NCBI RefSeq assembly: GCF_030345095.1
Contig: NZ_CP128360.1
Coordinates: 2,356,001-2,420,000, forward strand
DNA from: Solwaraspora sp. WMMA2056
GTDB taxonomy: Bacteria > Actinomycetota > Actinomycetes > Mycobacteriales > Micromonosporaceae
Direction: 5' to 3'
DNA: 64,000 bases
A program made the position numbers and the translations under genes. Below, piece after piece: positions 1 to 64,000 of the stretch. The stretch's first letter is position 1, and the number at the start of each line of letters is the position of its first letter. The notes below the pieces were generated by a model. It worked only from the letters and a program-made list of their open reading frames with translations, was not told the DNA's origin and searched no databases.

Positions 1-1
1 C

Positions 2-655
2 GGCTACATCTGGTTCGCCTTCGCCGGGGCCGCACTGGCCGCACTGGCCGTCTACGGCGTCGGCTCGATGGGGTGGGGCGGCGCCACCCCGGTGAAACTG
101 GCCATCGCCGGTTCCGCGTTGACCGCGGTCCTCACCTCGCTGATCACCCTGGTGCTGCTGACCAACCTGCAGACCCTGGAACGCTACCGGTTCTGGCAGG
201 TCGGCTCGCTGGTCGGGCGGGACCTGTCCGCCGCCCGTACGGTGCTGCCGTTCCTGGTCGTCGGCGCCGTGCTGGCGGTGGCCTCCGGCCGGCTGCTCAA
301 CGCGCTCAGTCTCGGCGACGACGTCGCCCACGGGCTCGGGCAGCACGTGGTCCGCGACCGGGCGTCGATCCTGCTGGCGACCGTGCTGCTCTGCGGGTCG
401 GCGACCGCGCTCGCCGGCCCGATCGTCTTCGTCGGTCTGGTCGTGCCGCACGCCGCCCGCTGGGCCACCGGGCCCGACTACCGGTGGATCCTCGCCTACA
501 GTCTGCCGCTGGGCGCGGCCCTGCTGCTGGCCGCCGACGTGGTCGGCCGGCTCGTCGCCCTGCCCGGCGAGGTCGAGGCCGGCCTGGTCGCGGCGTTCCT
601 CGGCGCTCCGGTGCTGATCGCCCTGGTCCGCAAGGCCCGGATGGCCGCGGTATGA
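2..655 (+). CDS. FecCD-type iron-siderophore ABC permease (5' partial)
   Basis: Integral membrane subunit of an iron-complex importer, truncated at the window edge; the frame is open from base 2 and ends with TGA at 653-655. The visible part has several hydrophobic helices and the FecCD/BtuC C-terminal signatures: a loop with GDDVAHGLG, the coupling-helix region contacting the ATPase, followed by GPIVFVGLVVPHAAR. The second permease starts 4 bp downstream, so the two form the usual heterodimer. Family assignment rests on these motifs and on the neighbouring permease and lipoprotein receptor; the siderophore is unknown. The ATPase gene is not in the window. Confidence 0.9.
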   Translation, partial: GYIWFAFAGAALAALAVYGVGSMGWGGATPVKLAIAGSALTAVLTSLITLVLLTNLQTLERYRFWQVGSLVGRDLSAARTVLPFLVVGAVLAVASGRLLNALSLGDDVAHGLGQHVVRDRASILLATVLLCGSATALAGPIVFVGLVVPHAARWATGPDYRWILAYSLPLGAALLLAADVVGRLVALPGEVEAGLVAAFLGAPVLIALVRKARMAAV

Positions 656-659
656 AGGC

Positions 660-1736
660 ATGGATGGCTGTGGAATGACCGTCACCGGAACCCGCCACGC
701 CGAGGGGGAGTGGCCGGCGCTGCGCCGGCTGCGCTGGCGTCGCCGCGTCCGGGCCGCCGTGGTGGTGTCGACGCTGGTGGTGGTCGCGCTGCTGTTGGCG
801 GCGCTCAGCCTCAGCCTCGGCTCCTACCGGGTCGCGCCCGACGATCTGCTGCGCACCCTCGCCGGGCAGGGCACCGGCCGTGACGAGTTCATCATCCTCG
901 ACCTGCGGCTGCCTCGGCTGATCGCCGGGATCCTCACCGGGGCGGCGTTCGGCCTCGCCGGCGGAATCTTCCAGACCGTGCTGCGCAACCCGCTGGCCAG
1001 CCCGGACATCATCGGCGTCACCGGTGGCGCCAGTGTCGCGGCGGTGGCCGCGCTGACGATGTTCGGTGTCGGCAGCCTGGGTGTCTCGGTCGCGGCGTTC
1101 GTCGGCGCGACCGGTACGGCGACCGCCGTCTACCTGCTGTCCTGGCGGAACGGACTGACCGGATACCGGTTCGTGCTGGTCGGCATCGCCGCCGCGTTCA
1201 TGGCCCACGGAGCGCTCGGCTACCTGCTGACCCGGGGCGAGGTACGCGAGGCGCAGACCGCACTGGCCTGGATGGTCGGCAGCCTCGGCGCCGCCCGGTG
1301 GCCGGAGATCGTCGTCCTGGCGGTGACCCTGGCCGTGCTCGCCATGGTGCTGTTGGTGGCGCGGGCGACGCTGGAGCTGCTGCAGTTCGGCGACGACACC
1401 GCCACCGGGCTTGGCGTACGGCTGGAACGCGGCCGGATCGTGCTGCTCGTGGTCGCGGTGACGCTCGCGGCGGTGGCGACGGCGACGACCGGTCCGATCG
1501 CGTTCGTGGCCTTCGTCGCCATGCCGATCGCTCGGCGGTTGATGCGCTCCGGCGCTCCGGTGCTGCTGCCGGCCGCGCTGGTCGGCGTGGTCGTGGTGAC
1601 CGGCTCGGATCTGATCGCCCAGCATCTGCTGCCCGGCAACGTGAAGGCACCGGTCGGCATCGTCACCGCGGTGCTGGGGGGCCCGTACCTGCTGTGGCTG
1701 CTGGCCACGACGGGCCGGGAGGGGCGCGGGGCCTGA
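660..1736 (+). CDS. FecCD-type iron-siderophore ABC permease
   Basis: Second permease of the iron importer, 358 residues, close to the usual 330-360. After a basic N-terminus (residues 25-35) come about nine hydrophobic helices. FecCD hallmarks are the LRLPRLIAGILTGAAFGLAG stretch, then RNPLASPDIIGV, and the C-terminal GPIAFVAFVAMPIARRL. The start is uncertain: ATG 660 or in-frame ATG 675, neither with a convincing ribosome binding site; 675 would give MTVTGTRHAEGEW. Translation is probably coupled to the upstream permease, whose stop is 4 bp away. A 100-bp gap containing an iron box separates it from the receptor gene, so the receptor likely has its own iron-regulated promoter. Confidence 0.9.
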   Translation: MDGCGMTVTGTRHAEGEWPALRRLRWRRRVRAAVVVSTLVVVALLLAALSLSLGSYRVAPDDLLRTLAGQGTGRDEFIILDLRLPRLIAGILTGAAFGLAGGIFQTVLRNPLASPDIIGVTGGASVAAVAALTMFGVGSLGVSVAAFVGATGTATAVYLLSWRNGLTGYRFVLVGIAAAFMAHGALGYLLTRGEVREAQTALAWMVGSLGAARWPEIVVLAVTLAVLAMVLLVARATLELLQFGDDTATGLGVRLERGRIVLLVVAVTLAAVATATTGPIAFVAFVAMPIARRLMRSGAPVLLPAALVGVVVVTGSDLIAQHLLPGNVKAPVGIVTAVLGGPYLLWLLATTGREGRGA

Positions 1737-1806
1737 TCGTGCGCCGGGACGGGCGCGGGGCCTGGTCCGGTACGGGCCGGTATCACGGCTGGGTAACCGC
1801 GATTAC

Positions 1807-1825
1807 AAAGGCTAGCCAAACCTAA
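1807..1825. promoter_or_regulatory. IdeR/DmdR-like iron box
   Basis: A 19-bp site matching the actinobacterial IdeR/DmdR1 consensus (TWAGGTWAGSCTWACCTWA) at about 15 of 19 positions, including the CCTAA right half. It lies 57 bp upstream of the GTG start of the iron-siderophore receptor, where an Fe(II)-repressor would block the promoter. The motif is seen directly; binding is inferred from the consensus and the iron-uptake gene behind it. Confidence 0.75.
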
Positions 1826-1881
1826 CTTACCCATGGTTGCATGGGTCGACTCGCGGACCGACCGCGCCTGTAGGAGAGACA

Positions 1882-2913
1882 GTGAACAGCAGAATACTCA
1901 GCCGCGTCCTTGTCGCCGTACCGCTCGCCCTGACCCTGGGCCTGGCCGCCTGCTCTTCCGGCGACGACTCCACCGGCGACACCGACAACGGTGGCGGCAC
2001 CGCCGGTTTCCCGGTGACCGTCTCGCACGCGTTCGGCGAGACCACCATCTCCGACGCCCCGACCCGGGTCGTCGCGTGGGGCTGGGGCAGCGCCGACGCG
2101 GCCATCGCCCTCGACGTGGTGCCGGTCGCCATCCCGTTCCAGAGCTACGGCGGCGATGCCAACGGTGTACTGCCGTGGATCGCCGAGAAGCTCGACGAGA
2201 CCGGTGCCGAGGTGCCCACCGTTCTGCCGGACGCGCAGGAGCCGCCGTTCGACGAGATCGCCGCCGCCGAACCCGACCTGATCCTCGCCGTCTACTCCGG
2301 CATCGACCAGGAGCAGTTCGACCTGCTCAACAAGATCGCGCCGACCGTCGCCTACCCGGACGAGGCGTGGGCCACCCCGTGGCGCGACCTGATCACCACG
2401 GTAGGTACCGCGCTCGGCAAGAGCGCCGAGGCGCAGGCGCTGCTCGACGACATCGACGCCCAGATCGCCACCAAGGCACAGGAGAACCCGCAGCTGGCCG
2501 GCAAGAGCGTCGCGATGGTCTGGGACTCCGCCGACACCTTCTACGTCTACAAGGAAGCCGACCCGCGGGTGGAGTTCGCCCTCGATCTCGGCATGACCGG
2601 CGCCCAGAGCGTCAACGACCTCGGCACCGACGAGTCGACGTTCTACTTCACCATGAGCTACGAGCAACTCGACCAGCTCACCTCGGACGTCCTGGTCTCG
2701 TTCGCCACCACCCAGGAGGAGCAGGACGCCTTCCTGGCCTCGCCGGCCGCGCAGACCATGCCGCAGGTTCAGTCCGGGGCGGTCGCCTCGCTGGTCGGGG
2801 CCGAGTTCATCGCCTCGGTGTCGCCGCCGACCGCGCTGTCGGTGACCTGGGGCCTCGACGACTACGTCGCCGCCCTCGCCGCCGCCGCGGAAAAGGTCGA
2901 CGCCGCCTCCTGA
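1882..2913 (+). CDS. iron-siderophore ABC transporter substrate-binding lipoprotein
   Basis: Extracytoplasmic receptor of the FepB/FhuD (TroA-like, helical-backbone) type, 343 residues. GTG 1882 is chosen because AGGAGA lies at 1872-1877 and because it puts a lipoprotein signal (basic residues, hydrophobic core, lipobox LAAC with Cys near position 21) exactly at the N-terminus; an upstream ATG at 1837 would bury the signal. A Ser/Thr/Gly/Asp-rich tether follows the lipid Cys. The VVAWGWGSADAAIAL stretch and a late SVTWGLDDYVAAL segment fit the periplasmic-binding fold. It follows two FecCD permeases and has an iron box upstream, so it probably captures ferric siderophores. Confidence 0.9.
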   Translation: MNSRILSRVLVAVPLALTLGLAACSSGDDSTGDTDNGGGTAGFPVTVSHAFGETTISDAPTRVVAWGWGSADAAIALDVVPVAIPFQSYGGDANGVLPWIAEKLDETGAEVPTVLPDAQEPPFDEIAAAEPDLILAVYSGIDQEQFDLLNKIAPTVAYPDEAWATPWRDLITTVGTALGKSAEAQALLDDIDAQIATKAQENPQLAGKSVAMVWDSADTFYVYKEADPRVEFALDLGMTGAQSVNDLGTDESTFYFTMSYEQLDQLTSDVLVSFATTQEEQDAFLASPAAQTMPQVQSGAVASLVGAEFIASVSPPTALSVTWGLDDYVAALAAAAEKVDAAS

Positions 2914-2936
2914 CCGCTTCCTTTCCCGCCCCCTTT

Positions 2937-3004
2937 CCCGACGATCTTGCGCTTATCGAGAGGATATGTCGTATTCGTCCAACGATAAGCGCAAGATCGT
3001 CGGG
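2937..3004. terminator. bidirectional stem-loop terminator
   Basis: Perfect 22-bp inverted repeat, arms 2937-2958 and 2983-3004, with a 24-nt loop. It sits between the convergent ends of the siderophore receptor (stop 2913) and the propeller gene (stop 3028). No T-run follows, as is common for actinomycete terminators. Confidence 0.8.
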
Positions 3005-3027
3005 ATCTTGGAGGGCGTGGTCGGGGG

Positions 3028-4413
3028 TCAGAGTTGGTAACGCCAGATGGTGATGCCATCGGCGCCGCTGCGGCAGACGATCGTGGCCTCGTCGGCGACA
3101 CATCCGCCGACCGGTCCGGGCACGACCCCGACGAGACGTAACACCTGGGTGGTGGGGGTCAGCACGGCGAGCCAGGCCGGGCCGTCCTCCACCGGCTGAC
3201 GGTAGCCGACGAACGTGGCGTCGCCCCGCCCCTCCAACTCGGTGTACCACGCGCTCATCGGCAGCAGCGTCCGCCCGGTCGCCGGGTCCACGATCCGCCC
3301 ACTGCCCGCCCCGGCCCCGCTGCTGGTGCTGTCGCTGGTACCGCCGCTGCCACCGCTGGCGCCGGAGCCGCCGTCCGCCGCCGGCACACCCGCCACGCTG
3401 TACGCCACCAGATAGCTGTCGAAGTCGACGACCAGGTCCGCGTCGATGCGCCACACCAACTCGCCGGTCAGCGGATCGACCGCCTCGATCTGGGCCCCGG
3501 CCGGGAAACAGATCAGCTCGCCACACTCGGTGATCCGGCCGGGCCCGTACGGCACCGGCCGCTGCCAGAGCTGCCGCAACGTCGTGGGGTCGTAGCCGAC
3601 CATGCCCAACTGGCCGCCATTGGACTGGCGCATCACCAGGGTGCCGCCCATGCTGTCCGGCCGGGACACCGCACCCAGTTCGGCGGTACGCCGTACCGCG
3701 CCGGTGCGCCCCTCGCGGACCTCGGCCCGCCCGTCGGCGCCGACCAGCAGCACCTGACCGGCTGCCCCGGCGAGCACCTCGGTCGAGGCGGCCAACCCGG
3801 TGCTCCACAACTCGTCGCCGCTGCCGACGTCGACGGCGACCAACGTCGACGGGACGCCGGTGGACTCACCCGGCTCCGGGAGCAGGGCGGTGCGGCCGTC
3901 GTCGGTCAGCACCAACCCGTCCGGGGCGACCCACCGGGTCTGCCCGGTGGCGGCGTCCAGGATCATCGTCGCCCCGGCACCCGGCGCGGAGCGCGGATCC
4001 ACGAGCATCACGTCACCGGTACGGCGTACCTGGCGCAGCCGCCAGCTCGCCGCGTGCAGCGGTACCGTCCAGAGCAGATCGCCGGCGGGGATCGCGTACG
4101 CCGAGAGCTGCCACGTCGTGGTCGAGCCCTGGACGGCGGCCGAGGTGACCAGCAGTCGGTCCCCGGCGAGCACGATGTCGCGGGCCTTCACCTGGTGCGC
4201 GGCGACCGGGACCAGCAGCGGGCCGTCCGGCGGCGCGGCACCGGTCAGCCCGAGCAGCATGGCCAGGCCGGCCAGTACGGCGTACGGGCGCGCCCGGCGC
4301 ACGGGCGACCAGCCGCCAGCTGCCGGGCCCGACGGTCGCCGCCGCCACCAACCACCGGCCGTCGTCGGCGGCGGTGCCTGCGGCTCGCGGGTCAGGCCCA
4401 GCTCGATGACCAT
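3028..4413 (-). CDS. membrane-anchored PQQ-like beta-propeller protein
   Basis: 461 residues from ATG 4413; GTG 4422 is an alternative with GAGAG just upstream. The N-terminal 50 residues are cytoplasmic, Pro/Arg-rich, followed by one hydrophobic segment (PYAVLAGLAMLLGLTG), which suggests a type II or signal-anchored protein. The rest is a chain of short beta-blade repeats of the PQQ/YVTN type: ...LVAVDVGSGDELW..., ...TGELVWRI..., ...DAATGQTRWV.... A low-complexity Gly/Ser stretch sits near residues 365-390. Such propellers usually scaffold proteins or bind ligands outside the cell. No catalytic residue pattern is visible and the neighbours give no clue. Confidence 0.6.
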   Translation of the reverse strand: MVIELGLTREPQAPPPTTAGGWWRRRPSGPAAGGWSPVRRARPYAVLAGLAMLLGLTGAAPPDGPLLVPVAAHQVKARDIVLAGDRLLVTSAAVQGSTTTWQLSAYAIPAGDLLWTVPLHAASWRLRQVRRTGDVMLVDPRSAPGAGATMILDAATGQTRWVAPDGLVLTDDGRTALLPEPGESTGVPSTLVAVDVGSGDELWSTGLAASTEVLAGAAGQVLLVGADGRAEVREGRTGAVRRTAELGAVSRPDSMGGTLVMRQSNGGQLGMVGYDPTTLRQLWQRPVPYGPGRITECGELICFPAGAQIEAVDPLTGELVWRIDADLVVDFDSYLVAYSVAGVPAADGGSGASGGSGGTSDSTSSGAGAGSGRIVDPATGRTLLPMSAWYTELEGRGDATFVGYRQPVEDGPAWLAVLTPTTQVLRLVGVVPGPVGGCVADEATIVCRSGADGITIWRYQL

Positions 4414-4518
4414 GCGTTCCACACTTCTCTCTGCCGCTGCGGGTGTCCAGCATCCCGGGTGCCTGGACCGGGATGTCCGCGTCGGGGCGCGACGGAGCCC
4501 GTCGACAATACTTACGGG

Positions 4519-5211
4519 ATGGACGACGCCCCGGCTCATCAGTCCCGACGCTCACGTTGGCTGCGCCGCAAGTTTCTTCTCGTCGCCGTGGTCGCGGTCG
4601 CGGCGGCGCTGCTGGTCACCGCCAGCGGGTACTGGATCCGGGCGTCGGCCGCCGCGCACGTGTACGACCTGGCGGACGTGCCGGCCGCGCCGGTGGCCCT
4701 GGTCCTCGGCGCGCAGGTCCGCCCGGACGGTACGCCGTCGGAGTTCCTTGCCGGCCGGTTGGAGGTGGCCCGGCGACTGGTCGAAGCCGGTCGGGTGCGG
4801 GCGGTCCTGGTCTCCGGGGACCACCGCGAATGGGACTACGACGAGCCGGGCGCGATGCGGCGCTGGCTGATCGAGCGGGGCGTGCCGGCGGAGCGGATCG
4901 TGCAGGACCACGCCGGCCTGGACACCTACGACTCGTGCCTGCGGGCACGGCAGGTCTTCGGCGTACAGCAGGCGATCGTGGTGACACAGAGTTTCCACAT
5001 CGACCGGGCGGTGACGGTCTGCCGGCGGGTCGGCGTCGACGCGGTCGGCGTCGGTGACGACTCGGTACGCCGCTTTGAGCGGGCCTGGCGGTGGGGGGCG
5101 TTCCGGGAGCGGCTGGCGGCGGTCAAGGCCGCGTACGACGTGCTGGTCGGCCGGGAGCCGGCGCTGCCCGGACCTCGTGAGACCAGCCTCGACGACGCCC
5201 TGCGCAACTGA
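4519..5211 (+). CDS. SanA/YdcF-family (DUF218) membrane protein
   Basis: 230 residues from ATG 4519. A basic N-terminus and one TM helix (residues about 17-38, LLVAVVAVAAALLVTASGYW) anchor a DUF218 domain. Family motifs are visible: VALVLGAQVRPDG at the first strand, the VLVSGDHREWDYDEPGAM loop, a conserved DTYDSCLRAR helix and VVTQSFHIDRAV. SanA relatives influence envelope permeability and vancomycin sensitivity in enterobacteria; the biochemical activity is not settled. It is divergent from the propeller gene with about 100 bp between starts, so both may share a promoter region. Confidence 0.8.
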   Translation: MDDAPAHQSRRSRWLRRKFLLVAVVAVAAALLVTASGYWIRASAAAHVYDLADVPAAPVALVLGAQVRPDGTPSEFLAGRLEVARRLVEAGRVRAVLVSGDHREWDYDEPGAMRRWLIERGVPAERIVQDHAGLDTYDSCLRARQVFGVQQAIVVTQSFHIDRAVTVCRRVGVDAVGVGDDSVRRFERAWRWGAFRERLAAVKAAYDVLVGREPALPGPRETSLDDALRN

Positions 5212-5401
5212 CGGCGCGACCTGCCGGTGCTGCTGCCGGTGAACGTGCCCGCTGGTGAGTCGTACTCCTGCCTTTCTGCTGTGCTGTGCCGCTCGGCGCA
5301 GGGTGCCGGCCGTTCGTCGCCGGACCGTCGGGACGCGTCGCTGCACTCCACAGGAAAGCGTCTACATTCACGATCTTAGATGTTTTCGGAAGGAGTTCTT
5401 C

Positions 5402-6499
5402 ATGACCGTGTCCATTCGTCGATGTACGGCGGTGTTGGCGGCCGTGCTGCTCGCGGCGGCCACCTTGCTGGTCGGCAACAGCGGCCACGCCCAGTCGGCC
5501 ACCCCGGTCCGGGTGATGCCGCTCGGTGACTCGATCACCGACGGTTTCAACGTGTCCGGTGGCTACCGCATCGACCTGTGGCAGAAGTTCCAGGCCGGCG
5601 GCCACTCGGTGGACTTCGTCGGCTCCCAGTCCAACGGGCCGGCCAGCCTGCCCGACCGCAACCACCAGGGCCACTCCGGCTGGCGCATCGACCAGATCGA
5701 CGCCAACATCGTCAACTGGCTCCGGGCGTCGAACCCGCAGACGATCCTGCTGCAGATCGGCACCAACGACATCACCCAGAACCGTGACCTGCCGAACGCC
5801 CCGAACCGGCTCGCCGCGCTGATCGACAAGATCACCACCAACGCACCCGACGCGTACCTGTTCGTCGCCACGATCATCCCGGCCGGCTTCGCCGACGCTC
5901 AGATCCGCAGCTTCAACGCGGCCATCCCGCAGATCGTGCAGAGCCGGGCGAACGCCGGCCGCAAGGTGCACCTGGTGAACATGTACGCCGCGCTGACCAC
6001 CGCCGACCTCGCCGACGGCGTCCACCCGAACGCCACCGGGTACGGCAAGATGGCCACCGCCTGGTACAACGCGCTGACCGCCGTACCGGGCAGCCTCAAC
6101 CCGGGTGGGGTCACCCCGTCGCCGTCCACGCCGGGGCCGACCACCACGCCGGACACCTCGCCCGCGCCGTCCACCCCGCCACCGGTGACGACCCCACCAC
6201 CGGGCAACGGCGGCTGTACGGCGGCCGTCACGCTAAATCAGTGGAACGGCGGCTTCGTCGCCACCGTACGGGTGACCGCCGGCTCCGCCGGCACCAACGG
6301 CTGGACCGTCGCGATGACCCTGCCCGGCGGGGCGGCCGTCACCAACGCCTGGAACGCCGACCGTAGCGGCAACAGCGGGGCGGTCCAGTTCCGCAACGTC
6401 AGCTACAACGGCAGGATCGCCGCCGGGCAGTCGACCGAGTTCGGCTTCCAGGGCACCGGCAGTGGTTCCGGCATGACCCCGTCCTGCACCGCCAGCTGA
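5402..6499 (+). CDS. secreted SGNH/GDSL esterase with C-terminal CBM2
   Basis: 365 residues; ATG 5402 is preceded by AAGGAG at 5388-5393. A signal peptide (about residues 1-31, ending GHA-QS) is followed by an SGNH hydrolase domain to about residue 225. Block I is GDSITDG (Ser44), block III GTND (120-123) and block V DGVHPN (Asp205, His208), giving the complete catalytic set. A Thr/Pro/Ser linker (about 230-265) leads to a family 2 carbohydrate-binding module (about 268-365) with the expected Trp-containing NGGF, NGWTV and NAWNA landmarks. It probably deacylates plant polysaccharide such as acetyl-xylan while bound to cellulose or xylan, fitting the xylan locus further on. Confidence 0.9.
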   Translation: MTVSIRRCTAVLAAVLLAAATLLVGNSGHAQSATPVRVMPLGDSITDGFNVSGGYRIDLWQKFQAGGHSVDFVGSQSNGPASLPDRNHQGHSGWRIDQIDANIVNWLRASNPQTILLQIGTNDITQNRDLPNAPNRLAALIDKITTNAPDAYLFVATIIPAGFADAQIRSFNAAIPQIVQSRANAGRKVHLVNMYAALTTADLADGVHPNATGYGKMATAWYNALTAVPGSLNPGGVTPSPSTPGPTTTPDTSPAPSTPPPVTTPPPGNGGCTAAVTLNQWNGGFVATVRVTAGSAGTNGWTVAMTLPGGAAVTNAWNADRSGNSGAVQFRNVSYNGRIAAGQSTEFGFQGTGSGSGMTPSCTAS

Positions 6500-6514
6500 C
6501 CTGACACGTTCGTA

Positions 6515-6554
6515 CCGGTGTGGGTGGCCTACCGTCCCCCGTCACGCACACCGG
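6515..6554. terminator. weak stem-loop between convergent genes
   Basis: Inverted repeat CCGGTGTG (6515-6522) and CACACCGG (6547-6554) with a 24-nt loop between the esterase stop and the DinB-like gene stop. The short stem makes terminator function only possible. Confidence 0.4.
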
Positions 6555-6566
6555 CGGGTCGGCAGG

Positions 6567-7079
6567 TCAGTAGTAGCCTTTGCGCCCGTCCAACAGTTCC
6601 CGGATGACGTCGAGGTGACCGGCGTGCCGACCGGTCTCCTCGACCATGTGGATCAGCATCCAGCGCAGCGACGCCGCCGCCGAGCGGAAGTCCGGGTGCC
6701 GGCCGGTCTGCTCCAGCGGATGCGCGGCGACGATCTCGTTGGAGATGGCGCACTGCCGCTCGTAGTCGGCGAGCAGCTGGGCCAGCGGCACACCGTCGAC
6801 CAGCATGTCGGCGTCCTCACGGGTCTCGTCGAACTGCGGCCCGTCGGCCGGTCCGCCGAGGAACAGCACCTCGAACCAGGTGTGTTCCACCCAGCGCAGG
6901 TGCGAGACGATCCCGGCGACGGTCATCAGCGGGGACGACGGCAGCAGCGGCCGGTGGGCGTCGTCGTCCGACAGCCCTTCGCACTTGAGGTGCACGATGG
7001 CGCGTTGCAGGTCGAGCCAGCCGACCAACTGGGTGCGCTCGTCGGCATCGAACGGCGGCCGGACGCGTTCAGGTGTCAT
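6567..7079 (-). CDS. DinB-superfamily (DUF664) protein
   Basis: 170 residues with the four-helix-bundle pattern of DinB/DUF664 proteins. It starts with TPERVRPPFDADERTQLVGWLDLQR, characteristic of actinobacterial members. Putative metal ligands are His in HLRWVEHTWFE and the late HMVEETGRHAGHLDVIRE helix (two His three residues apart), the expected positions of the metal triad. Family members include mycothiol- or bacillithiol-dependent S-transferases; the substrate cannot be read from sequence. The gene stands alone, downstream of the protease terminator. Confidence 0.85.
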   Translation of the reverse strand: MTPERVRPPFDADERTQLVGWLDLQRAIVHLKCEGLSDDDAHRPLLPSSPLMTVAGIVSHLRWVEHTWFEVLFLGGPADGPQFDETREDADMLVDGVPLAQLLADYERQCAISNEIVAAHPLEQTGRHPDFRSAAASLRWMLIHMVEETGRHAGHLDVIRELLDGRKGYY

Positions 7080-7148
7080 GCGCGGCAGGCTAGCCGTCGG
7101 GCCGCTCGGACCGCACCGCGATTACCGCTGTCGGGAGCCTGGTCGGAC

Positions 7149-7179
7149 CGGGGCCGTACGCCGTCCGCGTACGGCCCCG
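7149..7179. terminator. stem-loop terminator downstream of the protease
   Basis: Strong 11-12 bp GC-rich inverted repeat (arms about 7150-7160 and 7168-7178, 7-nt loop) just past the stop of the minus-strand protease gene and before the start of the DinB-like gene. Confidence 0.75.
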
Positions 7180-7201
7180 ACCATCGTGAGCGACCGTGGG
7201 A

Positions 7202-8785
7202 TCAGCTGGTCAGGTAACCGAGCAGACCCTCGACGATCTGCCCCTCGCAGTTGCTGGTGGTGGAGTCGAAGTGGTCCCCACTGGACATCCGGCACCGGCG
7301 TACCGTGAGATACGACCCGGCCGGCGGCGCGGTGTACGCGTACCCGATCAGACCGACGACCCGCTGCCCTTCACAGTTCGAGTCGAGCGACGTCATGTAG
7401 TCCCAGCCGGAGACGAGGCACTGGTAGAGCGGGCGGGTGCCGGCCTCCGGGCTGGTACGGACCGAACCCAGCGGGCCCTCCCGCTGGTACCCGGCGATCG
7501 AGGTGGCGGTGCTGCTGATGTGGTCGCGGCCGTTCCAGAAGCGGTAGAGTACCGACGCCGGCGGCGGTGGACCCTGGGCGACGAACAGCAGCAGGTTCGG
7601 CGACCCGGTACCCGGGTTGGTGATCTTGTTCGGGGTGGCGGCACCGAGCAGTACCCTCGCCACCTGCGCCGGGGTCAGGGCCGGGTTGTCGGCGAGGATC
7701 AGGGCAGCAGCGCCCGCGACGTGCGGGGCGGCCATCGAGGTGCCGCTGATGGTGTTGGTGGCGGTGTCGCTGCTGGCCCAGGCCGAGGTGATCCCGTCGC
7801 CCGGGGCGAAGACGTCGGTGCAGGTACCCCAGTTGGAGAAGGACGCGCGGGCATCGGTGCGGGTGCTCGCGTTGACGGTGATCGCCTCGGCGACCCGGGC
7901 CGGGGTGAAGCCACAGGCGTCGGCGTTGCTGTTGCCGGAGGCGATCGCGTACACGATGCCGTCGGCGATCGAGTTGCGGACCGCATCCTCCACGACGGCG
8001 CTCGTGCCGCGCCCACCCAGGCTCATGTTGGCGACGGCGGGCGCTCCCGGACCGTGGTGGGCGGTGACCCAGTCGATTCCGGCGGCGATTCCGGCGAAGG
8101 AACCCGATCCGGCGCAGTTGAGCACCTTGACGGCGATCAGCGAGACCGCCTTGGCCACGCCGTACTGGGAACCGCCGATCGTACCCGCGACGTGAGTGCC
8201 GTGGCCGTGACAGTCGGAGTTGTTGCCGTCGCCGGTGGTGTTGGTGCCCCACGAGGCGCGGCCGCCGAAGGTGGTGTGGGTGGTGCGGATGCCGGTGTCG
8301 AGGACGTACGCACGTACGGCCGGCGCCGTCGTCGGGTAGGTGTAGCTGTTGTTCAGCGGCAGATCGCGCTGGTCGATGCGGTCCAGGCCCCAGGACGGCG
8401 GGCTGGGCTGGGTGTCGGTCACCTGGACCAGGCCGTCCTGCTCGACGTAGGCGACGTCCGGTCTGGCCGCCAGCCGCCGCGCGGCGGATTCGCTCATCGT
8501 CGCGGCGAAGCCGTGCAGGGCGTGCGAGTAGACGTGCCGGATCTTCGCCCCGTACCGCCACGCCACATCGGTGCCGTGCGTCCGGCTGTCGGCCGGGACA
8601 CTGTCCTTGAACACCACGATGTAGCTGCCCGCGATGGCGTCCTGGCGGTCCGCCCCGAGGATCTCGCCGGTGGCGGCGAAAGCGGGTGACGGTGCTGCCG
8701 AGATCAGCATGGCGGCCGCTGCGGCCACCGCGCTGTGTCTGGCGGCCCGGCTGAGCCAGGGCGAACGGGATCCACGCATGTGCAT
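7202..8785 (-). CDS. secreted subtilisin-like (S8) serine protease
   Basis: 527-residue prepro-protease. A signal peptide (about 1-38), an inhibitor I9 propeptide (about 50-122, YIVVFKDS to YVEQD) and an S8 catalytic domain (about 130-400) are visible. The triad is Asp163 (VLDTGI), His195 (HGHGTHVAG) and Ser350 (GTSMAAPHVAG), with oxyanion Asn285 (ASGNSN). Start is ATG 8785 or 8779. After the protease domain come about 115 residues with two related Cys-containing units, each with SNCEG followed by a VxGLxGY motif, that look like a substrate-binding appendage rather than a known anchor. Secreted and probably degradative. Transcribed alone, with a terminator downstream. Confidence 0.9.
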   Translation of the reverse strand: MHMRGSRSPWLSRAARHSAVAAAAAMLISAAPSPAFAATGEILGADRQDAIAGSYIVVFKDSVPADSRTHGTDVAWRYGAKIRHVYSHALHGFAATMSESAARRLAARPDVAYVEQDGLVQVTDTQPSPPSWGLDRIDQRDLPLNNSYTYPTTAPAVRAYVLDTGIRTTHTTFGGRASWGTNTTGDGNNSDCHGHGTHVAGTIGGSQYGVAKAVSLIAVKVLNCAGSGSFAGIAAGIDWVTAHHGPGAPAVANMSLGGRGTSAVVEDAVRNSIADGIVYAIASGNSNADACGFTPARVAEAITVNASTRTDARASFSNWGTCTDVFAPGDGITSAWASSDTATNTISGTSMAAPHVAGAAALILADNPALTPAQVARVLLGAATPNKITNPGTGSPNLLLFVAQGPPPPASVLYRFWNGRDHISSTATSIAGYQREGPLGSVRTSPEAGTRPLYQCLVSGWDYMTSLDSNCEGQRVVGLIGYAYTAPPAGSYLTVRRCRMSSGDHFDSTTSNCEGQIVEGLLGYLTS

Positions 8786-9217
8786 TCCCTTCTCGAGGTG
8801 TCGGCGACGCCGACCGACCTGTGCTGCGGTTGTGCCAACCGAAGGCAGGGACGGGCCAGGCGATCAGGTCGCCTGGCCGGAACTGCTGAGGGAGAACGGG
8901 ACGCGGTGTGAGACTTCGATGTACGTCTCTGAGTGATCGCAGATTATCTCAGCGTGACTTCGATGTCCAGCGGGGTGAATATGTGGTGGATAGTGCCAGA
9001 AGGAGTCATTTCCCGCGCGGCGTTTCGTTTGCCGGCTGGCAGTGGAGGCCAGCCGTTATGCATTAACTGCCGGAAATGCGGCGGAACCGCTCGCTCGATG
9101 CCGTTCCGCCGGCGGCTCTCGACGTAATTCTCGGCACCTACCCGTAGATCCGGAAACCGCCGTGGCGGCGACGTCCTACCATCGGCCGGGCAAGCATCCG
9201 GCCAACTACAAGGGATC
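8786..9217. other. 432-bp intergenic region, divergent promoters
   Basis: No convincing gene. The stretch is more AT-rich than its surroundings around 8935-9010 and must carry the promoter of the protease (leftward) and probably of the small membrane protein (rightward). It holds an 11-bp direct repeat GACTTCGATGT at 8912-8922 and 8956-8966, and two short stem-loops: GGCTGGC/GCCAGCC near 9030-9055 and GGCGGAAC/GTTCCGCC near 9080-9115. A 64-codon open frame at 8933-9127 lacks a ribosome binding site and recognisable composition. Confidence 0.6.
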
Positions 9218-9751
9218 GTGAAGGTGGGTCACTGGCGTGGCGTCGGCTGCCTGGCCGCCGGCCTACTGTTCGCGGCGATCGGTCTCACCGTGCTCGGCGC
9301 CGGCACCGGCGGGTTGGGTGTCGGTGCGTTCGGGGCGCAGACCGAGACGTTCACCCGGATCGAATGCAACGAGCAGCGCGTGGCCAAGGGCGGCAGCGCC
9401 TGGCACTGCTTCGGCGAGAGCCCCGAGCAGGCAGCGGCGAACGACGAATCGGCCCGCCGGGCGACCCTGCCGTGGATCGTCGCCAACCCGGATCAGCGGG
9501 ACCGGCCGCCCGTGCAGCGCCAACGCACGCGTATCACCTTCGCGGCACCGGACGGGCGTACCGATCCGGACCAGATCACTGCCACCAGGATGGCCCCCTT
9601 CGGCGACCGCTGGATCGCTCATTCGGCCGGCGTGCGTTCCGCCGGGTCGCTGCTCCTCGTCGTCGGCGTCGGGCTCGCGGCCGCCGGTACCTGGCTGCTC
9701 GGGCGAGGCCGGCCGCGGGGCGCAGCCATCGCGAGGCCGGTCAGCCGATGA
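9218..9751 (+). CDS. small membrane protein with two TM helices
   Basis: 177 residues from GTG 9218 (AGGGA at 9211-9215). Two hydrophobic helices, about 8-32 and 140-163, flank a roughly 100-residue polar segment that is probably extracytoplasmic. This segment contains two Cys (in ECNEQR and WHCFGES), which could form a disulfide. I do not recognise a family. Its last 11 bp overlap tail-to-tail with the acetyl esterase gene on the other strand. Confidence 0.7.
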   Translation: MKVGHWRGVGCLAAGLLFAAIGLTVLGAGTGGLGVGAFGAQTETFTRIECNEQRVAKGGSAWHCFGESPEQAAANDESARRATLPWIVANPDQRDRPPVQRQRTRITFAAPDGRTDPDQITATRMAPFGDRWIAHSAGVRSAGSLLLVVGVGLAAAGTWLLGRGRPRGAAIARPVSR

Positions 9752-10727
9752 GGGCACGCAGCCAGCGCAGCTGCCGACGGACCTGTTCGGCCTCACCGCC
9801 CTCATGGCCGTTGAACGGGTAGACGTGGATCTCCCGCCGTGGTGGCTCCGTCAGCTTGTCGCCGTAGTGGTTGTACGCGGCGAAGACGGTGCTCGGCGGG
9901 CAGACCGTGTCGCGTAGCCCGACACCGAAGTGCGCCGGTGCCGATGCCCGCCGGGCGAACGTCACTCCGTCGAAGTAGGACAGGGTCCGGCGTACGCTGG
10001 ACTCGGCGTTGCGGTGTACGGCCAGGTAGCGGGCCACGTCACCGTACGGCTCGTTGTCGGTGATCTCGATCGCCCGCTGCCAGTGGCAGCCGAACGGCGC
10101 GGTGCTGACCAGTGCGGCCAGGTCGTCGACCAGGCCGGCGACGGCAAGGGCCAGCCCACCGCCCTGGCTGTTGCCGGCGGCGGTCACCCGGGTCGCGTCG
10201 ACGCCGGGCAGCGCCCGGACCGCCGCGACGGCGCGCACGGCGTCGGTGATCAACCGTCGGTAGTAGTACCGGGACGGGTCGGTGATGCCCCGGGTCACCG
10301 GACCCGGCCCACCGGCGGCGGCCGGGTGCGGGTCGGGGGTGTCGCCGCCGTTGCCGTACTGGTCACCCTGGCCGCGGGAGTCCATCAGCAGGTGGGCGTA
10401 GCCGGCGGCGGGCCAGGTGAGCCGCTCGTGCGGCAGGCCCCGCCCACGCCCGTAGCCGAGGTACTCCACGACCGCCGGCAGCGCGGTGTCGACCCCGGCT
10501 GGGCGGGTGTACCAGGCGTGGACCGGGTCGCCGCCGAACCCGGTGAAGGTCACCTGCCAGGTGTCGAACAACCGCAGGTCGGTCGGCTCGGGTCGGACGT
10601 CGACCAGGATCTCGTGCGCGGCCACCTCATCGAGAGTGGACTTCCAGAAGGTGTCGAAGTCGTCTGGTTCCGGCAGCGACGGGGCATAGGACTGCAGTTG
10701 TTCCAACGGCAGGTCGAACTGGGGCAT
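9741..10727 (-). CDS. acetyl xylan esterase (AXE1, CE7 / cephalosporin-C deacetylase type)
   Basis: 328 residues, the usual CE7 length, without a signal peptide, so it should deacetylate imported xylo-oligosaccharides in the cytoplasm. The catalytic triad is Ser187 in GNSQGGG, Asp273 in GLRDTVCPP and His308 in NGHEGG. Also conserved are the RGQG loop (about 118-121) and the ITDPSRYYYRR segment typical of the family. ATG 10727 abuts the stop of the LacI gene, and the AAGGAGG at 10732-10738 lies inside the lacI end, so the two are translationally coupled. Together with the facing transport/glycosidase operon this indicates acetyl-xylan catabolism. Confidence 0.93.
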   Translation of the reverse strand: MPQFDLPLEQLQSYAPSLPEPDDFDTFWKSTLDEVAAHEILVDVRPEPTDLRLFDTWQVTFTGFGGDPVHAWYTRPAGVDTALPAVVEYLGYGRGRGLPHERLTWPAAGYAHLLMDSRGQGDQYGNGGDTPDPHPAAAGGPGPVTRGITDPSRYYYRRLITDAVRAVAAVRALPGVDATRVTAAGNSQGGGLALAVAGLVDDLAALVSTAPFGCHWQRAIEITDNEPYGDVARYLAVHRNAESSVRRTLSYFDGVTFARRASAPAHFGVGLRDTVCPPSTVFAAYNHYGDKLTEPPRREIHVYPFNGHEGGEAEQVRRQLRWLRALIG

Positions 10728-11834
10728 TCATCCTCCTTGACGGACAGCTCGGGCGGGGGCGGGCGGGGCGGTGCTCTCCCGGATCACCAGCTCGGTGACC
10801 AGGTCGATCCGGCTGGTCGACAACTCGGCGCCACGGGCCAGGTCGAGCAGCATCTGGGCGGCGGTGCCGGCCATGTCGCGCAGCGGTTGATGGACCGTGG
10901 TCAGGGCGGGGACCGTCCAGGCAGCCACCGGCACGTTGTCGTAGCCGATCACGGACAGGTCGCCGGGCACGTCCAGACCGAGTTGCCGGGCGGCCCGCAG
11001 CACTCCCAGCGCCTGCATGTCCGAGCCGGCGAAGATGGCGGTCGGCCGGTCCGGCCGGTCCAGCAGCGCCATGCCGTGTGCGAAGCCGGCGTCCACGTAG
11101 AAGTCGCCGTGCCGGATCAGGTCGGCCGGGACCGGCAGGCCGGCTTCGTCGTGGGCCGACCGGAATCCGGCGGTACGGGCCTGTGCGCACAGCACGTCGC
11201 TGGGACCGGAGATGATCGCGATCCGCCGGTGGCCCAGTTGCAGCAGGTGCCGGGTGGCGATGAGTCCACCGTTCCAGTTGTTCGAGCCGACCGTCGGTAC
11301 CGAGGCCGAGGTCGCGCTGTCGGTGTCGATCACCACGAACGGGATCAGCTGGCGGGCCAACAGGTCCCGATGTCGTTCGCTGAGGTGACAGAGCACGAAG
11401 AGCACCCCGAGTGGCCGACGCGCCAGGGTCGCATCGAGCCACTGGTCCGGCGGCGTGTGCCGGCCGCCGAGTTGGCTCAGGTGCAGGCCGATTCCGGCGG
11501 CGCTGGCCACTGTTTCGACCGCTTTGATGATCTCCATTGCCCAGAGTGAGTCGAACTGGTGGAAGACCAGGTCGAGCTGATCGGTACGGATCGGTGGGCG
11601 ACGGGCCCGCCGCCGGTACTGGTGTCGATCGAGACTTGCCTCGACCCGGGCCCTGGTCTGTGGCGCGACGTCGGATTTACCATTGAGGACCTTGGATACG
11701 GTGGTGACCGAGACGCCGACCTCGTCGGCGATGGTGGCGATGGTGGCCGGCGACGGCTGTCCGCCGGCGTCGTGCGATGCCCGGGTTGGTGGGCCGGCTG
11801 GTGGCGGCGGGGTGGCCGGTGGTGCCTCTGTCAT
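10728..11834 (-). CDS. LacI-family transcriptional regulator of the xylan locus
   Basis: 368 residues. After a Pro-rich N-terminal extension (about 30 residues) comes the LacI helix-turn-helix ATIADEVGVSVTTVSKVLNG with the hinge-helix region, then a periplasmic-binding-like sugar sensor to the end (GVLFVLCHLSERHRD, FVVIDTDSA, VIGYDNVPVAAWTVPALTTV, DLVTELVIRESTAP). It is divergently transcribed from the permease-GH39-GH42 operon and cotranscribed with the acetyl esterase. Two CGAAA-N-TTTCG-type sites in the 287-bp divergent region suit LacI-family control, so it likely represses both directions and is released by a xylan-derived sugar. Confidence 0.9.
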   Translation of the reverse strand: MTEAPPATPPPPAGPPTRASHDAGGQPSPATIATIADEVGVSVTTVSKVLNGKSDVAPQTRARVEASLDRHQYRRRARRPPIRTDQLDLVFHQFDSLWAMEIIKAVETVASAAGIGLHLSQLGGRHTPPDQWLDATLARRPLGVLFVLCHLSERHRDLLARQLIPFVVIDTDSATSASVPTVGSNNWNGGLIATRHLLQLGHRRIAIISGPSDVLCAQARTAGFRSAHDEAGLPVPADLIRHGDFYVDAGFAHGMALLDRPDRPTAIFAGSDMQALGVLRAARQLGLDVPGDLSVIGYDNVPVAAWTVPALTTVHQPLRDMAGTAAQMLLDLARGAELSTSRIDLVTELVIRESTAPPAPARAVRQGG

Positions 11835-11855
11835 GCGTACCTCACGAAAAGTTAC

Positions 11856-11866
11856 CGAAACTTCCG
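11856..11866. promoter_or_regulatory. LacI-type operator half of a pair (lacI side)
   Basis: CGAAACTTCCG, one mismatch from the palindrome CGAAA-N-TTTCG, 22 bp upstream of the LacI gene start. A further CGAAAAGTTAC lies directly beside it at 11845-11855. Likely autoregulatory operator. Confidence 0.55.
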
Positions 11867-11988
11867 GAGCTCATTCTGCTGGTGGACCCGGTTCCGCCGG
11901 CCCGAAGGCGTGGTGCGCGTGCGACGATGAGACCTCCCGGACGACCAGGCACACACTCTATGCAGTTGAAGGTCCGGTTCGGCGACTC

Positions 11989-12018
11989 TTGACACAACGA
12001 TGCCGGGGAATCTAGGTT
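11989..12018 (+). promoter_or_regulatory. putative sigma-70-type promoter of the xylan operon
   Basis: TTGACA at 11989-11994 and TAGGTT at 12013-12018 with an 18-bp spacer, followed 26 bp later by a LacI-type operator. The -10 lies inside a short palindrome (GGGGAA at 12005-12010, TTCCCC at 12017-12022), which could be another protein site or the start of a leader hairpin. Confidence 0.55.
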
Positions 12019-12043
12019 CCCCGCAAGGTAACGCGCCTATTTC

Positions 12044-12054
12044 CGAAAGTTTCG
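12044..12054. promoter_or_regulatory. LacI-type operator in the xylan operon leader
   Basis: Perfect palindrome CGAAAGTTTCG with a further TTTCG at 12057-12061. It lies downstream of the predicted promoter and about 70 bp before the first permease gene, where bound repressor would block transcription. This motif type is associated with LacI-family xylose/xylan regulators of actinomycetes. Confidence 0.65.
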
Positions 12055-12121
12055 AGTTTCGTGTCGCGTCGGGGTGTCTCCTGCTGCCGGGAGACTGTCC
12101 GACGCGCACTGGACATGAGGG

Positions 12122-13132
12122 GTGGCGACTGGGATGAGTACACCCAGCGCGGTCGATGCGTCCCCGCAGGCGCAGGTGCCCCTGCCGCCCGTCGACGACC
12201 TGCCCCGACGGGGGCGGAGCCGACCCCGGTCACGTACCTGGCGACGCGCGCTGCGGCGGGACTGGCAGCTCTACTCGTTGATCGTCCTGCCGTTGTTGTT
12301 CTTCCTGATCTTCCGTTACCTGCCGATGCTCGGCAACGTCATCGCCTTCCGTCGGTTCCAGCCCGGCGGCAGCGTCTTCGGCGAGTACTGGGTCGGCCTG
12401 CGCTACGTACGGATGTTCCTCGCCGACCCGACCTTCTGGCAGGTCTTCACCAATACCCTCATTCTCGGCACACTCACCCTGGTCATTGTCTTCCCGCTGC
12501 CGATCGTCCTGGCGCTGCTGCTCAACGAGGTGCGGGCCCGGCGGTGGAAGCGCTTCGTCCAGTCGGTGTCGTACCTGCCGCACTTCCTGTCGATCGTGAT
12601 CGTCGCGGCGATGGTGATGCAGATCCTGTCGATCGACGGCACGGTCAACACGATGATCCGGTCGCTCGGCGGCGAGGCGATCCCGTTCCTGCAGCAGCCG
12701 GGCTGGTTCCGCACCATCTACGTCTCGTCCGAGGTGTGGCAGACCGTCGGCTGGGGAACGATCCTCTACCTCGCCGCGCTCACCACCATCGACGAGGACC
12801 TCTACGAGGCCGCCCGGATCGACGGCGCGAACCGGTGGCGGCAGACCTGGCACGTCACCCTGCCCGGTATCCGGCCCACCATGATCACGCTGCTGATCCT
12901 GAACATCGGCACCTTCATGGCGGTCGGGTTCGAGAAGATCCTGCTGCTGTACAACCCGCTGACCTACCCGACCGCCGACGTCATATCGACGTACCTCTAC
13001 CGGATGGGTGTGGTCTCCAGCAACTTCAGCTACGCCGCCGCCATCGGTCTGTTCGAGGCCCTGATCGGGCTGACCCTGGTGCTGTCGGCCAACCTGATCG
13101 CCCGCCGCGCAGTAGGGACGAGCCTGTGGTGA
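12122..13132 (+). CDS. LplB-type oligosaccharide ABC permease
   Basis: First inner-membrane subunit of a polysaccharide-oligomer importer (COG4209 type). 336 residues from GTG 12122 or 332 from ATG 12134; neither has a strong Shine-Dalgarno. Six TM helices follow an N-terminal Arg-rich stretch, and the EAA motif is visible as EAARIDGANRWRQTWHVTLP, the contact to the ATPase. No ATPase is encoded nearby; such importers commonly use a shared MsiK-type ATPase. The stop overlaps the start of the second permease (GTGA at 13129-13132). The operon context points to xylo-oligosaccharides or related hemicellulose fragments. Confidence 0.9.
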   Translation: MATGMSTPSAVDASPQAQVPLPPVDDLPRRGRSRPRSRTWRRALRRDWQLYSLIVLPLLFFLIFRYLPMLGNVIAFRRFQPGGSVFGEYWVGLRYVRMFLADPTFWQVFTNTLILGTLTLVIVFPLPIVLALLLNEVRARRWKRFVQSVSYLPHFLSIVIVAAMVMQILSIDGTVNTMIRSLGGEAIPFLQQPGWFRTIYVSSEVWQTVGWGTILYLAALTTIDEDLYEAARIDGANRWRQTWHVTLPGIRPTMITLLILNIGTFMAVGFEKILLLYNPLTYPTADVISTYLYRMGVVSSNFSYAAAIGLFEALIGLTLVLSANLIARRAVGTSLW

Positions 13133-14055
13133 CCGTCGACACCTCGCGCAAGCTGTTCCCGCCGACCCGGCGTCGACCCCGCGGCCCCGACGACACCCGT
13201 GGCTACCGGATCTTCCGGATCGTCAACACGGTCGTCCTGACCGCCGTCGTGATCGTCACGCTCTACCCGTTCGCCAACATCGTCGCCCGCTCGCTCAGCG
13301 AGGAGGGCTACATCCGCTCAGGCCAGGTCAGCATCATCCCGCGCGGGTTCAACCTGGACACCTACCGGCTGGTGATGTCCGACTCGATGTTCTGGACCAA
13401 CTACCGCAACACCATCGTCTACACCGTGGTCGCCACCGTCATCTCGATCGTGCTGACCACCTGCTACGCGTACGTGCTGTCGAAGAAGGACCTCAAGGGC
13501 CGGGGTGTGCTCGTCGGCATCGCCGTGTTCACCATGTTCTTCTCCGGCGGGCTGATCCCCAACTACGTACTGATCACCAGTCTCGGACTGAAGAACAGTC
13601 TCTGGGCGATCGTGCTGCCCAACGCGATCAACGTGTTCAACCTGCTGGTGATGAAGGCGTTCTTCGAAAGTCTGCCGACCGAGTTGGAGGAGGCCGCCGC
13701 CGTCGACGGGCTCAACACGTACGGCATCCTCTGGCGCATCGTCATCCCGCTGTCGAAGGCGATCATCGCCACGATGGTGCTCTTCTACGCGGTCTCGTTC
13801 TGGAACTCGTGGTTCTCCGCGTTCCTCTACATGGACCGCTCCGAACTGTTCCCGGTGACCGTCTACCTGCGCAACCTGATCGCCGGGGCCACCACCGCCA
13901 CCTCCACCGGAAGCAGCAGCGACAGCCTCGCGCAGGCCGCCGCGAACATCCAGTCCGTCACCATCATCCTGACCGTTCTTCCGATCATCATGGTGTACCC
14001 CTTCATCCAGCGCTACTTCGTGTCCGGCATCATGCTCGGCGCCGTCAAGGGATAG
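13129..14055 (+). CDS. YtcP/LplC-type carbohydrate ABC permease
   Basis: Second permease of the oligosaccharide importer, 308 residues from GTG 13129, which overlaps the upstream stop (GTGA); GTG 13126 is equally possible. Six TM helices; the conserved YtcP/LplC features SLSEEGYIRSGQVSIIPRGF near residue 55 and the EAA loop ELEEAAAVDGLNTYGILWRI are clear. Also typical is FSGGLIPNYVLI between helices 3 and 4. It pairs with the preceding LplB-like subunit and the downstream lipoprotein. Confidence 0.92.
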   Translation: MTVDTSRKLFPPTRRRPRGPDDTRGYRIFRIVNTVVLTAVVIVTLYPFANIVARSLSEEGYIRSGQVSIIPRGFNLDTYRLVMSDSMFWTNYRNTIVYTVVATVISIVLTTCYAYVLSKKDLKGRGVLVGIAVFTMFFSGGLIPNYVLITSLGLKNSLWAIVLPNAINVFNLLVMKAFFESLPTELEEAAAVDGLNTYGILWRIVIPLSKAIIATMVLFYAVSFWNSWFSAFLYMDRSELFPVTVYLRNLIAGATTATSTGSSSDSLAQAAANIQSVTIILTVLPIIMVYPFIQRYFVSGIMLGAVKG

Positions 14056-14119
14056 CGCTGCGGGACAGGATCGCCCCATTCACCTGAATGCCTTTCCCCA
14101 CGCACCGAAAGGAAGTCCG

Positions 14120-15769
14120 ATGTTCACACGATCCCGGCGCCGCTACGCAGCGGTCGCCGCCGGGCTGCTCGCCCTCTCGCTCAGCGTCGCCGCCTGCGGC
14201 AGCGACGAGGAGCCCGATGCCGAGGACCTGGACGGCAACAGGGTCGGCGCCATGGAGAGCTACGGCGTCGGTGACCAGTTCACTGCCACCGAGGCACTGA
14301 ACTTCTCCCTGCTCTACAACAACCACCCCAATTACCAGATCGACAAGGAGTGGATGTTCTGGGAGGAGCTGGCCAAGCGGACCAACGTGTCGCTCGAAAC
14401 GGTCGAGGTGCCGTTGAGCGACTACGAGCAGAAGCGTGGCCTGCTGATCGGCGCCGGCGACGCACCGTTCATCATCCCGAAGACCTACCCCGGCCAGGAG
14501 TCGGCGTACGTCTCCAGCGGCGCGATCCTGCCGGTCAGCGACTACGTCGAGCTGATGCCGCACTTCCAGGACAAGGTCGCCAAGTGGAACCTGCAGGGTG
14601 ACATCGACTCGCTGCGCCAGCAGGACGGCAAGTACTACCTGCTGCCCGGCCTGCACGAGGACGTCTGGACCGACTACACCATCGCCGTGCGTACCGACAT
14701 CCTCGCCGAACTCGGCCTCGAGGAGCCGACCACCTGGGACGAGTTCCGGGACATGCTGCGGGCGATGAAGACCGCCTATCCGGACGTGTACCCGATGTCG
14801 GAGCGGTGGAGCATCCCCACCCCGCTCGGTGCGCTGCAGAACATCATCGGCCCGTCGTACGGCTACGACACGATGGGTGGCTGGGGCTACCAGAACGCCA
14901 GCTTCGACCGGGAGGCCCAGGAGTTCGTCTTCACCGGCACCATGCCGGAGTACAAGGAGATGGTGGAGTTCCTGCACTCGCTGGTCGACGAGGGGCTGCT
15001 CGACCCGGAGAGCGTGACCCAGGACGACGACACCGCGATCCAGAAGCTCGCCACCGGAAAGTCGTTCGTCATCAGCACCAACGCGCAGACCCTGGTCAAC
15101 GACTACCGGCCGGCGCTGGCGCAGAACAACCCGAACGCCACCATCTCCAAGATCACCCGGCCGGACAGTGACGTCGGCTCGGTGAAGGCCGGGTCCCGGC
15201 TGGAGAACGGCATCATGATCTCCAGCGAGGCGCGCAAGAGCGAGAACTTCGTCGCGATGATGCAGTTCATCGACTGGCTCTGGTACTCCGACGAGGGCCA
15301 GGAATTCGCCAAGTGGGGCATCGAAGGCGTCACCTACACCACCGACGCCGACGGCAAGCGGGTCCTCGACGCCGACATCGACTTCATCGGGCTCAACCCC
15401 GACGGAAGCAAGCACCTGCAGAAGGACTTCGGCTTCAGCAACGGCGTCTTCGCCTACGGCGGCACCACCGACCTGCTGCAGTCCACCTTCTCCGAGGAGG
15501 AGCTGACGTTCCAGGAGGCGATGGGACAGAAGGAGACCCTGCCGGTGTCCCCGCCACGGCCGTTCAGCGAGGAGGAGCGCGAGCAGGCCACCCTCTGGGA
15601 GACCCCGCTGAAGGACTACGTCCAGCAGCAGACCCTGCAGTTCATCCTCGGCCAGCGGGACCTGTCCGAATGGGACGCCTACGTCGCCGAGGTCGAGGGC
15701 AAGAACGCCCAGCAGTTCATCGACCTCGTCAACGGTGCGTACCAGCGGTACAAGGAAGAACACGGCTGA
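14120..15769 (+). CDS. oligosaccharide-binding lipoprotein (LplA/YtcQ type)
   Basis: 549-residue extracellular solute-binding protein, larger than simple sugar receptors and of the size of LplA/YtcQ proteins that bind polysaccharide fragments. The lipoprotein signal ends with LSVAAC (Cys about 31), followed by an acidic tether. RBS GAAAGGAAG lies just upstream of ATG 14120. Many aromatic residues in the body (WMFWEELAKR, TWDEFRDML, WLWYSDEGQEF) are typical of sugar clefts. It follows two cognate permeases; a strong stem-loop at 15790-15828 after its stop may raise its expression relative to the downstream glycosidases. Confidence 0.9.
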   Translation: MFTRSRRRYAAVAAGLLALSLSVAACGSDEEPDAEDLDGNRVGAMESYGVGDQFTATEALNFSLLYNNHPNYQIDKEWMFWEELAKRTNVSLETVEVPLSDYEQKRGLLIGAGDAPFIIPKTYPGQESAYVSSGAILPVSDYVELMPHFQDKVAKWNLQGDIDSLRQQDGKYYLLPGLHEDVWTDYTIAVRTDILAELGLEEPTTWDEFRDMLRAMKTAYPDVYPMSERWSIPTPLGALQNIIGPSYGYDTMGGWGYQNASFDREAQEFVFTGTMPEYKEMVEFLHSLVDEGLLDPESVTQDDDTAIQKLATGKSFVISTNAQTLVNDYRPALAQNNPNATISKITRPDSDVGSVKAGSRLENGIMISSEARKSENFVAMMQFIDWLWYSDEGQEFAKWGIEGVTYTTDADGKRVLDADIDFIGLNPDGSKHLQKDFGFSNGVFAYGGTTDLLQSTFSEEELTFQEAMGQKETLPVSPPRPFSEEEREQATLWETPLKDYVQQQTLQFILGQRDLSEWDAYVAEVEGKNAQQFIDLVNGAYQRYKEEHG

Positions 15770-15789
15770 CCACCCGTACCGCCCCCGCC

Positions 15790-15828
15790 GGTGCCGGTCG
15801 CGTCCGAAGCGAGGACGCGACCGGCACC
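15790..15828 (+). terminator. intra-operon stem-loop after the binding-protein gene
   Basis: Perfect 16-bp stem (15790-15805 with 15813-15828) and 7-nt loop between the solute-binding gene and GH39. In sugar-transport operons such hairpins often act as partial terminators or mRNA stabilisers that keep the binding protein in excess. Confidence 0.6.
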
Positions 15829-15857
15829 CGGCACCAGCACGTGAAACAGGAGTACGG

Positions 15858-17384
15858 ATGCCCCGGACCGTCGTACCCGAGCAGAGCAGCGGCCCGCTGC
15901 CGGACGCCTGGCGCGCCTGCGTCGGCACCGGCCGGCTGGAGCTGGCGCTGCGCCGCGACTACCAGGAGTCCCTCGCCCTGGTGCAACGGGAGATCGGCTT
16001 CCGCCACATCCGCGGCCACGGGCTGCTCAGCGACGGCGTCGGCATCCACCGCCCGTACGAACACGCCGGCCGGCGCGGCGTGCACCACTCGTTCACCTAC
16101 GCCGACCAGATCGTCGACACCTACCTCGACCTCGGCATCGCCCCCTTCATCGAGCTCGGTTTCATGCCCGAAGCGCTCGCCTCCGGCGAGCAGACCGTCT
16201 TCTGGTGGCGCGGCAACGTCACCCCGCCCCGCTCCGAGACCGAATGGGCCGACCTGGTCCGGGCCACCATCGGCAACCTCGTCGACCGGTACGGCCTGGA
16301 GCAGGTCCGCACCTGGCCGATCGAAGTGTGGAACGAACCCAACCTGGACATCTTCTGGGCCGGTGCCGACCAGGCCGCCTACCACCGGCTGTACGAGGTG
16401 ACCGCGCACGCCGTCAAGGACGTCGACGCCGGCCTGCAGGTCGGCGGACCGGCAATCTCGCCCGGTGCCGACGAGTGGCTGGTGCCGTTCGCCGAGTACG
16501 TCACCGACCGCGAGGTGCCGGTCGACTTCGTCAGCCGACACGCGTACACCTCCGGGCCGGCCCAGCACGTGCCGTTCGGTACCCACCAGACGCTGATGCC
16601 CGCCGACCACCTGCTGGAGCAGTTCGCCAGCCCGCGCAAGCACCTCGCCGGCACCGCCCTGGCCGACCTGCCGGTGCACATCACCGAGTTCAACTCCTCC
16701 TACCGGCCGGACAACCCGATCCACGACACCGCCTTCCACGCCGCGTACCTGGCCCCGGTCGTGGCCGCCGGCGGTGACCTGGTCGACTCGTTCTCCTACT
16801 GGACGTTCAGCGACGTCTTCGAGGAGGTCGGCATCCCGGCCGCGATCTTCCACGGCGGCTTCGGGCTGCTCACCCACCGACAGATCAGAAAACCCACCTA
16901 CCACCTGTACGCCTTCCTGGCCCGGATGGGCCGTCAGGTGCTCGCCCGGGGCACCGACCACCTGGTCACCCGCGACGACACCGACGGCCGGGTCACCGTG
17001 CTGGCCTGGGCGCCGGTCGAAGTCACCGACCTGGAGGGCTCGCCGCAGCGGCACACCGTGCAGCTGTCGGTGCCGGTCGCCGCGTCGGCCGGCTCGGCGT
17101 TTCTGCTGCGCGCGTCGGTCAGCGACGAGGCCGGCAACGCCTGGCGGGCCTGGTGCGAGATGGGCCGCCCCCGCTCACCCCGGCCGGCGCAGCTCGACGC
17201 GCTGCGTACCGCCGCCGAACCGGCCCGCAGCCACCGCGCGCTGCCGGTCGTCGCCGGCCGGGCCGACGTCGACCTGACCCTCGCCCGGCACGAGGTCACC
17301 CTGGTCGAGATCACCCCGGTGGTCGACCAGACCCCGCCCTGGTGCGACGACCGGCGGCTGCTCGGCGGGAACGGCCCGGCATGA
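15858..17384 (+). CDS. GH39 beta-xylosidase
   Basis: 508 residues from ATG 15858 (CAGGAG at 15847-15852), no signal peptide, so cytoplasmic. Glycoside hydrolase family 39: the (beta/alpha)8 domain carries the acid/base Glu160 in EVWNEPN and the nucleophile Glu277 in HITEFNSSY. Both fall at the same positions I recall for the characterised Thermoanaerobacterium XynB. Also present are the RHIRGHGLL and YWTFSDVFEE segments. A beta-sandwich C-terminal part follows (about 355-490). It would split xylobiose and short xylo-oligosaccharides brought in by the adjacent transporter. Its end overlaps the YesL-like gene by ATGA. Confidence 0.93.
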   Translation: MPRTVVPEQSSGPLPDAWRACVGTGRLELALRRDYQESLALVQREIGFRHIRGHGLLSDGVGIHRPYEHAGRRGVHHSFTYADQIVDTYLDLGIAPFIELGFMPEALASGEQTVFWWRGNVTPPRSETEWADLVRATIGNLVDRYGLEQVRTWPIEVWNEPNLDIFWAGADQAAYHRLYEVTAHAVKDVDAGLQVGGPAISPGADEWLVPFAEYVTDREVPVDFVSRHAYTSGPAQHVPFGTHQTLMPADHLLEQFASPRKHLAGTALADLPVHITEFNSSYRPDNPIHDTAFHAAYLAPVVAAGGDLVDSFSYWTFSDVFEEVGIPAAIFHGGFGLLTHRQIRKPTYHLYAFLARMGRQVLARGTDHLVTRDDTDGRVTVLAWAPVEVTDLEGSPQRHTVQLSVPVAASAGSAFLLRASVSDEAGNAWRAWCEMGRPRSPRPAQLDALRTAAEPARSHRALPVVAGRADVDLTLARHEVTLVEITPVVDQTPPWCDDRRLLGGNGPA

Positions 17385-18070
17385 ACGACCTCGTCGCCGC
17401 GCAGCGGCAGTTCGGCACCGGCCCGCTGTCGCGGGTCGCCGCCATCGTCTACCGGCTGATCGTCGTCGAGCTGCTGCTGCTCGCGGCTGTCGCGCCCGGA
17501 CTGGTGCCGGCGCTGCTGCTGGCCCGCGACCCCAGCAACATCCCGCTGTACGCGCTCTGCGCGGTGCCGCTCGGCCCGGCACTGTCCGCCGCCCTGTACG
17601 CCCTCGCCCAGCACCGTCCGGACATCACCGACCTGAACCCGGCCGCCGACTTCTGGCGCGGCTACCGCACCAACCTCGGCGCGACACTGCGGCTCTGGCT
17701 GCCGCTGCTGGGCGGACTGACCGTCGTCGCGGTCAACCTGGCCTACTTCGACGCGGCCGGCGTACCGACCTGGTGGGCGGTGCTGCTGGTGCTGATCGCG
17801 CTGGCCGCGACGGTGTGGGGCGGTACCGCCCTGGTGATCACCTCGCTGTTCGCGTTCCGCACCCGGGACGTGGCCCGGCTCGCCGCCCACTTCCTGACCC
17901 GTACGCCGAGCACCTCCCTCGGGGTGCTGGCGCTGACGGTGGTGGCGGCCGGAATCACCGCGTACACCTCGGAGGCGGTGCTGGCGCTGGCCGGTTCGGT
18001 GCTGACCCTGCTGCTGCTGCGCACCAGCCGACCGATGACCACGGCGATCGAGAAGGAGTTCGTCCGGTGA
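17381..18070 (+). CDS. YesL-like (DUF624) membrane protein
   Basis: 229 residues with five to six hydrophobic segments and no periplasmic domain, matching the DUF624/YesL family often encoded beside LplB/YtcP sugar importers and glycosidases. It starts at ATG 17381 overlapping the GH39 stop and ends overlapping the GH42 start (GTGA), so all three are translationally coupled. The function is unknown; a role with the sugar transporter is inferred from conserved context only. Confidence 0.75.
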   Translation: MNDLVAAQRQFGTGPLSRVAAIVYRLIVVELLLLAAVAPGLVPALLLARDPSNIPLYALCAVPLGPALSAALYALAQHRPDITDLNPAADFWRGYRTNLGATLRLWLPLLGGLTVVAVNLAYFDAAGVPTWWAVLLVLIALAATVWGGTALVITSLFAFRTRDVARLAAHFLTRTPSTSLGVLALTVVAAGITAYTSEAVLALAGSVLTLLLLRTSRPMTTAIEKEFVR

Positions 18071-20103
18071 CGCTGCCCGACGTCGCGAAGCTCCCGTACG
18101 GCGGCGACTACAACCCGGAACAGTGGCCCGAGGACGTCTGGAAGGACGACTACCGGCTGTTCGACGCCGCCCGGATCGACACCGTCACCATCGGGGTCTT
18201 CGTCTGGGGGCTCAACCAGCCCGGACCCGGGGTGTATGACTTCTCCCGCTTCGACCGCATCGTCGAGCGGGCGGTCGCCGAAGGCCGGCAGATCTGCCTG
18301 GCCACCGGCACCGCCGCCCACCCTGCCTGGATGGCCCGCGCGCACCCCGACGTGACCCGCGTCGACTTCTCCGGTCGCCGGCACCGGTTCGGCCAACGAC
18401 ACAACTCCTGCCCGTGCTCGCCGACGTACCGCCGGCTCTCCACCGAGCTGGCCCGCCGCGTCGCGCAACGCTACGCGCGGACCCCGGGCCTGGTCGCCTG
18501 GCACGTCAACAACGAGTACGGCGGCGCCTGCTACTGCGAACTGTGCGCCGCCAACTTCCGGCTCTGGCTGCGCGAGCGCTACGGCAGCCTCGACGCGCTC
18601 AACGCCGCCTGGTACACCACTTTCTGGTCGCACACCTTCACCGAATGGGGCCAGATCGAGCCGCCGTCGGCGTTGACCGAACACTGGCGCGGACCCGACC
18701 ACACCGCCTTCCAGGGCATCACCCTCGACTACCTGCGGTTCATGTCGGACGCGATGCTGGCCAACTTCGTCGACGAGAAGGCGGCGATCCGCGAGGCCAG
18801 CCCCGACGTCCCGGTGACCACCAACTTCATGGGCATGTACCGGCCGATCGACTACCACCGGTGGGCCGAGCACCTGGACTTCGTGTCCTGGGACAACTAT
18901 CCGCCCGACGACCGGTCGGCGGCCCGGATGGCGCTCACCCACGACCTGATGCGCGGGCTCAAGGGCGGCCAGCCGTTCTGGCTGATGGAGCAGACGCCGA
19001 GCGTCACCGCCTGCCGCGACGTCAACCCGCTGAAACGCCCCGGCATTCTGCGGCTGTGGAGCTGGCAGGCGGTGGCGCACGGTGCCGACGCGGTCCTCTA
19101 CTTTCAGCTGCGGGCCGGCCGGGGCGCCAGCGAGAAGTACCACGGCGCGGTGATCGGCCACGCCGGCCGCGCCGACACCCGGGTCTTCACCGAGGTGGCC
19201 GCGCTCGGCGCCGAGCTGGACCGGCTCGGTGGGGCGACCCTCGGTGCCCGCACCCCCGCCCAGGTGGCGATCCTGTTCGACTGGGACAGCTGGTGGGCGT
19301 TGGAGATCTCCGACGGCCCGTCCCGGCTGGTCCGCTACCAGCAGGTGATGCTCGCCTACCACCGGGCGCTGTGGGACGCCGGGATCGACGTCGACGTCGT
19401 CCCGGTCACCGCCGACCTGACCGGCTACGACGTGGTGCTCGCGCCGGCCCTGCACATGGTCAGAGACGATCTCGCGGCCCGCCTGGCGGAGGTGGCCCAG
19501 CAGGGTGGCACCGTGCTGGGAACCTACCTGTCCGGGCGGGTCGACGAAAACGACCAGGCGTTCCTGGCCGACGTGCCGGGGCCGCTGGCACCGCTGATGG
19601 GAATCCGGATCGACGAGTGGGACGCCCGCGACGCCGACGTGGTCAACCCGGTGGCGTTGACGGTGGACGGCGCGGAGCCGATCGTGGCTGCCGCCACCCT
19701 GCTGTTCGAGTTGGTCGTCCCGCAGGGGGCCGAGGTGGTCGGCACCTATCAGGCCGATTTCTACGCCGGCACCCCGGCGGTCACCCGCAACCGGTTCGGC
19801 GCCGGCGAAGGCTGGTACGTGGCCACCGGGCTCGACCAGGCCGGGGTGTCCTGGGTGGTCCGCCGGATCCTCGACCGGCACGGGCTGCTCGGCCCGTACG
19901 CCGAGGTGCCGCAGCTGGAGTCCACGGTGCGGGTCACCCCGGACGGTGCCCGGATCCGGTTCCTGCTCAACCACGGCGAGGAACCGGTCGAGCTGTCGGC
20001 CTGCGCGGCCGGGGTCGACCTGTTGACCGGGGACCGGGTCGCCGCCGGCGCACCGCTGCACCTGGACCGGTACGGCGTACTGGTGCTGCGCGAGGAGAAC
20101 TGA
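18067..20103 (+). CDS. GH42 beta-galactosidase
   Basis: 678 residues from GTG 18067, no signal peptide. Family 42 layout: TIM barrel (about 10-395) with acid/base Glu150 in HVNNEYG and nucleophile Glu308 in WLMEQTPS, then the trimerisation Rossmann-like domain (about 400-610) and a short beta C-terminal domain. The GH42 structural zinc-site cysteines are present (Cys115, Cys155, Cys157, Cys160; Cys117 nearby). GH42 enzymes act on beta-galactosides or alpha-L-arabinopyranosides, so it may trim side chains of hemicellulose or arabinogalactan fragments imported by this operon. A strong terminator follows. Confidence 0.93.
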   Translation: MTLPDVAKLPYGGDYNPEQWPEDVWKDDYRLFDAARIDTVTIGVFVWGLNQPGPGVYDFSRFDRIVERAVAEGRQICLATGTAAHPAWMARAHPDVTRVDFSGRRHRFGQRHNSCPCSPTYRRLSTELARRVAQRYARTPGLVAWHVNNEYGGACYCELCAANFRLWLRERYGSLDALNAAWYTTFWSHTFTEWGQIEPPSALTEHWRGPDHTAFQGITLDYLRFMSDAMLANFVDEKAAIREASPDVPVTTNFMGMYRPIDYHRWAEHLDFVSWDNYPPDDRSAARMALTHDLMRGLKGGQPFWLMEQTPSVTACRDVNPLKRPGILRLWSWQAVAHGADAVLYFQLRAGRGASEKYHGAVIGHAGRADTRVFTEVAALGAELDRLGGATLGARTPAQVAILFDWDSWWALEISDGPSRLVRYQQVMLAYHRALWDAGIDVDVVPVTADLTGYDVVLAPALHMVRDDLAARLAEVAQQGGTVLGTYLSGRVDENDQAFLADVPGPLAPLMGIRIDEWDARDADVVNPVALTVDGAEPIVAAATLLFELVVPQGAEVVGTYQADFYAGTPAVTRNRFGAGEGWYVATGLDQAGVSWVVRRILDRHGLLGPYAEVPQLESTVRVTPDGARIRFLLNHGEEPVELSACAAGVDLLTGDRVAAGAPLHLDRYGVLVLREEN

Positions 20104-20132
20104 CTGGTCGGAGCGGGTCCCGCCGTCGCGGT

Positions 20133-20186
20133 GGGTGGAAGGTGGTGCACCCTACCGCGCCAGCTAGGGTGCACCACCCTCCACCC
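20133..20186 (+). terminator. terminator of the xylan operon
   Basis: 22-bp stem with one mismatch (20133-20154 with 20165-20186) and a 10-nt loop, 30 bp after the GH42 stop. Confidence 0.8.
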
Positions 20187-20414
20187 GCCGCGACGACCCC
20201 GCGACTGGATGATCCACATCGCCCTTTCGAACCGACACGCCGAGGCCCGGTCAGCCGAAGCGCTGTGGATCATGAGCGCTGTGATCGGCGTACGCCGGAC
20301 GGGTGACGTGTGGTCTGCGGGGCGGGCGGGACAGCTGACCGGTGGCAGGGTCGGTGCGGTGGCCGGGGCGGCAGGGACCGCACAGGCCGGATGATGCCAG
20401 CGGGGGAGCAGACG
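20187..20414. other. intergenic region before the flavin oxidase
   Basis: Non-coding stretch that should carry the promoter of the oxidase. The only structure noticed is a 10-bp inverted repeat, ATGATCCACA (20209-20218) and TGTGGATCAT (20264-20273), 45 bp apart, which could be paired regulator half-sites. No clear -35/-10 was identified. Confidence 0.4.
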
Positions 20415-22121
20415 ATGGTGAGCAGACGGACGGCGTTACGGGCCGGAGCGGTGGCGGGTCTGGTCCCGACGGTCGGGCTGCTCGGGCGGCCCGCCGGGGC
20501 CGTACCGACCCCGTCGGGTGCACCGCTGCCGGCCCCGTCGGACCAACCGTCGCAGGTCCGGCCGCAGGACCCGGACATCGGGGTCCGCCCCGGTGACCGG
20601 CCGTTGCCAGACCTACCGGAGGCGCAGTGGGACGCGCTGCAGCGGCGGCTGTCGCCGGCCGCGACCCTCTACCGGCGGGGCGGGGCGAGCTACGAGGCGC
20701 TGAGCATCCCGTTCAACCACCGGTACGCCAACGTCCGACCGGCGGCGATCCTGGCCGCCGGCACCCCGGACGACGTCGCGGTGGCCGTCAACTGGGCCCG
20801 CGACGTCGGCATGCCGCTGGTGCCCCGGTCGAGCCTCGGCCACAACTACGCCGGCTACTCGACCACCCCCGGCCTGCTGCTGGTGGCGAGCCGACTGCGC
20901 GACATCGCCGTGGCACCGAACCCGGCGCCGGCACCACCGCAGCGGTACGGCCCGGTCGAGGTCACCCCGGACGCCGGACTGCTGACCGTGGCGGCCGGCG
21001 TCGTCAACGCCGATCTGCGTCCACTGCTGCAACGGCAGGGCATCTTCGTACCGGCCGGCCGCTGCCCGACGGTCGGGGTGGCCGGGCTGGTCCTCGGCGG
21101 CGGCATCGGGTTCAGCGACAAGATGTTCGGGCTGACCTGTGACCGGCTGGCGGCCACGGCCGTGGTGCTGGCCGACGGCACGACGACGACCTGTGACGAG
21201 AACACCGAACCGGACCTGTTCTGGGCCTGCCGGGGCGGGGCCGGCAACAACTTCGGCGTCAACACCGCCTTCACCTTCCGGTACGTGCGGTTGCAGGGCG
21301 AGGTCGCGTACTTCCAGCTGCGCTGGGGCGCCGACAGCATGGCGGCGGCGTTGGCGGCGATGCAGCACGTCGCCGCAGCCCGGGTCGCCGACCGGCGCTT
21401 CGACTGCCGGATCGGCGCCGGGGTGACCCTCGACGCGGACGGCAACCGCCAGGTCTTCGCCGACGCGCTCGGCCAGTTCTACGGGTACGCCGACGAACTG
21501 GCCGCGATCCTCGCCCCGGCGTTGGCGATCGGCACCGCGGCCGAACGCACCGCCAACCGGGCCAGCATCCGTCAGGTCACCCCGGCCCAGGCGGCGGAGC
21601 TGCTGTCGGCGACCACCCCGGTGCAGCAGTTCGCGGTCAAGTCGGCGGTGCTACGCGCCCCGCTGGACGATGCCCGGTTGGCGACCCTGGTGGCCGGGCT
21701 GCGGCAGTGGCCGGGCAGCCGTAACCCTGACGGCGCCGGGGTGGCGCTGTTCTGCATGGGCGGGCGGATCAACGACGTACCGCCGGCCGCGACCGCGTTC
21801 GTGCACCGCGACGCCCTGTTCATCATGGCCGCCGAGGCCAGCTGGGCCGACGACGACCCGCCGGCGACCGAGGTGGCCAGCGTCAGCTGGTTGACCGCGC
21901 TGTACGACGCGCTGCTCGTCGGGCAGCCGCCGCAGGGTGCGTACCAGAACTTTCCGGACCCGGACCTGGCCGACTGGCGGCGGGCCTACTACGGCGACAA
22001 CTACCAGCGGCTGGTCGAGGTCAAGCGCAAGTACGACCCGACCGACTTCTTCACCTATCCGCAGGGCATCGGCTCCTGTGGTTCCGTCGACGGCTACGCC
22101 AACCGCTGGTGTCCCCGGTGA
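20415..22121 (+). CDS. Tat-exported FAD-linked oxidase (berberine-bridge-like, oligosaccharide oxidase type)
   Basis: 568 residues from ATG 20415, chosen for the GGGAG at 20403-20408 and because the frame then starts with a Tat signal (SRRTALRAG, then a mild hydrophobic stretch and Ala cleavage region). Upstream in-frame starts would bury it. A PCMH-type FAD domain (about 105-290) shows both covalent-flavin positions: His143 in SLGHNYAGYS and Cys217 in GRCPTVGVAGLVLGGG, indicating bicovalent FAD as in gluco- and chito-oligosaccharide oxidases. The BBE C-terminal motif WRRAYYGDNYQRL...YDP is intact. It probably oxidises sugar reducing ends or small alcohols outside the cell, making H2O2; neighbouring xylan genes and katG fit this. 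Confidence 0.85.
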   Translation: MVSRRTALRAGAVAGLVPTVGLLGRPAGAVPTPSGAPLPAPSDQPSQVRPQDPDIGVRPGDRPLPDLPEAQWDALQRRLSPAATLYRRGGASYEALSIPFNHRYANVRPAAILAAGTPDDVAVAVNWARDVGMPLVPRSSLGHNYAGYSTTPGLLLVASRLRDIAVAPNPAPAPPQRYGPVEVTPDAGLLTVAAGVVNADLRPLLQRQGIFVPAGRCPTVGVAGLVLGGGIGFSDKMFGLTCDRLAATAVVLADGTTTTCDENTEPDLFWACRGGAGNNFGVNTAFTFRYVRLQGEVAYFQLRWGADSMAAALAAMQHVAAARVADRRFDCRIGAGVTLDADGNRQVFADALGQFYGYADELAAILAPALAIGTAAERTANRASIRQVTPAQAAELLSATTPVQQFAVKSAVLRAPLDDARLATLVAGLRQWPGSRNPDGAGVALFCMGGRINDVPPAATAFVHRDALFIMAAEASWADDDPPATEVASVSWLTALYDALLVGQPPQGAYQNFPDPDLADWRRAYYGDNYQRLVEVKRKYDPTDFFTYPQGIGSCGSVDGYANRWCPR

Positions 22122-22138
22122 ACCGACGTCGCAACGGC

Positions 22139-22178
22139 CGTCGCCCCGCCGACCGGTGACCCGGTCGGCGGGGCGACG
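22139..22178. terminator. bidirectional terminator between oxidase and katG
   Basis: Perfect 18-bp GC-rich stem (22139-22156 with 22161-22178) and a 4-nt loop between two convergent genes. Confidence 0.88.
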
Positions 22179-22196
22179 ACTGTCGGATGCGCGGGA

Positions 22197-24957
<2,761 letters not shown>

Positions 24958-25006
24958 GTTTCGGTACGGGGTGCCGTCGACCTGCGGCGACCGGTAAACC
25001 CGCAGG

Positions 25007-25417
25007 TCAGGGCAGTAGAGTGAACACCGGGGTGTGGGCCGGTCTGACAACGGTGAAGTGACGACGGTCCAGGGTCGCGACCTGCCTGACTGCGAAGCGT
25101 TCGGCTAGCGCGATGACGCTGGCGTCGGTGCCGCCGAGTGGAAGATCGCGGTATCGGTCGACCAGTTCGCGGATCCGTATCCAGTCCGTGCGCGTCAGGG
25201 TCTCAACCCGAAGGTCACCCTCGATGATCGCTGTGTAGAGCGACTGCTCAGCGGTTGGGCCGAGTTCGCGGGTGATGAGATATGCGGCTTCGGCGACGAT
25301 CATCGGCGAGGTGACCAGCGGGCCCGCTGCGGTCTCCAGGAGTTGCGCACTTGACTCGTGGTGCGGGTCGTTGCGGTCTGCGGCCGCGACGATGACGCCG
25401 GTGTCGACGATGAGCAC
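25007..25417 (-). CDS. vapC: VapC-type PIN-domain toxin
   Basis: 136 residues. GTG 25417 is preferred because it places VDTGVIVAAADRND at the N-terminus as in PIN domains and lies 4 bp after the antitoxin stop. The acidic metal-binding residues of the RNase active site are visible: Asp5, Glu43 (AEAAYL), Asp98 (GGTDASVIALAERF) and Asp117 (TLDRRHF). It should cleave RNA when freed from its antitoxin. The pair lies between furA-katG and an ADP-ribosylglycohydrolase gene. Confidence 0.88.
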   Translation of the reverse strand: MLIVDTGVIVAAADRNDPHHESSAQLLETAAGPLVTSPMIVAEAAYLITRELGPTAEQSLYTAIIEGDLRVETLTRTDWIRIRELVDRYRDLPLGGTDASVIALAERFAVRQVATLDRRHFTVVRPAHTPVFTLLP

Positions 25418-25421
25418 GATG

Positions 25422-25649
25422 TCAGTCTCGACCGAACCCCTCGTCGAGTAGTTGATCCATTCGGCTGGTGATGCCGGACGTGGAGGCACCCGAGCCGACA
25501 AAGGCGATACGTCGGCGGGAGGGCTGATCGGCTGGAAGCAGACGCGTCGCGAGATCCGCCACCACGTCAGCCAGCGCGACACCCCGCCGCGTCGCCTCGG
25601 CAGTCAGCCGTTGCAGCGCGTCATCGGGCAGGTCCAGGGTCACGCTCAT
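25422..25649 (-). CDS. vapB: VapB-type antitoxin
   Basis: 75 residues. The N-terminal half, SVTLDLPDDALQRLTAEATRRGVALADVVADL, has the ribbon-helix-helix pattern expected for DNA binding and autoregulation. The C-terminal half, ending near DQLLDEGFGRD, would wrap the toxin. It is immediately upstream of vapC with a 4-bp gap, the normal order. Confidence 0.85.
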   Translation of the reverse strand: MSVTLDLPDDALQRLTAEATRRGVALADVVADLATRLLPADQPSRRRIAFVGSGASTSGITSRMDQLLDEGFGRD

Positions 25650-25833
25650 GTCGACGAGTTTACGCCCGTGAAGGCCGGGCGTCTCTTACCAGACGGGAGT
25701 CTCTGCCTGCGATGGGCGAGGTCGCCGGACCGGAGGAACGTCGTAGCCGACTTGGCGTAACCGAATGCCCTGTACGTTGCGCCGCCTGCTGCGGCGGCCG
25801 GATCCGCTGCTCGCCGTGTGACAGGCAGGCCCA

Positions 25834-26730
25834 TCACCGGCGTACGCGGTCGGGGAGTGGCTCGCGGCGGGCCAGCCACCGCGCCGGGATCCCGCCCGGT
25901 CCGGAGCAGGTGTACGCGGCCACGACGCCGCCGACGATCGCCGCGGTCGTGTCGACGTCGCCGCCGGCCTCGACACAGGCGTGGATCGCCGCCGGGTAGT
26001 CGTCGAGCCGGGTCGCGGCGACCCACAGTGCGAACGGGACGGTGTCGAAGGCCAGCACCTGCGAGCCGTTGCCCAACTCGTACGCCGCCTCGGCGACGCC
26101 GACCCCCAGCAGCTGCCTGGCCCGGACGATGCCGGACATCAGCCGGCCGTCGATTAGATGGCCCAGCACCACGTCGAGCAGCTCGGCCGGCTCGGGCCGG
26201 GACCGGGTCAGCCGGGACCAGCCGGCTTCCGCCGCCGCGACGGCGACCGCGACCGCACCCAGGATCGCCTCGGGGTGGGCGTGGGTGACCTCCGCCGACC
26301 GCCAGGCCTGCAGAGCGGCGGTACGGTTGTCGCCCGCGTGGAAGGCGCCGAGTGGGGCGACCCGCATCGCCGCACCGTTGCCCATCGACCCCTGGCCGTC
26401 GAACGCCGCACCTGCCGCGTCCCGCCAGGCGACGCCCTGCCGGATCTGGCGTAGCAGGACCACCGCGCCGGCACCGTAGCCACGGTACGCCTCGAAGTGC
26501 CCCGCGAACCGGGCCGCCAGGCGGTCCTGGTCGATACCGTCGCGCTCGCGCAGCTCGGCGACGATCGAGCAGGCCATCTCGGTGTCGTCGGTCCACGGCC
26601 ACGGCCCGGCCGGTGGGTCACCACCAGGTAGCGCGGCGGAGCTGGTGCCGGGGACGAAGAACTGCGCGCCGAGGGCGTCACCGACGGAAAGGCCGTCAAG
26701 ACTGTCATAGCAGAGGTCGAGCATCGTCAT
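25834..26730 (-). CDS. ADP-ribosylglycohydrolase family protein
   Basis: 298 residues from ATG 26730 (ATG 26724 possible). All-helical ADP-ribosyl-[crystallin J1] fold: N-terminal DSLDGLSVGDALGAQF, first metal motif WTDDTEMACSI, central GSMGNGAAMRVAPLGAF and late GGDVDTTAAIVGG supply the Mg-binding Asp/Thr residues, so the active site looks complete. It would remove ADP-ribose from proteins, nucleic acids or small molecules. It stands between vapBC and the ECF42 gene with no obvious partner ADP-ribosyltransferase in the window. Confidence 0.9.
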   Translation of the reverse strand: MTMLDLCYDSLDGLSVGDALGAQFFVPGTSSAALPGGDPPAGPWPWTDDTEMACSIVAELRERDGIDQDRLAARFAGHFEAYRGYGAGAVVLLRQIRQGVAWRDAAGAAFDGQGSMGNGAAMRVAPLGAFHAGDNRTAALQAWRSAEVTHAHPEAILGAVAVAVAAAEAGWSRLTRSRPEPAELLDVVLGHLIDGRLMSGIVRARQLLGVGVAEAAYELGNGSQVLAFDTVPFALWVAATRLDDYPAAIHACVEAGGDVDTTAAIVGGVVAAYTCSGPGGIPARWLARREPLPDRVRR

Positions 26731-26793
26731 GTCGCAGCAGACTCTGCCAGTTGCGGCGGCCGTCGGGAAGGCCGGAGCCACTGCGGGTCACCG

Positions 26794-27939
26794 TCAACTT
26801 CGCAGCTGCGCGTTGAGCCGGGCGGCCTGTCGCGTGAGGTGGTCGCGTTCGGGCAGGTTGGGCGCTGACCGGGCGGCCTGCGCGTACAGCCGTGCCGCGG
26901 TCGCCGGATCCCCGTCGCGCTCGTGCAGGTGTGCCGCGACGGCGGCGTACCGGGGCAGGGCCGGGTCGAGCTCTGCCAGGGCGGCCAGACCGGCTCGGCC
27001 GCCGTCGGCCTCGCCGAGCGCGACGGCCCGGTTGAGTCGTGCCACCGGGTTGTCGGTGAGGCGTACCAGTTCGTCGTACCACTCGACGATCTGCACCCAG
27101 TCGGTCTCCTCAGCGGTCTGCGCGTCGGCGTGCAGCGCGGCGATGGCAGCCTGGGCCTGGAACTCGCCCAGCCGGTCGCGGGTGAGGGCGGACTGGAGCA
27201 CGTCGACGCCCTCGGTGATGAGTGCGGTGTCCCACCGGCTGCGGTCCTGCTCGGCGAGCGGCACGAGCCGACCATCGGGACCGGTGCGGGCCGGACGCCG
27301 GGCGTGGTGCAGCAGCATCAGCGCCAGCAGGCCGGCGACCTCCGTGTTGTCGATCATGCCTGCCAGTTGGCGGGTGAGCCGGATCGCCTCGGCGGCGAGG
27401 TCCACGTCACCGGAGTAGCCCTCGTTGAAGACCAGGTAGAGCACGCGCAGCACGGTGGCGATGTCACCGGGCTGGTCGAACCGGACGCCGGTGACGGTCC
27501 GTTTGGCCCTGCTGATCCGCTGGGCCATGGTCGCCTCCGGCACCAGGTAGGCCTGCGCGATCTGCCGCGTGGTCAGTCCGCCGACCGCGCGCAGCGTGAG
27601 CGCGACCGCCGAGGCTGGGGTCAGGGCCGGATGAGCGCACAGGAAGTACAGCGCCAGCGTGTCGTCCGCCGCCGTGCTCTGCTCGGGCACGGGTTCGGCG
27701 TCGACCAGATCCTCCCGTCGACGTCGGGAGGCGTCGGCGCGGACGGCGTCGAGGAACCTGCGCCAGGCCACCGTGACCAGCCAGCCCTTGGGATCGCCCG
27801 GCGGGTCGTCGGGCCATCCGCGTACCGCCTCGACCAGGGCGTCCTGCACGGCGTCCTCGGCCGCCGCGAAGTCGGCTCCGCGGCGGACGAGGACGCCGAT
27901 CACCGCGGGCACCAGCTCCCGCAGCAGGGACTCGTTCAC
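26794..27939 (-). CDS. ECF42-type RNA polymerase sigma factor
   Basis: 381 residues from GTG 27939 overlapping the DGPF gene stop (GTGA). Region sigma-2 is at the N-terminus (AAAEDAVQDALVEAVRGWP, DPKGWLVTVAWRRFLDAVR), sigma-4 follows (TRQIAQAYLVPEATMAQRISRAK), and then a long TPR-like C-terminal extension of about 200 residues ending with the DGGR signature of this group (312-315). ECF42 factors lack an anti-sigma and are controlled through the extension, with DGPF-domain partners encoded beside them, exactly as here. The target genes are unknown. Confidence 0.93.
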   Translation of the reverse strand: MNESLLRELVPAVIGVLVRRGADFAAAEDAVQDALVEAVRGWPDDPPGDPKGWLVTVAWRRFLDAVRADASRRRREDLVDAEPVPEQSTAADDTLALYFLCAHPALTPASAVALTLRAVGGLTTRQIAQAYLVPEATMAQRISRAKRTVTGVRFDQPGDIATVLRVLYLVFNEGYSGDVDLAAEAIRLTRQLAGMIDNTEVAGLLALMLLHHARRPARTGPDGRLVPLAEQDRSRWDTALITEGVDVLQSALTRDRLGEFQAQAAIAALHADAQTAEETDWVQIVEWYDELVRLTDNPVARLNRAVALGEADGGRAGLAALAELDPALPRYAAVAAHLHERDGDPATAARLYAQAARSAPNLPERDHLTRQAARLNAQLRS

Positions 27940-28343
27940 TCGGTGGCCGTGGGCTGCTCGGCGTAGAACGGCCGCACCTCGATCCACTCGTGGATCGGCT
28001 TGCCACCGGCACCGGGAGCTGCGGACAGCTCGCCGGCCAGCTCGATCGCGCGCTCGTAGTTCTCCACGTCGATCACCATCCAGCCGGCGATCAGGTCCTT
28101 GGTCTCGGCGAACGGGCCGTCGGTGACCGGTGGCCGGCCTTCGCCGTCGTAGCGGACGAAGGTGCCCTCCGGGGAGAGCGCCTGACCGTCGACGAACTCG
28201 CCGGTGCCCTCCAGCCGGGCGGCGAAGTCATTCATGTACTGGATGTGGGCCGTGACCTCCGCCGGCTCCCACTTGTCCATCGGTACGTCGTTGACTGCCG
28301 CCGGCGCGCCCCGGTAGTGCTTGAGCAGCAGGTACTTGGTCAT
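27936..28343 (-). CDS. YCII-related DGPF-domain protein
   Basis: 135 residues from ATG 28343; the tandem ATG at 28346 leaves only 3 nt after AAGGAG, whereas 28343 leaves 6. It has the signature TDGPFAETKDLIAGW that names the DGPF family and a ferredoxin-like fold related to YCII. Such proteins are co-encoded with ECF42 sigma factors and are proposed partners or modulators; the activity is unresolved. The gene ends overlapping the sigma gene start. Confidence 0.9.
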   Translation of the reverse strand: MTKYLLLKHYRGAPAAVNDVPMDKWEPAEVTAHIQYMNDFAARLEGTGEFVDGQALSPEGTFVRYDGEGRPPVTDGPFAETKDLIAGWMVIDVENYERAIELAGELSAAPGAGGKPIHEWIEVRPFYAEQPTATE

Positions 28344-28468
28344 CATGTTCTCCTTGGTGAGGTACGGCCCATTGTGGCCGTGTTCGCACCTGGGACGGAG
28401 CCGCTCCCGGGTTCTCGACATGCCGGCGCGGAATTTCTCCGGGAAACTTCAACGACCCCGCGCGCCGG

Positions 28469-29143
28469 TCACCGCAGGTGCCTTTCCCGTACGGCGATGA
28501 GCAGCCGGTCGACGGTGGCCCGGTCGGGTTGTTCCGGTAGTGCGGTGCCGGCCGCAGCGTCGTCGAGCTCGGCCAGCAGGTCCGCTGCCCACGCGGTGAC
28601 CGCCGCCCACGGCAGCTCGCCGCGCCGGACCGCCAACAGCCGGTCCCGCAACGGTCCCACGTCGACCAGGACCTGCCCGGTCCGCAGCACGTGCGCACCG
28701 GCGGTCAGCAGCCGGATCATGTGCATTGCCTGCTTGTGGTTGGTCTCGCCGGTGCGGTCCCGGCGGGCCGCCACCCGGTCGAGCTGGTCGCGGGCGTAGC
28801 CGCCGTACGTCTGGGCGAGCCGCGTCGACAGGAACGCCTGCCGGGCCGCCACCAACTGCTCGCCGTCCTCGCGCAGCGTCTCGACCAGCGGGGACCAGAG
28901 CACCTCCAGGACGGTCGGATTGCCCTGCAGCGCCAGGGTGCAGAAGCGTTCGAACTCCCAGGAGAACTGCTCCGGCGCCGGCCCGTCGAGCTGGGTGGGC
29001 GGCTTGTCCAGCTGCCAGAACGCCCGGGTCGGGGCCACGTACACGCCGCGCCGGTCGTAGTCGGAGTCCGGCCCGTGCAGCCCGTACGCCCGGGATCCGA
29101 CGACGACGGCGAGTACGGTGTGCCGCTCGACAAGCTCGCTCAC
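28469..29143 (-). CDS. RlaP-like nucleotidyltransferase
   Basis: 224 residues from GTG 29143 (GTGAGCGAG). The N-terminal DNA-polymerase-beta-like motif GSRAYGLHGPDSDYD carries the GS and DxD residues that bind metal and nucleotide, followed by RRGVYV, typical of COG3541 proteins. The remainder is helical with a KQAMHMIRLL segment. RlaP relatives are predicted RNA- or small-molecule nucleotidyltransferases; the substrate is unknown. It is divergent from the next gene, 73 bp between starts. Confidence 0.82.
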   Translation of the reverse strand: MSELVERHTVLAVVVGSRAYGLHGPDSDYDRRGVYVAPTRAFWQLDKPPTQLDGPAPEQFSWEFERFCTLALQGNPTVLEVLWSPLVETLREDGEQLVAARQAFLSTRLAQTYGGYARDQLDRVAARRDRTGETNHKQAMHMIRLLTAGAHVLRTGQVLVDVGPLRDRLLAVRRGELPWAAVTAWAADLLAELDDAAAGTALPEQPDRATVDRLLIAVRERHLR

Positions 29144-29216
29144 GCCCGGCACGTTACTCCTGGCCAGGTGGTGCCCCGGCGGACCCGGTGTTGCTCGACC
29201 AGGCGAGGATGGGGCG

Positions 29217-29642
29217 ATGGTGGATTCGTCCTGGGCGGCGGTCGGCCCTCGGCCATATCTGGACCGTTTCCTGCGCGAGTACGGGCTGACCGAGGCCGGC
29301 CTGGGCGATCGGCTCCGCGCCCGTCCGGCGCGGTCCTGGATCGACGGCAAGACCTTCGACGACGAATATCTGGTGCACGATTCGGTGTTGCATCCGCACG
29401 GCGAGTTCCCGTGCGCCGGTGACGCGGAGGCTCTTGCCTTCTGCGAGGAGATCGCGGACCTGATCGTCTCCCGGTACGGGTCGACGCGGGACGCGGCGGT
29501 GGCGGTGGTCAACCGGCAGTGGTCCGAGGCCGAACCCGGGGAGCGTTCACCACGGGTGTGGATCGTCGGCTCCGACATCGTCTACCACGAGACGCCGGAG
29601 TACTGGGCCGAGTTCATCGTCAACCGTCACAGCGTGAGCTGA
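29217..29642 (+). CDS. hypothetical protein
   Basis: 141 residues from ATG 29217 (GAGGATGGGG just upstream). Soluble and acidic, no signal or TM segment. Aromatic-rich ends (RPYLDRFLREYGL; SDIVYHETPEYWAEFIV) suggest a compact alpha/beta domain. I do not recognise the family. The 3' end overlaps tail-to-tail by 16 bp with the acetyltransferase gene. Confidence 0.7.
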   Translation: MVDSSWAAVGPRPYLDRFLREYGLTEAGLGDRLRARPARSWIDGKTFDDEYLVHDSVLHPHGEFPCAGDAEALAFCEEIADLIVSRYGSTRDAAVAVVNRQWSEAEPGERSPRVWIVGSDIVYHETPEYWAEFIVNRHSVS

Positions 29643-30187
29643 AAGTAGCGGTAGCGGGTGTCGCCCGGGCCGGGGCGGCTGTGGCCGTCGGGCCGCCAGC
29701 CCCGAGCGGCGTAGAAGCGCTGGCCCCGATCGTTGTGTTCCCACGCCTCCAGCACCCCGCCGGTCCGACCGGTCCGGCGCAGGTACCCGATGAAGGCGTC
29801 GTGCAGCAGCCCACCGATTCCTCGGCCCCAGCAGTCGGGGAGCACGTGGATCTGGTACAGCTGACCGACGTGGGCCGGGTCGACATGACCGGCGAGGGCA
29901 GGTCCCATCGCGGCGCAGCCGACGACCCGGCTGTCGGCGACCGCGGCGACGGTGAACCGTTCCGGCGAGGTCACCGCGTTGGCCCAGGCGGCACGACGTT
30001 CGGCGTACGCCTCGGGCGACGACAGCGACGGGTCGGCCGGGTCGAGCCCACCTGCCGCCGTGTAGTAGGTGGTGCGGGCCAGCGTGTGCACCTCGGTCAG
30101 CTGGTCGACATCGGCGAGCGTCGCTTCTCGTACGAGGGCCGATGCGGGCTGGCGGCGCGGTAGGTGGACACCGTCAGGCGAGGTCAT
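29627..30187 (-). CDS. GNAT-family N-acetyltransferase
   Basis: 186 residues from ATG 30187 (GAGGAG 7 nt upstream). GNAT core: LVREATLADVDQLTEVHTLA at strand 1, then QIHVLPDCWGRGIGGLLHDA as motif A with the acetyl-CoA pyrophosphate loop (RGIGG), and motif B LEAWEHNDRGQRFYAARGW. The substrate is unknown. It lies 16 bp downstream of a small helix-hairpin-helix gene and is probably cotranscribed with it. Confidence 0.9.
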   Translation of the reverse strand: MTSPDGVHLPRRQPASALVREATLADVDQLTEVHTLARTTYYTAAGGLDPADPSLSSPEAYAERRAAWANAVTSPERFTVAAVADSRVVGCAAMGPALAGHVDPAHVGQLYQIHVLPDCWGRGIGGLLHDAFIGYLRRTGRTGGVLEAWEHNDRGQRFYAARGWRPDGHSRPGPGDTRYRYFQLTL

Positions 30188-30203
30188 CCGGCATCTCCTC
30201 TGG

Positions 30204-30416
30204 TCAGTCGGCGAAAGCGAGGCCGCGTTCGGCCAGCGCGGTGGCCAGGATGCCGACGGCCTTCGGGCCGATCCCGTGCATGGCCAGCAGGTCGTCGCGG
30301 CGGTACGTGGCGACCTGGGCGAGGGTGGTGACGCCGGCTGCGAGCAGGGCACTGTTGGCGGGCCGCCCGATCGGCGGCAGGTCACCGACCTGGGCGGGCA
30401 GATGGCGAGTGCTCAT
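30204..30416 (-). CDS. small helix-hairpin-helix protein
   Basis: 70 residues from ATG 30416. The core IGRPANSALLAAGVTTLAQVATYRRDDLLAMHGIGPKAVGIL is a helix-hairpin-helix unit (GIGPKA) like the DNA-binding C-terminal domain of RNA polymerase alpha or DUF4332-type proteins. It consists of little more than this domain. It may bind DNA non-specifically; the link with the downstream GNAT gene is unexplained. Confidence 0.7.
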   Translation of the reverse strand: MSTRHLPAQVGDLPPIGRPANSALLAAGVTTLAQVATYRRDDLLAMHGIGPKAVGILATALAERGLAFAD

Positions 30417-30457
30417 CGACCCACCGTAGTCCGTCCTGCGTCGCCGGTGCCGCGCTG

Positions 30458-30520
30458 CATCGAGGTGAGGGCTATCCACGTCATCTGTGCCTTGTGAGGT
30501 GGATAGCCCTCACCTCGATG
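30458..30520 (-). terminator. 22-bp stem-loop terminator
   Basis: Perfect 22-bp inverted repeat (30458-30479 with 30499-30520) and a 19-nt loop, 45 bp past the stop of the ATP-grasp gene. Its arm shares the sequence ATCGANGTGAGG with the stem-loop at 31510-31572. Confidence 0.8.
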
Positions 30521-30564
30521 TGACTGTCGCTCGGCGGTAGCGCTCCTGGGCGGCTGCCTCAAGC

Positions 30565-31416
30565 TCACCGAGCCTCGTCGAATGCTGCCGCGATGAGCAT
30601 GGCTGGATCGATGCTGACGGGTCGGTCGCTGACCTGCCCGTCGCCTACCTCGATGACCCGCCACACGCCGTCGGCGCGCAGCGCCAGATCGGCCGTCACG
30701 AACGGCAGACCCAGAGCATCGATCAGTGGGGCGAGCCAGCCGAGGTCGATCCCTTCCGGCGGGTGATCGTGTGGGGTGTCCGGATGCGGCCCGACCAGGA
30801 CACATCGACCGTGCACCCACCAGGTCCGTACCTCCGCAGCCGTGAACTGCTCGAACTCGCGCAGCACGAATCCACCGACGAAGTCGTCGTCCCGTAGTTG
30901 CCGGAAGCGGCTCGCGACCCTCCACACGGCGTCGCCGTCCTCGACGCTCGCGATGAAGGCGGCCTCGCTCCAGTAGTGCTTCATCGACTTCACGTAGTCG
31001 CGGATGACGGCAGGGCCGTTGCCGAGAGCGAGTCGGGCCTGGTCGAAGTCTGTTCGGGATGCGCCGACAGTCCAGGCCGAGCGCGGAGTCACCGTCGCCA
31101 GCGTGGGGTACCAACCAGGGAACTCGTGGGCCTGTCGGTACTGCTCGGCGGTGGTACGTAGCGTCACGCCTCGCGCGGCGAGTGCGTCGACGAACCGCGC
31201 GTACCGGTCAGCCTCCAGCATCCAGCCTCGGTAGATGGCCATGCCGTCGCCGGCCACCGACGCCACCGCCCGTACCGCGTCATCGCCTCTGGCCAGCTTG
31301 TCGTGGTCAACCACCGCGACGGCGTAGCCGGCTTCCCGGGCGGCTCGGGCCTCCGGCGCGAAGTGCTCGTCCGGGCGGGTCGGCCGCAGCGGGTCGCCGG
31401 GCACGAGGAAGATCAT
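30565..31416 (-). CDS. ATP-grasp domain protein (DUF4343-like)
   Basis: 283 residues from ATG 31416. An earlier in-frame ATG near 31512 would begin inside a terminator stem, so it is not used. The start IFLVPGDPLRPTRPDEHF and the later VIRDYVKSMKHYWSEAAFI, FVLREFEQFT and WVIEVGDGQVSDRP-like segments (ADLALRADGVWRVIEVGDGQ) give the ATP-grasp pattern with late acidic metal ligands. Members ligate a carboxylate to an amine or thiol; the substrate is unknown. It is flanked on both sides by related palindromic terminators. Confidence 0.78.
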   Translation of the reverse strand: MIFLVPGDPLRPTRPDEHFAPEARAAREAGYAVAVVDHDKLARGDDAVRAVASVAGDGMAIYRGWMLEADRYARFVDALAARGVTLRTTAEQYRQAHEFPGWYPTLATVTPRSAWTVGASRTDFDQARLALGNGPAVIRDYVKSMKHYWSEAAFIASVEDGDAVWRVASRFRQLRDDDFVGGFVLREFEQFTAAEVRTWWVHGRCVLVGPHPDTPHDHPPEGIDLGWLAPLIDALGLPFVTADLALRADGVWRVIEVGDGQVSDRPVSIDPAMLIAAAFDEAR

Positions 31417-31509
31417 GCGTCCGATGCTGCCCGACTCGACGGTGTCGCCTCCAGCGGTTATCGGCCACCGCGCGCCGTCGGCATGAGCGTCTCGGGCGGC
31501 TGGAGCGCT

Positions 31510-31572
31510 CATCGATGTGAGGCTCAGATACCTTACGACGCGGTTGTAGCGTATCTCCGCCTCACATCGACG
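31510..31572 (-). terminator. 22-bp imperfect stem-loop terminator
   Basis: Arms 31510-31531 and 31551-31572 pair with about three mismatches around a 19-nt loop. The right arm overlaps the stop codon of the minus-strand HAD gene, so it terminates that gene. It is related in sequence and geometry to the palindrome at 30458-30520. Confidence 0.7.
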
Positions 31573-32083
31573 CGGCTTTGCGGCCGTCGACTGCGAGCCA
31601 CTGGCCGACGGCGGAGAAGTCAGCGTCGGTGAGGCCCAGACGTGGGTCGACGCGGTGCAGCAGAGCACTGCCTGGGTGGTGCTCGGATACCCAGTGCCGG
31701 TCCAGGTCGGTGACTTCGTCGTCGAGCCAGACGAAGGCGCGTCCGGCCGCCCATGTGGTGAGGAACGCCGTCTTCCAATGCACGCCGCGCAGGGGCTCGT
31801 CGTCGGAGTCCGGCCACGAGACGACCGGCAGCTCCGGCAGGCCGAGTAGCGGCGCGACGACCTCGTTCGCCTCGGTCATCCACGTGGTCGCCCAGACCAG
31901 CTGACAATCGAGCGCCAGCAGCCGGCGTCCGTCCTCCGGATCGAGTCGCTCCAGCAGCGGATTACCACCGACATCAAGATCGGCTGCGGCGACGGGCGAC
32001 GGCGCGCGGCCAGTGGCACGGGCGGCGAAGGGAATCAGTACGCCGTCGACATCGAGGAAGACGTACGGACGGTTGACCGGCAC
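31562..32083 (-). CDS. HAD-domain hydrolase
   Basis: 173 residues from GTG 32083. HAD motif I is DVDGVL (about residues 10-15) with both Asp, motif II is the T of WATTW (about 66), and the C-terminal WLDDEVTD supplies the acidic motif IV. There is a small or absent cap domain. This is a phosphatase-like enzyme of unknown substrate, common in actinomycetes. It is separated from the DUF397 gene by 33 bp. Confidence 0.85.
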   Translation of the reverse strand: MPVNRPYVFLDVDGVLIPFAARATGRAPSPVAAADLDVGGNPLLERLDPEDGRRLLALDCQLVWATTWMTEANEVVAPLLGLPELPVVSWPDSDDEPLRGVHWKTAFLTTWAAGRAFVWLDDEVTDLDRHWVSEHHPGSALLHRVDPRLGLTDADFSAVGQWLAVDGRKAASM

Positions 32084-32116
32084 GGGTGTCGATCGTCGGA
32101 GGGTAGGCCGGTCGCG

Positions 32117-32326
32117 TCAGTGGCCGGACACCGTGGTGAGGAACGCGGCCCAGGCGTCGGCGGGGAAGAGCAGCGCCGGGCCGTGTGGGTCCTTGGAGTC
32201 GCGTACGCCGATCGTGCTGCCGGCCAGCGTGGTCACCTCGACGCAGGAGCCACCGTTGTCGCCGCTGCGGCTGCTCTTGCGCCACCATGCGTTCGGCAGG
32301 TCCGTGGCGTGCCCGACGTGGCTCAT
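32117..32326 (-). CDS. DUF397 small protein
   Basis: 69 residues with the DUF397 signature: WWRKSSRSGDNGGSCVEV, then GVRDSKDPHGPALLFPADAW. These short proteins are encoded next to XRE/DUF5753 regulators (WhiJ-like systems) and are thought to modulate them. Its start overlaps the regulator stop (ATGA at 32323-32326). Confidence 0.93.
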   Translation of the reverse strand: MSHVGHATDLPNAWWRKSSRSGDNGGSCVEVTTLAGSTIGVRDSKDPHGPALLFPADAWAAFLTTVSGH

Positions 32327-33171
32327 GTCAGCTCCTTCACCAGCTCGGCGATCGTCTGTGTCGACTGCGCCGGGTCTCGTGCCTCTGCCCGTAGGTAGTC
32401 GAACTTCAGCGTATAGTCCCGGATCTCCTCCGGCTTCTCCAGGTACAGGGCGCCGGTCAGACTCTCGACGAAGATGACAGCTTGGTCGGCGGGGTCCGGG
32501 AAGTCGATGATCGTGAACGAGTTGAGCACTGACGCGCCTGCTGCCAGCGGCAGCACCTGAAGTGAGACGTTCGGCAGGTCGGTGACCTTCAGAAGGTGCT
32601 GTAGCTGGTTGCGCAGGGTGGCAGGTCCGCCGATCGGGCGTCGCAGGACCGCTTCGTCGAGCACGATGCGCATCCGTAGCCCGTTGTCGATGAGCAGGGT
32701 CTGGCGGTCCATGCGGAGCTGGACCTTGCGTTCCAGCTCATTGGGTGGGAGTGGGTTCACGGCTGCGTGGAGTACGGCTCGGGCGTACTGCTCTGTCTGG
32801 AGTAGCCCGTGGATGAACTGGGACTCGTAGATGGCGAGGCCGGCGGCTTCGGACTCGAGTCCGACGTAGAACTGGAACCACTCGGGCACGGCGTTGCCGT
32901 ACCCGTGCCACCAGCCGCGTTGTCGGGACTCGCGGCAGAGCGTGATCATGACTTCGCGGGCGTCTGGTGGCACTTCGTAGAGTTCGAGCAGGACGCGTAG
33001 GTCGGGTGGTCGGATGCCGACCTGAGAGGTTTCGATGCGTGACAGTCGGGAGTGTGAGCTGTCGAGGTGTCGTGCTGCCTGTTCGAGGGTGAGGCCGGCG
33101 GCTTCGCGGTAGCGGCGCATCTCGCTGGCGAGTCTGCGTCGCCGCACGGTCGGGCTGAACCGTTTCGTCAT
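32323..33171 (-). CDS. XRE-family regulator with DUF5753 (WhiJ-like)
   Basis: 282 residues. N-terminal XRE helix-turn-helix (about 15-70: LTLEQAARHLDSSHSRLSRIE) followed by the DUF5753 sensor domain (about 95-275: WFQFYVGLESEAAGLAIYESQFIHGLLQT...). It is paired with the overlapping DUF397 gene. In streptomycetes such pairs act in development and antibiotic control. A palindrome at 33248-33271, in the divergent region upstream, is a plausible operator. Confidence 0.92.
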   Translation of the reverse strand: MTKRFSPTVRRRRLASEMRRYREAAGLTLEQAARHLDSSHSRLSRIETSQVGIRPPDLRVLLELYEVPPDAREVMITLCRESRQRGWWHGYGNAVPEWFQFYVGLESEAAGLAIYESQFIHGLLQTEQYARAVLHAAVNPLPPNELERKVQLRMDRQTLLIDNGLRMRIVLDEAVLRRPIGGPATLRNQLQHLLKVTDLPNVSLQVLPLAAGASVLNSFTIIDFPDPADQAVIFVESLTGALYLEKPEEIRDYTLKFDYLRAEARDPAQSTQTIAELVKELT

Positions 33172-33247
33172 TGCGGCCTCCCTGCTGGTCCTGAGTCATC
33201 CAACCTGAGGGCTGCCGTTCTCGGCAAGCACAGTTGGATCTTCAACT

Positions 33248-33271
33248 CCAAAACTGCACATTGCAGTTTGG
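33248..33271. promoter_or_regulatory. palindromic putative operator
   Basis: CCAAAACTGCA and TGCAGTTTGG form a 10-bp inverted repeat around a 3-nt centre in an AT-rich patch, midway between the divergent XRE regulator and the 33331 operon. Likely target of the XRE protein; not proven. Confidence 0.5.
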
Positions 33272-33330
33272 TCAGTGCGGTGGCATCGTATCGATGTCGG
33301 CGTTAGCCGCTACGACCGGGAGGTGTGTCC

Positions 33331-33921
33331 GTGACCGACAACCGTTCAGCACGCTGGACCGACCCGACCCTCGATCCGACGCAGCGCAACCGGGACCTGT
33401 TCGCCGTACTCGATCGGGCTGACCTGTCCGAACCGGCGCGGGCCGCCGTCGCGCACGCCCTCGGCCCCGGGGCCGGCCCGGCCGGGCACGCCGAAGCGCT
33501 GGTCAACCGCTACCTCAACGAGCGTGAGCGTCGCCGCCCGGCAGCGCGGGTCAACGGCAGCGGGGACGGTCCGGGTGGGATCGGCAACCTGCCGGACTGG
33601 CTGCGGTACGACCGGCGTGGCCGGTACACGCTGCACCTGACGTTTGCCGCCGTCGACGTCGACACCGCCCGCGAGCAGGCCGTCGCGTACGCCGAAGGGC
33701 TCACCATCCTGTGCCCGGAGCTGGGGGAGCACGCGCCGCTGCTGTCGCGGGCGGAGGCGTGGAACTTCAACGAGCCGCTGTTCTGCGGGGTACGTGGTCC
33801 GGACGGTGAGGTGTGCGCAGAGGTCCGCCACCACCCGGGGTTCCACCGGGCGGCCGGGCTCGGCGGACTGGGCTGGGGCGACGGTGACGGCGACGCAGAC
33901 AGCACTGGCGACGCCCCGTGA
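33331..33921 (+). CDS. hypothetical protein
   Basis: 196 residues from GTG 33331 (GGGAGG at 33318-33323; GTG 33325 is too close to it). The N-terminal half is polar and helical; the middle has a predicted beta-alpha-beta stretch (YDRRGRYTLHLTFAAVDVDTAREQAVAYAEGLTIL). One Cys pair is in FCGVRGPDGEVCAEVRHH. Not recognised. It overlaps the next small gene by GTGA, giving a probable three-gene operon with the Uma2-like protein, divergent from the XRE/DUF397 pair. Confidence 0.7.
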   Translation: MTDNRSARWTDPTLDPTQRNRDLFAVLDRADLSEPARAAVAHALGPGAGPAGHAEALVNRYLNERERRRPAARVNGSGDGPGGIGNLPDWLRYDRRGRYTLHLTFAAVDVDTAREQAVAYAEGLTILCPELGEHAPLLSRAEAWNFNEPLFCGVRGPDGEVCAEVRHHPGFHRAAGLGGLGWGDGDGDADSTGDAP

Positions 33922-34151
33922 CCGGCACACCCGCCACACCGCCGTACCCGAGGGTCGCGCCGTGCCGGCACTGCGGCCGGCCGGTGCTGCGCGACAACGA
34001 CGGCAGGTGGATCCACGCCGACCTGGCGTACGTCTGCCGGGACCGTTGGGGCGGGATCACCGCCACCACCGCCGCCCCCGAGGGGCAGATGGCAGACTGG
34101 TGGAGGCATCAGTCTGGAGGTGAGTCTGCCGGTGAGCGTGGCCGTCCTTGA
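33918..34151 (+). CDS. small zinc-ribbon-like protein
   Basis: 77 residues from GTG 33918, coupled to the preceding stop. PCRHCGRPV followed about 20 residues later by VCRD suggests a partial zinc ribbon with three Cys and nearby His. The C-terminal 10 residues overlap the start of the Uma2 gene in another frame. Function unknown. Confidence 0.55.
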
Positions 34152-34695
34152 TCACGTGGGGCCGTGGAGCGAGGAGGAGTACCTCGCCCTCGGTGAGACT
34201 CCCAACCGTATCGAGCTGATCGACGGAGGTCTGTGGGTGAGTCCGGCCCCGAGCAAGCCGCATCAGCAGCTGTCGTTCCTGCTGATGTCGGCGCTGTACC
34301 CGGCAGCCCGGGCGGTCGGCCTGACCGCCTACGAGGCGATCAACGTTCGGTTGCGCCCCGACCGGATCGTCATCCCGGACCTCGTCGTGGCCGACACCAG
34401 CCGGGACGGGTCGGTGACCGATGCGGCCGAGGTGGTGCTGATCTGCGAGATCACCTCGCCGAGCAACGCCGCCACCGACCGGCTGCTCAAGATGCAGTTC
34501 TACGCCGCCGCGCGGATCGGGTGGTACCTGCTCGTGGAGCCGGAGCTACCTGCCTTCTCCGCTGTCACCCTGCGGCTGTTCCGACTCGACGGTGAGCACT
34601 ACGTCGAGCATGCGACCGCGACGAAAAGCGAGGTGTTGGCCGCCGAGCGGCCGTTCCCGTTCCGCATCGACTCCGGCGCACTGCTCGACGGGTAG
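34120..34695 (+). CDS. Uma2-family (DUF820) PD-(D/E)XK protein
   Basis: 191 residues from GTG 34120; GTG 34132 with GGAGG 11 nt upstream is an alternative. Uma2 pattern: [40 protein letters not shown] and [20 protein letters not shown] supply the acidic and Lys residues of the restriction-endonuclease-like fold. Uma2 proteins occur in many actinomycetes and cyanobacteria; the role is unproven. Confidence 0.88.
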
Positions 34696-34738
34696 CGCAA
34701 CCCACGGGCACCCCCGGATGTGGGGGACCGAGGGCGGT

Positions 34739-37609
34739 TCAGTCGTCCGGTGCTACGGGGCAGCCGTTGCCGGTGTCGCTGCCGGGCTCGCCGACCCGGT
34801 ACAGGTCGCCGATCAGGAACACACAGCTAGGCTCGGGCTCGCGCGACTGTGGATCGCCCGACGGCGGGATCGCCAGCTCCAGGATCGCGATGTTGCGCGA
34901 GTCGCCGATCCGGGAGGCACTGAAGCTGATCACCCCGCTCGCGCCGAGGAACTCGTACCCCGGCTCCCGGAGCAGCTGGACCAGCGCGGCGCGGTGCCAC
35001 CGGTGCCGGCCGCCGAGCCGGACCAGGTCCACCAGCATCCGTACGGTGTCGTAGGCGACGCCGACCCGTTCACCGGGGTACGAGGTGGCGGGCAGCTCCT
35101 CCGTCGGCAGGTCGGCGGCGAGCCGCGCCCGCAGCCGCTGGTAGCCGGAGCAGAACGACTGCATCGGCTGCATGTCGGACAGCGCGGGGGCGGGCCTGCC
35201 GTACGTCACGCAGTCCCGGCCGCCGAGCACCACCAGGCTGCCCAGGCCGACGTAGCGCACACGGGAGCCGGCGAACGTGTCGTCGGTCCGGAAGCTGGCC
35301 TGGGCGACCGCCCGGGTGACCGCGTCGTCGGCGACGATGTGCGGCGTACGGTCCGAATCGACGCAGCCGTCGTTCATCGTCCGCAGAAAGTCCCGGTAGT
35401 GGTTCTCCCGCCCGGCGTAGAAGAACAACTCCCGTTGGTACGCCTGCGCCCAGTCCGGCCGGCGGCACGGCGGCGGCAGTTCGTTGACGTCGTCGCGCCA
35501 GTCGACCAGCTCGACGGCTTCGCCCATCCGGTCGGCGATGGCGTCGCGCAGTGTCTTCACGTACTCGTCGGGGTGGTCCGGGTCGATCGGCGGGTGGTAC
35601 ACCGTCACCTTGTCTCGTCCAATGTGTGCGGCGTAGCGGGCCACCAGCTCCGCCTGCCGGGTGTTGTCCGGCACCAGCTGGAAGTACAACTGGGACAGTT
35701 CGGCCAGCCCGGTGCCGGTGAGGGTGGTGCCGAAGACCGGGATGCCGGCTTCGCCGAGGATCCGGATCGCCTCCTCGGTCTCCGGGACGGTGCGGTCCAT
35801 CCCGATCACGCCCTTGATGCTGTCGTCGGCGTCGATCAGCGGGATGAGGTGCTGCTGCGCGACGTGGTGGGCCTGCCGCATGCCCCGGCCGGCGTTGGCG
35901 ATCACCACCCGTACCAGCGGTTCGGACAGCGACGACGCGGCGTGCTGTTGCTGCTGGGCCAGTGCGATGCCTTCGAGTTCCTCGGCGACCGCGTGATCGG
36001 TGTCGAGGTCGCTGCCGGCGTGGGTGAGGCCGGCGAAGTACACCAGGCTGATCATCGGCCGGTGCGGGATCGCGGCCAGCTTGCGCGCCGCGGTCTCGTT
36101 CCCGGCGAACACCCGGAGCTGCGCCGCCCGCAGCCGGGCGTTGGTGCCGAAGACCTGCGCCGCGCTGTCGCTGTGTCCGACGCACTGCATGTCGTCGGGC
36201 CCGAAGCGCAGCAGCTCGACACTCACCGCAGCGTCCACCTGGGACCGTAGCACCGAGCAGTGTTCCTGCCAGTACTGCCGGACGGTGAGCAGCGGGGCGG
36301 CCAGCACCGCGACCAGGGCGACGGCGAGCAGCCCTTCCACGGCCCCCCGCCGGGCCAGCCGGGGCGGCGGCGGTAGCCGCCAGGTGGTCTCGGACGGATC
36401 CCAGGCGGCCGCGTCGTCGGCGGCGAGTGCACCGACACGGCCCGGTGGGACCGGCTCAGGCAGGTCGAGCACCAGGTAACGCGCGTCGGTCGCCAGTAGC
36501 TGACGTCGATGGGGCAGCCCGCGCCGCCACAGCTGCAGCGCACGGTCGGCGTCGTGCGCCGGCATCGGTCGGCCGTCGGTGCCTCCCGACCGGTCCGGTG
36601 GACGGTCGCAGGCTGCCACGACCAGCAGCGGATCGAGCTCGCCGGTCTCGTTGCGCACCGCGTTGATCAGGCGCAGCAGTTCCCAGCCGCCGTTGTCGTC
36701 CGTGGCGTTGCTGACCAGGACGGTCACGTAGGCGGTGCGCCGCCAGCCGGACCGGCGGGGGAACCACCGCCACCGACGCCGCCGGTACGCGGCGCGTAGA
36801 TCCTCCAGGAACGCGTGCACCAGCAGCTTCTTGACCTGTTCGGCGTTTTCGAAGCTGCGTCGGTCCAGGGTCAGCCGTTCGGCGAAGCCGAGGAAATCGG
36901 TGGAGTGCCGGGGCACCATGTACGGCTGGCGGCGCATGAACCACCGCGCCTCGCGGCCCAGCCCGGCCGGCCGCTGACTCAGCCAGCGCCGGAACGCACC
37001 CTGACCGACCCACATCAGCAGCCACAGCCCCAGGCGGGTCCACACCCCGGATGCCACCTCCGCCACCGACACCGACGGGTCGGTGCCGGCGGCGCCGACC
37101 GGCTGGGGGGCGCGGCCGCTCCACGTACGCAGCAACGCCAGCACCGCGGACCGGTCGTCACGGCCCCGGGCCGGCGGCAACCGGTGTCCGGACAGCCAGT
37201 CGGCCAGCCGGTAGTGGTCGAACCGGGTCAGTCGGCCGGCACCGAACGAGTCTGCGGCCAGCCGGAAGCTGAGTTCGTCGAGCAGCGGCAGCAGCGGCGG
37301 TTCCCGGGCGGCGGCGGCAGCGGCCGGATCCTCGCCGGAAAGCCCCCACCGCGCGGCGCTGCGGGTGCCTGCGGTGTCGGCGTCGACCAGGGCGTGCGGG
37401 ATCCGGGGCGAGGCGTCACCCAGGGTCGATTCCAGGGCGGTGAGGAACCGGTCCGGGGCCTCGCGGCCGACCAGACACACCAGCGGCAGCGGTTCGTCGC
37501 CGCGTACCTGCAGGTCCGGTGCGCGGTGGGTGAACGGCGGTCGGGCGGCGAGCTGGCGGATCAGCGACAACAGACGGTGTACGCCCGCGAACCGGGGTCG
37601 TGCCGTCAT
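34739..37609 (-). CDS. one-TM receptor-like protein with extracellular type-1 periplasmic-binding domain
   Basis: 956 residues. The first 420 are cytoplasmic, alpha/beta-rich; LPLVCLVGRE near residue 41 looks like the first strand of an NTPase but the P-loop Lys is absent, and YVTVLVSNATDDNGGWELL and LDPLLVVAACDRP resemble later strands. One TM helix spans about 423-443. The outside part (about 445-950) resembles a Leu/Ile/Val-type binding protein: VRVVIANAGRG, GVIGMDRTVPETEEAIRIL, GIPVFGTTLTG, YHPPIDPDHPDEYVKTL. Paired Cys may form disulfides. No transporter genes flank it, so it is more likely a sensor or scaffold than an importer subunit. The partner is unknown. Confidence 0.65.
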   Translation of the reverse strand: MTARPRFAGVHRLLSLIRQLAARPPFTHRAPDLQVRGDEPLPLVCLVGREAPDRFLTALESTLGDASPRIPHALVDADTAGTRSAARWGLSGEDPAAAAAAREPPLLPLLDELSFRLAADSFGAGRLTRFDHYRLADWLSGHRLPPARGRDDRSAVLALLRTWSGRAPQPVGAAGTDPSVSVAEVASGVWTRLGLWLLMWVGQGAFRRWLSQRPAGLGREARWFMRRQPYMVPRHSTDFLGFAERLTLDRRSFENAEQVKKLLVHAFLEDLRAAYRRRRWRWFPRRSGWRRTAYVTVLVSNATDDNGGWELLRLINAVRNETGELDPLLVVAACDRPPDRSGGTDGRPMPAHDADRALQLWRRGLPHRRQLLATDARYLVLDLPEPVPPGRVGALAADDAAAWDPSETTWRLPPPPRLARRGAVEGLLAVALVAVLAAPLLTVRQYWQEHCSVLRSQVDAAVSVELLRFGPDDMQCVGHSDSAAQVFGTNARLRAAQLRVFAGNETAARKLAAIPHRPMISLVYFAGLTHAGSDLDTDHAVAEELEGIALAQQQQHAASSLSEPLVRVVIANAGRGMRQAHHVAQQHLIPLIDADDSIKGVIGMDRTVPETEEAIRILGEAGIPVFGTTLTGTGLAELSQLYFQLVPDNTRQAELVARYAAHIGRDKVTVYHPPIDPDHPDEYVKTLRDAIADRMGEAVELVDWRDDVNELPPPCRRPDWAQAYQRELFFYAGRENHYRDFLRTMNDGCVDSDRTPHIVADDAVTRAVAQASFRTDDTFAGSRVRYVGLGSLVVLGGRDCVTYGRPAPALSDMQPMQSFCSGYQRLRARLAADLPTEELPATSYPGERVGVAYDTVRMLVDLVRLGGRHRWHRAALVQLLREPGYEFLGASGVISFSASRIGDSRNIAILELAIPPSGDPQSREPEPSCVFLIGDLYRVGEPGSDTGNGCPVAPDD

Positions 37610-37742
37610 CGCTGGAATCGCCGTCTCCTCACTTCCGAGTGGTATCGATGCTAGGCACCGATGTCCACTGCAGAGGTCGCCCGTACGGCTGCTGTGACTG
37701 TCTGTTGCGCGACTCGGGTCGGGTCGGAAAGGTGGGTCCGGG

Positions 37743-39809
37743 TCAGTGGATGCGGCGGCCGTGGGCGTCCAGGACGCCGGACTTGCGGAAGAAGTACGTG
37801 TTGATCTGGTCGCGCCATTCCCGCGCGGAGCGGACCTGTTCGTCGAGGCGCTCGGCGACCCGGGCGTACAGGGCGGGGTCGAGGCCGGCGTCGGCGACGT
37901 CGCGCCACCGGTCCCGCATGGCGATCGCCTCGTCGGCCCCGGCGAAGTGGGTGTCGTAGATGTGCTGGATCACCGTCGACCCGCTGTGCAGCACGTGGCC
38001 GTACGGCACGTGGTGGAAGAAGAGCAGCAGCTCGTCGGGGCAGTCGGCGAGCGACTCGTACACGTCCGACCAGGGCTTCGGGTACTGCCCGGCGTAGCCG
38101 GTGCCGGTGGCCCTGGTCCGGTCCACGCCGACGCCGTCGCGGTCGGCGAAGTGGTACGTGCCCCACTGGGAGTACTCGTACCCGTCGACGGACGGGCCGT
38201 AGTGGCCGGCGGGGTTGACCATCCAGCCGACGCCGAGCGGCGCGGTGTACCGCTCGTAGGTACGCCACGAGTCGTCCATGATCGCGTGCAACGTCTGCCG
38301 CAGCAGCACAGGATCGTCGACGGAGCCGGTCGGGAAGGTCAGGTCGATCCACTCGTCGAGCAGCGCCGCCGGATCGGCGGTCGGGTCCCAGCCGAGCCGG
38401 CCGAACGCGTACAGGTTGGCCTGGGCCAGCGGATGACCGCACCAGAACGGGTCGTCGCCGACGTTCGACACGGCCGCCAGGGTGCCGCCGCGGGCGGTGA
38501 TCGCGGCGACCGACGCACCCCGGTCGCCGTCGGCGTCGCCGTCGGTTTCCAGGCTGTCGCCGTCGAACCGGAAGCCGAGCACCTCGCTCCACAGCGGAGC
38601 CAGGTAGCAGACGTGCCGCTGCTGACCGGTGTACTCCTGGGTCACCTGCAACTCGACGGCCAGCCGGGTCGCCGGCATCGCGGCGATCACCGGGGACACC
38701 GGCTCCCGGGGCTGGAAGTCGACCGGACCGTACTTGACCTGCACGATCGCGTTGTCGCGGAACTGGCCGTCGAGCGGGGCGAAGTGGTCGTACGCGGCCC
38801 GCGCCCGGTCGGTGGAGCGGTCCCGCCAGTCCCGCCGGTGGTTGTAGACGAACGCCCGCCAGTGGACCACCCCGCCGTGCGGGGCGAGGGCGTCGGCGAG
38901 CAGGTTGGCGCCGTCGGCGTGGCTGCGCCCGTACGCGAACGGGCCGGGCTGGCCCTCCGAGTCGGCTTTCACCACGTACCCGCCGAAGTCGGGCACCGCC
39001 CGGTAGACCTGTGCGGTGGTGGCCGCCCACCAGTCGCGGACCGCCGCGTCGAGCGGGTCGGCGGTGGCCAGACCGCCGAGCACCATCGGCGCGGCGAACG
39101 TCACCGACAGATGCGTCCGGATGCCGTACGGGCGGAAGACGTCGGCGAACGTGGCGACGTCGTCGAGCCGGTCGGTGAGCAGCCGCGCCTCGGTGCGCCC
39201 CACGTTGACGTTGTTGATGGTGAGCGCGTTGACGCCGCTGGCGGCGAGCAACCGGGCGTACGCCCGGATCCGGTCGAGGTCGTCGGTGATCGCGCCGTCG
39301 CGCCAGAAGATCGACCCGCCGGCGTAGCCGCGCTCGACCTGCCCCATCACCGGGTGCACGTCGACGTTGTCCCAGTGGTCGAGCATCCGTCGCCGGATCG
39401 CCGGCCGGTGTGCCTGCGTCGGGATGTCGTCGGCGAACGCCGACTCGCCGAGCCGGGCCACGTGGAACAGCCCGTACAGCAGGCCGGCGGGGGAGTCGGC
39501 GGTGACCGTGGTGCGGCCGTCGGCCCGGCCGAGGGTGTAGCCCTCGTCGCCGAGGTCGCCGTCGAGGTCGGCACGGGCGCTGCCGGTCAGCGCGAGCAGC
39601 AGGTCGGCGTCGCCGTCGATGGACAGCCGGGTCACCGACCCGCCGAAGCGGGCGCAGGCCGTCCGGACCTCGGCGTGGACGGTGTCGACGAGCGGGCCGT
39701 CGCCGGAGACCAGGACGCGCCGCGTCCCGATCGCCCGGAACACCTCCGCCGGCAACCAGGCCGGATGGACATCGATCGAACGGCGGCCGGTCGGTGGTGC
39801 AGCAGTCAC
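37743..39809 (-). CDS. aguA: GH67 alpha-glucuronidase
   Basis: 688 residues from GTG 39809, full GH67 length, no signal peptide, so it acts on imported aldouronic acids, cutting 4-O-methyl-glucuronic acid from xylo-oligosaccharides. Catalytic acid Glu285 (KADSEGQPGP) and the base pair Asp364 (YGPVDFQPREP) and Glu392 (TQEYTG) are all present, at the positions I recall for Geobacillus AguA. N-terminal beta-sandwich, central TIM barrel and helical C-terminal dimer domain are recognisable. It complements the GH39/AXE1 locus 16 kb away, though no matching LacI operator was seen in its upstream region. Confidence 0.95.
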   Translation of the reverse strand: MTAAPPTGRRSIDVHPAWLPAEVFRAIGTRRVLVSGDGPLVDTVHAEVRTACARFGGSVTRLSIDGDADLLLALTGSARADLDGDLGDEGYTLGRADGRTTVTADSPAGLLYGLFHVARLGESAFADDIPTQAHRPAIRRRMLDHWDNVDVHPVMGQVERGYAGGSIFWRDGAITDDLDRIRAYARLLAASGVNALTINNVNVGRTEARLLTDRLDDVATFADVFRPYGIRTHLSVTFAAPMVLGGLATADPLDAAVRDWWAATTAQVYRAVPDFGGYVVKADSEGQPGPFAYGRSHADGANLLADALAPHGGVVHWRAFVYNHRRDWRDRSTDRARAAYDHFAPLDGQFRDNAIVQVKYGPVDFQPREPVSPVIAAMPATRLAVELQVTQEYTGQQRHVCYLAPLWSEVLGFRFDGDSLETDGDADGDRGASVAAITARGGTLAAVSNVGDDPFWCGHPLAQANLYAFGRLGWDPTADPAALLDEWIDLTFPTGSVDDPVLLRQTLHAIMDDSWRTYERYTAPLGVGWMVNPAGHYGPSVDGYEYSQWGTYHFADRDGVGVDRTRATGTGYAGQYPKPWSDVYESLADCPDELLLFFHHVPYGHVLHSGSTVIQHIYDTHFAGADEAIAMRDRWRDVADAGLDPALYARVAERLDEQVRSAREWRDQINTYFFRKSGVLDAHGRRIH

Positions 39810-39918
39810 GGCGGATCCTCCCCAGGCTAGGGGACATTCTTCCCGATCAGTACGCCGATCGCAGCCTCCGGCGCCGTCGGATTTCGCGCGGGTGGCGATC
39901 GTCGGTCACCCTGTCGGT

Positions 39919-40419
39919 GTGGATCTCAACGACACACAGACGCTTGTCACGCTGCTCAGCGGGCTGGCCATCCTGGTCGGGCTGATCGGCGTGGTCGTGC
40001 CGATCCTGCCCGGTCTGCTGCTGTGCTGGGCCGGCGTGCTCGGCTGGGCCATCTTCAGCGACGCGGGCGGCGGCCGGTGGCTGATCGTCGCCGCGGCGAC
40101 GCTGGTCGCCGTCGGCGGTACGGCGGTGAAGTACCTGTGGCCGGGGCGGGATCTCAAGCGGGCGGGCGTGCCGAACCGGTCGCTGCTGATCGGTGGCGCG
40201 TTGGGCCTGGTCGGGTTCTTCGTGATCCCGTTCATCGGGCTGATCGTCGGTTTCGTGCTGGGGGTGTGGCTGGCCGAGCGGCTGCGGCTCGGTGACTTCG
40301 CCGCCGCCTGGCCGGCGACGAAACGGGCGGTGCTGGCGGTGGGCCTGGCGATGCTGATCGAGCTGGGTGCCGCGCTGGCCATCGCCGGACTGTGGCTGCT
40401 CGGTCTGCTCGTGGCGTGA
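39919..40419 (+). CDS. DUF456 membrane protein
   Basis: 166 residues from GTG 39919. Four to five TM helices with the DUF456 hallmarks: early GLIGVVVPILPGLLLCWAG, a polar loop VKYLWPGRDLKRAGVP and a late Gly-rich GFFVIPFIGLIVGFVLG helix pair. Unknown function. It ends within a strong bidirectional terminator shared with the aldo/keto reductase gene. Confidence 0.85.
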   Translation: MDLNDTQTLVTLLSGLAILVGLIGVVVPILPGLLLCWAGVLGWAIFSDAGGGRWLIVAAATLVAVGGTAVKYLWPGRDLKRAGVPNRSLLIGGALGLVGFFVIPFIGLIVGFVLGVWLAERLRLGDFAAAWPATKRAVLAVGLAMLIELGAALAIAGLWLLGLLVA

Positions 40420-40439
40420 CCACGAGCAGACCGGGCAGC
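40395..40439. terminator. bidirectional terminator overlapping the DUF456 stop
   Basis: 20-bp stem with one G-T type mismatch (40395-40414 with 40420-40439) and a 5-nt loop, between convergent genes. Confidence 0.85.
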
Positions 40440-40446
40440 GGGCAGT

Positions 40447-42427
<1,981 letters not shown>

Positions 42428-42431
42428 TGGA

Positions 42432-42444
42432 AACGGCTTCCGTT
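42432..42444. promoter_or_regulatory. Zur-like box 1 (before the COG0523 gene)
   Basis: AACGGCTTCCGTT, a 5-3-5 palindrome, 32 bp before the GTPase start, with flanks giving TGGAAACGGCTTCCGTTATC. It is one of five related sites at 42432, 43797, 45326, 49611 and 54413 with shared form AAYGR-NNN-YCRTT. Confidence 0.7.
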
Positions 42445-42475
42445 ATCATCTGATCCGAGATGAGGGGAGCCGTCC

Positions 42476-43795
<1,320 letters not shown>

Positions 43796-43796
43796 A

Positions 43797-43809
43797 AACG
43801 ATTATCGTT
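43797..43809. promoter_or_regulatory. Zur-like box 2
   Basis: AACGATTATCGTT, a perfect 6-1-6 palindrome; with flanks it reads TGAAAACGATTATCGTTA, close to the actinobacterial Zur consensus. Located just after the GTPase stop and 46 bp before the first repeat-protein gene. Confidence 0.85.
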
Positions 43810-43854
43810 AGCTCCCGGTGGTCCACCAGGGATCACCGGGAGGGAGTCTGTCCT

Positions 43855-44541
43855 GTGTTGACCGCAACCCGCCGCCGGGCCACCGGAGCGCTCGTCACCG
43901 GAGCCGCGATGATCGCCGCACTGGCCATCTCGGCGGCTCCGGCGCAGGCCCACGGCACCGGCCTGCCGGTGCTGCTGTCCGCCGGTCACGTCGACGTGAT
44001 CGAGGTGGAGTACGAGGACGGCGAGCTGGAGCTCGGTGTCCACGACGACACCGTCGAGCCCGGCGAGCACCGGCACCACGACGACGTGATCTTCGTCGTC
44101 AAGCCGCAGGCCAGGACCGTCGTCCCCAGTGACCCGGCCTTCGGATTCCTCGGCACCGCCGGCTCGCGGGTCTGGATCCTGCCCCAGGTGGAGAACGAGG
44201 ACCTGCTCTTCGCCGGCATCGCCACCGAGGAGCTCGAAGAGGGCGTCTTCGCCGGCGACTCGCTCGACCTGACCGTGCAGCAGCTGATCAGCGCGCCGTC
44301 CTCCGGCCAGGTCGCCGTCTACACCGAGGACCTGTTCGGCCAGCCGACCGTGCTGGCGAACAGCCGTGACGGGCTGCCGGACGTCGTCGACCTGCCGGTC
44401 GGCGAGCACCTGCACGCCAACTGGGCGTTCAGCAAGGCCGGCGTCTACCTGCTGAAGGTCAAGGCCAGCGCCACCCTGGCCGGCACCACGACCGTCGTCG
44501 AGTCCGACTCGGTCTACCTGCGATTCGTCGTCCTGCCCTGA
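43855..44541 (+). CDS. secreted surface-repeat (choice-of-anchor M type) protein
   Basis: 228 residues from GTG 43855 (GGGAGGGAG at 43838-43846). A signal peptide ends with AQA at about 32. The rest is one actinobacterial surface-repeat domain (TIGR03769-like): it opens with SAGHVDV, has a His-rich loop EHRHHDDVIFVV (71-82), GFLGTAGSRVWILPQ, and closes with EHLHANWAFSKAGVYLL (His185, His187, Trp190). No TM, LPxTG or lipobox is visible, so it should be released or wall-associated. His clustering and the Zur-like box suggest zinc binding, which is inferred. First gene of the anchored-repeat zinc locus. Confidence 0.82.
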   Translation: MLTATRRRATGALVTGAAMIAALAISAAPAQAHGTGLPVLLSAGHVDVIEVEYEDGELELGVHDDTVEPGEHRHHDDVIFVVKPQARTVVPSDPAFGFLGTAGSRVWILPQVENEDLLFAGIATEELEEGVFAGDSLDLTVQQLISAPSSGQVAVYTEDLFGQPTVLANSRDGLPDVVDLPVGEHLHANWAFSKAGVYLLKVKASATLAGTTTVVESDSVYLRFVVLP

Positions 44542-44569
44542 CCGGTATCAGATCGCAGAGGAGTCTTCC

Positions 44570-45226
44570 ATGATGAACGCCCCTACCCGTCGCTTGCTGG
44601 CCGGTGCCGCGTCGAGCGTCATCGCTGCGGCGCTCGCGGTCGCCGTACCGGCCGCGGCGCAGGCCACGGTCATCGAGTTGACCAGCGGCCACGTCGACGT
44701 CCTGGACATCGACCACGTCGCCGGTGGGCCGATCGAGCTCACCGTCGGTGACGACACCGGCTCGACGCGCGTCGAGCGGGATCCGTCCACCGTCGTCTTC
44801 GTGGTGCCGTCCGCCGCGTACACGGCCGTGCCGTCCAGTTCGGCGTGGTCGTTCCTCGGCAGCGGTGGGTACGCCTACGTCCTGCCGCAGACCAACACCG
44901 CCGGTCTGCTCTGGGCCGGCTGGGACACCACCGGTGTCGCCAGTGGTGCCCTGCAGTTCAACCGGGTCACGGTCAAGTTGACCGACGTGCAGGGCCCCGG
45001 CGGCTTCAGTGTCTTCACCGCCTCCGGCGGCACGCCCACCGTGCTGTTCGACAGCGGCAACGGGCTGCCGGACAGCCTGAACGTCAACCGCAACACCCAC
45101 GCCCACGTCAACTGGGGCTTCGACGCTGCCGGCACCTACGTGGCGACGTTCGAGGTCAGCGGCGTACGGACGTCGAGCGGCCAGACGGTGAGCGCCACCG
45201 AGGAGTTCACCTTCGAGGTCGGCTGA
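44570..45226 (+). CDS. secreted surface-repeat (choice-of-anchor M type) protein
   Basis: 218 residues, ATG 44570 or 44573 (GCAGAGGAG upstream). Signal peptide about 1-32. One repeat domain: TSGHVDVLDI, WSFLGSGGYAYVLPQ, LWAGWDTTG, GPGGFSVFT, then NTHAHVNWGF (His177, His179, Trp182). It lacks the extra His-rich loop of the preceding paralogue, and has no anchor. It is 28 bp downstream of that paralogue and followed by a terminator-like stem, so the two form a small Zur-type operon. Confidence 0.82.
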   Translation: MMNAPTRRLLAGAASSVIAAALAVAVPAAAQATVIELTSGHVDVLDIDHVAGGPIELTVGDDTGSTRVERDPSTVVFVVPSAAYTAVPSSSAWSFLGSGGYAYVLPQTNTAGLLWAGWDTTGVASGALQFNRVTVKLTDVQGPGGFSVFTASGGTPTVLFDSGNGLPDSLNVNRNTHAHVNWGFDAAGTYVATFEVSGVRTSSGQTVSATEEFTFEVG

Positions 45227-45264
45227 CCCCTCGGCTCACGGTGGGTCGGCGTCTGCCGACACGT

Positions 45265-45309
45265 CGTCCGGCCGGTGCTGATCCGCACCTCTTCGGCACC
45301 GGCCGGACG
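45265..45309 (+). terminator. stem-loop after the second repeat protein
   Basis: Perfect 14-bp GC-rich stem (45265-45278 with 45296-45309) and 17-nt loop, before Zur-like box 3. Confidence 0.7.
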
Positions 45310-45325
45310 CCGGAACGACTATGAC

Positions 45326-45338
45326 AACGGTTATCGTT
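45326..45338. promoter_or_regulatory. Zur-like box 3 (before the zinc ABC operon)
   Basis: AACGGTTATCGTT within TGACAACGGTTATCGTT, one step from the perfect box 2 palindrome. It lies 48 bp before the receptor GTG start and immediately after a terminator, consistent with an independent promoter for the ABC operon. Confidence 0.82.
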
Positions 45339-45386
45339 TGCGTGCTACCCTCCGGTGCGCGGAGACGATGGGGAGCAGGTGGGACA

Positions 45387-46961
45387 GTGCGCGTACGGGG
45401 GCTCGTCGGGTCGATCCTGCTGGCCGTCGGCCTGACCGGCTGCGCGGCACCGCCGACGCTGAGCGCCACCGACGACCGCCTCCAGGTCGTCACCACCACC
45501 GGCATCCTGCGGGACCTGGTCGACAACGTCGGCGGCGACCGGGTCGCGGTCGCCGCGCTCGTCCCCGACGGCGCCGACCCCCACTCGTACGAGCCGTCGC
45601 TGCGCGACGTGCGCAACGTCGTCTACGCCGACGTCGCCTTCAGCAACTATCTGCTGCTGGAGGAGCACGCCATCATCAAGGCACTCGACGCCAACCTGCC
45701 CGACGGCGTACCGAACATCTCCCTCGCCGAAGGGGCCGTCAAGTACGCCGCCGAGATCATCCCGCTGGTCGAGGACGTCGCGCTCGACACCATCTGGCTC
45801 GGCATGCGGGTACGGGGCACCGGCGAGACCTACGGCGCCGACCGGGCCTCCGACGTCCTGCTGCAGAGCACCACCGTGACCGGCCCCGGCACCATGGCCG
45901 CCTACCTCACCGAGTCGTTCGGCAACCCGGCCGTCTACCTCGACTCGGCCGACGGGTTCGACGCAGCCACCGGCTACCGGGACGACACCGCCACCCTGCC
46001 GCCGGACGCCCACACCCACATGAGCTGGGCGTTCACCGAGCCCGGCGTCTACCGGCTCACCATGTCGGCGCGGCTGGCGGTCACCCCCGACAGCCGCCCC
46101 GTCGCCCTCGGGGAGCAGACCTTCACCTTCGCCGTCGGCGTCGACCCGCACAGCGTGCCCGGGATGGCCGGCGTCGACGTGCTGCGCGGCGGACACGCCG
46201 ACATCACCGTTGACCTCGACGCGGCGGCGCGCGGCGAGCCGTCGCTCTACCTGTTCGCCGACCCGCACGGCGCCGGCGAAGCCCACCAACACGTGCACGA
46301 CCCGGCCGACACCGTCATCGAGGTGCCGAACAAGGCCCTCGCCCAGGTGCCGGCCGGCCGGGACTTCCGCTTCCTCGGCCGCCCCGGCACCGAGATCTTC
46401 CAACTGCCGCAGGCGGTGCTCGGCAAGCACGTGCACGGCGAGATCGACCCGCACCTGTGGCAGAACGTCCGCAACGTCATCGCGTACACCGAGCTGATCC
46501 GCGACACGCTGATCGACGTCGACCCGGCCGGGGCCGCTGAATACCGCCAGCACGCCACCGCCTACATCACCGAACTGTCGGCGCTCGACGACCACGTCCG
46601 CCAGACCATCGCCCGGATCCCACCCGGCCGGCGGCACCTGATCACCACCCACGACGCGTTCGGTTACCTCGGGGCCGCGTACGACGTGCAGATCTCCGGC
46701 TTCGTCACCCCGCACCCGGCGGCCGAGCCGAGCCTGGCCGACCGGCGTCGGCTCACCGAGACGATCCGCAACCTGCGGGTGCCGGCGGTGTTCCTGGAAC
46801 CCGGCCTGCGGTCGCGGTCGTCGACGTTGACCGAACTCGCCGACGACCTCGACGTACGGGTCTGCGAGATCTACGGCGACACGTTCGACGACCGGGTGAC
46901 CAGCTACGTCGAGCTGATGCGGTTCAACGCCGAGTCGCTGCTCGACTGCCTGGCACCTTGA
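45387..46961 (+). CDS. ZnuA-like receptor lipoprotein with inserted surface-repeat domain
   Basis: 524 residues from GTG 45387. Lipobox LTGC (Cys19). Residues about 30-130 and 350-524 form a cluster A-I metal-binding protein with the ZnuA ligand positions His66 (DGADPHSYEP), His356 (EIDPHLWQNV), His422 (TTHDAFGYLG) and a late acidic Asp (about 498). Between them lies an insertion of about 220 residues containing the surface repeat (DAHTHMSWAFTEPGVYRL, 207-224) and a second His-rich part (HGAGEAHQHVHDP). This matches the anchored-repeat-type ABC substrate-binding family (TIGR03772). The normal His-rich loop of ZnuA is thus replaced by a whole repeat domain. Probable zinc or manganese receptor; zinc is favoured by the Zur-like box. 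Confidence 0.9.
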   Translation: MRVRGLVGSILLAVGLTGCAAPPTLSATDDRLQVVTTTGILRDLVDNVGGDRVAVAALVPDGADPHSYEPSLRDVRNVVYADVAFSNYLLLEEHAIIKALDANLPDGVPNISLAEGAVKYAAEIIPLVEDVALDTIWLGMRVRGTGETYGADRASDVLLQSTTVTGPGTMAAYLTESFGNPAVYLDSADGFDAATGYRDDTATLPPDAHTHMSWAFTEPGVYRLTMSARLAVTPDSRPVALGEQTFTFAVGVDPHSVPGMAGVDVLRGGHADITVDLDAAARGEPSLYLFADPHGAGEAHQHVHDPADTVIEVPNKALAQVPAGRDFRFLGRPGTEIFQLPQAVLGKHVHGEIDPHLWQNVRNVIAYTELIRDTLIDVDPAGAAEYRQHATAYITELSALDDHVRQTIARIPPGRRHLITTHDAFGYLGAAYDVQISGFVTPHPAAEPSLADRRRLTETIRNLRVPAVFLEPGLRSRSSTLTELADDLDVRVCEIYGDTFDDRVTSYVELMRFNAESLLDCLAP

Positions 46962-46971
46962 GGAGGCATGA

Positions 46972-47913
46972 GTGAAGTCGATTGGCCTGTCGATGGCCGT
47001 GTCCGCGCTGCTGGCGATGACGCTGGCCGCCGCCCAGCCGGCATCGCCCGCCGCCGCCCAGCCCGGGTCGCCCGACCCGGCGTTGGACCAGTCGATCGCG
47101 CCGGACCTGCCGGTCGCCGACGGACCGGCGGTGCTCGACGCCGGTCACGTCGACCTGGGGCCGCGCTACGTCGACGACGAGTGGACCCTGCTGATCCACG
47201 ACGACGCCGCGCAGCCGGTGTGGCGGGACCCGGACCGGACCGTGCTGCGGGTCACCGACGCCGCGCTGCGGGCCGTCCCGGACGATCCGGTGTACGGCTT
47301 CCTCGGCGTACCGGCCGGCACCGACGTGCACGTGGTGCCGCAGGTGCAGCACCCCGACGTGGTCTGGGTCGGCTGGAACACCCAGGACCCCCGGGTGATG
47401 CAGACCATCGACCGGGGCGTGACCCTGGAGCTGGCCGACGTGGACGGTCCCGGCGAGGTCGTCATGTACCTGCAGGACGGCACGTTCAGCGAACCGCAGG
47501 TGCTGTGGCGTTCCGCCGAGCCGCCCGGCCAGCCGATGTGGGTCGAGGTCAACACCCACACCCACGCCAACTGGGTGTTCACCGCCCCCGGCGTGTACCT
47601 GGTCGCCGTGCGGGTCAGCGCCGACCTGGTCGGTGGCGAGCAGGTCTCGGCGACCCGGCACCTGCGGTTCGCCGTCGGCGACGCCACCAGCCCCGACGAC
47701 GCGCTCGCCGCGCAACCCGGCGAGGTGGCGGCCGCGCCGCCGCCGGCCGGTACGGACGACGCCGCGCCGGCCGACGACACCGCCGGTGGCGGGCCGTGGC
47801 TGGTCGTCGGCCTCGTCGTGGTCGCCGTCGGGTTGGCCGGCGCGCTGGTCGTCGTGGTGCTGCGCGGGCGGGCGGTACGCCGCCGGGTCGAACAGGAGCG
47901 TACGCAGTCGTGA
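46972..47913 (+). CDS. membrane-tethered surface-repeat protein
   Basis: 313 residues from GTG 46972 (GAGGAGG just upstream, 10 bp after the receptor stop). Signal peptide about 1-30, one repeat domain (LDAGHVDLGPRYVDDEW ... YGFLGVPAGTDVHVVPQ ... VNTHTHANWVFTAPGVYL; His196, His198), an Asp/Pro/Ala linker and a C-terminal TM helix (about 276-297) with an Arg-rich tail. It is therefore held at the outer face of the membrane, beside the ABC importer whose genes flank it on both sides. It ends with a GTGA overlap with the ATPase. Confidence 0.87.
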   Translation: MKSIGLSMAVSALLAMTLAAAQPASPAAAQPGSPDPALDQSIAPDLPVADGPAVLDAGHVDLGPRYVDDEWTLLIHDDAAQPVWRDPDRTVLRVTDAALRAVPDDPVYGFLGVPAGTDVHVVPQVQHPDVVWVGWNTQDPRVMQTIDRGVTLELADVDGPGEVVMYLQDGTFSEPQVLWRSAEPPGQPMWVEVNTHTHANWVFTAPGVYLVAVRVSADLVGGEQVSATRHLRFAVGDATSPDDALAAQPGEVAAAPPPAGTDDAAPADDTAGGGPWLVVGLVVVAVGLAGALVVVVLRGRAVRRRVEQERTQS

Positions 47914-48665
47914 CCGCGCTCGCCGTACACGATCTCGACGTCGACCTCGGCGGCCGCCCGGTGCTGCGCGGCGTCGGACTGCACGTCGACCCGGGGGAGC
48001 TGGTCGGGCTGGTCGGGCCGAACGGGGCCGGCAAGACCACCCTGCTGCGCGCGGTGCTCGGGCTGATCCGAATTCGGTCCGGGCAGGTGCTGGTCGACGG
48101 GGTGCCGAGCCGGCCGGGGCGGTGTGCGATCGGGTACGTGCCGCAGCGGCACGAGTTCGCCTGGGAGTTCCCGATCTCGGTGCAGGAGGCGGTGCTCAGC
48201 GGCCGTACCGGTCGGATCGGCCTGCTGCGGCGACCGGGGGCGGCCGACTGGCGGGCCACCGCCGAGGCGATCGACCGGGTACGCCTGGGTGACCTGCGTC
48301 GCCGGCCGGTCGCCGAACTGTCCGGCGGCCAGCGCCAGCGGGTGCTGGTGGCCCGCGCGTTGGCGCTGCAGCCGGCGTTGCTGCTGCTCGACGAGCCGTT
48401 CACCGGGCTGGACATGCCGACCCAGGAGCTGCTCGGTGAGCTGTTCACCGGGCTGGCGGCCGAGGGCACGCCGTTGTTGATGACCACCCACGACCTGATC
48501 GGCGCGATGGACGCCTGCTCCCGGCTGGTGCTGCTCAACCGGCGGGTGATCGCCGAGGGCAAACCGACCGAGCTGTGCGACCCGCAGCTGTGGATGCGGA
48601 CGTTCGGGGTCAGTGAACGGTCACCGTTGCTGCGTCTGGTCGGCGCGGGGGAGGGCGAGGGCTGA
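47910..48665 (+). CDS. zinc-type ABC ATPase (ZnuC-like, anchored-repeat family)
   Basis: 251 residues from GTG 47910. Walker [16 protein letters not shown]-loop VPQRHEF, signature LSGGQRQRVLVARAL, Walker B LLLLDEPFTGLD and the H-loop TTHD are all intact. The Q-loop QRHEFAWEFPISV is typical for the metal-ABC (TroB/ZnuC, TIGR03771) group. Coupled to the tethered repeat protein upstream and, by a one-base TGATG overlap, to the permease. Confidence 0.94.
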   Translation: MTALAVHDLDVDLGGRPVLRGVGLHVDPGELVGLVGPNGAGKTTLLRAVLGLIRIRSGQVLVDGVPSRPGRCAIGYVPQRHEFAWEFPISVQEAVLSGRTGRIGLLRRPGAADWRATAEAIDRVRLGDLRRRPVAELSGGQRQRVLVARALALQPALLLLDEPFTGLDMPTQELLGELFTGLAAEGTPLLMTTHDLIGAMDACSRLVLLNRRVIAEGKPTELCDPQLWMRTFGVSERSPLLRLVGAGEGEG

Positions 48666-49606
48666 TGCCGATCACCGAGTTCATCGCTGACCTGTTCAAC
48701 CCGGATCTGGCGTTCCTGCCGAAGGCGCTGCTGATCGCGGTCATGTCCAGCGTGGTCTGTGGCGTGGTCGGCTGCTACGTGGTGCTGCGCGGGATGGCGT
48801 TCATCGGCGACGCCGTGGCGCACGCGGTCTTCCCCGGGCTGGCGGTCGCCTTCGTACTGCAGGGCAGCCTGGTGCTCGGCGGCGCGGTCGCCGGGATCGT
48901 GACCGCGTTGCTGATCGCGGTCTTCGCCCAGCGGCGCCGGCTGAAGGAGGACTCCCTGATCGGGGTGTTCTTCGTGGCCGCCTTCGCCCTGGGCATCGTG
49001 ATCATCTCGCAGGCACCGGGGTACGCCGGTTCGCTGCAGCAGTTCCTGTTCGGTTCGATCACCGGCATCCCGGACCGGGACCTCTACACGGTCGGCTTCA
49101 CCGGTCTGGCGATTCTCGCGGTGCTGTTCCTGCTGCACAAGGAGCTGGTCGCGGTCAGTCTCGACCGGGAGTCGGCCCGGTCGGTCGGGTTGCCGGTGTT
49201 CTGGTTGGACATCGTGCTGTACGTGCTGGTCACCCTGGCCGTGGTGATCTCGTTGCAGACGATCGGCAACATCCTGGTCCTGGCACTGCTGATCACCCCG
49301 GCGGCGGCGGCCCGGCTGCTCACGGACCGGCTCGGCGTGATGATGCTGCTCGCCCCGGTGATCGGCGGCGGCTCGGCGCTGGTGGGGCTGTACCTGTCCT
49401 GGAGCTACGACCTGCCGGTCGGCGGCACGGTCGTGTTGGTCGCGACGGCTGTCTTCCTGCTCGCCTGGGTCTTCGCCCCCCGCCACGGACTGCTCGCCCG
49501 CCGTCGCCGGGAACCGGACGAGGCGCCGGACCGGGAGCCGGGCACAGGGCAGGAGTCCCAGGTCACACCGGCGTCGGCAGTGGTGGCCGAACGGCCGATA
49601 GGTTAA
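48665..49606 (+). CDS. zinc-type ABC permease (ZnuB-like, anchored-repeat family)
   Basis: 313 residues from ATG 48665. Eight or so TM helices of the ABC-3 family, with the RGMAFIGDAVAHAVFPGLAVAF coupling motif and LVALLITPAAAARLLTDRL-type segment. The C-terminal tail (about 40 residues) is acidic and Pro-rich. Completes a ZnuABC-like set with the two preceding genes; one transport operon is implied from 45387 to here. Confidence 0.93.
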   Translation: MPITEFIADLFNPDLAFLPKALLIAVMSSVVCGVVGCYVVLRGMAFIGDAVAHAVFPGLAVAFVLQGSLVLGGAVAGIVTALLIAVFAQRRRLKEDSLIGVFFVAAFALGIVIISQAPGYAGSLQQFLFGSITGIPDRDLYTVGFTGLAILAVLFLLHKELVAVSLDRESARSVGLPVFWLDIVLYVLVTLAVVISLQTIGNILVLALLITPAAAARLLTDRLGVMMLLAPVIGGGSALVGLYLSWSYDLPVGGTVVLVATAVFLLAWVFAPRHGLLARRRREPDEAPDREPGTGQESQVTPASAVVAERPIG

Positions 49607-49610
49607 TGAA

Positions 49611-49623
49611 AACGGTTGTCGTT
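49611..49623. promoter_or_regulatory. Zur-like box 4
   Basis: AACGGTTGTCGTT with flanks ATGAAAACGGTTGTCGTTACG, directly after the permease stop and 78 bp before the WxL-like gene, giving that cluster its own promoter. Confidence 0.82.
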
Positions 49624-49700
49624 ACGGTGTGGCGGGGCTCCCGCCCCGTCACGACCACGCCCCGCACCGGTCCGCGGTGCGGGCGAGGGGAGGAACAACG

Positions 49701-51170
49701 ATGAGTTCGACAGGTGCCCGCAGGTTCGCGGCCCTGGCCGCAGCGGCGGTGATCGCCGGCGGCGTGCTGCTGGCGCCGACCGCCGCGGCCGCCGCCGACA
49801 AGGTGGTGCTCGCCAAGGGCCACACCGACGCGGTCGACATCCACTACCACGACGGCGAACTGTCCCTGGAGGTCCACGACGACACGGTCAGCCCGTCGGT
49901 CAGCCACGACCCGGCCGACGTGATCTTCCAGGTGCTGCCCGAAGCCGCGATGGCGGTGCCGGACGACCCCCGCTTCGCCTTCCTCGGCCCGGCCGGCTCG
50001 CAGATCTGGCTGCTGCCGCTCACCCAGGACCCAAACCTGCTCTGGCCCGGCTGGAACACCACGACCCTCGGTGCCGGTACCTTCGCCGGTGACCAGGTCC
50101 AGTTGAGCCTCGTCGACGTCGCCGGCCCCGGCAACGTCTCGGTGTTCACTCAGGACAGCTTCGGCAGCCCGCTGATGAAGTTCCGCAGCGACGACGGCCT
50201 GCCGGACACGATCACCGTACCGATCCGCACCCACGCCCACGCCAACTGGGCGTTCAGCGCCGAGGGCGACTACACACTCACCTTCCAGGCCGACGCGACC
50301 CTGACCGACGGCACCACCGTCAGCACCGGCCCGGTCGACTACTCGTTCGTCGTCGGCGAGCTCGGCGGCACCGGCCCGGACACCGTACTGAGCATCGCCG
50401 GCATGGCCGACGAGTACCAGCCCGGCGACACCGTCACCCTGCAGGCGGTGCAGACCCCGCAGACCGCGCTGGACCACTACCACTGGTTCAGCCGCTGCCC
50501 CGGATCCGACGACTTCGCCATCATTGCAGGCGAGGCCGGCGCGTCCTACAGCTTCACCGCCACCCGTGAGCTCAACGCCTGCGAATACCAGGTGAAGCTC
50601 TACGACGACAACCACAGCGTGGTCGCGACCAGCGCGGAGGTCTGGCTCTGGGTGGCCTTCACCTCGACCGACCCGAGCGCCTCGCAGACCATCACCGCGT
50701 CCATCGACCCCACCCAGGGCGCGCTGGTCATCAGCGTCGACCCGGACGACCGCAGCGTCGTCCTGCCACCGGCGCAGCTGACCAGCAGCGGTGACAGCTG
50801 GGAGAGCACCGGGACGCTGCGTCCGGTGACCGTCACGGACACCCGGGCCGGCACCCCCGGCTGGAGCGCCTCCGGCCAGCTGCCGGAGACCTTCACCGGA
50901 CCCGACGGTGCCACCTTCAGCTCCGGCTACCTCGGCTGGACTCCGCAGGTGGCCAGCCAGTCCACCGGTCAGGGCGTGGTGGCCGGACCGGTCGTCGAGC
51001 CGTACGTCGTCGGCGTCGGCGGTGGGCTCGGCAGCAGCGCCGTGCTCGGCTCGGCGCCGACCGGCGCCGGCCGGGGCACCGCGACCCTGGGTGCCGGTCT
51101 GCAGCTGCGGCTGCCGACCGAGACCGCACCCGGCACCTACACCGCGACCCTCACCCTCACCGCGATCTGA
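49701..51170 (+). CDS. surface-repeat protein with C-terminal WxL-like domain
   Basis: 489 residues from ATG 49701 (GGGGAGGAA upstream). Signal peptide about 1-32; a repeat domain (about 34-215: AKGHTDAVDIHYHDGEL, RFAFLGPAGSQIWLLP, RTHAHANWAFSAEGDY with His178 and His180); an Ig/PKD-like domain (about 225-330) with two Cys; and a C-terminal domain (about 335-489) with SGYLGWTPQV and ending in TYTATLTLTAI. The last part matches the WxL wall-binding domain layout, and the next gene encodes a WxL-interacting type protein. It is thus a non-covalently wall-bound version of the repeat. Zur-like box 4 lies 78 bp upstream. Confidence 0.8.
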   Translation: MSSTGARRFAALAAAAVIAGGVLLAPTAAAAADKVVLAKGHTDAVDIHYHDGELSLEVHDDTVSPSVSHDPADVIFQVLPEAAMAVPDDPRFAFLGPAGSQIWLLPLTQDPNLLWPGWNTTTLGAGTFAGDQVQLSLVDVAGPGNVSVFTQDSFGSPLMKFRSDDGLPDTITVPIRTHAHANWAFSAEGDYTLTFQADATLTDGTTVSTGPVDYSFVVGELGGTGPDTVLSIAGMADEYQPGDTVTLQAVQTPQTALDHYHWFSRCPGSDDFAIIAGEAGASYSFTATRELNACEYQVKLYDDNHSVVATSAEVWLWVAFTSTDPSASQTITASIDPTQGALVISVDPDDRSVVLPPAQLTSSGDSWESTGTLRPVTVTDTRAGTPGWSASGQLPETFTGPDGATFSSGYLGWTPQVASQSTGQGVVAGPVVEPYVVGVGGGLGSSAVLGSAPTGAGRGTATLGAGLQLRLPTETAPGTYTATLTLTAI

Positions 51171-51185
51171 CGATCGCGCCCGGTG

Positions 51186-51228
51186 ACGGGCCGGGCGACG
51201 GCACCGTGCCGGTCGTCGCCCGGCCCGT
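51186..51228 (+). terminator. stem-loop between the WxL-like gene and its partner
   Basis: Perfect 15-bp stem (51186-51200 with 51214-51228) and 13-nt loop. Since the next two genes have no other evident promoter, it may be a partial terminator that lowers their expression. Confidence 0.6.
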
Positions 51229-51260
51229 CCCGCCCCCTCCGCGAAACGGACCCACCCCGC

Positions 51261-52376
51261 ATGCGTACGCCAGCAGCCCTGCTCGCCGGACTCCTCGTCG
51301 CCGCCGTCGCGGCGACCGGCCCGGCCACCGCAACGGTCCCGGCCGGATCGCCGCGCCACACGCCCGTCGCGGCGCAGTCGCTCACCTGGGGTGTCGCCCC
51401 GTCCAGCCCCGACGGACCGAACGGCCGGCCGGCATTCGAGTACAAACTGGACCCGGGCGCCACCCTCACCGACTACGTGGCGATCACGAACCACTCCGAC
51501 CAGCCGATCACCCTCGACGTGTACGCCAGCGACGCGTTCACCACCGAACAGGGCGGCTTCGACCTGCTGCCCGCGACCGGGGAACCGGTCGACGTCGGTT
51601 CCTGGGTCACCTTCGAGTCCCGCACCTTCACCGTGCCGTCGACGTCGCGGCTGGACGTACCGTTCACCATCGCCGTACCGGACAACGCCACCCCTGGCGA
51701 CCACCCCGGCGGCATCGTCGCCTCACTCGCCGCCACCGGCACCGACGCCCAGGGCAACCAGGTGGCCGTCGACCACCGGGTCGGCTCGCGGATCTACCTG
51801 CGGGTCACCGGAGAACTGCAGCCGGGACTGGACATGGTGGATCTGTCGACGACGTACGACGGCACCTGGAACCCGATCGGCGGGGGCACCGTCACGACGA
51901 GCTTCACCGTCCGCAACACCGGCAACGTCCGGCTCACCGGGCGCCCGCAGCTGACCGTCACCGGACCGTTCGGGCTGGCCGGGCGCAGCGTCGCGGCGGA
52001 TCCGCTGCCGGAGATCCTGCCCGGTGACAGCTTCCGGACCACGATCAGGGTCGACGGCGTACCGCCGATGTTCCGGCTCGGTGCGCGACTCACCCTCGCA
52101 CCGACCGCCGTCACCGACGAGGTGCTCGACCCGGCGCCGGCGACCGTGACCCGTGAGGTCGGCCTGTGGGCCGTCCCGTGGTCGCAGCTGGTGATCCTGC
52201 TGGTCGTCGCACTGGCCGGCTGGCTGGCCGCCGCCCGACGTCGCCGCGCCCGACGGCGCCGGGCCGCCCAGCTCGAACGGGCGGTCGCCGCCGCCCGCGA
52301 ACAGGGCCGGGCCGAGGCCGCCCGCGACCGCGCGGTCACCGATGCCAATCACGAGAAGACGACCCAGGGAACCTGA
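51261..52376 (+). CDS. WxL-interacting (DUF916-type) membrane-anchored wall protein
   Basis: 371 residues from ATG 51261. Signal peptide about 1-25; the DUF916-like peptidoglycan-binding domain (about 40-165: QSLTWGVAPSSPDG, a Tyr-Lys-Leu strand, LTDYVAITNHSDQPITLDVY, PDNATPGDHPGGI); a second beta domain; one TM helix (about 306-325) and a very basic helical cytoplasmic tail. In firmicutes DUF916/DUF3324 proteins hold WxL proteins at the wall; here it follows a WxL-like gene directly. The ATG of the next gene overlaps its stop (TGATG). Confidence 0.8.
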   Translation: MRTPAALLAGLLVAAVAATGPATATVPAGSPRHTPVAAQSLTWGVAPSSPDGPNGRPAFEYKLDPGATLTDYVAITNHSDQPITLDVYASDAFTTEQGGFDLLPATGEPVDVGSWVTFESRTFTVPSTSRLDVPFTIAVPDNATPGDHPGGIVASLAATGTDAQGNQVAVDHRVGSRIYLRVTGELQPGLDMVDLSTTYDGTWNPIGGGTVTTSFTVRNTGNVRLTGRPQLTVTGPFGLAGRSVAADPLPEILPGDSFRTTIRVDGVPPMFRLGARLTLAPTAVTDEVLDPAPATVTREVGLWAVPWSQLVILLVVALAGWLAAARRRRARRRRAAQLERAVAAAREQGRAEAARDRAVTDANHEKTTQGT

Positions 52377-54031
52377 TGACGACGACGATCCACCGCCCGA
52401 CCGGTACGGCGACCCGACGCCGGTACGCCGCGCTGTTGGCCGTATCGGCGCTGGCCGCGGCCCTGACCGTGCCGGCCCAGGTGACCGCCGCGCCGGCGAC
52501 CGATCCGCCGGCGTTAGTGAATCCGGCAGGTGCCGACCTGGTAGCGGTCACGCTCGACGGCGCAACGCTGTCGGTGGTCACCCGCGAGGTGTCCGGGCCC
52601 GACCGGAAGCCGGCGAGGGTGGTTCTCGGGCCGACCGGTGGGGTGGTGGTGCGGACCCCGGACCATCCGGCGTTCCGCTTCCTCGGCGCGGCCGGCCGGC
52701 CGGTGTGGGCACTGACCGGTGGCGACACCGACTTCCCGTACCTCGACACGCGGGCGGTGCCCGCAGGGGCGGTACGCGGTGACACGGTCGATTTGTCGTT
52801 GCGCGAGGTCGACGGCCCGGGGGGATTCGCCGCGTACACCCTGGGTGGGCTCGGCCAGCCGACGCCGCTGTTCGGCACCCTCGACGCCATGCCGCGTACC
52901 GCCCGGCTGCCGGCCGCGACCAGGACCGGCGGGGTGGTCTGGCTCTTCGACGCGGCAGGCGAGTACCGGCTGACGCTGTCGGCGGCGGCGACCCTGGCCG
53001 ACGGCACCGTGGTGACGGCCGACGCCGACTACCGGGTGCTGGTGCCGCCGCTCGATGCGGCCCGGCCCGCCCTCGATGATCCGCGCCCGGCCCCGGCCCC
53101 GGCTCCCGTTCCTGCGGCGGAGCTGGCCAGGGCATCGGATGCCGCCACCGGCGGCAGCGCGCCGCGTGGCGCGGCGGCGACCGGTCCCGCCGCGCAGCCG
53201 CTGGCGGCGGGTGCCGCGCCGGCGGCGACCAGCGCCGCGCCGGCGCTCGCCGCCGCGGCGCAGCAGGACGGGTCACGGGTGGTCATCGACGACGGTCACG
53301 TCGACATGGGCCCGGAACTCGCCGGTGCGGACTGGACCATCCGGCTCAAGGACGACACCGTCTCACCCCCGGTGTGGCGTGAGCTCGCCGACGTGGTGCT
53401 GCACGTCAAGGACAACGCGAAGATCACCGTTCCGGACAACGCCGATTTCCTCGGTGCCCCCGGTGACGAGGTGTGGCTGCTGCCGCAGGGGCAGCGCTCC
53501 GGGATCGTCTGGCCGGGCTGGAACACCCAGCATCCGTCGGTGGTGGCCGGGGTCCGTGGCCAGGTCACCTGGACCTTGGCCGGCGTCGACGGTCCCGGCC
53601 GGTTCGTCCTGTTCCTCACCGGGTCGTTCGGCGAGTCCGAGGTGCTGTTCAACTCGGCGGACCGGCTGCCACAGCGACTCGATGTGCCGATCAACACGCA
53701 CGCGCACGGCAACTGGGCGTTCAGCGAGCCGGGTATCTACCGACTGGCCTTCGAGATGTCGGCTACGACGACGTCGGGGTCGACGGTCACCGACTCCCGG
53801 ACGCTGACCCTGGCGGTCGGTGACGCGACGGACCCGGACACCGGTTTCGGACCCGGGGGCGGGAATCCGGGTGGCGGCGACAACCCGGGTGGCGGTGGTT
53901 CCGGTGACGACAGACTGCCTCGGACCGGATCGTCGTGGCATCTGCCGGCCACCGGCGCCACCCTGCTGATCGCTGGCGTGCTGGTGCTGCTCGCCGCGCG
54001 TCGACGGCAGCCGACTCAGTGCTCGTCGTAG
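52376..54031 (+). CDS. sortase-anchored protein with two surface repeats (TIGR03773-like)
   Basis: 551 residues from ATG 52376. Signal peptide about 1-39; repeat 1 (about 45-230) keeps FRFLGAAGRPVWAL but has lost the opening GHVD and the HxH (it reads RTGGVVWLFDAAGEYRL); a long Ala/Pro linker (about 230-295); repeat 2 (about 300-485) is complete with DDGHVDMGPEL and NTHAHGNWAFSEPGIYRL. A Gly-rich spacer leads to LPRTG (514-518) and LPATG (523-527), a hydrophobic helix and an Arg tail, so it should be covalently wall-anchored by sortase. Its 3' end overlaps the His-rich gene on the other strand by 16 bp. Confidence 0.88.
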   Translation: MTTTIHRPTGTATRRRYAALLAVSALAAALTVPAQVTAAPATDPPALVNPAGADLVAVTLDGATLSVVTREVSGPDRKPARVVLGPTGGVVVRTPDHPAFRFLGAAGRPVWALTGGDTDFPYLDTRAVPAGAVRGDTVDLSLREVDGPGGFAAYTLGGLGQPTPLFGTLDAMPRTARLPAATRTGGVVWLFDAAGEYRLTLSAAATLADGTVVTADADYRVLVPPLDAARPALDDPRPAPAPAPVPAAELARASDAATGGSAPRGAAATGPAAQPLAAGAAPAATSAAPALAAAAQQDGSRVVIDDGHVDMGPELAGADWTIRLKDDTVSPPVWRELADVVLHVKDNAKITVPDNADFLGAPGDEVWLLPQGQRSGIVWPGWNTQHPSVVAGVRGQVTWTLAGVDGPGRFVLFLTGSFGESEVLFNSADRLPQRLDVPINTHAHGNWAFSEPGIYRLAFEMSATTTSGSTVTDSRTLTLAVGDATDPDTGFGPGGGNPGGGDNPGGGGSGDDRLPRTGSSWHLPATGATLLIAGVLVLLAARRRQPTQCSS

Positions 54032-54309
54032 TGGTCACCGTGTGCGGCGTGCCGGTGCCCGGCGTGGACGAAGTCCTGATGGTCGCCGTGCGGCACCATC
54101 TCGTGACCACAGTCCGGCCCGTGGGTGTGGTCGCCATGTGACTCGGCTGTCACGTGCTGGTCCGTCCCGCACTCGTCCCAGTGCCCGGCGTGCTCGTGGT
54201 GGACATGCCCGTCGTGCAGGTAGTCCAGGTGTCCGTCGTGGCTGACGGTGGCGTGTCCGCAGGTCGCGGAGTGGCTGTGCGGGTGCTCGGTGTGCACTGC
54301 GTGGGACAT
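54016..54309 (-). CDS. histidine-rich, probably zinc-binding small protein
   Basis: 97 residues from ATG 54309 (GAGGAGG ahead), 27 of them His, no signal peptide. Two tandem 31-residue units, 17-47 and 67-97, share C-G-H-x-x-V-x-H-x-x-H-x-D-x-x-H-x-G-H-x-H-x-x-H-x-x-H-x-D-E-(C/H). Related short His-rich proteins in actinomycetes are often misannotated as zinc permeases although they have no TM segment. It may store or buffer zinc in the cytoplasm. Unlike the flanking genes, it has no Zur-like box directly at its promoter but a different 32-bp palindrome over its leader, which may make it zinc-induced rather than zinc-repressed. Confidence 0.8.
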
Positions 54310-54321
54310 CGATGCCTCCTC

Positions 54322-54353
54322 ATGTATCTTCATATCGCGATACGAGCATACAT
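54322..54353. promoter_or_regulatory. 32-bp near-palindrome over the His-rich gene promoter
   Basis: Two 16-bp half-sites (13 of 16 positions symmetric): outer ATGTAT/ATACAT and inner TATCG/CGATA. It lies 13 bp before the start codon. The size and AT content suit a dimeric metalloregulator of ArsR/SmtB type; this is inference. Confidence 0.55.
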
Positions 54354-54412
54354 CTTCGGTGGCCATCCGGCGTGGCCGCGCCCGACTCTCGCGGGTGGCG
54401 ACGCCTTGTTAA

Positions 54413-54425
54413 AATGACTATCATT
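54413..54425. promoter_or_regulatory. Zur-like box 5 (before rpmE2)
   Basis: AATGACTATCATT, a perfect 5-3-5 palindrome with flanks TTAAAATGACTATCATTATC, 34 bp before the L31 start. L31 paralogues lacking zinc ligands are classical Zur targets, which supports the whole set of boxes. Confidence 0.88.
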
Positions 54426-54458
54426 ATCAAGTGTTGCCAGGAAGGCTGGTTCCGGAGG

Positions 54459-54737
54459 ATGAAGCCCGATATTCACCCCAAGTACAATTATGTGGTTTTC
54501 CGGGATCGGAGTGCGGATTTCGCATTTTTGACCCGGTCGACCGCGACCAGTCAGAAGACGATCGAGTGGACCGACGGGCGGACGTACCCCGTGGTCGACG
54601 TGGAGATCTCCTCGGCCAGCCACCCGTTCTGGACCGGCCGGCAACGACTGCTGGACAGTGCCGGCCGGGTGGAGAAGTTCCGCGCCAAGTACGCCAGGCG
54701 CAAGCCTCCGGAGCAGGGTGACGCCGCTGGCGGCTGA
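54459..54737 (+). CDS. rpmE2: 50S ribosomal protein L31 type B (zinc-free paralogue)
   Basis: 92 residues from ATG 54459. Type B L31: [19 protein letters not shown] at the start and [31 protein letters not shown] near the end, with no CxxC zinc motifs. It replaces zinc-containing L31 in the ribosome under zinc limitation, freeing zinc. The GGAGG (54454-54458) directly abuts the ATG with no spacer, which is unusual; an upstream AAGG at 54442-54445 is an alternative. A Zur-like box overlaps the promoter. Confidence 0.95.
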
Positions 54738-54861
54738 CGCACGGCGGCCGTCAGGTCCGGCGGTGCGGTCGTGGCCGGTTTGCCGGGCGGGGCGCCGGGT
54801 AGCCGGCAGGCGTTGGTGGGTCGCGGACTGGGCTGCCTGCAGTGGTCGGCGAGGAGGCGTG

Positions 54862-55236
54862 ATGGCTGGCATCGGTGCCCGCACCTGGGTGGTGGCCGGC
54901 GGGCGGATTCCGCTGGTCAGCAACGGCGACGAGCCGGAGTTCACCAGCTTCGACCAGCTCTGCCTGCTCAACGCCGGAGACGTCGACGCCGAGGTCGAGC
55001 TGACCGTGTACTACGACGACCAGGAGCCGGCGGGGCCGTACCGCTGGGTGGTGTGGGCCCGCCGGATCCGGCACGCCCGGCTCAACGACCTCGTCGACCC
55101 GGAGCCGATCCGGCTGGGCCGACCCTTCGGCTGCGTGCTGACCTCGTCGGAGCCGGTGGTGGTGCAGTTCCAGCGGCAGGACACCCGGCTGTCGGGGGTG
55201 GTGGCGTTGACCGACGTGACCCCGTACGCCGGGTGA
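54862..55236 (+). CDS. sensory-rhodopsin-transducer-like (ASRT family) protein
   Basis: 124 residues from ATG 54862 (GAGGAGG upstream; GTG 54859 possible). ASRT family pattern: GARTWVVAGGRIPL, LCLLNAGDVDAEVELTVYYDDQEP, GPYRWVVWARRIRHARLNDL, EPVVVQFQRQDTRL. Anabaena ASRT is a small tetrameric beta-sandwich that binds a sensory rhodopsin and possibly carbohydrates or DNA. No rhodopsin gene is in the window, so the role here is open. Confidence 0.85.
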   Translation: MAGIGARTWVVAGGRIPLVSNGDEPEFTSFDQLCLLNAGDVDAEVELTVYYDDQEPAGPYRWVVWARRIRHARLNDLVDPEPIRLGRPFGCVLTSSEPVVVQFQRQDTRLSGVVALTDVTPYAG

Positions 55237-55264
55237 GGGCAGGCCCCCCGGCCCTGCCCTCACC
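55232..55264. terminator. bidirectional terminator
   Basis: Perfect 12-bp stem (55232-55243 with 55253-55264) overlapping the ASRT stop codon, between convergent genes. Confidence 0.8.
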
Positions 55265-55306
55265 TGTCCTGTCGCGCACGGGCCCCCTCGCCCGGCGGCG
55301 CCTGGG

Positions 55307-56961
<1,655 letters not shown>

Positions 56962-58557
56962 AGCACCGCGCCGATCACCGCCCCGATCACCCAGGCGAAG
57001 CCGCTCAACTCCGCCAGCCACGGCACCCACACCGTCGCCACCGAGAAGACGGCCGCCACGGCGAACGCGCCGATCGCGCGTACGTTCCAGCCGTCGACAT
57101 AGTGGTACCGGCCGGCGGGATCCATACTGTACAGATCGGCGACCAGGAGTGCGCGGCGCTGCACGAGGTAGTAGTCGGCGACCAGGATGCCGTACAACGG
57201 CGCCAGCACCGCGCCCAGCGTGTCGACGAACTTCGGCAGCCCGATCTGATCGATCACCGCGACCCACAGCGCGCCGATGACGAAGCCGAACAGTGCGGTC
57301 AGGTAGCCGCCGCGTCGGAAACTGATCCGCTGCGGTGCGAGGTTCGACAGGTCGTACGCGGGCGGGATGAAGTTCGCGACCAGGTTGATGCCGATCGTCG
57401 CGACCAGGAACGTCAACGCGGCGACGACGGTCAACGCGGTGTCGCCGACCTGCCCGACGATGTCCGCCGGATTGGTCAGCGGATCGCCCTGCCCGTCCTG
57501 GTACACCACGTAGGCGCCGGCCGTGATGAACAACGACAGGAAGGTGAAGAACGCCAGGCTCAGCGGCAGACCCGTGAAGTTGCCGACCTTCATCCCGCGT
57601 TCGGTCCGGGAGAAGCGGGAGAAGTCGCCAAAGTTGATGATCACCGCCGAGAAGTAGGCGACCATCGTGCCGACCACCCCGAGGAACGCCGTGACCACCG
57701 CCCAGCCCTGCACGTCGGCGCTGCTGAAGATGCCGCTGACCGCCGGCAGCAGTTCATCGCCGGCCTGCACCCAGATCGCCACCAGCAGGGCGACCATCAC
57801 CACGTACACGGCGGGGCCGGCGACGTTGAGGAACTTCTCGATCCAGGCGATGCCCCGGACGAAGAGCAGGATCTGAATGACCGCGACGATCAGGTACGAC
57901 ACCCAGTCGACGCCGGTCATGCCGAGCAACAGCGGCGGACCGTCGGGACCGCCCAGGACCGCGTTGATCGCGAGTGCGACCGCCGTCGAGGCGAAGTAGG
58001 TCTGTGCGCCGTACCAGAAAATGGCGACGATGCCACGGATCAGCGCGGGGAACGTCGCGCCGCGCACACCCATGCTGGCCCGGGCCATCACCGCGTACGG
58101 GATGCCGTACCGGACGCTCGGCGTACCGGTCAGGTTGACCAGCCAGTTGACGAACAGTCCGGCCAGGACGATGGCGGCGAAGACCCACCAACCGTTGATC
58201 CCGGCGGTGATGAACAGGCTGGCCGCCAGGGTGTAGCCGGCGAGGCTCTGCACGTCGTTGGTCCAGACGTTGAAGATCTCGAACCAGCCCCACCGGCGCT
58301 GCGCCGCCGGCAGCGGCGCGAGGTCGTCGTTGTGCAGACTCGGATGCGGATCGTCGCCAGCACCGCCCACGACGGACACGGCGGAGGGCGAATCAGCGGA
58401 CACGGCTTCTCCTGGGAGTGCGTCGGATCCGGAGGCGTCCTGCAGGGTTGGCTCAAGCTAGTGCCGGACCGTCGCGTGCCGCGTACCTGTTCGGTTAAAT
58501 CTTCATATCGGGGCCGGTGGATGCCGTTCGACTCGTGATCTACAGCGGCACCGCCGA

Positions 58558-58599
58558 GGTGGTGGTACGGCGAACCGGGCGGTCCGCCGTACCACCACC
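58558..58599 (-). terminator. terminator of the catalase gene
   Basis: Perfect 15-bp stem (58558-58572 with 58585-58599) and 12-nt loop, starting 6 bp after the catalase stop. Confidence 0.85.
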
Positions 58600-58604
58600 G
58601 GGGT

Positions 58605-60131
58605 TCAGGCCTTGGCCTGCATGCCGGACCGGGCGGGATTGGCCTGGTCGGCGGCCTTCGGATCCTTCTCGCCCTGCTTGGCCCGTACGCCGGCCTCGAC
58701 CCGGTCGCCGAGGTTCTTGTCGACGTTGCGCCAGTACGCGAAGGCGCGGGCCAGCACCGGCTCGCTCACCCCGTTGAGCAGGTGCCCGACGATGTTGTCG
58801 ACCAGCCGGTCCCGGGCGGCGTCGTCGAGCACCTGGCGTACCAGGGTGCCGGCCTGACCCCAGTCGTTGTCCTCGGCGTGCGACGTGTACGCGGCCCGGA
58901 CCATGTCGCCGTCGGCGTACCAGGTGCCACCGTCGTCGGTCAGACCCGGCTGCGCGACCGGACCGCCGTACGAGTTCGGCGCGTACACCGGGTCGGTGAC
59001 GTTGTGCACGCGCATGGCGCCGTCCTTGGAGTAGCTGTGCACCGGGACCTTCGGCGCGTTCACCGGGATCTGCCGGTAGTTGACCCCGAGCCGGGCCCGG
59101 TGCGCGTCGGAGTAGCTGAAGCCGCGGGCCAGCAGCATCTTGTCCGGCGACAGGCCGGTTCCCGGCACCACGTTGTTCGGCTCGAAGGCCAGCTGCTCCA
59201 TCTCGGTGTGGTAGTCGGTGACGTTGCGGTCCAGGGTGAGCCGGCCCACCTCGCGTAGCGGATAGTCGCGATGCGGCCAGACCTTGGTCAGGTCGAACGG
59301 GTTGAACCGGTACGTGCGGGCATGCTCGAACGGCATGATCTGCACCTGCAGCGTCCAGGACGGGAACTGCCCGTCGGCGATGTGCTCGAACAGGTCCCGC
59401 TGGTGGTAGTCGGTGTCGGCCGAGGCCATCTGGTCGGCCTCGTCCTGGGTGAAGAACTCGATGCCCTGGTCGGTCTTGAAGTGGTACTTGATCCAGAACT
59501 TCTCGCCCCGGGCGTTGATCCACATGTACGTGTGGCTGCCGTAGCCGTTCATGTGCCGCCAGGTGCGGGGGATGCCCCGGTCGCCCATCAGCCAGGTCAC
59601 CTGGTGGGCCGACTCCGGCGACAAGGTCCAGAAGTCCCACTGCATGTCGTGGTCGCGCAGGTTGTTGTCCGCCCGGCGCTTCTGGGACCGGATGAAATGC
59701 TGGAACTTCATCGGGTCCTTGATGAAGAAGACCGGCGTGTTGTTGCCGACGATGTCCAGGTTGCCGTCGGTGGTGTACAGCTTGACGGCGAAGCCGCGCG
59801 GGTCGCGCCAGGTGTCCGGGCTGCCCCGCTCGCCGGCGACCGTGGAGAACCGGACGACAGCCCCGGTCTCGGTGCCCGGCTGGAAGACCGACGCCCGGGT
59901 GTACGCGCTGACGTCGCCGGTGACCGTGAACGTGCCGAACGCGCCACCGCCCTTGGCGTGCGGCTGCCGCTCCGGGATCCGTTCCCGGTTGAAGGTGGCC
60001 ATCTGCTCGATCAGGTAGTGGTCCTGCAGCAGCAGCGGTCCGTTCGGGCCGACGGTCAGCGAGTGCTCGTCACTGGCGACCGGCACCCCCGCGTCGGTGG
60101 TGGTCGGTGGGCGTTGTCGCTGGTCGGTCAC
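58605..60131 (-). CDS. katA: monofunctional haem catalase
   Basis: 508 residues from GTG 60131 (GAGGAG upstream). Small-subunit catalase: distal His58 ([10 protein letters not shown]), Asn131 ([10 protein letters not shown]), proximal Tyr340 ([14 protein letters not shown]), [14 protein letters not shown] and the NADPH-region residues are present. It removes H2O2 alongside KatG at 22 kb. No dedicated regulator gene adjoins it. Confidence 0.95.
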
Positions 60132-60220
60132 GATGGCTCCTCGGGTCGGCTCGGTCGCGTGTGCGCTACGCACCCCATACCCGGCCAACGACCATCTCAG
60201 CCCTGTCGGCGCGCGAACGC

Positions 60221-60258
60221 CGGTGCGCCCGGACCGAGGTCTCGGTCCGGGCGCACCG
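60221..60258 (-). terminator. terminator between doxX-like gene and catalase
   Basis: 18-bp stem (60221-60238 with 60241-60258) of high GC, nearly closed, 40 bp after the DoxX-like stop. Confidence 0.8.
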
Positions 60259-60298
60259 GGTGGGAGGGCCGGGGGGAGGGTCGACCCTCCGTGGCAGG

Positions 60299-60892
60299 TC
60301 AGATCAGCCAGCGGTGGCGCTGGACGAAGGGGAGCTTGGCCCAGAGCCGGCCGAGACCCCAGGTGTGTCCGGCGTACGCGGCGGCGAGGGCGACCACGAC
60401 GACCGCGTAGAGGATGTGGTAGTCGACCAGCGGGTTGGTCGAGCCGGTGGGCTCGCCGCCAGCGGTGAACCGGACCAGCGGCAGCTCGGCCAGCCACATG
60501 AAGATCATCATCAGGGCGCCGGAACCGGCCGCGATCCGCAGTCCGACACCGGCGATCAGCGCGACGCCGATGGCGCCCATGCCGACCATGAACAGGGTGT
60601 TCGCCCACCAGGTGCCGGCGATGGCGTGGAAGAACGACTGCAGCGGGCCGACCTCGACCGAGGAGAGGAAGCCCTTGGTCGGCGAGCCGCCGTTGATCCA
60701 GGCCCGTTCGGCCGGGGTGGAGTAGCCGAGGCCGAAGGTCTTGTCGAGGAACGCCCAGAGGAAGACGAATCCGGTGGAGATCCGCAGCACGGCCATGATC
60801 CGGGCGGCGGTGCTGGTGAGCATGTGGCCGGGGAGTTCGGCGTGCTCGAGGGGCCGTTCGATCGATCGGTGGGTGGTGTGCTGGGTGGTCAT
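60299..60892 (-). CDS. DoxX-family membrane protein
   Basis: 197 residues from ATG 60892. Four TM helices with DoxX landmarks: [47 protein letters not shown] and a last [17 protein letters not shown] helix. DoxX relatives act with thiosulfate:quinone oxidoreductase or in thiol/redox stress (with SodA/SseA in mycobacteria). A role in redox defence next to catalase is inferred. Confidence 0.88.
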
Positions 60893-60971
60893 TGTCGCCT
60901 CCGCGACTCGCTTGCCTCTGTGACGAGATCAGCTTCCCGCGGTGGCAGGTCCCGGCACCTGAGGCGGAACA

Positions 60972-61009
60972 CCCGTGCTGGCCGGGACCAAGGTCCCGAC
61001 CAGCACGGG
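60972..61009 (-). terminator. terminator of the IS-interrupted gene
   Basis: 18-bp stem with one mismatch (60972-60989 with 60992-61009), 25 bp after the stop of the interrupted secreted-protein gene at 61034. Confidence 0.75.
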
Positions 61010-61033
61010 CCGCTTGCCGGACGAAGTTCCAGC

Positions 61034-61129
61034 TCAGCAGTTGCGGACGTACCAGACCGGCGTCCAGCTGCTGATCGTGCCGCTGTAACCGGGACGGAAC
61101 GAGACGAGGATGTTGAAACTCTGGCCGTA
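61034..61129 (-). pseudogene. 3' fragment of an IS-interrupted secreted-protein gene
   Basis: Reads [17 protein letters not shown]...[12 protein letters not shown] then TGA (61034-61036): the final 31 codons of a protein, aromatic and beta-rich with a terminal Cys, like an exported domain. Joining it across the IS element (removing 61130-63958 and one GTA) restores a continuous frame with the fragment at 63959-64000: ...[15 protein letters not shown].... The gene extends beyond the window. Confidence 0.75.
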
Positions 61130-61202
61130 TGAGGTGCCCCGAGGATTCCGGACAGGGAGCCAATAAGGTTACCCTGTAAGGAAAGTCGAGGGAAGAAGCG
61201 CG

Positions 61203-61460
61203 ATGGCACGCATAAGCTCATACACCCCAGAGTTCCGTGAAGAAGCAGTGCAACTCGTTCTACAGTCGAACAAGCCAGTGTCGCAGGTTGCCCGGGAGAT
61301 CGACGTTCACCCGGAGACGCTCCGTTCCTGGGTCCGCCAGTACCGGCGGGAAAACAGCGGCGCCCAGGACAGCCCACCGATCGGCGTCGACGAGCGCGCT
61401 CGACTGAAGGAACTCGAACGTCGCAACCGGGAACTCGAAATGGAGAACAGCTTCCTGAAA
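61203..61460 (+). pseudogene. IS3 orfA, 5' part (86 codons)
   Basis: Helix-turn-helix transposase subunit A: TPEFREEAVQLVLQSNKPVSQVAREIDVHPETLRSWVRQYR, then a leucine-zipper-like RLKELERRNRELEMENSFLK. At codon 86 it runs into the IS66-type inverted repeat and ends abnormally at 61479-61481 after GDWIGS. The rest is at 62990-63025; rejoined, orfA is 97 residues ending KAAAYFAKDPR. Confidence 0.9.
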
Positions 61461-62983
61461 GGTGACTGGATAGGTTCCTGATCCCGGTGATGCTGTCTGC
61501 TGTGGAGGCTGGTAGGTTGACCAGCCATGCCCGCCGATCCGCCGCCGTCGTATGACGAGTTGTTGGCGTTGAACGCCGGGCTGGCCGCACGGCTGGAGCA
61601 GGCGCTGACGCGGATCGCTGAGCTTGAGGCCCGGTTGAAGCAGTCGTCGAGCAACTCGTCGAAACCGCCGTCGAGCGACGGGCTGGCCAAACCGGCGCCG
61701 AAGTCGCTGCGGGGCCGTTCGGGTCGCCGGCCGGGCCGCCCCACCGGGGGCGAGGGCACCACCCTGTCCCAGGTGGCCGATCCGGACGTGATCGTCCGGC
61801 ACGTGCCGGACATCTGTGGCGGCTGCGGTGACGGCCTGACCGACCCCGCCGAGGTGACGGTCACCCGCCGGCAGGTGTTCGACATCCCCCAGCCCCGGGT
61901 CGTGGTGACCGAGCACCAGATCGTCACCGTCGCCTGCCCGTGCGGGCACCACACCACCGCCGCGACACCCGCCGGGGCCACCGCGCCCGCCGCCTACGGA
62001 CCACGGATCGCCGCGATCGGCGTCTACCTGCTCCACGGACAGTTCCTGTCCATCGGCCGCACCGCCGACGCGATCCGTGACCTGTTCGGCCTGCCCGTCG
62101 CGCCAGCCACCATCACCGCCTGGGTCACCCGCACCGCCCTCGGCGTCATCGACACGGTGCTCCCCGTCATCCGCGACCGCATCAAGAACGCGCCGGTCGC
62201 GCACTTCGACGAGACCGGCATACGCGTCGACGGCCGCCTCGCCTGGCTGCACTCCGCCTCCACACCCACCGACGTGTTCCTCACCGTGCACCGCCGGCGC
62301 GGCACCGCCGCAATGGACGACGCCGGCGTGCTACCCGGATACACCGGCACCGCCGTGCACGACGCGTGGGCCCCGTACGACACCTACACCACCGCCCGGC
62401 ACGCCCTGTGCAACGCCCACGTGCTGCGGGAACTGGTCTACGTGGTCGACACCGCCACCGGGCAGGTCGCCGACCTCGCCGGCCAGGCCATCGACGCCCT
62501 GCGGCACCTGAACCGCCTGACGGTCACGGCCCGCGCCGACGGCTGCGAACCCGACCCGGCCGACCTCGCCGAACAGACCCACCTGCTGCGCTCGGCCGTC
62601 GTGCTCGGCGCCGCAGCCACCGCCACCCGCACCGACAAGCTGCACCGCAAGTACCACGCCCTGTTCGTGCGACTACGGGACCGACGCGCCGACTACCTGC
62701 GGTTCCTCACCGACCCGGCCGTGCCGTTCGACAACAACCCGGCCGAGCGGACCATCCGCATGCCGAAACTCCGGATCAAGGTCTCCGGCAGCATGCGCAC
62801 CATGACCGGAGCCGAACACTTCGCCGCGATCCGCAGCTACGCCGCCACCGCCACCCGACACGGCATCAACATGCTCGACGCACTCACCCGAGCCGCCGCC
62901 GGCAGCCCCTGGATCCCCACAACCGCCTAACCCACCTCGCGCGCTTGCGGTATTCCAAGGTCCCACGCACCTATCCAGTCACC
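61461..62983 (+). mobile_element. IS66-type single-ORF insertion sequence
   Basis: 1523 bp bounded by perfect 15-bp inverted repeats GGTGACTGGATAGGT (61461-61475; complement at 62969-62983). Target duplication CTGAAA at 61455-61460 and 62984-62989, 6 bp rather than the 8 bp usual for IS66. Only the transposase (tnpC-like) gene is present, no tnpA or tnpB, as in the ISBst12 subgroup. The ends are intact, so it may be active. Confidence 0.9.
61527..62930 (+). CDS. IS66-family transposase (TnpC-like)
   Basis: 467 residues from ATG 61527. A coiled N-terminus (YDELLALNAGLAARLEQALTRIAELEARLKQ), a Ser/Asn stretch SSSNSSKPPSSDG typical of IS66, a zinc finger (CGGCGDGL and VACPCGHH), and the DDE domain with AHFDETGIRVDG, HDAWAPYD and a late acidic residue in NNPAERTIRMPK. 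The frame is complete. Transcribed in the same direction as the host IS3 genes. Confidence 0.95.
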   Translation: MPADPPPSYDELLALNAGLAARLEQALTRIAELEARLKQSSSNSSKPPSSDGLAKPAPKSLRGRSGRRPGRPTGGEGTTLSQVADPDVIVRHVPDICGGCGDGLTDPAEVTVTRRQVFDIPQPRVVVTEHQIVTVACPCGHHTTAATPAGATAPAAYGPRIAAIGVYLLHGQFLSIGRTADAIRDLFGLPVAPATITAWVTRTALGVIDTVLPVIRDRIKNAPVAHFDETGIRVDGRLAWLHSASTPTDVFLTVHRRRGTAAMDDAGVLPGYTGTAVHDAWAPYDTYTTARHALCNAHVLRELVYVVDTATGQVADLAGQAIDALRHLNRLTVTARADGCEPDPADLAEQTHLLRSAVVLGAAATATRTDKLHRKYHALFVRLRDRRADYLRFLTDPAVPFDNNPAERTIRMPKLRIKVSGSMRTMTGAEHFAAIRSYAATATRHGINMLDALTRAAAGSPWIPTTA

Positions 62984-63025
62984 CTGAAAAAAGCCGCGGC
63001 GTACTTCGCGAAGGACCCTCGGTAA
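62984..63025 (+). pseudogene. IS3 orfA, 3' remnant
   Basis: CTGAAA target duplicate followed by the last 11 codons of orfA (KAAAYFAKDPR and TAA 63023-63025). The A-run at the junction (62987-62992, then G) lies where IS3 elements carry their -1 frameshift signal, and orfB is in the -1 frame. Confidence 0.85.
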
Positions 63026-63030
63026 CGAGC

Positions 63031-63915
63031 TTGTACGAGTTCATCGAGACGATGCGACTCGACACCGCGAAGTACGCCTACCCCGTCGACTTCATGTGCG
63101 AACAACTCGGCGTGTCCAGGTCCGGATACTACGAATGGCGAACCCGCCCCGACTCCGCGACCGCCACCCGCCGCGCCCACCTTCGATCGGCCATCGAGGA
63201 GGTGTTCGCCGCGTCCGACGGCACCTACGGGCATCGACGTGTCCACGCGCAACTGCGGCGCCAGGGCGTGTCCGCCGGGCCGGAACTCGTCCGCCAGCTG
63301 ATGCGCGAGCTCGGGCTCGTGCCGTGCCAGCCCCGCCCGAGGCGGTGGGGTCTCACCCAGTCGTCGTCCGGCACGGTGCCTGACCTCGTCGGCCGGGAGT
63401 TCACCGCCGACGCGCCTGGCGAGAAGCTCGTCGGCGACATCACGTACATCCCGACCGGCGAGGGGTGGCTGTATCTGGCGACCGTCATCGACTGCTGCAC
63501 GAAGGAAGTCATCGGATACGCGATGGACGACCACTACCAGACGCCGTTGATATCCCGCGCCATCCGTAACGCCGCCCGGAATCGCGAACTCAGGAAGAAC
63601 GCCATCTTTCATTCGGACCGGGGCAGCAACTACATGTCGGACGACTACGGCAGAACGCTGCGGGATCTGAGGTTGCGGCGATCTGCTGGCCGGACCGGAA
63701 CTTGTTTCGACAATGCGATGGCGGAATCGTTCTTCGGTGCGCTGAAGAACGAACGCGTGTCGCGTGTGAAGTATCCCACTCGTGAGGCGGCACGCCGGGA
63801 CGTTACTGCCTACATCGAATTCTGGTACAATCGTCAGCGTCTGCATTCAGCGGTGGGCTACCGACCTCCCCGGGAAGTCCACGCAGAGTTCGAGAACCTT
63901 CAAATCGCGGCGTGA
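63031..63915 (+). CDS. IS3-family transposase OrfB
   Basis: 294 residues from TTG 63031; normally made as an OrfAB fusion by -1 frameshifting. HTH_21-like region (GTYGHRRVHAQLRRQGV) and an rve integrase core with the DDE triad Asp136 (GDITYIP), Asp196 (HSDRGSNY) and Glu232 (NAMAESFFGALKNE), Asp-35-Glu spacing intact. The coding frame is complete, but the interrupted orfA probably prevents fusion synthesis, so the element is likely immobile unless helped. Confidence 0.95.
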   Translation: MYEFIETMRLDTAKYAYPVDFMCEQLGVSRSGYYEWRTRPDSATATRRAHLRSAIEEVFAASDGTYGHRRVHAQLRRQGVSAGPELVRQLMRELGLVPCQPRPRRWGLTQSSSGTVPDLVGREFTADAPGEKLVGDITYIPTGEGWLYLATVIDCCTKEVIGYAMDDHYQTPLISRAIRNAARNRELRKNAIFHSDRGSNYMSDDYGRTLRDLRLRRSAGRTGTCFDNAMAESFFGALKNERVSRVKYPTREAARRDVTAYIEFWYNRQRLHSAVGYRPPREVHAEFENLQIAA

Positions 63916-63958
63916 AAGAACCGGCCGAACCACTGTCCGGAAAACGCGAGGCCCCTCA

Positions 63959-64000
63959 GTACGCGTAAGCGGTGGCGCCGCCGGTCTGGTTGTTGACCCA
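63959..64000 (-). pseudogene. 5' side of the IS-interrupted secreted-protein gene (partial)
   Basis: Reads WVNNQTGGATAYAY and then stops: the IS end supplies a TGA straight after the last Tyr codon. The truncated product would lack its last 30 or so residues. The beginning of the gene is outside the window, so the family cannot be named. Confidence 0.65.

Follow-up and report, generated by a model that had tools for sequence, protein, structure and literature searches.

The window analysed here is a 64,000 nt stretch of Solwaraspora sp. WMMA2056 (NZ_CP128360.1, positions 2,356,001-2,420,000, forward strand), and all coordinates refer to it. It holds an anchored-repeat zinc ABC set complete in one cluster, with TIGR03770, TIGR03771, TIGR03772 and TIGR03773 all matched over their cut-offs (Table 1). 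HxD/HxH motifs are present in all six repeat-bearing proteins of the locus. In the substrate-binding protein the motif order is reversed (HxH 209, HxD 270), and a lipobox-like Cys can be read close to its N-terminus. The product directly downstream of the DUF916 gene had been taken in the earlier note for a sortase-type protein. It is instead a sortase substrate of the TIGR03773 LPXTG kind, with LPRTG/LPATG plus a hydrophobic C-terminal stretch and a Gram_pos_anchor match below cut-off; the four sortase matches of the genome lie outside the window. A 565-aa open reading frame (46968-48665) suggesting a fused ATPase was rejected, its first ~315 aa being an Arg/Ala-rich wrong frame over the choice_anch_M/TM gene. 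The Rfam scan of the window gave no matches, and a His-rich open reading frame of the window matched no family in Pfam and NCBIfam.

Table 1. Genes, domains and putative operators of the zinc locus (window coordinates).
Feature	Position	Strand	Evidence
Zur-like box upstream of cobW/ZigA-type gene	42425..42445	.	15/21 to consensus
CobW-family GTPase, nearest ZigA metallochaperone	42476..43795	+	NF038288 552.6 bits (below cut-off 600); PF02492
Zur-like box upstream of first choice_anch_M gene	43790..43810	.	17/21
Secreted choice_anch_M protein, without evident anchor	43855..44541	+	NF038134 158.9 bits (longer frame from 43792); HxD 45, HxH 185
Secreted choice_anch_M protein, without evident anchor	44570..45226	+	NF038134 168.6 bits; HxD 41, HxH 177
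Zur-like box upstream of substrate-binding-protein gene	45319..45339	.	15/21
Zinc ABC substrate-binding protein, ZnuA-like, inserted repeat	45387..46961	+	TIGR03772 785.1 bits (frame from 45321)
choice_anch_M protein with C-terminal TM helix, ZnuE-like	46972..47913	+	NF038134 198 bits
Zinc ABC ATPase	47910..48665	+	TIGR03771 366.6 bits, cut-off 268.8 (longer frame 46968-48665)
Zinc ABC permease	48665..49606	+	TIGR03770 469.7 bits, cut-off 296.8
Zur-like box upstream of WxL-like gene	49604..49624	.	18/21, top in window; PWM 34.0 bits
WxL-like cargo protein, 489 aa	49701..51170	+	NF038134 189.9 bits, TIGR03769 64 bits
WxL-like C-terminal domain, 169 residues (~165 aa)	50661..51167	+	PF13731 sub-threshold, family hhalign, AF2 pLDDT 93.4
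DUF916/WxLIP-type partner, 371 aa	51261..52376	+	PF06030 47.1 bits
Long DUF916 beta-hairpin, model residues 111-147	51696..51806	+	Strands E111-126, E132-147 (AF2)
LPXTG-anchored TIGR03773 surface protein, ZnuG-like	52376..54031	+	TIGR03773 385.1 bits, cut-off 190.3 (frame from 52166)
Zur-like box upstream of rpmE2	54406..54426	.	16/21
rpmE2, type B ribosomal protein L31	54459..54737	+	NF002462 133.9 bits, cut-off 86

The cargo protein encoded at 49701 had been described as a repeat protein ending in a WxL-like domain; the ending holds, and the repeat amounts to one choice-of-anchor M domain. As read from the sequence, a signal peptide is followed by the HxD/HxH zinc-type domain (HxD at residue 41, HxH at 178), an Ig-like linker and the WxL-like C-terminal domain. 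The Pfam scan of the full-length product up to E 1 reported no WxL domain, and the C-terminal 170 aa alone scored 15.1 bits against PF13731 (E 0.023), below the 25-bit cut-off. We aligned the window domain with the 63 of 85 family domains left by a redundancy filter (64 rows, one of which, L031, lacks its last residues), and 47 of the 64 matched PF13731 at E<=0.1, the best at 2.6e-8. Among ten whole relatives scanned, five matched at E<=0.01 and two passed the cut-off (L101, 56.1 bits; L123, 27.9 bits). Furthermore, the family profile aligned by hhalign with Enterococcus WxL (five domains from three plasmids, three of the domains from one plasmid) with a probability of 94, an E value of 1.4e-7 and a score of 51.3, versus a maximum of 21.1 for the controls (reversed, 20 column-shuffled and two unrelated domains). 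In every one of the 86 hits above 60 bits, the domain stops 0-6 aa short of the end of its reading frame.

The sub-threshold Pfam score would also suit an unrelated Ig-like fold whose resemblance to WxL arose by convergence, as would the structural matches. Foldseek and VIA placed the AF2 model among pilins, GH123 and other beta-sandwiches (Z<=8.5), with none at E<=0.001 among the matches listed, and PDB sequence searches with the WxL-like profiles gave assorted weak names only. The solved WxL chain 9i25_A was absent from the best 50 of 964 Foldseek matches and from 50 examined in a second look, an absence that does not amount to a different fold. Likeness to pilins would fit donor-strand completion; it carries no weight here, because Z values of this size are common. 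Convergence is nevertheless very improbable in view of the profile-profile E value with its null controls, the relatives over the Pfam cut-off and the nearly constant DUF916 partner. Hence the C-terminal domain is, by its sequence and through its relatives, a distant WxL homologue. Its signature is half lost. The Trp of the first motif is kept in 62 of 64 domains, with Leu at +2 (W-x-L) in 17, and that of the second is missing in all 64, the last 12 residues being free of Trp in every row; the second Trp is also missing in one of the five Enterococcus domains compared.

The next gene indeed encodes a DUF916-like protein (the coordinates of both genes were slightly adjusted), with a PF06030 E value of 3e-12 and a score well over the cut-off of 27.3 bits. 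A signal peptide, the DUF916 domain, a NEW3-like second domain, a TM helix and an Arg-rich tail follow one another. All 53 aligned DUF916 sequences matched PF06030 and 40 of them PF10633. For DUF3324, a scan of the window protein to E 1 was negative, and the domain was likewise missing from the family listing of the 53 sequences, which extended to E 0.01. Thus, of the profile searches proposed in the earlier note, the DUF916 one succeeded, while WxL stayed below threshold and DUF3324 gave no match. The best PDB matches of the AlphaFold model were 9i25_C and 9i1y. The first of these, the solved Enterococcus WxLIP, was the top match (Foldseek E 6.5e-12, VIA Z 13.7), spanning 227 residues over model positions 5-270 and pointing to a predicted two-domain WxLIP fold; the domain angle may differ, because the rmsd is 9.8. 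The C-terminal TM segment appears as a helix at 272-317 in the model and as a hydrophobic stretch followed by RRRR in the sequence. By analogy with the role described in PMC10599100, the long hairpin at residues 111-147 may be the strand inserted into WxL.

The earlier note described the pair as one by which firmicutes hold proteins on peptidoglycan, and suggested a composite wall complex. Used in that manner, the WxL-like domain itself would bind peptidoglycan, DUF916 would merely stabilise it and the complex would be truly wall-bound. The homology to WxL and the retention of the first Trp speak for it, and WxL domains reportedly bind the cell wall in Enterococcus, going by the title of a 2007 paper. 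The loss of the second motif throughout the family counts against it, weakened by the same loss in one Enterococcus domain, and the TM helix with the Arg-rich tail of the window DUF916 protein suits insertion into a membrane. We therefore consider wall attachment as originally stated unlikely, and the helix and tail point to a membrane tether.

Conservation of the pair was followed in 80 loci, the best 80 of 329 DUF916 relatives when these are ordered by how closely they resemble a zinc-weighted query. In 77 of these 80 the DUF916 gene is preceded on its own strand by a WxL-like gene, within 450 bp in 64, and a WxL-like domain is present inside 78 loci, DUF916 lying at a contig edge in both misses. 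One locus (L067) has its WxL-like gene elsewhere and on the opposite strand, and in nine zinc-group loci the gene lies ~1.5 kb upstream, leaving space for intervening genes. Sequence distances of the two partners correlate (Spearman 0.69 over the 74 of 80 loci left after length filters, with one of seven two-locus genomes lost; maximum 0.15 in 500 permutations), a correlation to which shared descent contributes. Among 121 genomes of the host order, WxL-like matches, scored for at most 30 best candidates per genome, were found in 17 of the 18 genomes with DUF916; one genome (G068) has a sub-cut-off DUF916 match and no WxL-like match. The pairing is not absolute, since nine of the 121 genomes have a WxL-like match without DUF916 (E<=0.001).

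The coupling to a zinc ABC system was confirmed, in the window by the three transporter families and in the order by the co-occurrence survey that the earlier note had suggested: DUF916 lies in the same cluster in eight of the nine genomes with a TIGR03770 permease (Fisher p 4e-7, a value overstated because six of the nine belong to one family). A zinc permease without DUF916 was found in one genome of the order (G120) and two of the phylum (G328, G359). In a sample of 296 genomes of the phylum, three exceeded the permease cut-off, and DUF916 was present in the window's own genome only; with weaker permease matches included there were 13 genomes, two with DUF916 and one with both in the same cluster, while in G301 a permease-like match below cut-off and DUF916 lie on separate contigs. 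The coupling is thus rarer outside the host order than within it. By tblastn, one locus (L070) gave no permease match and another (L084) neither substrate-binding-protein nor permease matches.

The genome from which the window comes carries a second WxL-like/DUF916 pair, whose cargo has an HtaA domain (PF04213, 143 bits) and which adjoins heme oxygenase and HmuTUV-type ABC genes. The pair is therefore not zinc-specific. Besides the window copy, five WxL-like matches occur elsewhere in the genome, three of them weak, and an orphan gene for a zinc-domain/WxL-like protein has its own Zur-like box (27.7 bits). In the 80 loci, 54 cargoes are of metal type (33 zinc, 21 HtaA) and 26 are neither, the 33 not being a frequency because the ranking used a zinc-weighted query. 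Regulator boxes follow the metal. A Zur-like box of at least 20 bits was found in 33 of 33 zinc loci and in one of the 47 others, and a DtxR-like box in 21 of 21 HtaA loci and in none of the 33 zinc loci; box and cargo metal type agree with one crossover (L102). In one locus (L111) the best DtxR-like site, at 97, is distant from the WxL-like gene at 6167. Five Zur-like boxes lie in the window, versus none in 100 Markov simulations, and the locus is probably Zur-regulated, judging from these sites. The window also holds a DtxR-like site (15/19) at 1807, outside the zinc locus.

A module for surface display in general, unconnected with metals and next to zinc genes by incidental neighbourhood, would account for the 26 loci of other type, for the alkaline phosphatase domain on one partner and for the two plasmid pairs beside GH43 enzymes, and it is correct in that the module is not zinc-specific. 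We give it little credence against the share of metal-type cargo (from a biased bait), the matching of regulator boxes with a single crossover and the orphan gene with its own Zur-like box.

We favour, with good though not full confidence, a zinc-capture and uptake locus, probably under Zur, in which the 49701 product is a zinc-binding surface protein retained at the envelope by a divergent and non-canonical WxL/WxLIP pair. The N-terminal HxD/HxH domain of the cargo would bind zinc, and its WxL-like beta-sandwich would dock with the partner's DUF916 domain, a hairpin strand of which probably completes the sandwich. The C-terminal TM helix and Arg-rich tail of the partner would sit in the cytoplasmic membrane, which would place the cargo in the zone of membrane and wall near the ABC importer. 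The locus may thereby offer graded zinc traps, with the domain in free form in two proteins, attached to a TM helix or to LPXTG in others, built into the substrate-binding protein, and docked through the WxL-like domain.

A broader reading, which we put forward tentatively and rate slightly below an even chance, is that actinobacteria own a general metal-capture module in which a WxLIP variant holds interchangeable traps. The membrane-tethered variant would grip them by beta-strand complementation, with a zinc version (HxD/HxH) under Zur and a heme version (HtaA) under DtxR/IdeR in one cell, and the orphan cargo, encoded megabases away, would be recruited to the same receptor. Such a module would provide a sortase-independent anchoring route in bacteria where such routes lack explanation, and would argue for a WxLIP helix in the bacterial rather than the host membrane. 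The findings would extend WxL/WxLIP anchoring from firmicutes to actinobacteria, with nutritional cargo, bear on the insertion site of the WxLIP helix and suggest a way of retaining zinc and heme traps independently of sortase.

The earlier note had supposed such a complex to be little described in actinobacteria. The cluster type has been characterised as the Zur-regulated znu cluster of Corynebacterium diphtheriae (ZnuAECB, ZnuF, ZnuG; PMC12445094, PMC6711530), which shares with the window the anchored-repeat ABC system, several HxD/HxH surface proteins (there ZnuE/F/G), TM (ZnuE-like) and LPXTG (ZnuG-like) members and the reversed motif in the substrate-binding protein. The pair itself goes unmentioned, WxL and DUF916 occurring nowhere in the main texts of both papers. 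ZnuF reaches the wall there by a sortase-independent route whose mechanism is left unexplained (PMC12445094); going by that published description it has a C-terminal TM segment, in contrast to the WxL-like domain here. Among open-licence papers we found none joining DUF916/WxL with actinobacterial zinc or HtaA systems. In its HtaA domain the second pair resembles actinobacterial heme-uptake proteins, of which the corynebacterial HtaA has a TM-anchored form, whereas the HtaA protein here ends in a WxL-like domain. DUF916 genes near metal-binding Ang-2 domains are noted in one paper (PMC12537917). WxL/WxLIP anchoring is described, in PMC9772566 and PMC10599100, as mainly a firmicute and gut-commensal trait tied to host contact. 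With those clusters and PDB 9i25 the locus shares a C-terminal WxL-type domain on the cargo and an adjacent DUF916 protein with a TM helix and the 9i25_C fold match. It differs in the lost second motif, in a NEW3-like domain replacing DUF3324 (by sequence), in its single WxL-like protein, where firmicute clusters combine one WxLIP with at least two adjacent WxL proteins, and in its cargo, which appears to be of a metal-binding type.

An earlier note on this DNA had placed a WxL-like protein and a DUF916-like partner beside a zinc ABC system; the presence of this pair in the zinc locus was confirmed, with corrections, and the interpretation was supported in part. The locus is an ordered series of genes, ending at 54031, in the single 7.0 Mb contig of genome G000, which contains the window; gene models were revised using frame, start codon and homology. 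The HxD/HxH motif occurs in all six repeat-bearing proteins. Between the LPXTG gene and rpmE2 lies a 97-aa ORF rich in His (27 residues), which also contains 3 Cys and 17 Asp/Glu. It matched no family in Pfam or NCBIfam, and tblastn (E ≤ 1e-3) did not detect it in any of 41 zinc loci; it is possibly a zinc-storage peptide, or possibly spurious. The window also encodes a FUR-family protein (74 bits).

Features of the zinc locus (genes numbered in order; choice_anch_M, choice-of-anchor M domain) and of further loci
Feature	Position	Strand	Family
1, CobW/ZigA-like GTPase	from 42476	+	
2 and 3, secreted choice_anch_M proteins		+	
4, SBP		+	TIGR03772
5, choice_anch_M protein with C-terminal TM helix		+	
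6, ATPase		+	TIGR03771
7, permease		+	TIGR03770
8, choice_anch_M protein with WxL-like end	49701	+	
9, DUF916 protein	51261	+	PF06030
10, LPXTG protein	52376	+	TIGR03773
rpmE2	after zinc locus		
His-rich ORF	54019-54309	-	
FUR-family protein	24608-24889	-	
Second DUF916 of G000	G000:C1:2216363		
HtaA locus L032	G000:C1:2207000-2225500		
WxL-like protein of L144	G000:C1:6704389-6707430	-	
WxL-like protein of L109 (Oerskovia)	5620-7575		PF00245

The DUF916 type of the gene after 49701 was borne out by its PF06030 match (47.1 bits) and by the match of its AF2 model (pLDDT 92.8) to 9i25_C. Foldseek ranked 9i25_C (E 6.5e-12) and 9i1y (E 9.8e-12) first, as did VIA (Z 13.7 over 227 residues and Z 12.8), with the first unrelated entry at Z 10.9; the rmsd to 9i25_C is 9.8 across both domains, so the domain angle may differ. 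By sequence only, a 12-sequence DUF916 profile found the solved EfmWxLIP1 chains (E 2.6e-7). Among 53 aligned DUF916 sequences all matched PF06030 and 40 carried a NEW3-like domain (PF10633), while DUF3324 was not reported in the sequences scanned.

For the WxL-like end of 49701 the claimed homology stood at family level, but not a canonical signature. PF13731 gave the window's domain alone 15.1 bits and was matched at E ≤ 0.1 by 47 of 64 members of the WxL-like alignment. Comparison of this alignment with five Enterococcus WxL domains by hhalign gave E 1.4e-7 and a score of 51.3, against 9.0 for the reversed control, at most 14.4 for 20 column shuffles, 21.1 for DUF916 and 17.7 for choice_anch_M. 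D60, R62, L91, W93, P95, Y160 and T165 are invariant (64/64), W68 and G92 nearly so (62/64 each), and in each of the 86 hits above 60 bits the domain stops 0-6 residues short of the end of its frame. No member (0/64) has Trp in the last 12 residues. Thus, as judged from these alignments, the domain is a member of the WxL superfamily by ancestry but not a canonical WxL domain by signature.

A genome scan for relatives of the DUF916 profile yielded 329, the best 80 of which were kept as loci. The WxL-like profile detected its domain in 78 of these 80; the WxL-like gene lies 5' of DUF916, in the same orientation, in 77 (no more than 450 bp from the DUF916 match in 64, further away, up to 1.7 kb, in 13), elsewhere in one (L067), and was not found in two, both with DUF916 at a contig edge. 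The paired sequence distances of the two partners correlated at 0.69 over 74 pairs (permutation maximum 0.15), a value that includes shared species history. Nearest neighbours were of the same locus class for 68/74 WxL-like and 69/74 DUF916 domains, and in six two-locus genomes both partners had their nearest relatives in their own class at 11 of 12 loci, L143 being the exception. In 121 genomes of the order, WxL-like hits occurred in 26 and DUF916 in 18, with 17 in common; some WxL-like proteins were without a detected DUF916.

Coupling to the zinc ABC system was upheld: TIGR03770 (E ≤ 1e-60) was found in 9/121 order genomes, eight of them with DUF916, in the same cluster in 8/8. The Fisher p of 4e-7 is not corrected for kinship; six of the nine belong to the window's family, for which 15 genomes are listed. 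In G084, DUF916 starts one contig and the WxL-like gene, with its own box, ends another; G120 has the zinc cluster without DUF916. Among 296 genomes of the phylum, DUF916 occurs in 28; the permease cut-off was passed in three, only the window's genome having DUF916. Since DUF916 is missing from G120 and from two of these three genomes, the pair is an add-on to a more widespread zinc cluster. Judged by their titles, the 33 zinc loci belong to Salinispora, Micromonospora, Plantactinospora, Verrucosispora, Actinoplanes with its segregates, Glycomyces, Jiangella and Nakamurella.

A Zur-like consensus (at least 15/21 positions) found five sites in 64 kb, all 5' of locus genes or rpmE2, and none in 100 first-order Markov simulations. 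Because this consensus was composed after reading the sequence, the cross-locus test weighs more: a matrix of the five sites (at least 20 bits) matched 33/33 zinc loci versus 1/47 others (L102) among the best 80 of 329. The converse search, for a DtxR consensus, gave sites of at least 15/19 in 21/21 HtaA, 0/33 zinc and 3/26 other loci of the same 80, and of at least 16/19 in 20/21 HtaA loci. The scans covered whole loci, so a site is not always at the WxL-like gene.

G000 has only two DUF916 profile matches. The second follows an HtaA/WxL-like protein (PF04213, 143 bits; PF13731, 19.7 bits, under cut-off). Divergent neighbours include genes of heme ABC type, for a periplasmic-binding protein, a FecCD permease and an ATPase, and a heme oxygenase gene; this locus has an upstream 17/19 DtxR-like site plus a 14/19 site. 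Another of its products matches neocarzinostatin below threshold. In a third WxL-like protein (L144, frame of 1013 aa), a choice_anch_M domain (147 bits) stands at the N-terminus and a WxL-like domain at the C-terminus, and a 27.7-bit Zur-like box lies immediately 5' of its first Met; no DUF916 lies near it, and it may dock in trans to the window's DUF916. Three more WxL-like matches in G000 are weak, one with an internal stop, and the scan of their surroundings gave no Zur-like site scoring as high. In L109, an alkaline phosphatase domain (181 bits) precedes a WxL-like end that neighbours DUF916; enzymes, too, are among the cargo of the module.

The 51261 product has a TM helix followed by an Arg-rich tail, and the window's lineage is known chiefly from soil and sea; on these two grounds a tether in the bacterial membrane is favoured for the helix. 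The AF2-based proposal of PMC10599100 places the WxLIP helix in a host membrane and a WxLIP hairpin in a gap in WxL; the DUF916 model has a long hairpin at residues 111-147. With the bacterial tether, the cargo (the 49701 product) would be held through its C-terminal WxL-like domain and would display its HxD/HxH domain, and such zinc traps would either supply the importer or store zinc.

Plasmid loci of Clavibacter (L053) and Cellulosimicrobium (L055) pair a small WxL-like protein with DUF916 near GH43 or LamG-type proteins, reminiscent of firmicute sugar-linked clusters. For C. diphtheriae ZnuE/F/G, PMC12445094 reports thermal shifts suggesting zinc binding, although binding persisted in His-to-Ala variants, and lowered growth due to ZnuF and ZnuG in some backgrounds. 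In gene content, the window's zinc locus resembles the C. diphtheriae znuAECB-znuFG cluster, as described in the same paper and in PMC6711530, and the motif order is reversed in the window's SBP, likewise in ZnuA of C. diphtheriae.
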